NCBI GenBank assembly: GCA_003160215.1
Contig: PLQW01000161.1
Span: forward strand, 1 to 47,078
Origin: Acidobacteriaceae bacterium
GTDB lineage: Bacteria; Acidobacteriota; Terriglobia; Terriglobales; Acidobacteriaceae
Reading direction: 5' to 3'
DNA: 47,078 bases
Shown: in pieces, positions 1-47,078 of the stretch
Layout: each line of letters starts with the position of its first letter
How positions within the stretch are numbered: the stretch's first letter is position 1
Notes under the pieces: generated by a model
What the model was told of the DNA's origin: nothing
The model's input: the letters and a program-made list of their open reading frames with translations, nothing else
Databases searched by the model: none
Position numbers and translations under genes: made by a program

Positions 1-197
1 CTCACCGACTAAAGTCGGTTCGTGATGACAAAAATAAGGGACTGATAACGGCGCACCTATAAGGTGCGCCCCTTCAAAAGCATCCCTATTCGAGTTTTCA
101 GCAAACTGTACAGCCGCCTCGGGATGGCAAGATCGGGCCTTACACGGCGTACGCTTCGCCAGGCTCCATCTAAAGGTGCGCCCCTTCAAAACTGCAT
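1..197. repeat. Intergenic palindromic (REP-like) repeats
   Basis: There is no credible gene here. Two copies of a motif ending GGTGCGCCCCTTCAAAA occur at about 62-80 and 173-191. The first is preceded by its inverse, so GGCGCACC-tataa-GGTGCGCC folds as a hairpin. Related palindromes of the form ...GCCGTGCCCCTTCAAAG recur elsewhere in the window (about 7053-7070), so this looks like a dispersed host repeat family. Confidence 0.6.
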
Positions 198-1178
198 TCA
201 GAATAACGCGGCGCCGGCCGTGGGGAAATAGCTGCGGTAGCAGAGCACGGTTTCATCGTCGTTGACGTCAACCGTGGGCAGAGCGTGCAAGCTGGCGTGC
301 AGCATGTGACCGAACAGCGGAGGCGTAAGTTCCGGCCGGGTTTCCACACCACCCGCCGCCACCTGGAGGCGGGGATAGTAGAAGCAGGCGCGCCCGCCGG
401 TCTATCCCACGATGACGAACAGGCCTGACCACTCCTGGAAGAAGCTGCTGCCCTCGCGGTCCACGAATGCCACCACCCTCTGCACGCCCATCCCGCTGGT
501 GGGCGGGCCAATCAAGGGCTGGGCCAGGAGCAACGAGGTTGGTGTCTTGGAGGAAACGCGCGAGACGTTGAAGGTCACGCGGCGGATGAAGTCCGATTGG
601 GTACTCGGGTTCAAGGGTGACGAAAGATACGCTGCCGGCGCGCCCGCGCCCACATAGCCGACCGCGCCGGTGTAGTCCGAATCGACGACTACAACGTCGC
701 CGACGTTGTAGTCGGCGAGCTGGTCGCTGGTGAGTATTAGCTCGCTGATGGAGGAGCCGGGTTGCAAAGGAGAGGGCGGAATGGCCGTGCCACCCGAACC
801 TTGGGGCGGGCTCAAAGGCAGGACAGCCAGCACATTCATCTGCTGGGAGCCGCCGGCGATCGCCATTTGCAGCTTGCCCCAGGAGGGCAGGTCGAAATCC
901 ACGCGCGCCTCGGGCTGCGAGCGGTACTGTACGGTGATGGCGCCGCTGGGACCGCTGCGCAGGGAGTCGTACTTGGTGGCTGCGGTGCGCTGAAAGTTTT
1001 CGATCCAGCCGAGATCAAACCAACCGGATGGGGGGACGTCGAGGTCGAACTGTCCCTGTGCCGCGGGATCGAAAGGGACGCTGGCGCCGCTGGGACGGTC
1101 CACGGTCGCGAGGTAGGCGCGCACGGCGCGCCCGATGGGCGCCATCTGCGAACGCCGGGCGAGAGGATTGATGCTCAT
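198..1178 (-). pseudogene. Phage tail-type structural protein, interrupted by an in-frame amber codon
   Basis: The frame opens at the ATG at 1178 and meets TAG at 402-404, after 258 codons. Beyond that stop the same frame stays open for 67 more codons to TGA at 198-200. It reads as protein-like sequence (ACFYYPRLQ, LHALPTVDVNDDETVLCY), giving 326 residues if the stop is read as an amino acid. The start overlaps the upstream gene by 4 bp (ATGA), so translation is coupled. Its position downstream of head-completion genes suggests a tail tube, tail terminator or related virion protein, but no family motif is recognised. The break is probably a nonsense mutation. Other genes of this cluster end in TAG, which argues against general recoding. 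A fully functional 258-residue product is possible but less likely. Confidence 0.6.
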
Positions 1179-1666
1179 GTCTGGTTCACCTCGGGATAGA
1201 AGAACAGCGTGATGCTGATCTCGCGGCCGACATAAGGCGGCGTGGTCTTAGCAGCGCCCAGTACTGGCGGCGTCCAGAAGATGGTGGATCCTAATGCCAC
1301 CGGAGAGCCGGAGCTGTAATCGCACTTAGCAGTGTGCGCCGGAGCGCAGATGGCGAGCAGGTCGTTGTCCAGGCCCGCCAGATCGCGTCCGCGATCGAGC
1401 CATCCGTTCTGCTCGGCGCCTGAGGTGCAATACGAGATGGTGCAATCGAGCGCCATCAGAGTTCCGGCGGATGGCTGCACCATGTGCGCGCTGCCCCAGT
1501 GGAGGTAGAAGGTATCGCACAGAGGCGGCACCGCCGCCGGCGGCTCGTTCTCGACCACTGCGATGGCAGGTCGTGTGGCCCCGTCAAGCGTGATCGTGCG
1601 TCCCGGATCGACCACCACCAGGCGGTTGCGCAGCTCCACGTAGAAACTATCCTTGGCTGGTTGCAT
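1175..1666 (-). CDS. Phage head/tail completion-type protein, 163 residues
   Basis: This small beta-rich protein sits between the putative head-completion gene and the tail-type gene, in the same direction, 7 bp after one and overlapping the next by ATGA. It has no signal peptide or membrane segment. The C-terminal stretch (GREISITLFFYP) and overall size fit a neck or tail-completion component of a siphovirus, but I do not recognise the family. The role rests on gene order only. Confidence 0.5.
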   Translation of the reverse strand: MQPAKDSFYVELRNRLVVVDPGRTITLDGATRPAIAVVENEPPAAVPPLCDTFYLHWGSAHMVQPSAGTLMALDCTISYCTSGAEQNGWLDRGRDLAGLDNDLLAICAPAHTAKCDYSSGSPVALGSTIFWTPPVLGAAKTTPPYVGREISITLFFYPEVNQT

Positions 1667-1673
1667 GATATCG

Positions 1674-2096
1674 CTACTCCGTCGCCATGATGTGGTAGAG
1701 GTAGTCCATTCCGCCGAGGTGGTCGCTGATCACGGTGTCAATGTGCATGAGCTTGCCGCGAAAAAGTATGCCTTCCGCCGTGAGCAGCCAGGTGGGGATA
1801 TCATCGACGCCATACTGGTCGGCGAGTGGCTTCACCGCTTTTGCGCTGAGCGTAACCTCGATGCGCTTGCTGCCGTTGGCGGCCGGCGCGATCGTCCGCA
1901 CCAGCGCCGGATAAATCTGCAGGTCTTCTGACACTGGAGGGGTCAGCCCGATCTGACTGTTGGTGTCGCCCGCGGATGCGTCGGCGATGCGCAGAGTAAT
2001 CTGGGTGCCACCCAGAGCTCGCACCATGGCGTCGGCGGCGCGGCGCACTCCCAAGGAGGTGTGAATCGTGCCGAGCGGAATCCCGGTTTCAGACAT
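1674..2096 (-). CDS. Phage protein, 140 residues, neck/tail-completion position
   Basis: The start ATG follows the stop of the connector gene by one base (TGA A ATG), so the two are translationally coupled. The protein is soluble and mixed alpha/beta, with the N-terminal segment LGVRRAADAMVRALGG and a basic beta region. Its place after the connector matches the small head-closure or tail-completion proteins of HK97-like phages. The stop is TAG and reading on gives no sensible extension, which shows that TAG is a real terminator in this cluster. Confidence 0.5.
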   Translation of the reverse strand: MSETGIPLGTIHTSLGVRRAADAMVRALGGTQITLRIADASAGDTNSQIGLTPPVSEDLQIYPALVRTIAPAANGSKRIEVTLSAKAVKPLADQYGVDDIPTWLLTAEGILFRGKLMHIDTVISDHLGGMDYLYHIMATE

Positions 2097-2097
2097 T

Positions 2098-2733
2098 TCA
2101 GCCCACTTTCTGCGCCACGTAGGGCGCGAGCATGCCTTGCACGGTGGAATCGATGAGCGTGTCGGAGAAATACTCGAGGTGCATCGAGTTCAGGGTGCCG
2201 AGGGAGCCGGCGCGGACATTGAGCGCGGGGGTCGCCTGGGCGTTTTTCACCAACTGCGCGCAGGCGAACTTCACCGGGTCAGGGACCTGGGAGAAGCCCG
2301 CGGTGTAGGTGAGTTCGATCTCGTCAAAGGCCAGGCCGAGCGGGCCGCCCAGCCAGGAGACCTCGCCGGTGTCGGCAAAGTAGTCGAAGGTGGTGACGTC
2401 GAGGTTGACCCACGTGCCAGGGAGCGAATACACCATGGCGATTTCGGCAAGCTCCCACATTGTGGTATCTTCGCCACGCCGCGGCGGAGCATAGCGGCCC
2501 CTGCCGGATACCAACGGCGAGGTTTGGCCTTGCGGAATGGCAAGCGGCAGATTGGTGAGCTGGACGTTATTGCGGCCCGGCACTACGCGGATGCGCTCGG
2601 TGAATTGCGCGATGGCGAGAGTGGGCCGTCGGCAGTACGTGTTGATCATCGAGGAAGCCGCCGCTACGAACGATTCCGGAGTGGCGGACTCCAGTCCATA
2701 AGTTTCGAATTCCGAATCAGACAAATAGTTCAT
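2098..2733 (-). CDS. Phage head-tail connector (gp6-like) protein
   Basis: The likely start is the ATG at 2733, not the longer open frame reaching 2853. It has an AAGGGAA ribosome site just upstream, and the protein begins MNYLSDSEFETYGLE. The early helical segment (SFVAAASSMINTYCRRPTL) resembles the 'cell occupancy' pattern of phage head-tail connector proteins, which place small helical subunits under the portal. Length (211 residues) and position directly after the major capsid gene agree with this. The upstream extension has a hydrophobic leader-like segment but is probably untranslated. Confidence in the role is moderate. Confidence 0.55.
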   Translation of the reverse strand: MNYLSDSEFETYGLESATPESFVAAASSMINTYCRRPTLAIAQFTERIRVVPGRNNVQLTNLPLAIPQGQTSPLVSGRGRYAPPRRGEDTTMWELAEIAMVYSLPGTWVNLDVTTFDYFADTGEVSWLGGPLGLAFDEIELTYTAGFSQVPDPVKFACAQLVKNAQATPALNVRAGSLGTLNSMHLEYFSDTLIDSTVQGMLAPYVAQKVG

Positions 2734-2939
2734 GGCGTTCCCTTCGTGGCTACGCCTCGTGCAATGAAGGCGGAGGGAAAAGGCTGGTGTAATCAGGAGG
2801 GCAAGCAGCATCAGAAAATAGGGGACAGAGTTTTTCCGTCCCCTGGGTTGCACACCGGCGGCCCGAACGGGAAGCGGCGCGACGCTGCGAAGCAGCGGAA
2901 CAGGGATCGATTAGCAACCTGGCCGCGGCGGGGCGGCGG
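2734..2939. other. Spacer between capsid and connector genes
   Basis: About 200 bp without a convincing gene. It lies between the TAG stop of the capsid gene and the connector start. An open frame continues upstream of the connector ATG here, but it lacks coding character. Tight phage operons rarely keep such spacers, which fits the impression that this cluster is old. Confidence 0.4.
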
Positions 2940-3890
2940 CTACCGGTCGACAACTACCTTGTAGTGTGCGTAGCTGGCGCCCTTGACGACGATACCGCCG
3001 AACTTCACCACCACCATCTGCGAGGCCAGCGAGCTCGGTGTTCCGAGCTGGAAGACGCGCGGGTCAGTACTGGTGAGCCAGTGGTACTCGATCATGTCTT
3101 CGCTAACGATGTAGCAGGGCAGCACGGCCGTTCCACTGCCCGGGATGCCGGTGTACGGAATCGACCAATCGGGAATCAGCGGCAGCTCTCCGGCCTGGGT
3201 GGAAAGCGTCTTGACGGTCAAGCCGCCCGCCACCGTTGTGCTCGACAGCACTACGTTGAACTCCGCCTTCATCTCGCGGTCAACCAGGTCGAACAGCACC
3301 GGATTGCTGTAGATAGCGGTCGGCCGCACTTCATAGTTGCTGTTGGAGACCATCTGCGCGATGGTGGACTTCAGGCCATCGACAATGCTTTGCGTTGTGG
3401 TAACGGTAGCGACGTTGCCGCCATCGGTGATCTGTCCAGCCGCGCCGTAGTACTGGGGCGTGGTGGGATTGGTCAACGAGGTGTCGTTGCCGTTCCATAG
3501 CGCGACATCATGAGTGCGCAGCAGACCTTCGACGGAGTCGGCCAGGTCCTTGGCCTGCAAATAAGCGAACTGACTCTGCTGGGCACCGACTTCAATATCG
3601 AAAACGTTGTAGTTGATCTGCGAGACCAGGCACTTCAAGGGAACACAACGCTCGACGCGGGTGGGGGTCACCAGGGTGGGCGTGATGTTGCGCGGATCGA
3701 CGAAGCCGTTGGCGGCGGAGGGGGACGGAATGCCCGTCTCTTCGAAGAAGCGGGAGGGATGGCCGGTGGCCGGGACTTGCTTGATGCGCTGGCCGAACGG
3801 GCCACGGCGGCGAACGATGTCGGTGATTTCGGTCGCGCCCGGGCCCATGTAATCAGCCGCAGCTTGCAGGTTGACGAATTGTGCTTTCAT
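2940..3890 (-). CDS. Major capsid protein
   Basis: This 316-residue protein has a clear AAGGA ribosome site before ATG 3890. The N-terminus is compact and no long scaffold-like delta domain is present. The central and C-terminal parts (IYSNPVLFDLVDREMK, TVKTLSTQAGELPLIPDW, VVKFGGIVVKGASYAHYKVV) read like the HK97-fold coat proteins of siphoviruses, where the last strands form the P-domain. It follows a protease and a coiled protein in the order portal, protease, scaffold, capsid. The stop is TAG with only low-complexity sequence beyond it. It forms the icosahedral head if the cluster still makes particles. Confidence 0.7.
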   Translation of the reverse strand: MKAQFVNLQAAADYMGPGATEITDIVRRRGPFGQRIKQVPATGHPSRFFEETGIPSPSAANGFVDPRNITPTLVTPTRVERCVPLKCLVSQINYNVFDIEVGAQQSQFAYLQAKDLADSVEGLLRTHDVALWNGNDTSLTNPTTPQYYGAAGQITDGGNVATVTTTQSIVDGLKSTIAQMVSNSNYEVRPTAIYSNPVLFDLVDREMKAEFNVVLSSTTVAGGLTVKTLSTQAGELPLIPDWSIPYTGIPGSGTAVLPCYIVSEDMIEYHWLTSTDPRVFQLGTPSSLASQMVVVKFGGIVVKGASYAHYKVVVDR

Positions 3891-3984
3891 GGTGTCCTTT
3901 CGAAAACAATGACCAGTGGCTAGGGGTTAGTGGCTAGATTTTCGGGGAAACGGCGAGCGTTAGCCCAGATGGTTCCGACGGCAG

Positions 3985-4419
3985 CTACACTAGGATTCCG
4001 GCGCGGGCGAGTTCCGACTTTACGGCGATGCGCTGCTCGATGCTGAGACCGGCCAGGGCCTTCTCGATCACCGGCCGGTCGATGAGGGCGTCGCCTTCGA
4101 CTCCTTCCTTGGCGAGCAGTGCGCTTACCATTGGCGACAGGGTCTTGCGGCGGCCCGCGTCGCTCTGCGCCTTGAGGTTGCGATTGGTTGTTTCCAGTTC
4201 GGCCAGCTTGCTGCGTAATTCCTGGTCATGTTTGGCGCTGGCCTGCAGATCTCCGTCGTCAACCGCGGCTATAATCCGGTCGATTTTGGCGTGCAGCGAG
4301 GCAAACTGTCCGTCCAGGTTCTTGAGCGCGTCGGCCAGCGACTGCGTGGCCTGCGCCATTTGCCCGGCCAGGGTGGGCATGTCGGTAGTGGCGTTTGTGG
4401 TGGTGGTATCTTGATTCAT
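3985..4419 (-). CDS. Small coiled-coil protein, probable capsid scaffold
   Basis: The ATG at 4419 is preceded by AGAGGA at a good distance. The longer open frame to 4464 starts inside a repeat and is not preferred. The 144-residue product is highly helical: a Thr/Asn-rich N-terminus, heptad-like segments (MAQATQSLADALKNLD, LRSKLAELETTNRNLK), and a C-terminal helical domain (PVIEKALAGLSIEQRIAVK). Its place between prohead protease and major capsid gene is that of phage scaffolding proteins. Function is inferred from order and coiled-coil character. Confidence 0.55.
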   Translation of the reverse strand: MNQDTTTTNATTDMPTLAGQMAQATQSLADALKNLDGQFASLHAKIDRIIAAVDDGDLQASAKHDQELRSKLAELETTNRNLKAQSDAGRRKTLSPMVSALLAKEGVEGDALIDRPVIEKALAGLSIEQRIAVKSELARAGILV

Positions 4420-4456
4420 ATTTTGTCCTCTTACTCTGTGGAATGTGAAAAAAGCA

Positions 4457-4741
4457 CCTAGCAACTAGCAATTAGCAATTAGCAACTAGCATTCAACAGT
4501 CGGTCGAAGCGCGGGAAAGATCAGGGCCTTAGCCCCTGCAAACTAAGTCCCTTGGGGGCTGAAGCCCAAGTCGTTGTTGCCCGTTGCGGCACGGCTGAAG
4601 CCGTGCCCTGATACAAAACGATTTATGAGATAACTGCTAGCAACTGGTGGTCAGCAATCCGCGTTCAGAAAACTCAGCACGAAGTCGGACCCCGCTCTGT
4701 CCGGACTAATTGCTAGTTGCTAATTGCTAGTTGCTAGCTGC
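4457..4741. repeat. Repeat unit bounded by inverted 7-bp tandem arrays
   Basis: The unit starts with a 7-bp-periodic tract built from TAGCAAC/TAGCAAT units (about 4457-4490) and ends with the inverse tract built from TTGCTAG/TTGCTAA (about 4710-4741). Between them lie two palindromes: GGGCTgaaGCCC-type at about 4553-4570 and GGCACGGCtgaaGCCGTGCC at about 4590-4609. The right tract supplies the last codons and the TAG stop of the protease gene. The same architecture appears at 20,197-20,355. Confidence 0.6.
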
Positions 4742-5269
4742 TAACGCAATCCAGGTTTGCGGGTATGCGGCCTTGTCGCGACGCAGCACCGCGGCCCCCG
4801 TGAAGGTGAAACCGGTGACGGTCCAAATGAACGCGTTTTGATTGGGGACGCTGGCGTCGGCGATCTCGTAGGACATGCCGAGGCTATTGCCCTGTTGGGC
4901 GCGGATCTCATGCACCACGTCAGGAAAGTCATGGGCGAACAGGTAGCCGCCGACGGCGATCTGACCGGTTGCGTTCGGCTGCCTGCCGTCGTGCAGAGGC
5001 ACGATTGTAGCTTCGGTAATGATGCCGACCTTGCGGCGCGCATCGTGGCTGGCGAGCGCCGGAGCATAATCGAGGGCCATGCCCAGGAGCGAGGGCAATG
5101 CCTCCTCGGTAGCGGTGCGGGTCAGCATCACGCGATGGCCGCGCGCGCCGGTTGGCGAGCGTTGCGAGGCGACACCGACCAGGGTGAGAACGCCGCGAAA
5201 AGGCAGCCGGTTGGGATGTCTGGCGACATCGGGCATGGACAGAGCCATGGCTTCGAGGTGCAGGTTCAT
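4727..5269 (-). CDS. Prohead (capsid maturation) protease
   Basis: The protein starts at ATG 5269 with AAGGATC upstream and has 180 residues. It has the size and position of HK97-type prohead proteases, which cleave scaffold and capsid during head maturation. Candidate catalytic elements are an early His (GARGHRVMLT or LASHDARRKVG) and a Ser in the segment NSLGMSYEI, resembling the U35 pattern. The last residues (ASN, stop) are encoded by the 7-bp repeat tract, so the natural C-terminus may have been altered by repeat insertion. It lies downstream of portal and upstream of the scaffold-like gene. Assignment rests on context plus weak motif agreement. Confidence 0.6.
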   Translation of the reverse strand: MNLHLEAMALSMPDVARHPNRLPFRGVLTLVGVASQRSPTGARGHRVMLTRTATEEALPSLLGMALDYAPALASHDARRKVGIITEATIVPLHDGRQPNATGQIAVGGYLFAHDFPDVVHEIRAQQGNSLGMSYEIADASVPNQNAFIWTVTGFTFTGAAVLRRDKAAYPQTWIALAASN

Positions 5270-5302
5270 GGGTTGATCCTTGTTGGTCCGACATTGTGGG
5301 AT

Positions 5303-5428
5303 GGTAGCAATTAGCAATTAGCAGTTAGCAATTAGCAAAAGCGCGGAACGTTCGACTCGTCGCTGCGCTCCTCGCTCAGGATGACAAGAACCAGTAGTCA
5401 GTAGTCAGTAGTCAGTTGCCAGTAGGGC
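5303..5428. repeat. 7-bp periodic repeat tracts
   Basis: Two tracts occupy the gap between portal and protease: TAGCAAT/TAGCAGT units at about 5303-5338 and AGTAGTC units at about 5393-5420. A fragment of another dispersed repeat (CGCTGCGCTCCTCGCTCAGG) lies between them. There is no gene. Confidence 0.6.
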
Positions 5429-5444
5429 TAGGCTTGATGGCTGC

Positions 5445-6764
5445 TCATTGCATTGGCGGCGCGTCGGAAAGGCCGGCCTGCTTTTCCGGAAGCGGCGGAA
5501 GGCCGCGCATGCGACGCACCTCATTGACGGTTAAGACGCCACAGCCAATCAGGGTCTGCTGGATTTGTGCCTGCTCCAGCTCGTTGGGCGCGTCCACGTC
5601 GGTGAAAACGAATTCCAAGTCGTCCCAGCCCAAGCGTTTGCTGATGGCGTCACGCGTAAGGTGTTCGGCAACGAGGCGAGCGACGGGCACGACTGCGGTG
5701 CGGAAGGCATCGTCGTACTGCGTGGTCGCGGTGTTGCGGTTGACGTCGCGCTCCAGGCCGAGCAGCATCGGTGGCAGATCGAACGCGTCGGCGATGATGC
5801 GGATGAGGAACTCCTGCCACTGCAGCCGCAGGTCGGCATCGGTGCCGCCGCTGAAGCGCAGCACTTCGGGCTTGGTCTCGACCGAAAGGATGGGCACTTT
5901 GCCGGTGCCTTCAATTTCATCCTGCCACCAGCGGATGAGGCGCTCGTGATGCTGCGGACTGAGGTTCTGCAACCATAGTGCGTACTGCACGACCGTGTTG
6001 CTGGCCAGCCGCGAAGCGAAGCGGTGCGCGCACAGGAACTCGTGGATGGTTTCGAATGCGACCTCGAGTTTGCCCAGGCCGAACGGGGTGTGGGTGCGGA
6101 GATTCAGCCGGATGTAGGCGAGTTCCTCGTCGGCGAGCGTGACCTGTTGCTGGGGCGTGAACAGACCCTTGGCCTGCACGTAACGCGGTGACGAGGGATT
6201 GCCGTCCCAGTCGCTGCGAATACGAATGCTGGCGCCGTCCACCGGCCACAGCGTCAACGGCCGCGCGGAATCACCGCTGAGGTCGAGCTCGATGGCGCCG
6301 AAACCCCCGACCAGCACGTCTTCCAGCACCTGCTCGATCATGGATCGGAAAGAGTCCTCGGGATTTGGCTGCTCGAGATTGAGGGTGAGGGCGGCGATGC
6401 GTTCGGCCGCGTTGGGCAGTTCGTCGAGCGCACGTCCGTGACGCGGCTGAATGCGCCACTGCATTCCCGCGATGCGGTCCTTGATAGTGTTGATGGCCTT
6501 GCGCGCGACCGGCATCTCTGCGAAGCGGCGCAAGTTGATGGGCGTAGGTTTGGGCATGACTCCGGCACGCACCAGCGTGGGCGCCCCCGGAGTGAATATG
6601 GTGGGCAGCGGCACCGTTCTGCGGGCGGGTGAAGCGCTGGTGGCGTCCAGCGCGGCGGGCGCTGACCGGCGATCTGGCCAGTGCTGGTTGAGGAACGCGG
6701 AGCCGGCCGAGCGTGCGCCGGCGATGCGGCGCAAGGCGCCGCGAAACGTGTCTCGCATGTTCAT
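5445..6764 (-). CDS. Phage portal protein
   Basis: This 439-residue protein has the features of the HK97-type portal family. The N-terminus is basic and disordered. It is followed by a segment typical of portals (RFAEMPVARKAINTIKDRI), a long alpha/beta wing, and a C-terminal portion (ADAFDLPPMLLGLERDVNRN) that matches the conserved 'isadafgvPp.llg' region. The portal forms the dodecameric DNA entry ring. It is the first gene of the surviving cluster. In intact phages the terminase lies just upstream, but here that place is taken by a hairpin, a mobile repeat and host genes, so the packaging motor is missing from this window. Confidence 0.85.
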   Translation of the reverse strand: MNMRDTFRGALRRIAGARSAGSAFLNQHWPDRRSAPAALDATSASPARRTVPLPTIFTPGAPTLVRAGVMPKPTPINLRRFAEMPVARKAINTIKDRIAGMQWRIQPRHGRALDELPNAAERIAALTLNLEQPNPEDSFRSMIEQVLEDVLVGGFGAIELDLSGDSARPLTLWPVDGASIRIRSDWDGNPSSPRYVQAKGLFTPQQQVTLADEELAYIRLNLRTHTPFGLGKLEVAFETIHEFLCAHRFASRLASNTVVQYALWLQNLSPQHHERLIRWWQDEIEGTGKVPILSVETKPEVLRFSGGTDADLRLQWQEFLIRIIADAFDLPPMLLGLERDVNRNTATTQYDDAFRTAVVPVARLVAEHLTRDAISKRLGWDDLEFVFTDVDAPNELEQAQIQQTLIGCGVLTVNEVRRMRGLPPLPEKQAGLSDAPPMQ

Positions 6765-6789
6765 GATCTGTTTTCCCTGAAATGGAAAA

Positions 6790-6807
6790 GCGCTCCGTTA
6801 GGAGCGC
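6790..6807. terminator. Perfect 7-bp hairpin upstream of portal gene
   Basis: GCGCTCC-gtta-GGAGCGC is a perfect stem with a 4-base loop. It lies 25 bp upstream of the portal start. A run of A/G precedes it on the plus strand, but no clear T tract follows on either strand, so it may be a relic terminator of a lost upstream phage gene or just a repeat. Confidence 0.35.
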
Positions 6808-6884
6808 GGGGGACGAGGAAGTGACTAGAGGCCACCTCATGAATGCCGGAGTGGCCGAAAGCGAAGTACCTCAGGGGCTAAAGC

Positions 6885-7070
6885 CCGGTCCAAAACCTGC
6901 CATTTACGGCACGGCTGAACAGGCTGCTGAAAAAAGACTCAAACAAGTAAACTCGGCATTTTGCGCAACGACGATTCAACAACTTACGAGTGACTTTTGG
7001 GTCAAGAAACGCCCGAAATTACTACTTTGGTTCATTTTTCAGCAGCCTCTGAAGCCGTGCCCCTTCAAAG
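6885..7070. repeat. REP-like palindrome interrupted by a small mobile element
   Basis: The flanks GGGGCTAAAGCCC and GGCACGGCTGAA on the left, and CTGAAGCCGTGCCCC on the right, rebuild the palindrome GGCACGGCTGAAGCCGTGCC seen intact at 4590-4609. The two halves are separated by a ~129-bp insertion. Confidence 0.65.
6920..7048. mobile_element. MITE-like insertion, ~129 bp, with inverted ends and target duplication
   Basis: The ends are AGGCTGCTGAAAAA at 6921-6934 and its inverse TTTTTCAGCAGCCT at 7035-7048. CTGAA is present on both sides (6915-6919 and 7049-7053), consistent with a 4-5 bp target duplication inside a REP palindrome. No open frame is carried, so it would need a transposase elsewhere. 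Related sequence (GGCTGCTGAAACACTC) lies just after pyrF at about 12,396. Confidence 0.6.
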
Positions 7071-7146
7071 CTACCGAAACAGATGAGTAATCCAGCTTCA
7101 GACCCGCGCTACGCGTACGAACGGATACACCAATCCTGGAACTGCC

Positions 7147-7944
7147 CTAACGCCGAAGGAGTCCGTCGAAGAATGTCCGCAGCAGGGCGCCGAACTCCGC
7201 TGGCTTCTCGAGGGCGGCATAATGGCCCGCGTGAGATATGACCTGCAGCCGGCTGCCGGAGATGTGCTGCCGCATCAGCTCGAATTCGCTGAGCGGAATG
7301 CTGTCTTCATCGCCTGCGACGAGCAGCGTGGGCACGTTGATCGTAGCCAGGGTCGCGACCGAGTCAGGGCGCTCGGCCATCCCGCGTTGCACCTCAGCGA
7401 TGTCCTCGGCAGACATGCTTTGCATCATCTTGCGCGCCGCATCGACGATGTCCGGACGGTTCGTGCGGGCGGTCTGCGACAACAACTTCGTCAGCATTTC
7501 TTCAATGAAGCTGGCCGTTTCCTCGCGCAGCACTCTGTCCGCAAGTTGCAACCGGTTCGCTTTACCCTCTGGCGTCTCGGCTCCAGGACGGGTATTGGCC
7601 AGCACGAGCGCCGCAACTTGATCGCGGTGGCGGCGCCAGAACTCGAAGAGGAGATAGCCCCCGATGGATACGCCGACAAAGAAGGCCTTGCGAATGTTTT
7701 CTTCGCGGCACAGCCCCGCCAGGTCGTCGGCGAGCTTTTGCATGGTGGCCGGACCTTCGCCGAGTTCGGAGTCGCCATGCGCCCGCAGGTCGGGAAGAAT
7801 TAGCCGGTATCGCGTACTGAGTTGTCCAACGACAGAGTCCCAGAAGCGGCGGTTCAGCGGGAACGGGTGCAGGAGCACGACGTCAGGACCATCGCCGACG
7901 ACTTCGTATGAGAGCTGTGCATCGCCGCTGCGGAAGGTGGACAT
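7147..7944 (-). CDS. Alpha/beta hydrolase
   Basis: The 265-residue protein has the alpha/beta-hydrolase fold. There is an HPFPLNRRFWD oxyanion-region motif near residue 27. The nucleophile elbow GVSIGG holds the probable catalytic Ser near residue 95. An acid follows in LLVAGDEDSIPL, and the catalytic His is in SHAGHYAALEKP near the C-terminus. It resembles small esterases or 3-oxoadipate enol-lactonase-like enzymes, but the substrate cannot be told. I prefer ATG 7944 to the TTG at 7956, which lies in a repeat tract. It is a single gene flanked by repeats on both sides. Confidence 0.8.
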   Translation of the reverse strand: MSTFRSGDAQLSYEVVGDGPDVVLLHPFPLNRRFWDSVVGQLSTRYRLILPDLRAHGDSELGEGPATMQKLADDLAGLCREENIRKAFFVGVSIGGYLLFEFWRRHRDQVAALVLANTRPGAETPEGKANRLQLADRVLREETASFIEEMLTKLLSQTARTNRPDIVDAARKMMQSMSAEDIAEVQRGMAERPDSVATLATINVPTLLVAGDEDSIPLSEFELMRQHISGSRLQVISHAGHYAALEKPAEFGALLRTFFDGLLRR

Positions 7945-8258
7945 GGGGAGAAGCAATTAGCAATTAGCAACTAGCAGTCAGCATTCAGCCCTTAAAGCCC
8001 CGCGTCATCTTTACACGGGCCTGCGGCCCACCCACAGGAATGAAAATCCACCACGGAGGCACGGAGATCGCGGAGGGGGACTCCGTGGAAACCAAAACTC
8101 CGTGCCCTCCGTGTCGGAGCCTGCCCTGAGCGAAGCCGAAGGGTGGTGAATGATTTCAGAACGACCGCCTTTTGTTCGTGCGGAGTCGAAGAGCTTGCCC
8201 CGAGCGAAACCGAGGGAACCCCTACCGGCAATGACCCTGCGCGCCGACGACGTTCCCT
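7945..8258. repeat. Gene-free region filled with dispersed repeats
   Basis: The 314-bp gap holds a TAGCAAT-type tract (about 7953-7985), a palindromic CCACGGAGGCACGGAG / CTCCGTGCCCTCCGTG pair (about 8051-8115), and a CCTGCCCTGAGCGAAGCCGAAGGG motif that returns at about 42,207. Open frames here are spurious. Confidence 0.6.
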
Positions 8259-8582
8259 TCACGAGCCCTGGTATGGCTGGACGTTGGTCGCGGACGGCGC
8301 AACCGGGACGTATTCCGGCTCTTCCGGCATCACAATCCACGCAATGATGTAGGCCAGTATGCCCCCGCCACCGAATAGAGCGACGATCAGCCAAACCACG
8401 CGAACGACGGTCACATCGAGATCGAAGTACTCGGCAAAGCCCGCGCACACGCCGGCAATCTTGCGTTCAGCCCGCGAACGCATGAGCTTGCGGCGACCGG
8501 CCACGGCTCCCATGCGGCGACCGCAGTAAGCGCAGAGGTTGGCGTCGTCCTGGATCGCTTTTCCGCAATAGTTGCAGTACAT
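8259..8582 (-). CDS. Zinc-ribbon plus PspC-domain membrane protein
   Basis: The 107-residue protein starts with a zinc ribbon made of two CxxC pairs (MYCNYCGKA, LCAYCGRR). A PspC domain follows (RKIAGVCAGFAEYFDLDVTVVRVVW). It contains one or two hydrophobic segments near residues 60-85 that end in the typical WIVMPEEP. PspC-domain proteins are inner-membrane proteins related to envelope-stress (phage shock) sensing, and the zinc-ribbon fusion is common in Acidobacteriota. It stands alone here without pspA. Confidence 0.85.
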   Translation of the reverse strand: MYCNYCGKAIQDDANLCAYCGRRMGAVAGRRKLMRSRAERKIAGVCAGFAEYFDLDVTVVRVVWLIVALFGGGGILAYIIAWIVMPEEPEYVPVAPSATNVQPYQGS

Positions 8583-8660
8583 ACAGCCTCCCTACACAGG
8601 TAATACGGATAGCATAGAAAGAAGTTCCCGCGTCTGCAAAGCCGGTGCCGAAGCGGGCCG

Positions 8661-9878
8661 TCAAGGGCTCTTGTAGGCCTGCTTCATATAGCGGCGGGCC
8701 AAGTCAGCCGCGCCGGAGCTGGAATCCTCGGCAATCACCGTCCGGTATTTTTCCAGCGCGGCGTCGCGCTCCTGCAGAACGTCATACATTTCGCCGGCTG
8801 CGAGGGTCGCCCTCTGGCGCAGCTCGGGATCGTTACCGTGGCTAGAGGACAGATCGTAAGCCTCGGCGGCTTCCTGGTACTGGCGCTGCCCGCGCAGCGC
8901 TTCGCCCAATCCATACGCCGGCACCTCGATACGGCACCCCGAATAAGCATTGCTGCGACAGCCCGCCAGAACCTTGCGGTAGGCCGCAATCGCCTCCGGC
9001 CCATGTCCCGCGGCATTCATCAGGTGCGCGTACTCCGAGGCCACCAGAAAGTTGCGCGGGAAATCGGACTGCATTCCGCTGACGACTTTCAGGGCCTCGT
9101 CATATTTCTCTTCCCGGCGAAGAAACAGGGCCAGCACGATCTTGCCGTCGCTGGCCACTTCACTATGTGCACCTGCCACCACTTGGCGCAAGTAGTCCAG
9201 GCCCTTTTGCTTGTTACCGCCGATCCCTACCACCGACGCGGCCACCTTGGCCGGCCAACTGAGACTGCCAATGATGTAGAGGTCAGTGCCTATCAGAAGC
9301 TTGGCGTCCACGTATTTCGGATCCAACTCCAATACCCGCTCGTGATCGTGGCGTGCGCTCACGGCGCTCCGCAGTGCGGCGAACCAGGCTTTTTCGCCCA
9401 TTCCCAGGTAGGTGGCGCGCAGCCCGCGCGTTATGCCCCGCGCATACAGAGCGTCGACGTCATTGGGGTTCTTGTCCAGCCGGCCCTGCGATAGCACCAG
9501 CGACTGTTCACTTAACTGTTTGACTCGATCATGCACCTTGGGATCGAGCGGCTCGGGATGCTTCTTGGTAAGAAAGCTGTCGGCGGCATAAGCCTCGGTG
9601 TCCAGCGCCCCAATACGGTACAGCTCCTTGAAAATCACGGTCGACAGAATGTGGTTGACCGCGAATGGGTCGTCGGGGTGGACCTGCTGGGTGGCCTCGA
9701 ACTCACGCAGCGCCTTGTCGTATTCAAGGTTGTAGAAGTAGTCGAAACCCTTGCGGGTAGCTGCATCGTTGTCCGAACGGGTGGGGACGGGAGCTGCTGC
9801 GGCTTGGGACACGCCGTTGCTTGGCACCGCAATACAGCACAGGGCTAGGAAACAAAAATAGAGTCGGTAAGGTTTCAT
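8661..9878 (-). CDS. Exported TPR-repeat protein
   Basis: The 405-residue protein has an N-terminal signal peptide (hydrophobic core FLALCCIAVPS, small residues before AAAAP). A set of helical TPR-type repeats follows, for example at residues 45-80 (FDYFYNLEYDKALREFEAT), about 255-285 (REEKYDEALKVV) and near the end (YQEAAEAYDLSS, ERDAALEKYRTV). TPR proteins mediate protein contacts, and this one would act in the periplasm. No catalytic domain is seen. The start overlaps no gene; thiD lies 57 bp upstream on the same strand. Confidence 0.75.
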   Translation of the reverse strand: MKPYRLYFCFLALCCIAVPSNGVSQAAAAPVPTRSDNDAATRKGFDYFYNLEYDKALREFEATQQVHPDDPFAVNHILSTVIFKELYRIGALDTEAYAADSFLTKKHPEPLDPKVHDRVKQLSEQSLVLSQGRLDKNPNDVDALYARGITRGLRATYLGMGEKAWFAALRSAVSARHDHERVLELDPKYVDAKLLIGTDLYIIGSLSWPAKVAASVVGIGGNKQKGLDYLRQVVAGAHSEVASDGKIVLALFLRREEKYDEALKVVSGMQSDFPRNFLVASEYAHLMNAAGHGPEAIAAYRKVLAGCRSNAYSGCRIEVPAYGLGEALRGQRQYQEAAEAYDLSSSHGNDPELRQRATLAAGEMYDVLQERDAALEKYRTVIAEDSSSGAADLARRYMKQAYKSP

Positions 9879-9935
9879 CGCCAGTGGATACTGAGAAGTT
9901 TACCCGATATGCTGGCTCCCCAACACAATAGCGAC

Positions 9936-10751
9936 TCACACTCCGTGATTGATCGGCCCGCTGCCTCTTCCCAGCGGGTACGCGGCAGCGATAGCCTTCC
10001 GAACATATTCCTTCGCTGCTCGGACGGCCTCCGGCAGTGTGTTTCCGCGCGCCAACTGGCAGGCCAGAGCCGTGGCGAAGGCGCAACCCGTCCCATGAGT
10101 CGAGCGCGACTCCAAGTGTACTCCGGGGAAGACTTCCTCCATGACCGACGCGGCCTCCCCGTAAAGCAGGTAGTCGTTGGCTTGTGGCAGGTGGCCGCCG
10201 GTAATAACCACTGCTCGGCTGCCGAGTTCGCGAAGCTTTCGCGCCATTGCCCGCAGGCGCGGAAGCACCGCTTCCCAAGGAGAGTCGGTGGCAACTGGCT
10301 CAGCCCTGGCCAGCGCCGCCGCCTCATCGACGTTTGGAGTAATGACATCGCACAACGGCAGCAACCTCTTGACGAGGACCTCTTGCCCGGGCCCGTCCAG
10401 CAAAATGGTGCCCGACGACGACCGGATCACCGGGTCGAGGACGATGTTCGGCAGCTTCCTCTCCGCCAGAAAGTCGGCAACCGTGGCCGCGACCTCCCCG
10501 GAGCCGAGCATGCCCAGCCGGACGGCGGCGATTTCCAGGTCGTCGGTCAATACCCTGAGCGTTCTCGCCACCCAATCTGCCTCAACCGGTCGAGTCCCGA
10601 ATACCCCCTGGGTGGACTGCAGGGTCAAAGCGGTAATGCAGGTGACGGCGTAGCAGTTTTGGGAAGCCGCTGTTTTTATATCGGCCGTGATTCCGGCTCC
10701 CGAACTGGGATCGTAACCCGCAATGCTTAAGATGACTGGTGGCCGGCTCAT
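9936..10751 (-). CDS. thiD: Hydroxymethylpyrimidine/phosphomethylpyrimidine kinase
   Basis: The 271-residue enzyme of thiamine synthesis phosphorylates HMP and HMP-phosphate. The ribokinase-fold signatures are clear: SIAGYDPSSGAGITADIKT at the N-terminus, the substrate-contact region AVTCITALT, VLDPVIRSSSG in the middle, and the phosphate/anion-hole motif HGTGCAFATALA near residue 235, whose Asp-equivalent base position is filled by the STHGTGC context. Length is normal. No TPP riboswitch is evident upstream. Other thi genes are not in the window. Confidence 0.92.
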   Translation of the reverse strand: MSRPPVILSIAGYDPSSGAGITADIKTAASQNCYAVTCITALTLQSTQGVFGTRPVEADWVARTLRVLTDDLEIAAVRLGMLGSGEVAATVADFLAERKLPNIVLDPVIRSSSGTILLDGPGQEVLVKRLLPLCDVITPNVDEAAALARAEPVATDSPWEAVLPRLRAMARKLRELGSRAVVITGGHLPQANDYLLYGEAASVMEEVFPGVHLESRSTHGTGCAFATALACQLARGNTLPEAVRAAKEYVRKAIAAAYPLGRGSGPINHGV

Positions 10752-11165
10752 CGGACGACTCTACCGCAATTGCTCGCCCCGAGGTAGTCAAGGCGCCGGG
10801 AGCGGCAGCGATCAGTCTCCCTTCTGCGACTGGAATGCTCCTGGATATTTCTCCGTTTTATCTGTAACTAACTGCAAATAAGAAGCTTAACATATAGCCA
10901 GACTCCGGATCTCCGGCTGCGGCCTGCCGATCTCACTAGAAGCGCCAACCGTCAATACGCGTCGCACCCGGCAGGTCGAGTCTGTTTACCGCCATTCTTA
11001 CCTCTGAGGGAAGCTCATGTTCAGCCAGCGAGCCCTAGCACGGAATTTTGCAGATGGCAAGCACAAAAGCAGGGCTCCCACCTTCGTGGGTTGACTCTTA
11101 CTTCTTGCGATGGATAGACTTAAGGAGCTGTCAGGAGGACCAACCTAAACGATGAGAGGTGTTTA
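10752..11165. other. Intergenic region between thiD and rlpA, possible structured leader
   Basis: 414 bp without a solid gene. Near the rlpA side there is a small hairpin (CCCAC-cttc-GTGGG at about 11,079-11,092) and a purine-rich stretch (GTCAGGAGGACC). A 25-codon open frame (ATG 11,014) has a GAGGGAAG site but no other support. The segment could be an rlpA leader RNA. I could not match it to a known riboswitch. Confidence 0.35.
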
Positions 11166-11633
11166 ATGTTACGAGTACTCAGCCAGGTCGCGGTGACCGT
11201 GGTTTTTGCCACCGCACTAGGCGCGGCACCCGGTAATAGCACACCGGATTCGAAGCAACAAAGGGCCCCAGGACAGATTCAGGAATCGGCGAAGCCGATT
11301 AAGACCCGGAAGTTTCAGGTTGGGAAGGCTTCGTGGTACGGTCGCATCTTTCAGCACAAGCAGACTGCCAGCGGCGAACCGTACGACATGTATCAATTTA
11401 CAGCGGCGCATCGAACCCTGCCGCTGGGTTCCTGGATCAAGGTTACAAATCTGAGAAACGACCGGTCAGTCGTCGTCCGCATCAATGATCGCGGACCGGT
11501 GATGAGAAACCGGATCATAGACCTGTCCTATAGCGCGGCGGAAATGCTCGGCATGGGCCACGACGGCGTGGATCCAGTCCGGCTGGATGCCGTCGAGACC
11601 CCGATCATAGCTGAGAACGAAGGCCCGCAGTAA
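11166..11633 (+). CDS. rlpA: RlpA-like septal ring lytic transglycosylase
   Basis: The 155-residue protein has a signal-peptide-like start (VTVVFATALGAAPGNS) and then a double-psi beta-barrel domain: GKASWYGRIFQHKQTASGE, AAHRTLPLGS, VVVRINDRGP, and RIIDLSYSAAEMLGM. RlpA proteins cleave denuded glycan strands of peptidoglycan during division. The conserved His (AAHRTL) and Asp (INDRGP) expected in the active site are present. The C-terminal SPOR domain of larger homologues is absent, as in many short RlpA proteins. It is followed after 29 bp by pyrF. Confidence 0.85.
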   Translation: MLRVLSQVAVTVVFATALGAAPGNSTPDSKQQRAPGQIQESAKPIKTRKFQVGKASWYGRIFQHKQTASGEPYDMYQFTAAHRTLPLGSWIKVTNLRNDRSVVVRINDRGPVMRNRIIDLSYSAAEMLGMGHDGVDPVRLDAVETPIIAENEGPQ

Positions 11634-11662
11634 TCCTGTCTTAATGCGGTAAACTTGAGCCG

Positions 11663-12397
11663 ATGAAAGACAAAGACCGGCTCATAGTGGCGCTCGATGT
11701 CCTGGGCGCCACACAAGCCCGCCAAGTCGTTCAAGCTATTGGCGAGGCCGCAACCACATACAAGATCGGTAATCAGCTCTTCACGGCTGAGGGGCCGCAG
11801 GTCGTCCGCGACCTTGTCTCCTCCGGCCGGAAGGTGTTTCTCGACTTGAAATATCACGACGTCCCGAACACCGTCGCGGCAGCGGTCAGATCGGCTGCCG
11901 AGCTGGGAGTAAGCATGCTCACTGTCCACGCGTCCGGGGGCAGCAAGATGCTGAAGGCCGCCGCCGAGGCAGCCAGCCAGTCCTCTGCGAAGCCGATGGT
12001 GCTCGCAGTAACGGTGTTGACCAGCCTGTCGGATGCTGACCTTCAGGAATTGGGGATTGTCGGAAACGTCCTTAGCCAAGTGCTTCGCTTAGGAGCGCTG
12101 GCCCGTGCGGCTGGTTGTGGAGGCTTGGTCGCCTCTGCCCACGAGGCTCGCGAGCTGCGGACGGCGCTGGGTGAAGGATTTGCCCTCGTGACTCCGGGAG
12201 TCCGGCCGGCCGGGGCCTCTGCCGGAGATCAGGCTCGGGTGGTCACACCGAAAGATGCCATCGCCGCTGGAGCCACCTACCTAGTCGTTGGCAGGCCAAT
12301 CCTGGAAGCCCCCGACCCGGCCAAAGCCGCCCAGCAGATCGCACTTGAAATTGAAGCAGCCTGCCAGCAGGAAGCAGAGCGACGTCTTATTGGCTAG
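11663..12397 (+). CDS. pyrF: Orotidine 5'-phosphate decarboxylase
   Basis: The 244-residue TIM-barrel enzyme catalyses the last step of UMP synthesis. The diagnostic catalytic motif is VFLDLKYHDVPNTV (Asp-Lys-x-x-Asp charged array). The first strand (LIVALDV) and the C-terminal phosphate-binding region (ATYLVVGRPIL) are also seen. Family length is normal. It is close behind rlpA, but no functional link is known. The 3' end borders a repeat-filled gap. Confidence 0.93.
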   Translation: MKDKDRLIVALDVLGATQARQVVQAIGEAATTYKIGNQLFTAEGPQVVRDLVSSGRKVFLDLKYHDVPNTVAAAVRSAAELGVSMLTVHASGGSKMLKAAAEAASQSSAKPMVLAVTVLTSLSDADLQELGIVGNVLSQVLRLGALARAAGCGGLVASAHEARELRTALGEGFALVTPGVRPAGASAGDQARVVTPKDAIAAGATYLVVGRPILEAPDPAKAAQQIALEIEAACQQEAERRLIG

Positions 12398-12681
12398 GCT
12401 GCTGAAACACTCGTGCGGCTTACGACTTGAAGGGGCACGACTTCACAGGCTGCGGAAAAACTCTGTGTACTTCTTGGTGGAAGCCCCTGTGCGGTGCCCC
12501 ACCCTTCTCGCCCGCTTTTGGCGAGAGCGTGGGCTTCAGCTTCTGCGCGGGTCCGACTTCGAAATATAGCGCGGTGCCGTCGAGAACGGGAAGGAAATTC
12601 CGGTTAGAATGGCATTCAAATCAGATGTGGCCGCCAGCGATCATCCTGCCCGCTGGCGCCCGCGATGTCCTGGAGGTACAG
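12398..12681. repeat. Intergenic repeat region before the sedolisin gene
   Basis: It begins with a sequence related to the MITE-like element at 6920 (GGCTGCTGAAAC). It also contains a long hairpin in which CCCAC and TCTCGCC pair with GGCGAGA and GTGGG (about 12,499-12,533). An open frame runs through it into the protease gene but has no coding character. Confidence 0.5.
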
Positions 12682-14280
12682 ATGGCATTCGACACGTACG
12701 TCAAACTGCCGGGAAGCGAACGCAAGCCGATGCGAGGCGCTACGAAAAGCGGCGTTCTCAATCCCAAAGAGCCAGTGCAAGTGACCGTGGTCTTGCGAGA
12801 GCGGCCGCCCCGTGGCAAACAAGCGTCGGCGGATGATTTGGTGGCGAGTGGTGGGCGCGTCTCCCGCGATCAATACGCCGCCCGCTATGGCGCCGACCCC
12901 AAGGACGTGAAGGCAGTCGCGGCGTTCGCTCGCGCCCACCGATTGAAGGTGGGCCAGGTAAGCCTCCCCTCCCGCACCCTTACCCTGACGGGAACCAGCA
13001 CTGCGTTTGCGAAAGCGTTTCAGGTGCAGATGGAGAAGTATCAATACAAGGGCGGAAGCTATCGCGGGCGCACCGGTTCGGTCAACATTCCTAGCGAACT
13101 CAGCGGCATCATTGTAGGCGTGCACGGGCTCGACAATCGCCCTCACGTTCAGCCGCACTTTCGCATAGCGGCGAACGCGAGCGCGGCTGTAGCGGCCGCC
13201 TCGACCTCCTATACAGCTCTGCAAGTCGCGCAAGCCTACAACTTCCCAACCGGCGTGAACGGTAAGGGGCAGACGATTGCCATCATCGAGCTTGGCGGCG
13301 GGTACAAGAGCGCCGATCTGAAAACCTATTTCAAGTCGCTGAAGATTTCGCCTGCGCCGTCCGTCTCGGCCGTTTCCGTCGACGGCGCTAAGAACAAGCC
13401 CACGGGAGACACCAACGGACCCGACACCGAAGTCATGCTCGACATTGAGGTCGCAGGCGCGGTCGCTCCCGGCGCGAAGATCGTAGTTTACTTCGCCCCC
13501 AATACCGACGCCGGATTTTTGGACGCGATCAACAAGGCGGCGATGGACAAAACCCACAAGCCTTCTGTCATCTCCATTAGTTGGGGTGGGCCGGAGTCGG
13601 GTTGGACGGCGCAATCGCTGCAGAACTACAACACGGCATTGCAGTCAGCGGCGGCTGTGGGGGTAACGGTGTGCGTGGCCTGTGGCGATAACGGCTCAAC
13701 CGACGGCTCAACCGACGGCTCGGACCAGGTGGACTTTCCGGCGTCCAGCCCATACAGCCTGGCGTGCGGAGGCACGAGCCTCGACATCAGCGGCGGCGCG
13801 ATTGGCAGCGAAGTTGTGTGGAACGATCTTCCCAACGACGGTGCGACTGGCGGCGGAGTGAGCGCAACCTTCCCGCTTCCCTCCTGGCAGGCAAACGCCA
13901 AAGTTCCGAAGTCTGCTAATCCGGGCGGTATTAAGGGACGTGGCGTGCCCGATGTTGCAGGCGACGCCGATCCTCAGACCGGCTATCAAGTGCAGGCCGA
14001 CGGCTCGAAATTCGTGGTGGGCGGAACCAGCGCTGTTGCACCCTTATGGGCCGGCTTGGTTGCTCTGCTGAATCAGAAAGCCGGCAAGCCGGGGGGTTAC
14101 CTCAATCCAAATCTGTACCAGAGCGTTGCCCTCGCGACGGGAACTTTCCACGACATCACCTCTGGTAATAACGGTGACTACAAAGCTGGTCCAGGATGGG
14201 ACGCGTGCAGTGGCTGGGGTAGTCCCAATGGCGCGGGGATTCTTCAGTCTCTGTCGCCAAGCAAGAAAAGCAAGGCGTGA
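12682..14280 (+). CDS. S53 family serine-carboxyl peptidase (sedolisin/kumamolisin type), secreted
   Basis: The start ATG 12,682 follows a strong GGAGGT site; the in-frame extension upstream is repeat sequence. The 532-residue protein has the pro-kumamolisin activation domain (about residues 25-165), then the catalytic domain. The family triad is visible: Glu and Asp in DTEVMLDIEVAG, and Ser in GGTSAVAPLWAGL; the oxyanion Asp region is near CGDNGSTDGS. The C-terminal Ca site fits GWDACSGWGSPNG. The tandem STDGSTDGS is a small duplication. These acid-active endopeptidases are autoprocessed and degrade protein outside the cell, fitting a saprophytic acidobacterium. There is no obvious classical signal peptide after the chosen start. 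Confidence 0.9.
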   Translation: MAFDTYVKLPGSERKPMRGATKSGVLNPKEPVQVTVVLRERPPRGKQASADDLVASGGRVSRDQYAARYGADPKDVKAVAAFARAHRLKVGQVSLPSRTLTLTGTSTAFAKAFQVQMEKYQYKGGSYRGRTGSVNIPSELSGIIVGVHGLDNRPHVQPHFRIAANASAAVAAASTSYTALQVAQAYNFPTGVNGKGQTIAIIELGGGYKSADLKTYFKSLKISPAPSVSAVSVDGAKNKPTGDTNGPDTEVMLDIEVAGAVAPGAKIVVYFAPNTDAGFLDAINKAAMDKTHKPSVISISWGGPESGWTAQSLQNYNTALQSAAAVGVTVCVACGDNGSTDGSTDGSDQVDFPASSPYSLACGGTSLDISGGAIGSEVVWNDLPNDGATGGGVSATFPLPSWQANAKVPKSANPGGIKGRGVPDVAGDADPQTGYQVQADGSKFVVGGTSAVAPLWAGLVALLNQKAGKPGGYLNPNLYQSVALATGTFHDITSGNNGDYKAGPGWDACSGWGSPNGAGILQSLSPSKKSKA

Positions 14281-14362
14281 TTGCCCACTGGTACAGAAAT
14301 TCCGGGTGACAGTATTCCGAGCCGGGTGCCCCACTCAAGCCGTTTCGTCACCGTCAGGCGGA

Positions 14363-14713
14363 TCACGTCGACTGGAAAGATTGGATCGCCTTGCCCTCGT
14401 CTTCCTCGACGTCGAACACGGTGTAAAGCTTGGTGATCTGCAGCAGATTGTGGACATTCTTGCTGAGATTCATCAGCTTGAACTGGCCGCCCTGATTGCG
14501 GACTGAGGTGTAGCAACTCATCAACTCACCCACGCCTGCGCTGTCGATGTGGCGCACATCGGCGAGGTTCAGCAATATGTTCTTGTAGCTTTTGCCCATC
14601 AGATCGCGAACCAGGTCACGAACCACATTGGTTCCCTCGCCCAGCCGTAGCTGGCCGATGATGTCCACTATGACAATGCCATTCACCACTCGTGTACTGG
14701 TTTTGAGATTCAC
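14363..14713 (-). CDS. STAS-domain anti-sigma factor antagonist
   Basis: The 116-residue protein is a single STAS domain of the SpoIIAA/RsbV type: GIVIVDIIGQLRLGEGT strand, then the conserved phospho-acceptor context RHIDSAGVGELMS with Ser near residue 59, then FKLMNLSKNVHNLLQITKL. Such proteins bind anti-sigma kinases when unphosphorylated and free a sigma factor. No partner kinase or phosphatase gene is adjacent. It is monocistronic in this window. Confidence 0.88.
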   Translation of the reverse strand: MNLKTSTRVVNGIVIVDIIGQLRLGEGTNVVRDLVRDLMGKSYKNILLNLADVRHIDSAGVGELMSCYTSVRNQGGQFKLMNLSKNVHNLLQITKLYTVFDVEEDEGKAIQSFQST

Positions 14714-15061
14714 AGGGCCGCCCTTCAGCTTGCAAGAGTTCGCTTACCGCTCGGGCCGTTCGTCCAAGTCGGAATCGCAACCATCCTACACCGCAAGTGA
14801 ATCCGGGGAAATAGCCTGCATTATTTATGACCGCGCGTAGCTTTTTAGGGGTGTCGTCCCAAGCGACGAACGCAGCGAGGAGCCGAGGGGCCCCTATGGC
14901 CGCCAGCAATCTCAGACTTGTTCTGCCGGGCGGTCACACAGTGATTTCTCGCAGGGATAGGGGTCCTTCGACTCGCTGCGCTCGCTTCAGGATGACAGAC
15001 AGAAAAGCAGGCTCTTAGACTCCGCGCTCGCCCGACCCGCGTTCCGTCGTTCCAGTTTTCT
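14714..15061. repeat. Gene-free gap with dispersed repeat
   Basis: 348 bp. A repeat containing CCTTCGACTCGCTGCGCTCG and then CAGGATGACAGAC lies at about 14,966-15,000. A related fragment is at about 5350-5390. No gene or clear promoter was identified. Confidence 0.5.
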
Positions 15062-15727
15062 CTATTGCACAAACTTGAACATGGCCACGACCAGGAAAAC
15101 CGCTTCCGCAGCCGCCAGTCCAATCCAGATTCTTCGCCGGAAGCGGGTCCGGCCCAGGTCGCGAGCCAACTGCATACGAACCGCCCAGAGCACGGGATCC
15201 TTGGGGGCCTCTTGGACGGCAGGCTGCTCGGCTTCTTCAATCCTCGATATCAGGACTTCTTCCCTGGGCGCGTCTTGCAGGAAAACTTTTGGAGCGCTGA
15301 TCAGCGTGGACCAGTCCAGAATCTGAAGACTTGACTCCGCTCCGAAAACCGCCACCGGCTGGGAGGTGAGATTCAGGGGCGGAAGCTTCTCGGGCGCAAG
15401 CCGGTCACGAAGGCTGGCCAGCAGCGTGTCCCACCATCCCCGGCTCAACTCATCCCCCAGGAGCTCGCCGACATCCACTGGCCGGGATTCGAGTTCCAGC
15501 GGGGGCAGCGTTTCCGGTGAAATCACGTCGCCCAGATTGGTGAAGACCGTCCGATACCAAGGCAGATCGACCAGGTCGCCCACCAAGATTCCCACATCCA
15601 CAGGTTTGGAGGTGAGCTGAAGCGGCGGCAGGCGCTCGGGCGAAAGCCGGTCAAGAACGTTGAGCAGGAGAGAGCGCCACAACGGTACAGTCAATCCCTC
15701 AGGGGGAGAAAAATCCAATTCAGCCAT
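15062..15727 (-). CDS. Unknown membrane-anchored protein with three ~47-residue repeats
   Basis: The family is not recognised. The 221-residue protein has three tandem units of about 47 residues. Each contains a W/Y-rich helix (PLWRSLLLNVLDRL, PWYRTVFTNLGDVI, GWWDTLLASLRDRL) followed by sPExLPPLxLxSxPVdVg. A charged linker (about 135-185) follows, and a single C-terminal transmembrane helix (IWIGLAAAEAVFLVVAMF) near residues 200-218, so it is tail-anchored with the repeats in the cytoplasm. It is followed by nothing on its strand before the STAS gene. The next gene upstream starts 865 bp away but ends only 19 bp from this start. Confidence 0.6.
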   Translation of the reverse strand: MAELDFSPPEGLTVPLWRSLLLNVLDRLSPERLPPLQLTSKPVDVGILVGDLVDLPWYRTVFTNLGDVISPETLPPLELESRPVDVGELLGDELSRGWWDTLLASLRDRLAPEKLPPLNLTSQPVAVFGAESSLQILDWSTLISAPKVFLQDAPREEVLISRIEEAEQPAVQEAPKDPVLWAVRMQLARDLGRTRFRRRIWIGLAAAEAVFLVVAMFKFVQ

Positions 15728-15746
15728 CCAGTTTGCCGCCTGCTCC

Positions 15747-16592
15747 TTAATGTTTCGCGCTCGCCGTTGTCGGGTTGCTGTCCTTCACCGTGTAGTCCGA
15801 TGGAACTTGAAATAACTGTGCCATCGGCTCTGTGCGAACAATATTGATCAGCTTCATCGTAGTATGGCCCGACTGGCCATCATCGGTTTCGGTTAATACC
15901 GTCATCTTTAACTCCGGAGAAAACCACGTCTCGCTCACGGAGACAATCGGCTTGTCGTTACCCACCGATCCGGCATCGATGATCCGCGTCGTCCGGGTAC
16001 CCGTAGCGTTAACGCCTTCGATGTACTTGCTCCCGAGGGCTTCGGTCTTGGTATCGACCGGCGTGGTGTTGAGCTTCGCTCCCATCTTCGAAGTGGTAGC
16101 TGCCCCCGGCGTTGCATTCCGTTGTGCTGAGTTTGGCCCTGGTGGCACAGGAGCAAGGTTCACGGGTGCGCCCGCAACATTGCCCATCCCGACCGCCGTC
16201 GGCCCGACTCCCTGTCCAAAGTGGAAAATCGTCGCCGTCTTCATCTTGGGGTTGAGGTTGACGATCACCTTCTGAACGGGGTCATTAATCGTGATATGTT
16301 CAAATTTTTCAGCACCTGGTTGAGCGGGCAGCGTCTCGGTGTCGGTGCGCATCCGGCCTTGGCTGTCGCGGAAGATCTTGCCGCCCGTTTCGCGACGGAT
16401 ATGGCCGCCGTTGTCCAGAGTGCGATCGTACTGGGTAACCACGTCGGCTGAGAACGGCGAGTTTTTTACCGCGGCTGATGCGGTTGCGTTTGTGACTCCC
16501 GCCGGACCGGCAACTGCGCGTCCGCTCACCTGTGCACCAACTATTCCCGTCACCAGCAGTAGCAGCCCAGTTAGAATCCAACGTAGTCCCAT
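15747..16592 (-). CDS. Exported hypothetical protein
   Basis: The start ATG 16,592 has an AAGGGGAT site; an upstream extension adds 25 residues before the signal peptide and is unlikely. Of 281 residues, the first ~25 are a signal peptide (WILTGLLLLVTGIVGAQV). The mature part contains TGGKIFRDSQGRMRTD, a TITINDPVQ-type beta segment, a Pro/Ala/Asn-rich linker, and a second beta-rich part (SVSETWFSPELKMTVLTET). The pattern is that of exported LolA/LolB-like or DUF-type beta proteins common in Acidobacteriota. Function is unknown. Confidence 0.6.
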   Translation of the reverse strand: MGLRWILTGLLLLVTGIVGAQVSGRAVAGPAGVTNATASAAVKNSPFSADVVTQYDRTLDNGGHIRRETGGKIFRDSQGRMRTDTETLPAQPGAEKFEHITINDPVQKVIVNLNPKMKTATIFHFGQGVGPTAVGMGNVAGAPVNLAPVPPGPNSAQRNATPGAATTSKMGAKLNTTPVDTKTEALGSKYIEGVNATGTRTTRIIDAGSVGNDKPIVSVSETWFSPELKMTVLTETDDGQSGHTTMKLINIVRTEPMAQLFQVPSDYTVKDSNPTTASAKH

Positions 16593-16737
16593 ATATCCCC
16601 TTTGCTCGCCCCCACTTTCATGCGACGAAACACTGATGTTTCTATTGTGTGCTGGATCGAGCGGCAATGCAACTTTATCCGCTCCTGCCAGCTACCTTGC
16701 GTAAGCGGGCGCACCTAAACGTACACTGGGGCGGAAG

Positions 16738-16909
16738 AGTCTGTGTGAGAACCAACTGTGGCATTTGCCAATAACGTCCATGTGACGCAAATCCAGCGCC
16801 GTCAGGCGCGGAATAGTCTAGCTCAGCACGGAGCCGCAGGCGGAGTGCTGGGTAAGGTGGAAAATAGATCCGAGCCCCTTTAGGGGCGGCAGAGGTTCTC
16901 ACACAGTCT
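16738..16909. repeat. 172-bp repeat with 12-bp inverted ends
   Basis: The ends are AGTCTGTGTGAGAACC and GGTTCTCACACAGTCT (12 bp perfect core). The inside holds short palindromes (for example GCCCCTttAGGGGC). It lies in the gap between the exported hypothetical and MscS genes and looks like a MITE or REP-type unit. Confidence 0.55.
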
Positions 16910-16957
16910 AGGAAAAGCGGCGTCCTGGCGCTCTTCCGTCTACGGCCGACCTCGCGA

Positions 16958-17800
16958 TCAAGCCGAATGCGCCGCGGCAACTCCGGCGGCGGCCGTACGC
17001 ACCATGTAGTGCTGCTCCGGCACTGCGAAACCGGCGGTGGTGAACGAATCCCTAATTAGCTTGTTGGTATCGAAATATACCTGCCAATAGTTTTTGTTGT
17101 TGCAGTAGGGTCGAACCGCGAGTACAGGCCCCGCCAGGTTGAAGGTCAAGATCTCGACGTCGGGAGCCGGATCGGCCAGGACATTTGGAATGCCGCCCAA
17201 GGCCGTCTTGAGCAGCGCCATCGCCGCGTGTACATCGACCCCGTGCGCCAGCTGGGCGGTCAGGTCAACCCTGCGGTATGCGTTGGTGGAGAAGTTCTGG
17301 ATGACGTCGCCGAAGATCTTCGCATTGCCGATGATGTTGCGGACGTTGTCCAGCGTGTCAATAGAACTGGCGAACAACCCAACTTCGTGCACCGTGCCTG
17401 TTACTCCGCCGGCCGTCACAAAATCTCCAACCTTCATCGGCTGCAGGATCACTAGAAAAACTCCCGAAGCAAAGTTCGAGAGCAGGCCGCTCCACGCCAG
17501 GCCGATGGCCACACCGGCGGCTGCGATGAGGGCTGCCAGGCTGGTCGTCTGGACGCCGAAGAAGCCGAGAATGGCGATGACTAATACAATGTTGAGGATG
17601 GCGCCGACCGCATTCTGGATATAGCGGATCAGCGTAGGATCGACTTTCTGACGGGTCATGCCGCGGCCGATCAAACGCAAGGCAAAACCGATCAGCCAGC
17701 GACCGACAATCCACAGCGCAAGGGCTTCCAGCACTCGTATGCCCAGCGCTATCAGCGCTGCCCAGCCCGCTTGCATCAATGTATCCACCTTCGTTTGCAT
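16958..17800 (-). CDS. MscS-family small-conductance mechanosensitive channel
   Basis: The 280-residue protein has three membrane helices: residues 12-40, about 66-84, and the pore-lining TM3 at about 88-115 with Gly/Ala packing (ALIAAAGVAIGLAWSGLLSN). The MscS beta domain follows (VGDFVTAGGVTGTVHEVGL, DTLDNVRNIIGNAKIFGDVI). The channel opens under membrane tension and releases osmolytes. The C-terminal alpha/beta cage is present up to residue 265. It is the size of E. coli MscS. It is a single gene between two terminator- or repeat-bearing gaps. Confidence 0.9.
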   Translation of the reverse strand: MQTKVDTLMQAGWAALIALGIRVLEALALWIVGRWLIGFALRLIGRGMTRQKVDPTLIRYIQNAVGAILNIVLVIAILGFFGVQTTSLAALIAAAGVAIGLAWSGLLSNFASGVFLVILQPMKVGDFVTAGGVTGTVHEVGLFASSIDTLDNVRNIIGNAKIFGDVIQNFSTNAYRRVDLTAQLAHGVDVHAAMALLKTALGGIPNVLADPAPDVEILTFNLAGPVLAVRPYCNNKNYWQVYFDTNKLIRDSFTTAGFAVPEQHYMVRTAAAGVAAAHSA

Positions 17801-17924
17801 GATTAGATTCCTCCCGGGAGACGACGTTACCCGACTGCTCGCGGCGATGGTAACACAGGAATTGTTACGATTCTGTGGCGGGAATTGGGGGATCTGGCTG
17901 GCGCAGAGGTGTTTTTGCCCTGCA

Positions 17925-17949
17925 AGAAAAAAGCGGTCTATAGGCCGCT
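17925..17949 (-). terminator. Rho-independent terminator of the P-loop kinase gene
   Basis: On the minus strand AGCGGCC-tata-GACCGCT forms a 7-bp stem (one G-U pair), directly followed by TTTTTTC. It lies 29 bp after the stop of the kinase gene. Confidence 0.7.
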
Positions 17950-17977
17950 CTTCCCTTCTTTCGATATCTGTGACGAA

Positions 17978-18961
17978 TTAGTATTCGGCATCCGCCACGT
18001 TCGGTGGCTCGGCTTCGTCGGGTTGGGTTTCCGACACTGCCTGAGGCTCCTCGGCGGTACCGCCTTGGCCGTCCTTCTTTCTCAATCGCACAACCGTGAT
18101 CTTGGCGAAGCCCTCTTCAAACTTCGGCGGACGCAGCTTGGCCGCCATGCGCTGCATAACGTCTTCCGGCACGTTGCGATCGCGGCGCCGATTGCGTTCG
18201 ATACAGACTTCCGGCGGCACATCGAAGAACACCGCATGCGCCTCGTAGCCGAAGTCATGCGCCAGCTTCACCCAACTGCGACGCTCGTGCGCCGACAAAT
18301 TGGTGGCGTCCACGTAGTTCCAAGGACGCCGGGCCAGTAGCCGCGCGCGCAGCATGGAGCGCAAGGTCGAGAACACCAGGTCCTGGAAACGCTGCTCGGT
18401 GACGTCGTCGAACAGTAGAATCCGCACCATGTCGCTGGACAGCGGGAGAATGTTGTGACGCTTAAACCAGGTGCTCTTGCCGGATCCCGGCAGTCCGATC
18501 GACAGCACTACCGCGCCCTTCGATTTCTTGGTCTCGTGAGGCGCTGGCGGACGAGGCGCTGCGGGAGCAACTGCCGCGGGTTCTCCAGCCTCTGTCGGTT
18601 CCTCGGCCTCTCCCGCTTCTCCGGTCGGACCACCCGGGCCAGGCAGGGCAGTGGCCTGCACGGCCTGCTGTGGGCGGCCACCACGGCCGCGTCGTCCGCG
18701 GCGGCGGTTGCGGTCACGCCGCTGCTGCTGGGAAGGTTCTTCGCCTGCACCCGCCGGGCCGGTTGGCTGCGGCTCGTTCGACGTAATATGGGGTTCCGCT
18801 TGAGTTTCGGGCTGTGCTGCGAAATCGGGCTGCCTGTCTGCGTCGGCCTCAGCAGCCGTGGGATCGGGGAATTTGGGTTGCAGCGGGGCGGGATTCTCCT
18901 GCCCTGGCTTGTCGTCTGGCGATTTGCGCCGCTTGCCGCGGTCGCGCATCCATCTGCGCAT
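17978..18961 (-). CDS. P-loop polynucleotide kinase-like protein with disordered arginine-rich N-terminus
   Basis: The C-terminal half is a P-loop kinase of the Pnkp/Zeta-like group: Walker A GLPGSGKSTWFKR, SSDMVR, DATNLSAHERR, and a lid with RNRRRDRN. The N-terminal ~140 residues are low-complexity: Pro/Ala/Glu/Gln-rich, with an RRDRNRRRGRRGRGG block resembling RNA-binding RGG-type tails. The combination suggests an RNA-associated 5'-kinase or a nucleic-acid repair enzyme, but the substrate is unknown. The start is uncertain: the longest frame begins at 19,057, ATG 18,961 is chosen because what lies upstream looks non-coding, and no strong ribosome site is visible. Confidence 0.65.
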   Translation of the reverse strand: MRRWMRDRGKRRKSPDDKPGQENPAPLQPKFPDPTAAEADADRQPDFAAQPETQAEPHITSNEPQPTGPAGAGEEPSQQQRRDRNRRRGRRGRGGRPQQAVQATALPGPGGPTGEAGEAEEPTEAGEPAAVAPAAPRPPAPHETKKSKGAVVLSIGLPGSGKSTWFKRHNILPLSSDMVRILLFDDVTEQRFQDLVFSTLRSMLRARLLARRPWNYVDATNLSAHERRSWVKLAHDFGYEAHAVFFDVPPEVCIERNRRRDRNVPEDVMQRMAAKLRPPKFEEGFAKITVVRLRKKDGQGGTAEEPQAVSETQPDEAEPPNVADAEY

Positions 18962-19170
18962 GTTGCACTTGTAACACGCCTGCCTAGCTGGGAGCAATCG
19001 GCTGCCCGTCTGCGCCACCCTGGAGGCCGCTGCCAGAGGTACGGTGATATAGGCCATTGCCTCGCCCCACTCCGGATGCTAGGCTTTGGTTTCAGTTCAT
19101 TATTGCTCGTAGCTAGGGCGCAGTTCAGGATAATTGGATTCAATCTCACACGAACTTTTAACGAGGCGAA

Positions 19171-20181
19171 ATGGCAATCAAAGTAGGTATCAATGGCTTC
19201 GGGCGCATCGGCCGCAACATTCTGCGGACTGCGCTCACCGACAAGAATTTGGAATTCGTTGCGGTCAACGACCTCACCGACCCCAAGACGCTGGCGCACC
19301 TTCTGAAGTACGACTCCATCCTCGGCAACTTGAAAAACGAGATCTCCGCTACAGCCGACTCCATCAGCGTGGACGGCAAGAGCATCCGCGTCTTTGCCGA
19401 AAGGGATCCATCCAAGCTCGATTGGGCGTCGGTGGGGGCGCAGGTGGTCATCGAGTCCACCGGCAAGTTCACCAAGGCGGAGCTCGCCAAGCAACACCTG
19501 CGTGGGCCGGTGAAGAAGGTCATCATCACGGCGCCGGCAAGCAATGAAGACATCACCATCGTGTTGGGCGTCAACGAAGACAAGTACGACCCGGCAAAGC
19601 ACCACGTGATTTCCAACGCATCCTGCACCACGAATTGCCTGGCGCCCATTGCCAAGGTCATCAACGATAACTTCAAAATCGTGTGCGGCACCATGACCAC
19701 GATCCACTCCTACACCAACGATCAGGTCCTCCTCGACTTTCCGCACAAGGACCTGCGCCGCGCTCGGGCGGCCGCGCTGTCCATGATTCCGACCTCGACC
19801 GGCGCCGCCAAGGCGGTCTATCTGGCGATCCCTGATTTGAAGGGCAAACTCGACGGCTTCGCCATGCGCGTGCCGACGCCTAATGTCTCGGTGGTTGACC
19901 TGGTGGTGTTCGTGGAGAAGAAGACCAGCGTGGAAGAGGTGAACAACGCGCTGAAGGCCGCGTCCGAAGCGGGGCCGCTGAAGGGCTACCTGGGATACGA
20001 GACTGCCGAACTGGTCTCGATCGATTATCGGGGCGACGATCGCTCCTCGATCGTGGACGCGCCCATGACCCGCGTGGTGGCCGGCAATTGCGTAAAGGTA
20101 ATCTCGTGGTATGACAACGAGTGGGGCTACTCCTGCCGAGTCCGCGACCTGATTCATTACCTCGGACAGAAGGGGCTGTAA
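19171..20181 (+). CDS. gap: Glyceraldehyde-3-phosphate dehydrogenase
   Basis: The 336-residue enzyme oxidises glyceraldehyde-3-phosphate to 1,3-bisphosphoglycerate with NAD. The nucleotide-binding start [13 protein letters not shown], the catalytic Cys in [12 protein letters not shown] (about residue 151), the His in [10 protein letters not shown], and the C-terminal [12 protein letters not shown] are all present. GAGG precedes the ATG. It heads the glycolytic block gap-pgk-macro-tpiA. Long open frames on the opposite strand are artefacts of its codon bias. Confidence 0.97.
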
Positions 20182-20196
20182 GAGCGGGAACTAGCT

Positions 20197-20355
20197 ATCG
20201 GCTGTCAGCTGTCAGCCATCAGCTAAACAATCGGTTGGAATTTGTCAGTTACAGCGGCTCTTAGTAGCTTCTATGATCTCGATAGGAAGCTGCAATTTCG
20301 GGTTCGTATCACCTGTCGTGTTGTAGGGGACGGCTGATAGCTGAGAGCTGACAGC
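20197..20355. repeat. Repeat unit with inverted 7-bp periodic ends between gap and pgk
   Basis: The left tract (GCTGTCAGCTGTCAGCC, about 20,208-20,218 and flanks) and the right tract (GGCTGATAGCTGAGAGCTG, about 20,331-20,349) are inverted versions of a 7-bp-periodic motif. They enclose ~110 bp with no gene. It has the same design as 4457-4741. Confidence 0.55.
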
Positions 20356-20370
20356 AAGGGTTTTAATTCC

Positions 20371-21579
20371 ATGTCGAAATTATCCATTCGCGATCTTCCG
20401 CTGAACAATAAGCGCGTTTTCATGCGGGTTGACTTCAATGTCCCGCTCGACGATGGCCGCGTCATGGACGATACCCGCATCCGCGAGACGCTGCCCACGA
20501 TCGAATACGCGCTGCGGCACGGCGCCCGGCTGATCCTGGCCTCGCATCTTGGGCGTCCCAAAGGCAAGCCGAATCCCAAGATGAGCCTGAAGCCGGTGGC
20601 CGAGCGGCTGCGCATTCTGATCGACGAGGTAATGCGGCGCGGCGAAAACGTCGGCTTCTCTCCCGACTGTATTGGCGTGCAGGCGGAGGAAATGGCGGAG
20701 AAACTGGAGCGCGGGCAATCCTTGATGCTGGAGAATTTGCGCTTTCACCCAGAAGAGGAAGCCAACAATCCGGAATTCTCCCGGCGGCTGGGAAAGCTGT
20801 GCGACTTCTACGTGAACGACGCTTTCGGCTCGGCGCATCGCGCTCACGCTTCCACCGAAGGCATCACCCACTTTGTGGAGAAGAAAGCCGCCGGATTGCT
20901 GATGGAAAAAGAGCTCGAATACCTGGGCAAGGCCTTGTCTCATCCGCAAAAGCCCTTCGTCGCGATTCTCGGCGGAGCCAAGGTGAGCGACAAAATCGGC
21001 GTCATCACCCACCTGATGACCAAGGTGGACACGCTCATCGTCGGAGGAGGCATGGCCTACACCTTCCTCAAGGCGCAGGGACACGAGATTGGCAAGTCGC
21101 TGCTGGAGGCTGACAAAGTGGGGTTGGCGGCGCAGATTCTCGCCGACGCCAAAACACATCATGTGAAATTCCTGCTGCCGGTGGACCACGTGGTCGCCGA
21201 CCGAATGGACGCCAGCGCGCGCATTCAGAACATTGGCGTTGGCAAGCCGATTCCCGCCGACATGATGGCGCTCGACATCGGACCGGAAACGGTGGAGCTG
21301 TTCTCCACCGAGATCAGCCTCGCCCGCACCATCGTGTGGAACGGCCCCATGGGCGTGTTCGAGATCGAAGCCTTCGCCAAAGGAACGAAGAAGATCGCGT
21401 ACGCCGTGGCCGACAATGGCGCGGCAGTTTCCATCGTCGGCGGCGGCGACAGCGTGGCTGCAGTCAAAGCAGCCGGCGTGGCCGATAAAATCACGCACAT
21501 CTCGACCGGCGGCGGCGCGTCTCTGGAATTCCTGGAGGGCAAGAAGTTGCCCGGCGTGGAAGCGTTGAGCAACAAGTAA
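20371..21579 (+). CDS. pgk: Phosphoglycerate kinase
   Basis: The 402-residue enzyme converts 1,3-bisphosphoglycerate plus ADP to 3-phosphoglycerate plus ATP. Diagnostic motifs are RVDFNVPLD near the N-terminus, [36 protein letters not shown], and the C-terminal nucleotide site [10 protein letters not shown] with [14 protein letters not shown]. The length is typical. It is followed after 4 bp by the macro-domain gene. Confidence 0.97.
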
Positions 21580-21583
21580 CGAC

Positions 21584-22183
21584 ATGCATGCCAGCCCTCA
21601 GGCTCTGCGGGTAACGATGGGGGACCGCGTTCTAGTAATCTTCGGTCCTGGCGACATCACTCGCCAGGAGACTGACGCCATCGTGAACGCCGCCAACTCT
21701 TCCCTGCTAGGAGGCGGCGGTGTGGATGGCGCCATCCATCGCGCAGGAGGGCCGGCGATCCTCGAGGCTTGCTGGGAGATTGTAGGGCGCATCGGCCGTC
21801 TTCCCGCCGGACAAGCAGTCGCAACTCCCGCGGGACACCTGGCGGCGCGCTACGTCATCCACACCGTCGGTCCGGTCTGGAGCGGCGGCGGGCAGGGTGA
21901 GCCAGAAACGCTTGCCAGTTGCCATCGCGAGTCAATTCGCGTTGCCGATGAGCTGCAGCTCGCATCCATCGCCTTCCCCGCCATTTCGACCGGGGCATAC
22001 GGATATCCGGTTGACCAGGCGTCGGAAGTCGCCATTACCAGCGCCGCCAAGGCGCTCGAAAACGCCACCCACGTTCGCGAAGTGCGGTTCGTGCTCTTCG
22101 ATTCCGAAACATTCACCCAATACACCCATGCCGCTCGCGCCCTTGCCGCCAGCTCATCTCTGAGAATGGACTTAAATCCATGA
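21584..22183 (+). CDS. Macro-domain (ADP-ribose/O-acetyl-ADP-ribose hydrolase) protein
   Basis: The 199-residue protein is a MacroD/YmdB-type macro domain. It shows DITRQETDAIVNAANSSLLGGGGVDGAIHRAGG (split motifs: IVNAANSSL and GGGGVDGAIH), the second loop HTVGPVW, and FPAISTGAYGYP. The Asn and Asp of the catalytic NAAN/GVDGAIH region are conserved, so deacetylation of O-acetyl-ADP-ribose or removal of ADP-ribose from proteins is likely. It lies 4 bp after pgk and overlaps tpiA by ATGA, so it is part of the glycolytic operon. An internal ATG at 21,617 is an alternative start. Confidence 0.88.
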   Translation: MHASPQALRVTMGDRVLVIFGPGDITRQETDAIVNAANSSLLGGGGVDGAIHRAGGPAILEACWEIVGRIGRLPAGQAVATPAGHLAARYVIHTVGPVWSGGGQGEPETLASCHRESIRVADELQLASIAFPAISTGAYGYPVDQASEVAITSAAKALENATHVREVRFVLFDSETFTQYTHAARALAASSSLRMDLNP

Positions 22184-22932
22184 CACGTAAGAAACTCATC
22201 GCCGCCAACTGGAAGATGTATAAAACGCCGGAACAGACCACCACATTCTTCGCCGAATTCCTGCCCATGGTCGCCGGCCACACACGTGACGAAATCGTCG
22301 TCTGCCCACCGTTCGTTGACCTGCATGCCGCCGTGGAAGCGGCGCGCGGATCGAACGTCGCCGTCGGCGCGCAAAACATGCACTGGGCGAAAGAGGGGGC
22401 CTTCACCGGCGAAGTCTCTCCCGGAATGCTGACCGCGATCGAAGTCACGCACGTAATCATCGGACACTCGGAGCGCCGGCAGTACTTCAACGAGACCGAC
22501 GACACGGTCAACCGCAAACTCGAGATCGCACTGGAGAATGGGCTGACACCCATCGTGTGCGTCGGCGAGGTCCTGGAAGAGCGCGAAGCTGGCCTGACTG
22601 AAGACGTGCTGCGCCGCCAGTGCACTCGCGCCTTCAACGGCATCTCGGGAAGAAAAGCGGCGAAGCTCGCAGTCGCCTATGAACCCGTGTGGGCCATCGG
22701 AACGGGCAAGACGGCAACGCCTCAGATGGCCGCCGACGCGCACATGGTGATCCGCCACGAGGCGGAGAAGGCGTTCGGCAAAGACTTCGCCCACGGTTTG
22801 CGGATTCTTTACGGCGGCAGCGTGAAGCCGGATAACGCCACAGCGCTCATGTCGGAGATTGAAATTGACGGCGCGCTAGTCGGCGGCGCCAGCCTGGATC
22901 CCGCGAGTTTCACCAGGATTGTGAAGTATTGA
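22180..22932 (+). CDS. tpiA: Triosephosphate isomerase
   Basis: The 250-residue enzyme interconverts dihydroxyacetone phosphate and glyceraldehyde-3-phosphate. The catalytic residues are visible: Lys in AANWKMYK, His in IIGHSERRQ, and Glu in AYEPVWAIGTGKTA; the phosphate loop is YGGSVKPDNA. The start overlaps the macro-domain stop (ATGA). It ends the glycolytic series; the original neighbour was probably tRNA-Leu/secG before the toxin-antitoxin insertion. Confidence 0.97.
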   Translation: MTRKKLIAANWKMYKTPEQTTTFFAEFLPMVAGHTRDEIVVCPPFVDLHAAVEAARGSNVAVGAQNMHWAKEGAFTGEVSPGMLTAIEVTHVIIGHSERRQYFNETDDTVNRKLEIALENGLTPIVCVGEVLEEREAGLTEDVLRRQCTRAFNGISGRKAAKLAVAYEPVWAIGTGKTATPQMAADAHMVIRHEAEKAFGKDFAHGLRILYGGSVKPDNATALMSEIEIDGALVGGASLDPASFTRIVKY

Positions 22933-22970
22933 AGAAGTTATGAGTTCCAGTGGCCGCAGCCATTGACTCG

Positions 22971-23297
22971 TCAGAAGAGATCAAGCGCCATCTTTATGGC
23001 CCGGTTCAATTCGCCGGCCTTTGTCCGGGAAAGCGATCCAATGTAATGCGTGAGATCAGCTTTGCGCACACTCGAAAGGTTGTCGCACATTATCCAGCTC
23101 GCGTGTTTCAGCCCTTCGCTCGTATTGACAGGCACCTGAGTGGACAGACCCTGGCCCTTGCTAAACACCGGAGCACAGACTACGGTCGGGAATTTCGAGT
23201 CGATAAGTGCTTGACGGCTTACCACTACAAATGTCCGATACTGTTTAGGATCGTGACCGCCCGGCTTATAGACGCGATACAGGTCGCCTCGTCTCAC
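22971..23297 (-). CDS. mazF: MazF/PemK-type toxin, endoribonuclease
   Basis: The 108-residue protein starts with GTG at 23,297 and has the PemK/MazF fold: [14 protein letters not shown], then [21 protein letters not shown], and [17 protein letters not shown]. MazF toxins cleave mRNA at short motifs. The gene follows its antitoxin by 19 bp. It runs convergent to tpiA, with only 38 bp between the stops, so it lies inside the glycolysis-secG block as an inserted cassette. Confidence 0.85.
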
Positions 23298-23316
23298 TGT
23301 CCCTCACCTGCAACGA

Positions 23317-23562
23317 TCAATCGGAAGACCAGTCTATTGGCGCCTGGTACTCAAGCACGTCTGCAGCTTCCGAGCTCAGTTCATCAGCCGCCTGATTAAT
23401 TCGTTGTAAGTCGCGCGCGTGCAGAGCTGCTCGCGTGCGTTCACGAAAATATTTGCGAAGCACCCGTTCGATCAGCGCGGAACGAGAGTACTTCGTTCCC
23501 GCCAGATGATCGAGCTTTGCAAGTACATCGCTGGAGAGTGTTATGGAAGTCTTCTCCTTCAT
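23317..23562 (-). CDS. Ribbon-helix-helix antitoxin of the MazF-type toxin
   Basis: The 81-residue protein begins KEKTSITLSSDVLAKLDHLAG, the beta strand and first helix of a CopG/RHH DNA-binding domain, followed by YSRSALIERVLRKYF. The C-terminal tail (LSSEAADVLEYQAPIDW) is the toxin-binding type. It would repress its own operon by binding the palindrome upstream. There is no Shine-Dalgarno before the ATG, and the -10-like TATATT lies about 10 bp away, so the mRNA may be leaderless. Confidence 0.85.
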   Translation of the reverse strand: MKEKTSITLSSDVLAKLDHLAGTKYSRSALIERVLRKYFRERTRAALHARDLQRINQAADELSSEAADVLEYQAPIDWSSD

Positions 23563-23578
23563 ACTACTAATATACTAC

Positions 23579-23594
23579 CTGTGGTCCACCACAG
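23579..23594. promoter_or_regulatory. Palindromic operator of the RHH-MazF operon
   Basis: CTGTGGTCCACCACAG is a perfect 16-bp palindrome (7-bp arms, 2-bp centre) 17 bp upstream of the antitoxin start. It lies between a TTGCGC and a TATATT-like box on the minus strand, which is the expected place for autorepression. Confidence 0.6.
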
Positions 23595-23611
23595 CGCAAG
23601 ACTTTGCGTAG

Positions 23612-23700
23612 TCCGCGTCAACAGAGGCAGGCTTGACTGATCACGCTTGGAGCTTGGATGAATTGGTAAGATCATTGAGGCAGAGAAAGGCCGAGGCCGG
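23612..23700 (+). pseudogene. C-terminal scrap of an IS transposase
   Basis: Starting just after TAG 23,609, the frame reads STEAGLTDHAWSLDELVRSL, which has the EAGLTDHxWSxxELv tail found at the end of a widespread transposase family in soil bacteria and cyanobacteria. The rest of the transposase is absent. It suggests an insertion sequence once lay between the MazF cassette and the tRNA gene. Confidence 0.45.
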
Positions 23701-23889
23701 CAGCATGAGCAACACGGTTTACATGCTTTGGTTTGAGCAGGAACGCGACGACTGCGACGATTGCGAACTGTTCGAAGCTAACGGCTTATCATTGAATGGG
23801 TGCCTTCCCCGGCGGCGCCATTTGCTATACTTAATTGCCTCTACGTTTCTGCTTGGAACCCGCGATGCAGGCCGCATCCGGTCGGGTGT

Positions 23890-23974
23890 GCGGAAGTGGT
23901 GAAATTGGCAGACACACCATCTTGAGGGGGTGGCGCCGAAAGGCATGGGGGTTCAAGTCCCCCCTTCCGCACCA
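23890..23974 (+). tRNA. tRNA-Leu (anticodon GAG)
   Basis: The acceptor stem GCGGAAG/CTTCCGC, the class II D-arm (TGGTGAAATTGGCAGACAC), the anticodon loop CTTGAGG with GAG, a long variable arm, the T-arm GGGGGTTCAAGTCCCCC and an encoded CCA end are all seen. It reads the CUC and CUU codons. Confidence 0.96.
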
Positions 23975-24078
23975 TGCCTCACCCAAGTTATAAGCGACGT
24001 AAAGAGTTACGATATTGCCGATGCTGGCGCAGTTCCGCGTAACTTGCGCGGCCGCCGGATGCGAGGATTGAGAGCTCC

Positions 24079-24417
24079 ATGGTTGTCCTGATTACCGTCA
24101 TTCACATCGTCGTTTGTCTGTTCCTCATCATTGTGGTGCTGCTGCAAAGCGGGCAGAGCGCCGATATTGCCGCCGCCTTTGGAGGCATGGGCAGCCAGAC
24201 TGCCTTCGGTACTCGCACCGCCGCAACTGTGCTCTCGAAAGCCACGACCTGGGCGACTATCATGTTCATGGTCACGTCCATCACGCTTTCGGTGTTCGCC
24301 ACGCGTCATGCGAACCGTAGCGGGTCGGTATTGGAGGGCTCGCGACCGGCGCCCACGAGGTCGGCCCCGATGCAGCAGAAACCTGCGCCCGCACCGCAGC
24401 CACCGCCGAGCCGCTAA
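24079..24417 (+). CDS. secG: Protein-export membrane protein SecG
   Basis: The 112-residue protein has two membrane helices: IHIVVCLFLIIVVLLQ and about residues 54-74, with the SecG signature LLQSGQSADIAAAFGGMGSQTAFG in the connecting loop, here split as LLQSGQ and GGMGSQTAFG. It is part of the SecYEG translocon. The Pro/Ala/Gln-rich C-terminal tail is common in this phylum. It follows tRNA-Leu, and in many bacteria it follows tpiA. Confidence 0.92.
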   Translation: MVVLITVIHIVVCLFLIIVVLLQSGQSADIAAAFGGMGSQTAFGTRTAATVLSKATTWATIMFMVTSITLSVFATRHANRSGSVLEGSRPAPTRSAPMQQKPAPAPQPPPSR

Positions 24418-24439
24418 GAAAACTCCGAACAGGTCGATG

Positions 24440-24525
24440 TTCGGGTAGTGCCGGCCTTCAGGCCGGCGTCTAAGCTGTTGTAAATGCTCCGGGGCTTCAG
24501 CCCCGGAGATACAGAATGTTGATTC
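24440..24525. repeat. REP-like double palindrome after secG
   Basis: Two strong hairpins, GCCGGCC-ttca-GGCCGGC (24,450-24,467) and CTCCGGGGC-ttca-GCCCCGGAG (24,487-24,508), follow the motif CGGGTAGTGC that also appears at about 42,183. They may act as terminators, but no T tracts follow. Confidence 0.6.
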
Positions 24526-24601
24526 GAGGTTCCCTAGAAGTACCCTCAGTTGGGTTCAAAGCCCGCCGGACTGCGGCCCTGAATTCCCTTTCCGGGGCCT
24601 G

Positions 24602-25231
24602 CTACATTTTCTTCTCTGCCATGCCGGCTTTGGTGTACGTGATGGTCATCGCCTTCTGCATCTTGCTGGCATCCGGGCCCATTTCCATGGTCATGACGAA
24701 CGAATCGGGCTTGAAGTCGGAATAGGTGAACCGGGTCGTCATTTTCTTCCCGTCCATCTCGCTCTCCATCATGCCAACCAGCTTGTCTCCGTCCCACTTG
24801 GTGGTGCCGCTATCATCGCAGCCATTCGGCGACATGTTATCGCACCAAACGCCCCGGTACACTTGCGCCTTGGGGTCCCACCAGAACGTTCCGAATCCGT
24901 TGAAGCTGCTGCCCATGGCTCCGCTGGTGTGATACTTCTCCATCAACGACATGTTGCCCGGCCCGGGCGTCAGTACAGCCGTGCCCTTGCCTGTGCCGCC
25001 GTTGGGCATCATTGGATTGGGATCGTGCTTCTCGGTCACCGTCCAGCTCCCCGCCATCATCTTGATCATCTTCGTCATTTCCGGCGCGGGCTTGGGCATG
25101 GGCATGGCCATCTGCGCTTTCGGTTTGGCCGCTTTAGGCTTTGCGGACATAGCCGAGTCCTGCGCAGCCAGCGGCATCCAGCACAGTCCGCCCAGTACCA
25201 CAAAAAACGCTACCCGTAGAATGGTCTTCAT
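24602..25231 (-). CDS. Exported DUF1579-family protein
   Basis: The start ATG 25,231 has a GAGGAGAAC site. The 209-residue protein has a signal peptide (ILRVAFFVVLGGLCWMPLAAQ), a Lys/Ala/Met/Pro-rich linker, and then the DUF1579-type beta-barrel region: MMAGSWTVTEKHDPNP, FNGFGTFWWDPKAQVYRGVW, TRFTYSDFKPDSF. Function is unknown; the fold is lipocalin-like in related families. A longer frame to 25,330 is not preferred. Confidence 0.75.
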   Translation of the reverse strand: MKTILRVAFFVVLGGLCWMPLAAQDSAMSAKPKAAKPKAQMAMPMPKPAPEMTKMIKMMAGSWTVTEKHDPNPMMPNGGTGKGTAVLTPGPGNMSLMEKYHTSGAMGSSFNGFGTFWWDPKAQVYRGVWCDNMSPNGCDDSGTTKWDGDKLVGMMESEMDGKKMTTRFTYSDFKPDSFVMTMEMGPDASKMQKAMTITYTKAGMAEKKM

Positions 25232-25357
25232 AGTTCTCCTCTCGTGGAAGTAAGTTCGTGCGGCAAGAATCTTATACGATATGGGGAGTTTCGCAACAGG
25301 CCCCGGGGACGCCCGTGAAATCTCGATCACGGAACCAGAGGTAAGCCACCCTGCTTC

Positions 25358-25393
25358 TTGACGTTAGTATAGTGTCGCTATACGCTATACATA
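25358..25393 (+). promoter_or_regulatory. Promoter/operator of the HigBA operon
   Basis: TTGACG (25,358-25,363) is followed after 17 bp by a TACGCT/TATAC-type box. The inverted repeat TATAG-tgtcg-CTATA (25,368-25,382) lies in the spacer. The toxin GTG starts at 25,394, so transcription would begin at or next to the start codon. Confidence 0.5.
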
Positions 25394-25672
25394 GTGATCA
25401 AGAACTATCGGCACAAGGGATTAAGACGATTCGCCGAGAGTGGCTCGAAGGCTGGCATCCAGCCAAAGCATGCCCAGCGGCTGCGACGGCTGCTGACCGC
25501 GTTGGACGTGGCGAGCCGGCCTGAAGACATGAACGCGCCAGGTAACGGCCTGCATCCATTAAAGGGGAACCTTGTGGGGCACTGGTCGGTCAACGTCAGC
25601 GGCAATTGGCGGCTGACCTTTGTCTTTGAGGGCGAAGACGCGGTGCTCGTAGATTACCAGGACTATCACTAG
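25394..25672 (+). CDS. higB: HigB-type toxin (RelE superfamily)
   Basis: The 92-residue protein has the classic HigB pattern: IKNYRHKGLRRFAESGSKAGI, HAQRLRRLLTALD, DMNAPGNGLHPLKGN, and the C-terminal SGNWRLTFVFEGEDAVLVDYQDYH. HigB cleaves translated mRNA on the ribosome. The start is GTG with no Shine-Dalgarno. The antitoxin gene follows after 10 bp, in toxin-first order as usual for hig operons. Confidence 0.9.
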   Translation: MIKNYRHKGLRRFAESGSKAGIQPKHAQRLRRLLTALDVASRPEDMNAPGNGLHPLKGNLVGHWSVNVSGNWRLTFVFEGEDAVLVDYQDYH

Positions 25673-25682
25673 GAGGGACGCC

Positions 25683-25982
25683 ATGATTTTCAATCCAGCG
25701 CATCCGGGAGAGGTATTGAGGGACTACTTGGGCGGGATAAGCGTTGCGGAGGCGGCCACGCGTCTGGGCGTGACCCGCGCACACCTGTCCCGAATTCTGA
25801 ACGGGCATGCCGGAGTGTCGGCCTCGATGTCGCTGAGGCTGTCGGCGGCGCTCAACACCTCGCCTGAGTTCTGGCTTAAGATGCAGATGCAGTATGACCT
25901 GTGGCAAGCGCAGAAAGCGAAGCGGCCGAAAATCCGTTTGTTTCCGCACGTGCAAAAGGCCAAAGATTTGGCGCTGGCCTAA
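25683..25982 (+). CDS. higA: HigA-type antitoxin (XRE family)
   Basis: The 99-residue protein starts FNPAHPGEVLRDYLGG, the family signature. The HTH is VAEAATRLGVTRAHLSRILNG, followed by SMSLRLSAALNTSPEFWLKMQ. It neutralises HigB and represses the operon through the TATAG/CTATA repeat. It has AGGAGG before the ATG. Confidence 0.92.
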   Translation: MIFNPAHPGEVLRDYLGGISVAEAATRLGVTRAHLSRILNGHAGVSASMSLRLSAALNTSPEFWLKMQMQYDLWQAQKAKRPKIRLFPHVQKAKDLALA

Positions 25983-26125
25983 GCGGGGATCAATGACCAG
26001 CAACGGCATCGTTCAAGGGTTCTGGCACTGCAACGTACTTAGCGAAGACAGGTACCTGAAGGACATGTCTTGAGCACACGACAAGCCGTGCTGCCGGAGC
26101 TAAGATTGGGTGAGGAGATCGAAGC

Positions 26126-26434
26126 GTGAACCGTTTGATTGAAGAAAAGCGCGAGGACCTGGAGCGCATCTGCCACCACCGCCGGGTGCGGCGTATCGAA
26201 CTGTTCGGCTCCGCAGCGGGAATCGGCTTCGACCCCACGCGCAGCGACTTGGACTTCCTGGTCACATTCCAGGAGCTCGGCGTCGATCAATATGCCGATG
26301 CCTACTTCGGCTTACTCGAGGACCTGCAGGCGTTGTTTCAGCGCCCGGTGGATCTGGTGGTTGCCTCAGCGATTCATAACCCCTATTTCCGTCAAGCAGT
26401 TGAATCCACCCGGACCCTCATCTATGCAGCTTGA
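26126..26434 (+). CDS. MNT-domain nucleotidyltransferase (MntA-type antitoxin)
   Basis: The 102-residue protein has the minimal nucleotidyltransferase motif: ELFGSAAGIGFD followed by SDLDFLV (GS plus DxD). In MNT-HEPN modules the MNT protein AMPylates and silences its HEPN RNase partner. The GTG-like gap upstream contains no gene. The partner gene begins 11 bp before this stop but is truncated, so this is an orphan antitoxin or a relic. Confidence 0.8.
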   Translation: MNRLIEEKREDLERICHHRRVRRIELFGSAAGIGFDPTRSDLDFLVTFQELGVDQYADAYFGLLEDLQALFQRPVDLVVASAIHNPYFRQAVESTRTLIYAA

Positions 26435-26525
26435 GTCGAAGAAGTATCTTTACGACATTGCTCGGGCGGCTGCATTGGCCATGGAGTTCAGTGTTGTTGC
26501 TGAGTGGAGTAATCATCTTGATTGA
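26424..26525 (+). pseudogene. Truncated HEPN-domain toxin (HepT-like) remnant
   Basis: The 33-codon frame reads MQLESKKYLYDIARAAALAMEFSV, which matches the start of HEPN partners of MNT proteins, then ends at TGA 26,523-26,525. The RNase motif (Rx4-6H) that lies further on in intact proteins is missing. The next gene starts inside its end. A deletion has probably joined the HEPN start to the alaX promoter region. Confidence 0.6.
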
Positions 26526-27747
26526 TCGCCTCTACTACACCGACTCCTTTCTCACTGAATTCGAAGCTCGCGTGGTCGCCATCAGCCGCGAAGCCGGAAA
26601 CATCGCGGTCACCCTCGACCGTTCGGCGTTCTATCCGACCAGTGGCGGACAGGTCTTCGACACCGGCTGGCTGGAGTTGCCAGGCGCCGGCGACCTCCAG
26701 CGAATTCGGGTGAAGGAGGTCGCCGAAAACGAGCAGACCGAAGACGTGCTACATATGGTTGAGGCTGGCGCAGACGCTCTGCATCCTGGCACACTCGTGC
26801 GCGGCACCGTCGACGCCGAACGCCGTCGCGATCACATGCAGCAGCACTCCGGTCAACACGTACTCTCCGCCGCTTTCGAAAAGCTTTACGGATTCCTTAC
26901 CGTTTCGTTCCACATGGGCGACGAGAGCTGCACCATCGATCTCGCCGGCGTCGCAGTCACGGCGAAGCAATTGGAATCGGCCGAGAAGCTGGCCAACGAA
27001 GTGATCACCGAGGATCGTCCGGTTGAGATTCGCTTCGCCACTCCAGACGAGGCGCGAGCCATGGGCGTGCGCAAGATACCTCCTACAGAACGCGAACAGC
27101 TTCGCCTGATCGAGGTGCGCGACTTCGATCTAAACGCCTGCGGCGGCACCCACGTGCGCAGTACCGGACAGATTGGCGCGATCCTGCTGCGCAAGACTGA
27201 GAAGGTTAAGCAGGGCGTTCGCGTCGAGTTCGTGTGCGGCCTGCGCGCTGTTCGCACTGCGCGCCACGATTTTGAGACTCTCACCGAGGCTGCCGCCGTG
27301 TTTTCGACTCACATCTGGGAAGTTCCCCAGCAGGTGCGCAAGTCTCTCGACGAGATCAAGTCAGCTCAAAAAGCGCAGCATCGGCTGCTGGAAGAGGTCG
27401 CGGACCTTCAAGCCGAACACATGCTGCAAGTGGCGGCAGACCGTAGCGAGTACAAACTGGTAGTGCAGTTCTTTCCCGATCGCGATCTCGGCTTCCTTAA
27501 GATGCTGGCACAGAAACTCACCCGGAACGGCAAAGCGGTCGCGCTGCTGAGTTGTGGAGGTTCGCAGCCGTCACTGGTGTTCGGGCAAACGCCGGGGCTC
27601 GCGAATGACATGGGCGCTTTAATGAAGCAAACTGTGCAGCAGCTCGGCACGCGCGGCGGCGGCAATCGTGACATGGCGCAGGGCGCCGCGCCCGACAGCA
27701 CCAGCGCGGAACAGGCTCTGCTTCAGGCCGCCAGCGCGCTAGCATAG
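26518..27747 (+). CDS. alaX: Alanyl-tRNA editing protein (AlaX type with DHHA1 domain)
   Basis: The likely start is TTG 26,518 (GGAG about 9 bp upstream; product begins IDRLYYTDSFLTEF). About 409 residues. The N-terminal part is the AlaRS second additional domain; the editing-site zinc motifs are HMQQHSGQHVL (HxxxH) and NACGGTHVRSTGQI (CxxxH). The C-terminal part is a DHHA1 domain ending GGGNRDMAQGAAP. It hydrolyses Ser- or Gly-tRNA(Ala) in trans. The longer frame from 26,431 runs over the HEPN remnant and is not real. Confidence 0.88.
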   Translation: MIDRLYYTDSFLTEFEARVVAISREAGNIAVTLDRSAFYPTSGGQVFDTGWLELPGAGDLQRIRVKEVAENEQTEDVLHMVEAGADALHPGTLVRGTVDAERRRDHMQQHSGQHVLSAAFEKLYGFLTVSFHMGDESCTIDLAGVAVTAKQLESAEKLANEVITEDRPVEIRFATPDEARAMGVRKIPPTEREQLRLIEVRDFDLNACGGTHVRSTGQIGAILLRKTEKVKQGVRVEFVCGLRAVRTARHDFETLTEAAAVFSTHIWEVPQQVRKSLDEIKSAQKAQHRLLEEVADLQAEHMLQVAADRSEYKLVVQFFPDRDLGFLKMLAQKLTRNGKAVALLSCGGSQPSLVFGQTPGLANDMGALMKQTVQQLGTRGGGNRDMAQGAAPDSTSAEQALLQAASALA

Positions 27748-27820
27748 TGCCGATGGTGAGAAAGAAGCAAAGTCCGACCGAAGGGCTATGGTGGCTCTGC
27801 AACTGCGGGGCCTGATTCGG

Positions 27821-27855
27821 TACTGACTACTGGCAACTGACAACTGACTACTGAC
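27821..27855. repeat. 7-bp periodic repeat
   Basis: Units of the CTGACTA/CAACTGA type (TACTGACTACTGGCAACTG and on) fill the gap right up to the kinase start. Same family as the tracts at 5393 and 32,085. Confidence 0.55.
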
Positions 27856-27856
27856 G

Positions 27857-29203
27857 ATGGACCACCGCCTCATTCTCGTTACTGTGCTGATCCGCCTCGG
27901 CGTCGCCGCGGCAATCAGCAGCGTCCTGGTACGTGCGCGCCGCTTTCGCGTACTGCTGTTTCGCGAGGAACGCACGCTCAGCGAGAAGATCGAGATTGTC
28001 TTCATCGTCGGCACTCCTATCGCGCTGGGCGTGCTGGTGCGTGGTTGGGTACACAACTTCCAGGCTGCTGACATCGCTTTCGAGGGTGCGATCCTGATGG
28101 GCGTAATCGGCGGCCGTTTGGCTGGCACCGCGGGAGGCATTCTGGTTTCGCTGCCGGCGCTGTTTCTGGGCGAGTGGCTTACGTTGCCGATGAACGTCCT
28201 GGCAGGATTCCTGGCTGGCGTGCTGCGCCATCTCGGCCCCGATCGCGAGGCGATCTGGTCGTTTTCGCCGCTTTTCGACCTCAGCATCTATCACTGGATT
28301 CGACGCAGCATCCGCAAGTCCTTCATCGATTGGCAGACCTCGTTCTTCTTCCTCATCCTGGGTCTGGAGTTCATCCGTATACAACTGCATCGCGCCTTTC
28401 CCAAGCGCATCTTTGCGCTCGATGCGAATACCTGGCCGATCAACCTGGCGATCTACGCGGGCACCGTAATGGCAGTCGCAATCGCCTTAAAGGTGCTGAA
28501 CAACGTGCGCATCGAGATGAAGCTGGAACAGCAGGAGAGATTGCTGTTGCAGGCGCGCATGGAAGCGCTGCAAAGCCAGATCAATCCCCACTTCTTGTTC
28601 AACACGCTGAATTCGGTGGCTTCGCTGGTGCGCCGCGACCCGGATTCCGCGCGCGAAATGATCGTGAAGCTGGGCAACATTCTGCGGCGGTTGCTACGCA
28701 AGGGAGACTCGTTCGTCCCCCTGCGCGAGGAGTTGGAGTTCCTGGATGATTATCTCGATATCGAAGTCGCGCGCTTTGGGCGTGACAAGCTGAAGGTGGT
28801 CAAGGAACTCGAGCCTGCCTCGCTCGACCTTCTCGTGCCCAGTATGATCCTGCAACCGCTGGTGGAGAATGCGGTCAAGCACGGCTTTTCCTCCAGGGTT
28901 GACGGGGGAAGCATCTACCTTCGCAGCCGCTGCGCCGACCACCGCGTGGTCATCGAGGTGGAAGACGATGGAGTCGGGATGTCCGTCTCGGGCGCCAGCC
29001 CTTCGTCAGGGACCGGCATTGGAATGGTGAACGTTACGGAGCGCCTCCAAGTCGTGTACGGCGACGCGGCGGAAATCACTGTAGAGAGCCAGCCCGGCCG
29101 CGGAACCCTGGTGCGGCTGGTACTTCCGGTGCTGGAGGCCGAAGAAATGGGCGGTTCGGTGGCCGGCGCGATTTACGAGGAGCGGTCCAGTACCTCGCGA
29201 TAG
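27857..29203 (+). CDS. LytS-like sensor histidine kinase
   Basis: The 448-residue protein has an N-terminal multi-helix membrane region of 5TM-LYT character (about residues 1-215, with GAILMGVIGGRLAGTAGGI). The His_kinase domain follows: the phospho-acceptor motif QINPHFLFNTLNSVASL near residue 245, LPSMILQPLVENAVKHG (N box, read as PSMILQPLVENAVKHG), and GTGIGMVNVTERL (G box). Such kinases usually pair with a LytTR response regulator, which is not next to it here. Its 3' end overlaps the convergent bshA end by 31 bp. Confidence 0.88.
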   Translation: MDHRLILVTVLIRLGVAAAISSVLVRARRFRVLLFREERTLSEKIEIVFIVGTPIALGVLVRGWVHNFQAADIAFEGAILMGVIGGRLAGTAGGILVSLPALFLGEWLTLPMNVLAGFLAGVLRHLGPDREAIWSFSPLFDLSIYHWIRRSIRKSFIDWQTSFFFLILGLEFIRIQLHRAFPKRIFALDANTWPINLAIYAGTVMAVAIALKVLNNVRIEMKLEQQERLLLQARMEALQSQINPHFLFNTLNSVASLVRRDPDSAREMIVKLGNILRRLLRKGDSFVPLREELEFLDDYLDIEVARFGRDKLKVVKELEPASLDLLVPSMILQPLVENAVKHGFSSRVDGGSIYLRSRCADHRVVIEVEDDGVGMSVSGASPSSGTGIGMVNVTERLQVVYGDAAEITVESQPGRGTLVRLVLPVLEAEEMGGSVAGAIYEERSSTSR

Positions 29204-30321
29204 AACCTTTCGTACATGGGAATGATCTTGCTGGCGCAGAATCGCGCCTGGGCACTCGCGCGCGCTCGCTCACCCATTTCTCTCAGCTTGTTTTCGTCCG
29301 ACAAAATTTCAATCGCATAATTCGCCATCGTTTCAACACCGCCCACCGCCGCCAGAAATCCGGTCTTCCCGTGGTCGACAACTTCCGGAAGTCCCCCTTC
29401 CTTGGTGGCGATCGGCACGACTTCACAGGCCATCGCCTCCAGGGCCGCGAGTCCGAAGGACTCCAACTCACTTGGCAGCAGCATGACGTCGGCGACCGCC
29501 AGCTTCTCGTTAATGCGGTCCTGCTTGCCGAGGAACTCGACTTTATTGTGAATTCCCTTCTTCACCGCCAGCCACTCGGCGCTCGAACGCTCCGGACCAT
29601 CGCCAATCAGCAGCAATCGCGATGGAATCTTCTGTTGCACCCGATCGAAGATCTCGATGACGTCGCCCAGTCGCTTTACGGGACGAAAGTTCGACAGGTG
29701 CACCAGTATCCTCTCGTCGGCGCTGGCGTACTGGGAGCGGTGTTCCAGCAATTCCGAAGTGCGGTGGTAGAGATCGCAGTTGACGAAGTTGGGAATCACT
29801 GCGATTGGCGTCTGCACCGCAAATACCTCCAGGGTTCGCCGCTTCAGATATTCGGAGATCGCGGTGACGCCGTCGCTCTGATCGATGGAAAAACGTGTGA
29901 TGGGCAGATACGACGGGTCGGACCCAACCAGCGTGATGTCGGTGCCATGCAAGGTCGTCACGTAGGGCAGCCTGCGACGAGGGCGCGCGTGATCGCAGCT
30001 CAGCATCTGTCGCGCCAGCATCGCGCTGACGGAATGGGGGATTGCGTAGTGCACATGCAGCAGGTCGAGATCGTAAATCTCGGCGACTTCCGCCATGCGC
30101 GTAGCCAGCGCCAAGTCGTACGGCGGATACTCGAACAGCGGATACCGCGAGACCTCCACCTCGTGAAAGTGGATGTTCGGGTGGGCCTTCGTCAGCCGGA
30201 TGGGCTGCGAATAGGAGATGAAATGCACCTCGTGGCCGCGATCAGCCAGTTCGAGTCCCAACTCCGTCGCCACCACACCGCTGCCGCCGTATGTGGGATA
30301 ACACGTAATTCCGATCTTCAT
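29173..30321 (-). CDS. bshA: N-acetyl-alpha-D-glucosaminyl L-malate synthase (bacillithiol synthesis)
   Basis: The 382-residue GT4 glycosyltransferase starts [20 protein letters not shown], typical of BshA. It continues with [21 protein letters not shown] (split: [17 protein letters not shown]) and [17 protein letters not shown]. The C-terminal Rossmann fold holds the EX7E motif in [17 protein letters not shown]. It joins UDP-GlcNAc and L-malate, the first step of bacillithiol synthesis. No bshB or bshC is in the window. An upstream extension to 30,345 is not needed. Confidence 0.92.
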
Positions 30322-30566
30322 GGTGAATGGATTTCGTCCTTGCAATCCGTACCGCAGAGTCGCGTCTCGCCGAAGATTACTATGGGCAACCGATGCAAAA
30401 TTGATCAGTAACGACCCAGAGATTGGATGGATTTCCGGGAGCAGGGATTCAGGCGCGGGTCTCAGGGGGCCAGCCTGGCGCGGGACCGTCCTGCCCGGAG
30501 TTGAAGCCTCCGTTCAACGGAAAAGGCCGCCGAAGCGGGCGTCGATAGCGGCAAATCTCCGCCGAC

Positions 30567-31172
30567 TTAAGCCGGTTCCAGGTTGAGCGCTCGCCGGAAC
30601 GAGCCGCGCTCGTTCTTAATCTTCTCTTGTAGCAGCATGATGGCGTAAATCAATTGTTCCGGACGTGGAGGACAGCCGGGCACGTAAACATCCACCGGAA
30701 TCCACTGGTTAACGCCCTGCACCAGAGCGTAATTGTTGAAAACGCCACCCGAGGTCGCGCACGCTCCCATCGAGATGACCCACTTGGGTTCCGGCATCTG
30801 CATATAGAGTTCGCGGATTACCGGCGCCATCTTCTGCGAGACCCGGCCCGCAATGATCATCAGGTCCGACTGGCGCGGCGACGGGCGGAAGACCTCAGCC
30901 CCAAAGCGGGCGATATCGAACCGCGAGGCGCCCATCGACATCATCTCGATGGCGCAGCAGGCCAGTCCAAAGGTCATCGGCCAAATCGAATTCCTCCGCA
31001 CCCAGTTCACGACAGCATCCATCGAGGCCATGAGGACGCCCTCGTGCTGCTGCTCGCCAAAAGTGGCGCGGAGAATCTGGCCGCGGCTCTGCTCCGATCC
31101 GACAAGGTTGTCGAAGCGCTCTTTACCAGGCTCAGGATTATCGAAGTGTGGAGGACGATACTCGGTGGTCAT
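30567..31172 (-). CDS. nuoB: NADH-quinone oxidoreductase subunit B
   Basis: The 201-residue protein carries all N2 [4Fe-4S] cysteines: [21 protein letters not shown] and [11 protein letters not shown]. The N-terminal extension of ~45 residues is longer than in E. coli. NuoB is the quinone-proximal subunit of complex I, so it needs the other Nuo genes, none of which is in this window. It stands alone, with a Mu-like element beginning only ~50 bp upstream of its start, which may have cut it from its promoter or from an upstream gene. Confidence 0.95.
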
Positions 31173-31217
31173 TTCGATTAATTATACCTGCCTCTTTCGA
31201 TGCCTCGCCTGCGGCCC

Positions 31218-31222
31218 CCTGT
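31218..31222. repeat. Left copy of candidate target-site duplication (CCCTG)
   Basis: CCCTG abuts the left end of the Mu-like element and is repeated at 42,162-42,166 next to the right end. Five bp is the duplication length known for Mu-type transposition. Confidence 0.55.
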
Positions 31223-31229
31223 TGTGAGT

Positions 31230-31249
31230 TTGCAATTTATTTGTCACTC
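31230..31249 (+). other. Transposase end site L1
   Basis: TTTGCAATTTATTTGTCACT. It matches R1 (inverted) at 16-17 of 20 positions and lies 6-7 bp from the left terminus. Confidence 0.65.
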
Positions 31250-31366
31250 GCGGGGTTTGGCGGTGGATGGAGGGGACTGGAGGTTTTTCGCGGGTTAAAC
31301 CACTAGCGATAAACTACTTAGCGGGGATGCGGCTGGGCTTCCTCTTATGCTAAAGTCTGACAGGAA

Positions 31367-31386
31367 TTTGCACGCTCTTTGTCACT
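31367..31386 (+). other. Transposase end site L2
   Basis: TTTGCACGCTCTTTGTCACT. It is the same class as L1 and closest to R2. It lies 137 bp inside L1. A weaker third site may exist near 31,473 (CTTTGCAACAATG). Confidence 0.6.
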
Positions 31387-31561
31387 AAACACTTCGAACT
31401 CTACACGTCCTAACCTAGAATCAACAACTTACGAAAAATACCTCGCGAAATCGAATAAGACACTAAGTGCAAAACTTTGCAACAATGTTCAAAAACGGTC
31501 ATCCCCAAAAATCTCCCTCAGAAGCGAGAAAAAACGCGATTGAAGCCGCCGCCCCGGTGAC

Positions 31562-32047
31562 TTAAAAGTGCGGGAATGTGGGCAGCGGACCCGCTCGATG
31601 TTTCGACTGCTCGATAAAAAGCTGCAACGAGGAGCGCGATATCCGCCACTTGGCCTGGGGCACGATCTGGTACGCCTCGAAGCATCCCATCTCGATGCGC
31701 CCCACCAGGCCGTCGTAATGGATGAACCCCAGGGCGCGCATAGCCTCCTGGAAGTTGATGGTATCGGCCAGCGGGAAGGGCAGCAGGTCGCAATCGCGAT
31801 GCCGCAAGTAGGGCGCCGACAGCGGCGGCCGGCGTTCGGGAATATGGTGCAGCCGTCGCAGATGGTCGCAGTAGGACACCACCGAGTGGTAATTGATGCG
31901 CTTCACCGTATGGCCGCCGTAGTTTATGGAGGCGATGAAGCCCATGGCCAACATGCGATGGATGCCAGCGCGGCTCACTCCCAGGATAGCTTGCGCGCGC
32001 CGGTTGTCGATGTACTCCTTCTCGGCTAAGGGAAAAAGATCGTTCAT
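31562..32047 (-). CDS. Double helix-turn-helix DNA-binding protein
   Basis: The 161-residue protein has two excisionase/MerR-like HTH modules. The first is RRAQAILGVSRAGIHRMLAMGFI followed by a wing (GGHTVKRINYHSV), here cited in parts. The second is INFQEAMRALGFIHYDGLVGR with a wing ending AKWRISRSSLQLF. This is the layout of paired HTH_17-type domains that bind direct repeats. It is the last gene of the leftward operon, next to the left end of the element. It could be an end-binding, excision or regulatory factor. Confidence 0.6.
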   Translation of the reverse strand: MNDLFPLAEKEYIDNRRAQAILGVSRAGIHRMLAMGFIASINYGGHTVKRINYHSVVSYCDHLRRLHHIPERRPPLSAPYLRHRDCDLLPFPLADTINFQEAMRALGFIHYDGLVGRIEMGCFEAYQIVPQAKWRISRSSLQLFIEQSKHRAGPLPTFPHF

Positions 32048-32118
32048 GGTTTTCTCCGTCGAGGGGTCCCTTCCTTTCGCAACCTCAGTAGTCAGTTAGG
32101 CCGCTGAAGCACTTGTCG

Positions 32119-32760
32119 CTACACCGTTCCTAAGCCATCAGCGCATTTAAAGTCTTCTGCCAGACTGGGAAGATCTAAAAGATCTGCGGGATCACACCAA
32201 CCGAGTTCACACAGCTTCTTGAAGTAGGCCGAGGGGTCATCGGCCACTTGCATCGATGGCCTAAGGCTGCGCGTTTTCGCCAAGTGCCTAGCCTCTTCAA
32301 TGAAGGACTGCTCGATAGCCTGCATACGATCATGGGCAGATGAGCTAAAGGACACGGCATAGCCATGATCTCTGGCGAAGTCTAAAGGATCGAAGCCGGA
32401 GCGTAGCCTGGCAATCGCGAGCAGCACACTAGCTCTCAACCCATATTGGCGTGCAGCCACCTGAGCTGCTACAACGGTCTCGGCAAGAAAGGAAAAATCT
32501 TCAAGGGCATTAGCCATTGGAATCGACAGCAACCCTCGCTCCAGACAAGCATTCATGGCGAGTGAGAGTACCGTGCAGCCCTTTGCGGTGAGAAGATTAG
32601 CGAGCAATTCATCGCTCGCACGATCAAAAGGGGTGCGTCCTGAATTTTGTGGGAGCATCTTCGCTTTAGGTTTTGAGTGGGTCAATTTCGACGATTGGTG
32701 TTTAGACACGGCCTTCACTGTTTTCTTTTCTACTCGGCTTTCCGCGAGTGATGGAGGCAC
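32119..32760 (-). CDS. Glucosaminidase-like protein lacking the expected catalytic Glu
   Basis: The 213-residue protein begins with GTG. It has a basic low-complexity N-terminus (about 1-50). A region follows that resembles FlgJ-type/endo-beta-N-acetylglucosaminidase domains: LRASVLLAIARLRSGFD where active enzymes read like AQAALESGWG, then QSFIEEARHLAKT and SAYFKKLCELGWC (compare FaxkLqxaGYAtD). The Glu of the ESGWG motif is replaced by Arg (ARLRSGF). It may be a decayed endolysin or a dead-enzyme binding protein. The match is by eye and distant. Confidence 0.4.
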   Translation of the reverse strand: MPPSLAESRVEKKTVKAVSKHQSSKLTHSKPKAKMLPQNSGRTPFDRASDELLANLLTAKGCTVLSLAMNACLERGLLSIPMANALEDFSFLAETVVAAQVAARQYGLRASVLLAIARLRSGFDPLDFARDHGYAVSFSSSAHDRMQAIEQSFIEEARHLAKTRSLRPSMQVADDPSAYFKKLCELGWCDPADLLDLPSLAEDFKCADGLGTV

Positions 32761-32812
32761 GCAAACGATAGTTGAAAAGGGCGGCGCAGGGTAGGCTTGC
32801 GTGCCAGACAGC

Positions 32813-33403
32813 CTATCCCGCAGACATCACATTTGTTTCACATGCTTCGAAGCAGCTTTCCCCACGCGCGGGCTGCGATGGCGCTGCTGTCCACAGTCCG
32901 CGGGTCTGTAGCATCTTTTTAAGAGCCCAGCGCACCCGGTTCGCCTGGGCCACTGTGCGAATCTGGGGTTGCGAGTGGTGGCCTAGCGGCGAGCGCGGCG
33001 AGCGCAGCCAGCGATCGAAGGCGTCGCGGTCCCAGCCCAGCCGGTGGTAATAGCGCTCGATGTTTTCAAGATCAAAAGCCGATGCCATCTGTGGGGCCTG
33101 GCGAAACCTCTCACCATCCCACCGGCCGTCTTTTGCGTGACGCTCCGCCTGCTCACGGTCCATCGGCTTGGGCCTAGCTTTGGCTTGCGGCGCATCCTTC
33201 TGCAAGCGCGCGATCGCGGTGTTGGCTTCTGCGCTGCTTAGCTCGCTAAACGATTCCATTTTGCGCCCCACTACCAGCGACGCCCACAGCAACCGCTCTT
33301 CGCGGGTGCGGGTGCGCGGATCGGCAGACGCAGCAGCAAACTGCGAGTACAGCGTCTGCAGGCGCTTCAGTTGCCGCGCGGTGATGGGCTGCGGTTCACT
33401 CAT
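32813..33403 (-). CDS. Mu-type early accessory protein (GemA-like?), 196 residues
   Basis: The start ATGAGTGA overlaps the end of the ATPase gene, so it is co-translated. The N-terminus ITARQLKRLQTLYSQF is followed by a helical part, and later EADNI-type helices (FDLENIERYYHRLGWDRDAF, in parts) and IRTVAQANRVRWALKKML. Small helical proteins with an N-terminal ITxRQLxxLq motif occur just after MuB in many Mu-like phages (GemA/gp16 region). That family link is tentative. The stop is TAG. Confidence 0.45.
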   Translation of the reverse strand: MSEPQPITARQLKRLQTLYSQFAAASADPRTRTREERLLWASLVVGRKMESFSELSSAEANTAIARLQKDAPQAKARPKPMDREQAERHAKDGRWDGERFRQAPQMASAFDLENIERYYHRLGWDRDAFDRWLRSPRSPLGHHSQPQIRTVAQANRVRWALKKMLQTRGLWTAAPSQPARGESCFEACETNVMSAG

Positions 33404-34400
33404 CTTTCGCAGCCTCAGCCTGCAGCTTGATCTGTTCGAGTGCGTTAGTCAGCGTCCGCACGTTAATATAGCGACGGTTTTCGAAGACATCCTTTACCGT
33501 GGATCCAGCGATTAGGGCGCGGATTCTCTTTCGCGAGCCATCGGGCGTGCTCGCTTTCAGCAACTCGCCGATCTCGCGGAGGATGATGCCTTCGGCTTCA
33601 GCCTCGTTCACTCCGGGCAACCGAACCTTGTCCAGTATCCGCGAATTCCACTGCTCCAAGTGCGACGCAAATTTATCAAACGTCTGCTTTAGGTCGTGAC
33701 TACCGGCAAACAATAAAGAAAAATTCGGGGGCTGGTCTAGCAGAACGCGCAGCGTCTCGAAGGCGTTGATGGAGAGGTGCTATGCCTCGTCCACGACCAG
33801 CAGGGCGCGCCGGCCTTGGAAGTCGTGCGCCAGGTTACGTGCAATGCGCATCCTGTCGCCCGCACTGGACGTGCCGCAGGCGATCGCCACTGCCTTCATC
33901 AACTGTGACGGGGTCATCTGGCCGATGGCATACACGTAGAAGGCGGCTTGAACCGGCTCGCTTTTCTTTACCTCTTCGCGGTTCAATTCCGCAACCAGGT
34001 GTTCGAGCACGAACGACTTCTGACTACCTGGGGGGGCATATATCATGTACGCAACCGGGCGGCGGAGCAGTTGCTGAAAGGTATCGCGCATGGCGCGCAC
34101 GTTGGCTGTGTTGTACAACTCGCCAAATACCGCTGTTTTCGGCCCGATTGGATTCGCCGCCATGCATTTACTAATTGCCCGACAGATATTCTTTGAACTG
34201 CCTGCGACGAAGTGGAAGCGGTCGCTGATGAATTTTCTCAACGTCTCACGCGAGTAGCCGATTCGTCCTGCAAAATCACCCTCCGACAAACCTGTGCGCT
34301 CCATGTAATCGAGCAGCTTCGCCCGCACCTCGTCGCGGCCGTCGTCCGGGCTGGACTCAAGCCTTAATTTATGCTCTTGACACTGGCTAAGGGTGGCCAT
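33396..34400 (-). pseudogene. MuB-like AAA+ target-selection ATPase, split by an amber codon in Walker B
   Basis: ATG 34,400 lies one base after the transposase stop, with a GGGGAGG site inside the transposase end. Codon 207 is TAG (33,780-33,782) in LLVVDEA-stop-HLSINAF, where MuB/ExeA-type ATPases have DEAQHL. The frame then runs on to TGA 33,396, with sensor 1 LLFAGSHDLKQTF. Total 334 codons before the final stop. The N-terminus has an XRE-like HTH (LSEGDFAGRIGYSRETLRKF), as in MuB. Walker A is YAPPGSQKSF, with Gln replacing the Gly before Lys. MuB-like proteins bind target DNA and activate MuA. It is a likely loss-of-function allele unless amber is read through. Confidence 0.8.
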
Positions 34401-34401
34401 T

Positions 34402-36351
34402 TTAGACGGCCTCCCCTCGGAAGCGCCGTGCGCCTTCGGCGGCTGAGATGGGCGCCACCGCCGCTCGGAACTGCCGTGCGAGCGCAGCGGCACTCAACGG
34501 GGCCACGGCAGTGTTATCGGGGCGCAATGACGGCCGCCGTTGTGTCACCACTTCACCTACAGCAACACCCGCGCGCGCCGCCAAATGCTCAACTTCGGTG
34601 AGCGCGCCGTTGGCCCGCGCTTCGCTACCGATACCGAGGACCTTTTGTCGCGTCTGCTTTTCCAGATGTCTGCGTTGCTGCATACTCAGCGCGATCGTTT
34701 CGTTCGCGTCGGCCGATTGCGGCACCATAGTTTCTTGTCGCGCCCAAGCGATCAACTGGCCCTCCAGGTCGAGCACGGCAATCTTCTCCAGGTCGAGCGG
34801 ATCGAAGGCAACAAAGACGTCGCGACAATTCATCTCATGCAGCACCGCTGCCGATCGCGGATCGTCGGCAATGTAACGCCGCTTGGCCCGCACGATGCTG
34901 CACTCGCGCACCGTGCGCCGCTCACGCTCGGCGAGCATCAGCGCCAGGACTTCACGCGCGGGTACAGGCTTCTGACGTGTGTTGCGCTCCTCTTCAAACA
35001 CTTGCCGCGGAGTCCTGCCATTCATGCCCTTTCCGCCATGCGGCTTGTTGTGGTAAATCTCCTCGATCCAGGCGATAGCCATGCGAATGAACTGGGTGGC
35101 TGGCGGATGCAGCGAATTGCCAGGCATGCCCATCCGAAGGAGGCGGCGGTGCTGCCGCATCGCTTCAGTGGTGAAGTCGGGGCGGCGGTCCGGAGATCCT
35201 CCAGTGTAAGTCGGGAATATTTTGTCCAACCGCCCGTGCAGAGTGCGGAAGAAACGCTCTATGTGCTTCGATTGAGGATGAAATGGAAGACAGTACTGCA
35301 CTGCCATGCCCAGGCGCGCCAGCACACCGCATTCATCTAGAGCCCTCATCTCCTGCTCGCGCCAGTCCGCTGAGGCCAACGGATTTTCGCGTAAGTACGC
35401 CGGAATGGCCCCACGGCCAATTTTTTTGAAGTCCTTTCCATTATCTACATAAAATACTTCGGCAGGTCCGTACCTGGTGACCGCATGGCGAAGCGCTGTC
35501 GTAATAGAGCGGCTGGACCCCTCCCAAGCCCATGAAGTCCCCACCACGAAGCGCGACCTGAAGTCCAATATCGCCGTCAGACGCAGGCGGATTGGAGCCC
35601 CAAACTCGGCATCGAAGAAGTAATCATTTTGGACTTCCACGTCGTGGATCATGGTATCGCTCACCCAGATCTCATTCGAGGCCACATCGGTGTAACCGCG
35701 GGAGACGTAGGGTGAGCAGCGCTCGCGATAGACTCTCCGGCCTTCGCGCGCCAACAATTTCAGCGGCTCACTAAAAGCGTTGCCAGTGAGGTACCGATAG
35801 ACGGTCCAATAGGAAGGCAACTCCTTCGGCTCCAGCCCGAGCAATAGAGCATCGCGCTGCAAGGCTTCGTAGGCGGTGCGCACACTCTGACGCTCCTCCA
35901 GGTAGAGATACCCGACCAAGGTCGCAGCCTTGGGATACCGCTCAAAAAATCGCGACTGGTCCTTGTCCTTGCGCGTTGAGTCGGCGAGGCCGATAAGGCC
36001 GCCCTTAGAGAAGCGATCGACCCAGCGCCAGATCGTGCGGTGGGTCAGCTGGTGCTTGTGCGCCAAGTAGAAGCACATCTGAGTCCGGGTGGCGACCGGG
36101 CTGCCATCGGGAAGGAGCAGCCCCAAGTCAAGTTGCAGCTGTCCAGGCGGGACCGCGCGCTGATCGGCCTCAAAGCGGATCAGCGGCTCGATGATGGTAT
36201 AGCGCCCCCGAGCCTGGGCTTCTTGCTCAGCTGTAGTGAATGCGACCTTCACCAGCGGCTGCATCGCCGGCGCGTCTGGCACCGCCGGCAGCAGCGGCTT
36301 ATCGGGAAGCGCCAGCGCCGATTCCTTAGCCGACGCGCGGTGGTCACTCAT
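34402..36351 (-). CDS. MuA-type DDE transposase
   Basis: The 649-residue protein begins at ATG 36,351, overlapping the upstream HTH gene (ATGAGTGA). After an N-terminal ~85 residues comes an HTH (LTHRTIWRWVDRFSKGG) and a second DNA-binding part (ERQSVRTAYEALQRD). The rve-type core has Asp 232 in EIWVSDTMIHD, Asp 303 in VFYVDNGKDF and Glu 365 in SKHIERFFRTL. The Mu C-terminal domain follows (GRTPRQVFEEE, VFVAFDPLDLEKIAVLD). The 62-residue D-to-E spacing is near that of MuA. It cuts and joins the element ends. The Ala-rich tail (PLSAAALARQFRAAVAPIS) contains a repeated segment. Confidence 0.92.
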   Translation of the reverse strand: MSDHRASAKESALALPDKPLLPAVPDAPAMQPLVKVAFTTAEQEAQARGRYTIIEPLIRFEADQRAVPPGQLQLDLGLLLPDGSPVATRTQMCFYLAHKHQLTHRTIWRWVDRFSKGGLIGLADSTRKDKDQSRFFERYPKAATLVGYLYLEERQSVRTAYEALQRDALLLGLEPKELPSYWTVYRYLTGNAFSEPLKLLAREGRRVYRERCSPYVSRGYTDVASNEIWVSDTMIHDVEVQNDYFFDAEFGAPIRLRLTAILDFRSRFVVGTSWAWEGSSRSITTALRHAVTRYGPAEVFYVDNGKDFKKIGRGAIPAYLRENPLASADWREQEMRALDECGVLARLGMAVQYCLPFHPQSKHIERFFRTLHGRLDKIFPTYTGGSPDRRPDFTTEAMRQHRRLLRMGMPGNSLHPPATQFIRMAIAWIEEIYHNKPHGGKGMNGRTPRQVFEEERNTRQKPVPAREVLALMLAERERRTVRECSIVRAKRRYIADDPRSAAVLHEMNCRDVFVAFDPLDLEKIAVLDLEGQLIAWARQETMVPQSADANETIALSMQQRRHLEKQTRQKVLGIGSEARANGALTEVEHLAARAGVAVGEVVTQRRPSLRPDNTAVAPLSAAALARQFRAAVAPISAAEGARRFRGEAV

Positions 36352-36865
36352 GGCGCGCCGTCGATTCTGCGCCGGCCGGAGATTCCCCGTCAGGGAAATA
36401 TCTTCCCCTCGCGTAACTGAGGACCACGCCATAAGAAGGCGCGTTGTGCCCGTAGCTGGTGCGAAGATTTTTCCAAATAAAGAACGGCGAGTCGCCCATG
36501 TCTAACATGAGGCGGATGGCGCCTTTGAAATATGGCCGCTTGAAAAGGCGGTTGGAGCGGCCGAGGTCGGCGCGTTGCTTTTGGGCCAGCGCTGCGAGAC
36601 CGCCTCGTTTCCACCGACGATACCAGCCCCATACAGTGCTGGGCGACAGCCTGTAGTCCGCGGCAATTTGCTCCGTGATCGAAGTTAGAGATAGTCCCCG
36701 CTCTTGCCCCACGGGCGCCGCGCAGAAGCGGCCGAGGCAATCGCGCAATGGAGAGACTGCGCTGCCGTGCGCGCGGTTGTGCGGCAACATCGGCGCAATT
36801 GCGAGCAGTCGATCTACTGCACTGTGTCGGTGAATAACGCTCGGTGATGAGTTCGGGCCGTTCAC
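36344..36865 (-). CDS. HTH protein, separate DNA-binding partner of the transposase
   Basis: I place the start at GTG 36,865, whose GTGA overlaps the stop of the upstream gene; the longer frame to 37,060 covers that gene antiparallel in frame and is unlikely. The 173-residue product has a homeodomain-like HTH, SITEQIAADYRLSPSTVWGWYRRWKRGG (in parts), then LAQKQRADLGRSN and a second helical part (KGAIRLMLDMGDSPFFIWKNL). This resembles the end-recognition domains normally fused to MuA-type transposases. Its coupling to the transposase start suggests the two act as one complex. Confidence 0.6.
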   Translation of the reverse strand: MNGPNSSPSVIHRHSAVDRLLAIAPMLPHNRAHGSAVSPLRDCLGRFCAAPVGQERGLSLTSITEQIAADYRLSPSTVWGWYRRWKRGGLAALAQKQRADLGRSNRLFKRPYFKGAIRLMLDMGDSPFFIWKNLRTSYGHNAPSYGVVLSYARGRYFPDGESPAGAESTARHE

Positions 36866-37092
36866 TGGCAGACCTTCTGAAGGCGGCGCAAAAATAAGGC
36901 TTTTTCGCAACGACGCTCCCACCAGGTGCAAATACACCAGGAGATGCATGTCGCTAGAATGCCTCCGAGCAAGCAAGCGCCAATCAGGTTTTGAGTAAAT
37001 GGGATGAGCAACAGAGAGAGCCGCGCCCACAGCAAAAACGTGAAGAAGATGAAGCCCCAACGGAGAAAATTTGTTTTATGTGTGGTTCTCAC
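36862..37092 (-). CDS. Small two-helix membrane protein
   Basis: The product is 76 residues from GTG 37,092, which has a strong GGAGGA site located in the end of the upstream gene. Two hydrophobic stretches are seen: FLRWGFIFFTFLLWARLSLLL and LIGACLLGGILATCISWCI, here quoted in part. They are followed by a basic tail. Start and stop overlap neighbours by GTGA on both sides. A membrane protein between regulator and transposase genes is unusual. It might affect lysis, superinfection or anchoring; there is no direct evidence. Confidence 0.55.
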   Translation of the reverse strand: MRTTHKTNFLRWGFIFFTFLLWARLSLLLIPFTQNLIGACLLGGILATCISWCICTWWERRCEKALFLRRLQKVCQ

Positions 37093-37478
37093 TTTTTCCT
37101 CCTCCGGCGATTGGCCGTTGGTGTCGCGATCTGGTCGACCAGGTTCTTGCACGCCACCGCGTGCTCGCCCACCTGGATCAAGCCTAAAGTCTCTTCATCC
37201 TCTAGGAGTCGATGGAGAGCTCGGGAGCCGATTACCGCACAGAACGCCTTGACAAATGCTGCCGGAAACCGCGCTGCGCACTTGCGCTTCGACGTAAAAT
37301 CGTTAAGCATATGTTCTGAGATTGGCACACCGACGATTGCGCTCATTCTGACCGCAATTTCTGGCCGCTTCAGCCCAGAGCGCCGAATTTCATCGGCGAG
37401 AAGTTGGCGTAGAGCCGAGTCTGGCGGTTGCGTTGTTCGAGTATTTTGTTGGGCGATAGGTATATGCTTTTCAGTCAT
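37089..37478 (-). CDS. Early DNA-binding regulator of the Mu-like element
   Basis: The 129-residue helical protein has a HTH-like part: LRQLLADEIRRSGLKRPEIAVRM, quoted in part, followed by ISEHMLNDFTSKRKCAARFP and a helical C-terminal segment with AFCAVIGSRALHRLL. The same layout is seen in small regulators heading early operons of Mu-like phages. The basic C-terminus NRRRRKK overlaps the ribosome site of the next gene. Divergent to the XRE repressor with 41 bp between, so it probably plays the Ner-like role. Confidence 0.55.
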   Translation of the reverse strand: MTEKHIPIAQQNTRTTQPPDSALRQLLADEIRRSGLKRPEIAVRMSAIVGVPISEHMLNDFTSKRKCAARFPAAFVKAFCAVIGSRALHRLLEDEETLGLIQVGEHAVACKNLVDQIATPTANRRRRKK

Positions 37479-37519
37479 TCCTTATTACCATCGTAGAAGG
37501 CGTATCTACTGGGATAAGG
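37479..37519. promoter_or_regulatory. Divergent control region of the Mu-like element
   Basis: Only 41 bp separate the early operon from the repressor. TCCTTAT (37,479-37,485) and its inverse ATAAGGA (37,514-37,520) frame it and also serve as the ribosome sites. The promoters must lie inside the flanking genes or overlap here, so the repressor could block both directions. Confidence 0.45.
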
Positions 37520-38626
37520 ATGGCACGCGATCGAGCGCGCCGTCAAGAGAATAAATTGGCAGCAAAACTGAAATTACGAACCTCCCGAGCACTGCACCTG
37601 ACGGACATCAGGAAAAAGCTGCTGCTGACGCAGGAAGCGCTCGCGGGAAAGATAGACGTGAAGCCAGGTACTATCGCTGCGTGGGAGAGCGCGGCCAAGG
37701 CCACTGATTACTGGCCTTCCACCGAGATACTGGCCCGGCTCGCAGCCTTCATAGCGAAGCGCGGCAAACGGTTCGATGGAGACTGTATTTGGCTTCTGAA
37801 GGAGGCCGGGACTCTTAGCGCCGACATTTTGCGGGTGCTTGACAATCAGCGCAATCGGCGGACGAAGCCCCGTCCATCCGAGCCCGGCGAGATCGTTTCC
37901 TTACCGCTCATGGATGCAGCGAGCGGTTATTCCCCCGCAGCTTCTTTTGTGCAGACGGTAGAACTCCCTGCAAGCCTGCTGCGCGAACGTGGCTCCCTAG
38001 TCTGTGTGCACATAGAGCAGGCTGAGTTAATAAAGTCGTTTCCGCTTGCCCCGGGAGGGCTTCTGGTGCTGGACCAGTCGGAAACGGATCTGGAGTTGTT
38101 GCTGCCGTCATCCATTCCAGTGGCCATCTACTATTCACGCCTGCGAAATTCGCAGGAGCGCGGGCCAATCAACCGAGAGCAGTCGATCACCTATGCAGAC
38201 CTTCGCAGATCCGCGGAGGCGGTAGCGCGGCTGCGCGAACTGGCAGGCCTGGACGAAGCTGGCACAAATTCTAAAGAGCTGTGGACGAAATACGGCCCAT
38301 ATGAGAAGGATCCGAAGAAGAAGTGGGACGTAGCAGGCATTCACGTTGGCTGGCTCGTTCTTGAGTACGCTGGAGGCGACGAGGGCGAAGGCCCGTGGCG
38401 CATAGTCTCGCGGGGAGCATCGGTAGACGGATTGTGCACAGGGCGAAGTCTTGCACTCACCGAGTGGGATCAGGGGCCTGGTCCGTTAGGGGTGCATTGC
38501 CGGCTGTCTGACTTGATGGTCGAAGATCAGCGCATCCTCGGGAGAGTTGTTTTGTGGCTCCCCGAATGGAGCCCAGCCGCTGAGGGTGCGCAACCGGCGG
38601 CAAAATCGCGAAAGGAGCCGAAGTAG
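37520..38626 (+). CDS. XRE-family phage repressor with C-terminal effector domain
   Basis: The 368-residue protein has an N-terminal HTH of XRE type (RKKLLLTQEALAGKIDVKP then TIAAWES). The middle part (IVSLPLMDAASGYSP, LPASLLRERGSLVCVHIE, PGGLLVLDQSETDLE) resembles the strand order of S24/LexA-like repressor C-terminal domains. The usual Ser-Lys dyad is not clear. A further ~130 residues (LWTKYGPYEKDPKKKWDVAG onward) are unrecognised. Placed divergent to the early operon, it is the likely lysogeny repressor (Mu c equivalent). Transcribed toward the late stub. Confidence 0.65.
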   Translation: MARDRARRQENKLAAKLKLRTSRALHLTDIRKKLLLTQEALAGKIDVKPGTIAAWESAAKATDYWPSTEILARLAAFIAKRGKRFDGDCIWLLKEAGTLSADILRVLDNQRNRRTKPRPSEPGEIVSLPLMDAASGYSPAASFVQTVELPASLLRERGSLVCVHIEQAELIKSFPLAPGGLLVLDQSETDLELLLPSSIPVAIYYSRLRNSQERGPINREQSITYADLRRSAEAVARLRELAGLDEAGTNSKELWTKYGPYEKDPKKKWDVAGIHVGWLVLEYAGGDEGEGPWRIVSRGASVDGLCTGRSLALTEWDQGPGPLGVHCRLSDLMVEDQRILGRVVLWLPEWSPAAEGAQPAAKSRKEPK

Positions 38627-38881
38627 ATGGGCGCCTTTTCGCTTGAACGCCAATTTTGCCCTCTGCGGGCCTCGAAGAGACCGGGTAAGGGTCTAGCCCC
38701 ACTTTTTAGTTTGAGGCCCGCCAATGCCCGCGTCACATGTGAACGGACGCCTTTAAGCGATGCGGATGTCTGGGCCGGGTGCTCTGCGGAGGCGGTTTTG
38801 AGGAAAGAGGAGAAAACGGTGGTTTTCGACGGAAAAGCGGGACTGCGGGTTATTTCAAAAAGGCAGGCCGCACGTAACTGA
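38627..38881 (+). CDS. Hypothetical protein, doubtful
   Basis: An 84-codon frame starts immediately after the repressor stop (TAG ATG) and ends just before the next gene. It is basic, with no domain, no membrane helix and no clear ribosome site. It could be a relic of a deleted gene or simply open by chance. Confidence 0.25.
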   Translation: MGAFSLERQFCPLRASKRPGKGLAPLFSLRPANARVTCERTPLSDADVWAGCSAEAVLRKEEKTVVFDGKAGLRVISKRQAARN

Positions 38882-38901
38882 CGGATTCGGAGGAAAAGGA
38901 C

Positions 38902-39564
38902 ATGGCAAAAGATAAGGCCCAGGAGAGGATCGAGCAACTGGAGACCGAACTCAAGAACCTGACAGCGGCACGCCGCTTGCGCACCGAGCAGATTACTGCG
39001 CTCGAAACCGAACAGCGCAAGCATATCGTCGGCGCGCGGGTTTCCAAGAACGCGCAGGCTCAGGGCAACATCGATCGCCTATCGATCGAAATTGCGAAAC
39101 TCCGGACGGAGGACGCTTGGGACTGCGCTGCGATCGAGGAGATGTCCACCAGCCTGGCCGAAGAAAAGGCTGCATTGGGTCGCGCACTATGGCAAACGCG
39201 CTGCGCAACCGTGAACCGTCTGCTCAAATCTCGGTCAAAGGGTGTTCTTGAGCAGCGTCTTCTTGATCTGGCGCTTCAGCTAAGGCAGACAGTAGCTGAG
39301 ATCGCTGGATCGGACAAAGAAATTGCAAATACCCTGCGGGACCTTCATCCTTCGCTGCTACGCGATGTCAACGAGTTCCCTTATAGGGATCGCTGGCGCC
39401 GCGCCGCTCTCAGCTATCTGCTGAGGGATGCGGTTGACACTCCGGTCTGCCAGGAGCCGATGTACACCGCGCGAATGCAAGAGCTGGCGGTCGAGTCTTT
39501 CGAACTACTGATGCGCCACGTTAACGAAGTGGCCGAGATAGAACCTGCAGTTGAGGCGGCCTGA
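38902..39564 (+). CDS. Coiled-coil protein of the Mu-like element
   Basis: The ATG has GGAGGAAAAG upstream. The 220-residue protein is mostly helical: a long coiled coil at about residues 5-100 (ERIEQLETELKNLTAARRL, IEEMSTSLAEEKAALGRAL), another at 115-145, and a compact C-terminal part with an ARMQELAVESFELLMRH helix. No enzymatic motif. Similar-size coiled proteins occur in the middle or early-late region of Mu-like phages, but I cannot name a family. Confidence 0.6.
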   Translation: MAKDKAQERIEQLETELKNLTAARRLRTEQITALETEQRKHIVGARVSKNAQAQGNIDRLSIEIAKLRTEDAWDCAAIEEMSTSLAEEKAALGRALWQTRCATVNRLLKSRSKGVLEQRLLDLALQLRQTVAEIAGSDKEIANTLRDLHPSLLRDVNEFPYRDRWRRAALSYLLRDAVDTPVCQEPMYTARMQELAVESFELLMRHVNEVAEIEPAVEAA

Positions 39565-39582
39565 GAGTTTGAAGTATAAAAA

Positions 39583-39653
39583 GTTCGCCGGAGAGCATAC
39601 CTCCTCGAACGGCGGAACAGCGCGGGGGTCGGGGCCAGCCAGCCTCCCCCCGC
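39583..39653 (+). other. Two adjacent strong hairpins in the gap before the protease gene
   Basis: Stem 1 pairs GTTCGCCG (39,583-39,590) with CGGCGGAAC (39,610-39,618) with one bulge. Stem 2 pairs GCGGGGG (39,622-39,628) with CCCCCCGC (39,646-39,653). No T tract follows, so a simple terminator is unlikely. It may be a structured RNA element or a phage-specific signal. Confidence 0.35.
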
Positions 39654-39799
39654 ATTCTGGAGAGTTTGGAGTGCAGCCTTTCGCGGGAGGTTAGGCCCCT
39701 TGCCGCGGACAAAGTGCGGGCGGTGATTCGGGTTCGTGTCCCGCTCGCACTTCTTGAGGTTGCGAGTGGAACAGACGAGGGCAGAAAGTGGGAACCAGC

Positions 39800-40657
39800 A
39801 TGGCAAAAAACAAAAGCCTCGAAAGCCTCGAAGGGCAGTGGGCGCCGTTGATGCGTGCCGGGGTTTATGGCGGCCACAGCTATTCAAGCAGCGACCTGGA
39901 CGAGGTAGTAAGCAACTTCGATCCCAGCCCTGCCGGGAAAATTCCGATTCATTTTGGTAAGTCAGATCAGGGCGGGCCGATCGTCGGAAAAGTGACAGCG
40001 CTTCAGCGCGACGGCAATACGCTATCAGGCCAGGTTTCCGAAGTCGATCCACGTCTCGATCAACTATTTATTTCGGGGAAGCTCGGCGGCCGGAGATCCT
40101 TCACCGTGAAGCGCACGCCCAAGGGCTTGGCTCTTGATCGCGTGGGGTTTCATGCTCCGCGCGAATTTGTCAACGGCACATGGCGGGACGGATCAGCAAC
40201 AGAGGCCGATCTCACAAATCTCACGCAGGGCGGCGCCAGCGGGCACTCTGGAACCGCAACCTTTGGTGGCGATGCGCAAGCCGTCATTAGCTTCGAGGAG
40301 CTATTACTGCCCCTGCCCCGGCCGGGAGGTCGATCGATGCAAAGTTCAGACAGCGAGTGGCGTTTCCAGTCGAATTCTGAAGCGCTGAATGATTTGGCGA
40401 AGCAGCGGGCGCGCAAAGGCAAAATTTCCTTCGGCGAGGCTTTGTCGCAAGCGGCAGAAGAGCATCCAGAGTTGACGCTGCCCGGCACAACCATCAGCTT
40501 TGACGATGACGGACCGGCGCCGACAGGCCGCTGCCGTGTGTCTCAGAACTCTGTCGAGTTGAATAGGCTCGCGACGCAGTACCAGCATGTGCAGAAGGTT
40601 TCCTTCGCAGAGGCACTGGGTGCGGTCGCTGCTGCGAACCCCGAACTCACGAGATAA
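39800..40657 (+). CDS. Mu gpI-like protease/scaffold protein
   Basis: I use ATG 39,800 (the GTG at 39,788 is also possible). About 285 residues. The N-terminal ~110 residues fit Mu-type phage protease: PLMRAGVYGGHSYSSSDLDEV, quoted in part, then KIPIHFGK, and a Ser-containing GGRRSFTVKR, and VGFHAPREF. The C-terminal half is scaffold-like with two repeats, EALNDLAKQRARKGKISFGEAL and ELNRLATQYQHVQKVSFAEAL, quoted in part, each ending in hPELT. In Mu-like phages this gene precedes the capsid gene, but here a tape-measure start follows after 8 bp, so the capsid is gone. Confidence 0.65.
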   Translation: MAKNKSLESLEGQWAPLMRAGVYGGHSYSSSDLDEVVSNFDPSPAGKIPIHFGKSDQGGPIVGKVTALQRDGNTLSGQVSEVDPRLDQLFISGKLGGRRSFTVKRTPKGLALDRVGFHAPREFVNGTWRDGSATEADLTNLTQGGASGHSGTATFGGDAQAVISFEELLLPLPRPGGRSMQSSDSEWRFQSNSEALNDLAKQRARKGKISFGEALSQAAEEHPELTLPGTTISFDDDGPAPTGRCRVSQNSVELNRLATQYQHVQKVSFAEALGAVAAANPELTR

Positions 40658-40665
40658 CTTTTCCA

Positions 40666-41034
40666 ATGTCTGGTGCAGACAATTCGACCGTCTCCATCGT
40701 CATCCGAGTAATAGATGACTCCGGCGCGATCAAGAACGTGGAGACCAAGCTCAGCGAGCTGGGCACAGCTGGCACAGCCACCAACGCCAAAGTCGCGGGC
40801 ATGGGCAGCGCGGCGAAGCAGGCGGGAGCCGAAGGCGCGGCTGCATTCGCCAGCATGGGAGCGGCGGCGACAGAAGGCGCGGCCGGCGCTACCGGCGCGC
40901 TGGGAAGGCCGTCACAGTTTCATGGGACCAGGCGAAATGGCTGGGTCAATTGCTGGCCGACGCCGTCACTCGTTTCGAAGCTAAGAACGGGGAAATTAAA
41001 AAGCCGATTACTCCCTAAGTCGGTAACTACTTAG
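40666..41034 (+). pseudogene. Tape-measure protein N-terminus fused by deletion to the end of a DUF3467-like gene
   Basis: Residues 1-79 (TVSIVIRVIDDSGAIKNVET, then an Ala/Gly-rich helix) are the start of a phage tail tape-measure protein, normally over 500 residues. At about 40,903 the reading changes: in the next frame, 40,905-41,018 reads KAVTVSWDQAKWLGQLLADAV then TRFEAKNGEIKKP. This parallels the C-terminus of the gene at 41,055-41,384 (AVTVSWQQAKRVSQALAEAE then TRFEAKNGTIKDA). A deletion has thus joined two genes out of frame. The 122-residue product is unlikely to function. Confidence 0.7.
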
Positions 41035-41054
41035 GACGCCGGGCGGGCACAACA

Positions 41055-41384
41055 ATGCAGGGAGACAAAAAAGCCTTTAGGTTGGTTGATCCGGACGCGG
41101 GGCTCCCCGAGATTTACAGCAACCATCTTGCGCTCAGCGTCACCAGGGACGACGTTCGCCTGGCTTTCGGACAAATCGTCCCACTGGAGCAACGGCTCAT
41201 TGATGCCGCTTTCGAATGGCCGGAAGGAAACGCGAAAACCAAAGCACTACCGGGAATGGTCGCGCAGCGAATAGCTGTAACAGTCTCCTGGCAGCAAGCT
41301 AAGCGGGTGAGTCAGGCGCTCGCTGAGGCCGAGACGCGCTTTGAGGCTAAGAACGGGACCATTAAAGACGCGGAGGCGCCATAG
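41055..41384 (+). CDS. DUF3467-family protein
   Basis: The 109-residue protein has the DUF3467 pattern: PEIYSNHLALSVTRDDVRLAFGQI at the start (quoted in part), and QRIAVTVSWQQAKRVSQALAE near the end, followed by RFEAKNG. The family is small, of unknown role, and found widely, including in mobile elements. A weak ribosome site precedes ATG 41,055. A fragment of a paralogue lies just upstream. Confidence 0.6.
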   Translation: MQGDKKAFRLVDPDAGLPEIYSNHLALSVTRDDVRLAFGQIVPLEQRLIDAAFEWPEGNAKTKALPGMVAQRIAVTVSWQQAKRVSQALAEAETRFEAKNGTIKDAEAP

Positions 41385-41446
41385 CCGGCGAGGCTGAACC
41401 GCAGTACGTTTTAGCAACTAATAGTTGCCAGAGGAAGGGAGGGGCG

Positions 41447-41755
41447 ATGGCCCATTTGAAGGCTGGCGACAAGATGATGGTGGGGGACCCTTCCCAACCG
41501 AGATCCCAGTGGAAAGAGCATGTAGTGCTAAAACCTTTCTATGTGATGCGGGGCGAACCATCAGAACCAAGCGTGAGCGCGAGAGAATACACGGTGGTCA
41601 TAGCTGTGTCGTTCGATGGTGGCATTACGCATGAGCCACTCTCAAAGATTCACCTGACGGCAACGCAGGCAGCTGAATTGTTGAAAGAGGGTGTTGTCAG
41701 GCGGGAAGGATGCACCTCCGCGCGAACGCGCAGAAGAGTGCGATTGTCTATCTGA
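41447..41755 (+). CDS. Hypothetical protein in the right arm of the Mu-like element
   Basis: ATG 41,447 has a strong GGGAGGGG site. Of 102 residues, the first ~85 look protein-like (LKAGDKMMVGDPSQ, EYTVVIAVSFDGGITHEPL, LTATQAAELLKEGVV). The last ~17 are basic and low quality. It is not recognised. The stop overlaps the next start (TGATG), so the two genes are coupled. Confidence 0.5.
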   Translation: MAHLKAGDKMMVGDPSQPRSQWKEHVVLKPFYVMRGEPSEPSVSAREYTVVIAVSFDGGITHEPLSKIHLTATQAAELLKEGVVRREGCTSARTRRRVRLSI

Positions 41756-41928
41756 TGGCGAGAATCTGCCAGCGGCCGGGATGCGGGAATCTGGTGAGGG
41801 AGCATCTCATGCGGTTCTGCTCGGACGTGTGCAAGAAGAGCGACTATTCCGAGTGGCGCCGCGAGCGGCGAACATCGGCGCGCAAAGGCCGCTGCCTAAA
41901 CTGCGGGAGGACTGGAAAGGAAACGTAG
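41755..41928 (+). CDS. Small zinc-finger-like protein
   Basis: The 57-residue protein has two Cys pairs: ICQRPGCGNL with FCSDVCKKSD (a CxxxxC...CxxxC cluster), and CLNCGRTGK at the end. Many short phage proteins of this kind bind zinc and contact DNA or RNA. The start overlaps the stop of the previous gene. It is the last gene before the right end of the element. Confidence 0.5.
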   Translation: MARICQRPGCGNLVREHLMRFCSDVCKKSDYSEWRRERRTSARKGRCLNCGRTGKET

Positions 41929-42112
41929 TCCCTCGTCGGTGGTTTGCGGGTGATCTTTTTTGGTTGAGTTGGGCTAATCAACTTCGGCCCCCTCAGGTAG
42001 TACGGAGTCCCTCACTCCGAGTGTTGTGAAATAGATGACTGGCCCCTCAAGTTGTTTGGTTTTACGATATACCAGACGACACCGGAGATGTGTGTCCGCC
42101 CATTTTGGCCTT
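41929..42112. other. Gene-free right arm of the element
   Basis: It holds a short hairpin CGGAGT-ccctc-ACTCCG (about 42,003-42,019) that could terminate the late transcript, and no gene. The end sites follow. Confidence 0.4.
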
Positions 42113-42132
42113 AGTGACACCGAACGTGCAAA
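42113..42132 (-). other. Transposase end site R2
   Basis: AGTGACACCGAACGTGCAAA; read inward it is TTTGCACGTTCGGTGTCACT, nearly the same as L2. Confidence 0.6.
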
Positions 42133-42135
42133 TTT

Positions 42136-42155
42136 AGTGACACAGAAATTGCAAA
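42136..42155 (-). other. Transposase end site R1
   Basis: AGTGACACAGAAATTGCAAA; read inward it is TTTGCAATTTCTGTGTCACT, nearly the same as L1. It lies 6 bp from the right terminus (GCCACA, 42,156-42,161). Confidence 0.65.
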
Positions 42156-42161
42156 GCCACA

Positions 42162-42166
42162 CCCTG
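42162..42166. repeat. Right copy of candidate target-site duplication (CCCTG)
   Basis: It immediately follows the element's terminal ACA and matches 31,218-31,222. Confidence 0.55.
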
Positions 42167-42376
42167 ATGCAACACTGACGTTCGGGTAGTGCGGAGCTTC
42201 AGAGCCTGCCCTGAGCGCAGCCGAAGGGTCCCAGTTGAAGCTCTTTATTTTTGTCATCACGAGCGGGCTTCAGCCCGCGAGGGATCTGCTTTTCCGACGC
42301 TTTTAGCAGCCTCTTCGGCCGGCACGGCTCACGGCTTTAGTCATCCGGACCACTTGCATGATGACCCCACTCGCAG
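42167..42376. repeat. Host repeats next to the element
   Basis: It contains CGGGTAGTGC, CCTGCCCTGAGCGCAGCCGAAGGG, the palindrome GGGCTtcAGCCC (about 42,268-42,280) and a degenerate TTTAGCAGCCTC/GGCACGG segment. All have relatives elsewhere in the window. No gene. Confidence 0.5.
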
Positions 42377-43399
42377 CTACGGCGTAACCACCACCTTGCC
42401 GAACTGCTCGCTCTTGGCCAGATATTCGTGCGCCGCGCGAGTGTCGCTCAGCGGGAAGGTACGATCTACGACCGGCTTCAGCTTGCCCGCGAAAACATGC
42501 TTGAGGACTTCTTCCAACTCACCCATTGCGCCCATGTACGATCCCAGCAGCGAGAGCTGCCGCGAGAACAGGAAACGGAGATCGAGGTCGCCCTGGAAGC
42601 CGGTCGTGGCGCCGCAGGTCACCAGCGTGCCACCGTGTTTCAGCGACTTCACGCTCTCCTTCCACGTGGCCTGACCAACGTGCTCGAAGACGATGTCCAC
42701 CCCGCGGCGATTGGTAATGCGCTTCACCTCGTCGGCGATCTTCTGCTTGTAGTGATCGATGGTGTGGTCGGCGCCCAGTTCACGGGCCTTCGCCAGTTTC
42801 TGCTCATCGCCAGCGGTGGTAATCACCTCGGCCGACAGCATCTTGCAAATCTGGATTGCGGCCGAGCCTACTCCCGAACCCGCGCCCAAAACCAGCACCG
42901 TTTGTCCTGCCCGCAACCGGGCGCGTCCGACCAGCATGTGCCATGCGGTGAGGAAGACCAGCGGGACACTCGCAGCCTCTACGAAGCCCAGCGAATCGGG
43001 GATCGGGATAACGTTCACCCGCGGAACGGCGATCAGTTCGCAGTTTCCTCCGTCCACGCCGTTGCCCAGCACTGCAAATTGCGGGCAGAAGTTTTGGCGT
43101 CCGTTGTTGCACTGCTCGCAGTGATTGCAGAAAACCATCGGCGCCAGCAGCACGCGCGTGTCCGGCTTCAGGTCGGTGATGTACTCGCCGCATTCCACCA
43201 CCTCGCCCGCCACGTCGCTGCCTAAAATATGCGGCAACTTCACGCCCGGCAACCCCATGCGGACCCAAAGATCGAGGTGATTCAACGCACACGCACGGAC
43301 CCGGACCAGGACCTGGTCCTTGCGCAACTCCGGATCGGGAATCTCCTCGTACTTGAGAACCTCTGGACCGCCAAACTCATGAATGCGAACCGCTTTCAT
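42377..43399 (-). CDS. Zinc-type MDR dehydrogenase/quinone oxidoreductase
   Basis: The 340-residue protein starts MKAVRIHEFGGPEVLKYEE, with GGAGG upstream. The structural-zinc lobe is intact (CNHCEQCNNGRQNFC). The Rossmann motif is VLVLGAGSGVGSAAIQICK. In the catalytic lobe Cys is kept (ACALNHLDLW), but the usual GHE is replaced by GSD (HILGSDVAGEVVECG), so catalytic zinc binding is doubtful and a quinone-oxidoreductase-like or enoyl-reductase-like role is more likely. It lies 58 bp downstream of the LRR-Roc gene on the same strand. Confidence 0.85.
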   Translation of the reverse strand: MKAVRIHEFGGPEVLKYEEIPDPELRKDQVLVRVRACALNHLDLWVRMGLPGVKLPHILGSDVAGEVVECGEYITDLKPDTRVLLAPMVFCNHCEQCNNGRQNFCPQFAVLGNGVDGGNCELIAVPRVNVIPIPDSLGFVEAASVPLVFLTAWHMLVGRARLRAGQTVLVLGAGSGVGSAAIQICKMLSAEVITTAGDEQKLAKARELGADHTIDHYKQKIADEVKRITNRRGVDIVFEHVGQATWKESVKSLKHGGTLVTCGATTGFQGDLDLRFLFSRQLSLLGSYMGAMGELEEVLKHVFAGKLKPVVDRTFPLSDTRAAHEYLAKSEQFGKVVVTP

Positions 43400-43457
43400 C
43401 GTATCCTCCAGTCTTCATGTAGCATCTCTTCGGTCGCCATTAAAGCTCGGTGTCCCG

Positions 43458-46400
43458 TTACCTTAGTGGGCTAGACCTACTAAAAAGAGAGTCGTATTGA
43501 TCCAGAATCTTGTCGAGCTGGTCGCCGAACTGGCGCTTCAGGTGTTCGATATTATCGTAGCCGGTGCGGAAATGCCCGAGCTTATCCAGTTTCTCCTGAA
43601 ATGCCCACAGAGAACTGAGATCCTCTTTGCGCGCGGTGCCGGTCTTGATATCAGCATTCTTAAAGAAGGTGTAAATCAGTGGCCTGCGGTTGTTCTTGAA
43701 CTGGCGGTGGGCGACGGTGAACTCCTCTTCGGTGAACTTGCCGGTTTTAGTAAAGAACAGGCTAACGAAGATATCGCACTCGCAGATAGCTTTGTTGTAC
43801 TCGTCCTGCAGGCGAGTCTCAGACATGGCGTCAAGAAAGTTTTCCCATCGCACGATCTCTAGATAGAACCCTTTCTTCCGAAGCTGGTCGTTCTGTTGGC
43901 GGAAGTAGAGGTCGAACGCGTCCCGGTCTTCCCGTAGCTCCGAGGAAGAAGCGAGAAAGATGCGAATCGTGCGATGTGCGGTCACAACTGGCATCTCGTT
44001 GGCCCAGCCCGGCAGCTTGTCCAGTTTTATACCGTCCAACAGTTCCAGCACGTCCACAAGTTCATAGCTGCGTGGGCATTCCACTTTCAGGCGATTGTCC
44101 TGCTTACGTTTGAGCAGGGCTTTTTGGTCGAAAAACTCAGGCACAGAAGCCGTTAGGCAGACTTTGCAGTTGCAGGGGATACGCTTGTCGACTTTATTGC
44201 GCAGGCCCTGGAACGACTCATTCAAGGCATCCAAATCTGCGGCAATGACGCTGAGAAGCGCCTTGTGTTCCGGCCCACGGGCCCGCAATTCGATCTCGCT
44301 GCCATTTGCCAGCACTTCCACCAGCACTGCAGTACGGTCGCGCTCAAACAACACGCCGGTGACCCAGGCCATCTCCGGGTTGATGACGAATCGATGTAGC
44401 CTCACCGTCAGGCGACTGATTACACCCTTGGGCAGAAACTCATAGCGATAACGCAGCACCAGATCCTCGGGGCTGCCCCAGTCAGCGAGAGCCGCGGGTT
44501 TGGCGGGCGGCAACAACTGTGGGGCTAGCCAGGTTTGCGGCTTGCTATCCCTCAGCTCATAGCAAAGCTCGAACTTTTGCATCAAGGCCAACAACTCCGG
44601 GTGCATATCGGCATACACAGAATCCGGCCAAAGACGATCGCAATCGTCACTGCTGAAACGGCCCCGCTGTGCCTTCACGGTTTCGTCGTCGAGAATTCGA
44701 AACACCGCTGTGGTGGCCCATTCGTTTTGCAGTATGACCGTGCGCGCCAGCAGAGCGTCATCCTGAAAGTGCAGGAACACGCCAAGGTCGTGCAGGTACC
44801 GACTGAGTAGCAACGCTTTAGTCCGGTCGAAGTCCATGTGTCGGCGGTAAATGTCGAAATACTCCTGTACCGGTATGTACGGCGTCTCAGAAGTACGGGC
44901 CTCGATGTCGGCCCGTACCTTGAGCCAGCGGGCGGGCAACTCCTCGCCGATATGGCTGAGATGGCTGGCGAAAAACTCGATGCCATCGCGTATATCGTCG
45001 GCTGCATCGGCTTTCTCCAAATTGCCGGCATAGCATTTCTCCACGTTGCCGTAACGGCGCTTGATACCTTCGAAGTCAATGGCTTTGCTGCGGCCGTCCT
45101 TTTCGTTCTGGAAGATCAGCGTCGGGCTGTGCCCGCCAAAGACATCGATCAACTCCAGCCAATACTTAAAGCCTTCGTCCGATACCGACTTGTAGTCTTT
45201 ACGAGTGTCATCGACGAGCACGTAGAGCGAGCGGTGGGTCAGAAAGAATTGGTGAGTGGCGTGATAGATCTGTTGCCCCCCGAAGTCCCAAACGTTCAGG
45301 CGAAAGGGCCGTCCGTCTTTCAACTTAAATTCCTGCCTGGAGATTACGATGCCCTTGGTCGTCTCGCTTTCCGTGGGCAGCGGCTGGCCGGGCTGATACA
45401 AACGCCTGAGCAGACTGGTCTTGCCCGCGCCACCCTCACCCAGGATCAGCATTTTGGCTTCAAACAGATGATCGACCCCGCCCGTCTCCCGCTCACGGAA
45501 GTAGTTGAGGATGGCGTCGTTGCCCTGCTTCACGATTTCAGGCGGGGGATTGGTAAGCGGACAGTTTTCGAGGTAGATTCCGTTACCTTGCCCTATGTCC
45601 AAACTCCATTTTATTGGGCATCCGCGACGAATGAGCTCGATCAATGGGGAGAGGTCGGTGACCTGCGTGTCCGAAGCCCAGAGTATAGCCAAGGCAGCTA
45701 GACCGCCCAGCGGCGCAAGATCCTTGACCTGCGTGTCCGGCACAAAGAGTATCTTGAGGGAGGAAAGGCGAGCCAGCGGCCGAAGATCGCTCACCGGCGT
45801 GTTCGCAACGCTGAGGGTCTCTAGGGCAAATAGGCCGGCCAGTGGGTCAAGGTCGCTGACGCGCGTGTGCGCAAAACTAAGCGTCTGCAGGGCAGACAGG
45901 CCTGCCAGCGGCGCAAGGTTGGTGATCTGCGTGCTCGAGACATAAAGCGTCTGCAGAGCAGACAGGTCTGCCAGCGGTCCAAGGTCTGTGACCTGCGTGT
46001 CATTGGCATCCAGGCTCTGCAAGGCAGATAGGCCTGCCAGCGGCCCAAGGTCTGTGACCTGCGTGCGGGAGAAATAAAGCGACTGCAGGGCAGACAGGCC
46101 TGCCAGCGGCGCAAGGTCGCTGATCTGCGTATAACGGACATTTAGCGCCTGCAAAGCAGACAGGCCCGCCAGCGGCGCCAGGTCGCTGACCTGCGTGTTC
46201 GAAACATCAAGCGACTGCAGGGCAGACAGGCCCGCCAGCGGCACCAGGTCGTTGACCTGCGTGTTCGAAACATCAAGCGACTGCAGGGCAGACAGGCCCG
46301 CCAGCGGCACCAGGTCGGTCAAGCGCTCATTGCTGTCGCCGGTATTCTGACTCTTTTGGCTTGCGAACGACAGGGACTCCAGCCAGGCCAGTTCGCCCAC

Positions 46401-46499
46401 TTCAGCGGGAACGTCGGTTAACCCGCAATTACCGAGGTCAAGAAAGGTGGCTCTGGAACGTTTGTTTTCCGCGATGAGCTGCAGCGCGAGGTCGGACAT
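43458..46499 (-). CDS. LRR-Roc-COR protein with C-terminal TIR-like/DUF4062-like domain
   Basis: The 1013-residue multidomain protein has these parts. Residues ~15-63 are an N-terminal cap. Residues 64-283 are ten 22-residue leucine-rich repeats (PLAGLSALQSLDVSNTQV). Residues ~345-505 are a Roc GTPase with P-loop GEGGAGKTSLLRRL, switch Thr in ETTKG, DFGGQ and NEKDG. Residues ~530-740 are COR (YFDIYRRHMDFDRTKALLL). At ~795-835 is a Cys cluster (PCNCKVC...ECP) that may bind zinc. From ~845 to the end is a domain with RIFLASSSELREDRDAF, WENFLDA, CDIFVSLFF and GKFTEEEFTVAH, like DUF4062/TIR-type folds. This is an NLR-like sensor-switch-effector design. GGAGACG precedes the ATG. Confidence 0.88.
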   Translation of the reverse strand: MSDLALQLIAENKRSRATFLDLGNCGLTDVPAEVGELAWLESLSFASQKSQNTGDSNERLTDLVPLAGLSALQSLDVSNTQVNDLVPLAGLSALQSLDVSNTQVSDLAPLAGLSALQALNVRYTQISDLAPLAGLSALQSLYFSRTQVTDLGPLAGLSALQSLDANDTQVTDLGPLADLSALQTLYVSSTQITNLAPLAGLSALQTLSFAHTRVSDLDPLAGLFALETLSVANTPVSDLRPLARLSSLKILFVPDTQVKDLAPLGGLAALAILWASDTQVTDLSPLIELIRRGCPIKWSLDIGQGNGIYLENCPLTNPPPEIVKQGNDAILNYFRERETGGVDHLFEAKMLILGEGGAGKTSLLRRLYQPGQPLPTESETTKGIVISRQEFKLKDGRPFRLNVWDFGGQQIYHATHQFFLTHRSLYVLVDDTRKDYKSVSDEGFKYWLELIDVFGGHSPTLIFQNEKDGRSKAIDFEGIKRRYGNVEKCYAGNLEKADAADDIRDGIEFFASHLSHIGEELPARWLKVRADIEARTSETPYIPVQEYFDIYRRHMDFDRTKALLLSRYLHDLGVFLHFQDDALLARTVILQNEWATTAVFRILDDETVKAQRGRFSSDDCDRLWPDSVYADMHPELLALMQKFELCYELRDSKPQTWLAPQLLPPAKPAALADWGSPEDLVLRYRYEFLPKGVISRLTVRLHRFVINPEMAWVTGVLFERDRTAVLVEVLANGSEIELRARGPEHKALLSVIAADLDALNESFQGLRNKVDKRIPCNCKVCLTASVPEFFDQKALLKRKQDNRLKVECPRSYELVDVLELLDGIKLDKLPGWANEMPVVTAHRTIRIFLASSSELREDRDAFDLYFRQQNDQLRKKGFYLEIVRWENFLDAMSETRLQDEYNKAICECDIFVSLFFTKTGKFTEEEFTVAHRQFKNNRRPLIYTFFKNADIKTGTARKEDLSSLWAFQEKLDKLGHFRTGYDNIEHLKRQFGDQLDKILDQYDSLFSRSSPLR
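45651..46310 (-). repeat. Ten 66-bp tandem repeats encoding the LRRs
   Basis: Each 66-bp unit encodes one 22-residue LRR. The first two units (46,179-46,310) are almost identical in DNA, and later ones diverge gradually, pointing to recent unequal exchange and a variable repeat number. Confidence 0.75.
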
Positions 46500-46734
46500 C
46501 GGGTTCGTCTCCGAAAGCTCTAGCTCTTCCTCAGACTAAGTACATGGTGTCGCACCGATTGTAGATCAGATCACAACGAACGACAGTCGAGCGTTAATCA
46601 CACTCCGGCGGCGCTTTCACGAATCCCTGTCCCGGACATTATCCGAGTGGCGGCGGGATACGGGTTGGTGGGCGAACCGGAGGCTGACCCGCTGTCACCC
46701 CTTCAGCGCTTTGACTTTGCGGCCCAGCATCTAA
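46500..46734. other. Intergenic region between the LRR-Roc gene and the recombinase fragment
   Basis: No gene or repeat is recognised. It should contain the LRR-Roc promoter, but no confident -35/-10 pair was found. Confidence 0.4.
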
Positions 46735-47078
46735 ATAATTGAACTCGCCCCATGGATATCTACGAACAAATCGTTGACCTTCGCCGGGCGGCTCGGCATC
46801 AACAAGAGAATCGGCTGGCACAACTTTCGCCATACGTTCTCAACGCTGCTCAAAAGCAACGGTGAGGATGTGAAAGTTGTCCAGGAGCTGTTGCGGCACT
46901 CTACGTCGCGAATGACGCTGGATACGTACACGCAGGCTTTGAGCCCGGATAAGAGGGCCGCACAGAGCCGGGTGGTGGGGATGATCCGGCCGAAAACAAC
47001 TTGTACCGTCGTTGTACCGCGGCAAACTGACCAAATCAGCCGCAAGTCTCTGAAAAGATTTGGCGTCCCCGACGGGAT
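46735..47078 (+). pseudogene. Tyrosine recombinase (integrase), C-terminal part only
   Basis: After a TAA at 46,732 the frame has about 15 unspecific codons. It then reads LGINKRIGWHNFRHTFSTLL, GEDVKVVQELLRHSTSRMTL, DTYTQALSPDKRAA, which is the catalytic end of phage-type integrases: Arg and His in HNFRHT, His in LLRHS, and the nucleophile Tyr in DTYTQ. The N-terminal arm-binding and core domains are missing, so it cannot act alone. The frame is still open at the window edge and enters a tRNA 3' end, as in tRNA-targeted integrases. Confidence 0.8.
47061..47078 (-). tRNA. 3' end of a tRNA gene (partial, cut by the window edge)
   Basis: On the minus strand the sequence reads ATCCCGTCGGGGACGCCA: end of T-loop, 5-base T-stem strand CCCGT, 7-base acceptor strand CGGGGAC, discriminator G and CCA. 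The identity cannot be read because the anticodon lies outside the window. It is the probable attachment site for the adjacent recombinase. Confidence 0.55.

Follow-up and report, generated by a model that had tools for sequence, protein, structure and literature searches.

An in-frame TAG, probably from a recent nonsense mutation, in the Walker B motif of the MuB-like gene of a Mu-like prophage in an Acidobacteriaceae bacterium

The window, that is, the whole stretch of 47,078 nucleotides that was analysed (contig PLQW01000161.1 of an Acidobacteriaceae bacterium from soil), contains a Mu-like element. Its ends are inverted and contain TTTGCAATTT, and CCCTG repeats lie outside both of them; the placement of the left end is uncertain by one base either way. 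The motifs TTTGCA and TGTCACT are repeated in inverted orientation at the ends (31222-31390 and 42105-42161), and they are likely binding sites of the transposase. The features are listed below, the sister element being that of G005, a genome of the same genus.

31217 to 31221, left copy of the 5-bp target-site duplication CCCTG
31222 to 42161, whole Mu-like element, 10.94 kb, with inverted ends TTGTGAGTTTGCAATTT.. and TGTGGCTTTGCAATTT..
32119 to 32760, minus strand, element protein, 63% identical in the sister element
32813 to 33403, minus strand, protein of 196 aa with 79% identity in the sister element; overlaps the MuB-like gene at the end of the latter
33396 to 34400, minus strand, MuB-like AAA+ ATPase gene interrupted by a TAG
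33780 to 33782, minus strand, premature TAG at codon 207 of the MuB-like gene, within LLVVDEA-TAG-HLSINAF
34402 to 36432, minus strand, MuA-like transposase open reading frame
37520 to 38626, plus strand, HTH repressor-like protein
39788 to 40657, plus strand, head maturation protease-like protein (PHROG 976)
40666 to 41034, plus strand, stub of a gene with 1221 codons in the sister element, matching over the first 47 residues only
42162 to 42166, right copy of the target-site duplication CCCTG

The true start of the MuA-like protein is probably an ATG near 36351. The 196-aa protein, which has no family match, sits at the position of gp16/GemA in Mu and may be its counterpart. We did not find a full phage morphogenesis set in the element, whose right arm has only the protease-like gene and some fragments, and it was therefore filed as incomplete.

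The MuB-like gene adjoins that of a MuA-type DDE transposase with Mu-transpos_C. Its start codon, the ATG at 34400, overlaps the stop of MuA, and the frame comprises 206 codons, the TAG, 127 codons and a TGA (33396-33398), which gives a gene of 334 codons. The protein read through the TAG matches Pfam AAA_22 (1e-17) and PHROG 296 'DNA transposition protein' (8e-20), and its profile matches the solved MuB protein chain 8xvb (6e-14) across the HTH and the AAA+ core; the earlier note, made from the sequence alone, was thus right to call it a MuB-like AAA+ ATPase. Since the AAA+ core of the window copy is interrupted at codon 207, we filed it as a disrupted MuB-like member (pseudogene) and not as a working MuB. 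The P-loop, APPGSQKS at window 34014-34037, has a Q in place of the G of the usual motif; this Q is a family trait and not a lesion, since it is common to most relatives.

The same note had placed the TAG at 33780-33782, within the Walker B motif and followed by 127 further open codons, and all three statements agree with our reading of the minus-strand frame; it had left the strand unstated, the TAG being on the minus strand (33782-33780) and the plus strand reading CTA. On base composition alone, 126 open codons after the TAG are expected with P ~0.005, and at the protein level the stretch that follows the TAG shares 76% identity with the closest orthologue; that the frame stays open is therefore not due to chance.

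We then compared the codon with those of its relatives. Of 300 related genomes searched at the protein level, among them that of the window, 25 gave matches. The closest orthologue, in G005, is 71% identical, its frame is uninterrupted and it has CAG at the position of the TAG. A sense codon was observed at this column in all 26 aligned homologues (the closest orthologue and 25 others), 22 of them having glutamine (20 CAG and 2 CAA) and 4 having other codons; homologues fetched with the DEAQ pattern were excluded from the conservation counts, since that pattern selects for glutamine. As far as these alignments go, the TAG is private to the window sequence. The change from CAG to TAG, which had been proposed as the simplest one, is thus supported by the CAG of the relatives, and none of the 26 homologues stops at this column to encode two separate proteins. 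Exact-match scans of viral contigs revealed no second copy of the TAG allele; no relatives were found in plasmids, and phage records gave one distant match. G005, G007 and G008, all of the same genus, carry 4 to 6 MuB-like copies or fragments per genome (L033, L034, L037 and L057-L059), many of them at contig ends, which suggests that there are many related elements in this genus.

The pN/pS ratio against the closest orthologue is 0.30 before the TAG and 0.35 after it, and changes on the window branch are not in excess after the TAG (5 vs 12 on the other branch). This similar constraint on both sides, together with the lack of a window-branch excess, argues that the stop is recent; it would be either too young to have left a mark or an error.

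Taken together, these data make it quite probable that a decaying Mu-like prophage has had its MuB-like target-capture ATPase inactivated by a recent nonsense mutation, the transition from CAG to TAG. Translation, which is probably coupled to the stop of MuA, would yield 206 residues, and this product would keep the helix-turn-helix at its N-terminus, the P-loop and, of Walker B, the DEA. Lacking the rest of the AAA+ core, it would probably be unstable or inactive. Loss of MuB-like function is therefore likely, and the TAG probably ends efficient target capture. Without MuB, phage Mu transposes almost two orders of magnitude less and has no cis-immunity, whereas its Mu genome immunity is hardly changed (PMC7350765). 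ATPase-site mutants of related proteins keep partial activity (PMC11208146), but in the window copy the truncation takes away the remainder of the core. The proposal that the stop switches off both target selection and transposition immunity thus holds for the likely loss of function but has to be qualified for immunity, Mu genome immunity being barely dependent on MuB (PMC7350765).

The TAG is not the only lesion. The MuA-like protein of the window is without an N-terminal DNA-binding segment of about 50 codons, which is present in the orthologue and in 19 other related loci (E < 0.01); indeed, the PHROG 310 match begins at position 96 in the window protein and at position 8 in the orthologue. 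With this segment lost and the 1221-codon gene reduced to a stub, the element has at least two sites of damage apart from the TAG. Since the transposase is also damaged, the TAG is better seen as one lesion among several than as a switch, and we infer neutral decay as its cause. Two observations count against decay: the MuB-like frame is otherwise intact, with no second lesion in the gene itself, and the MuA-like deletion is in frame, the catalytic D, D and E being kept in the alignment with the sister element, so that some transposase function could remain.

The main rival to a nonsense mutation, which we consider rather unlikely, is that the TAG is a base-calling, assembly or strain-mixture error and that the resident gene reads CAG. 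It gains some weight from the nature of the genome, the single assembly that shows the TAG, which is a draft in 292 contigs with a completeness of 93.8% and is probably metagenome-assembled, and from the rest of the MuB-like frame being intact and under constraint. Two-base N gaps occur in places in this draft, and two of them break tRNA genes (L066:914-1000 and L071:485-565), a sign of scaffolding errors. However, there is no N within the window, the large lesions of the element are independent of the TAG and are not base errors, and substitution errors are rare in consensus assemblies.

Readthrough of the TAG by suppression or recoding, giving the full-length ATPase at a low, controlled level, is very improbable. 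The frame after the TAG is intact with a pN/pS near the upstream value, and the ancestral residue is glutamine, which some suppressors insert. Against this, the genome has one intact copy of the RF1 gene (prfA; 528 bits), and none of the tRNA loci read by ARAGORN, in a genome that is 93.8% complete so that absence is not absolute, has the CUA anticodon of a suppressor tRNA; the odd ARAGORN calls, two of which contain N gaps, were read by eye and none has it either. Moreover, no relative has a stop at the TAG column, and another gene of the window, a host dehydrogenase (42377-43399), ends normally in TAG where its families end, being matched to residue 339 of 340. With an intact RF1 and no CUA tRNA detected, readthrough is without support, and the same holds for the dependence on suppression that had been envisaged. 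The heptamer CTCTAAA was found genome-wide in 146 places, fewer than the control pattern, a result that points neither way. Fainter still is the case for selection maintaining the TAG as a leaky off-switch, with rare events of readthrough giving traces of the ATPase; if true, a small, non-packaging Mu-like element could then move at a low rate without harm to the host. Equally hard to credit is a division into two proteins, of which one, a short regulatory form, would end at the TAG and the other, C-terminal, would restart downstream: the gene would indeed be split into two open stretches, but no relative is split at this column, the conserved AAA+ core is cut by the break, and the post-TAG frame has no in-frame ATG. 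Its possible restarts are TTG or GTG codons, the earliest of them 23 codons on, and they lack a clear ribosome-binding site.

Under the nonsense mutation, the annotation should be a disrupted pseudogene for the MuB-like gene and a defective prophage for the element; the TAG is unfit as evidence of codon reassignment and has little importance beyond annotation. A change of genetic code was rejected, RF1 being present and TAG being a normal stop in the window. The likeness to phages that reassign TAG is limited to an in-frame TAG in a phage gene; unlike in these phages, a single such TAG was seen, in an examination that covered the MuB-like gene and a few genes of the window, RF1 is present, no suppressor tRNA was found and other genes end at TAG.

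The element resembles cryptic (incomplete) Mu-like prophages, in which the transposase region is kept, most structural genes are missing and several genes are broken; incomplete prophages commonly lose genes of lytic functions (PMC7744054). It differs from them in that its sister element within the genus is likewise short, with a length of about 15 kb (L076 about 4840-19901 and on into L077), so that part of the gene loss may predate the insertion in the window. The sister element is flanked by host genes other than those in the window, and reading its ends by eye suggests a 5-bp repeat of its own, GCTGT. The elements of 10.9 and about 15 kb have in common the transposition genes, the protease-like gene and a homologue of the long gene, and neither contains a recognised capsid, portal or terminase gene. 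The one wider point is that two genomes of a single genus carry, each at a site of its own, a short Mu-like element without most structural genes; such elements are possibly a mobile defective unit.

The closest known protein is MuB of bacteriophage Mu, the ATP-dependent target DNA activator B, which also has an N-terminal HTH and an AAA+ core and is also encoded directly after a MuA-type transposase. In the alignment its Walker B reads DEADHL, and its P-loop reads GVGKT where the window protein and most of its own relatives have GSQKS. Unlike MuB of Mu, the window copy is interrupted by a TAG.
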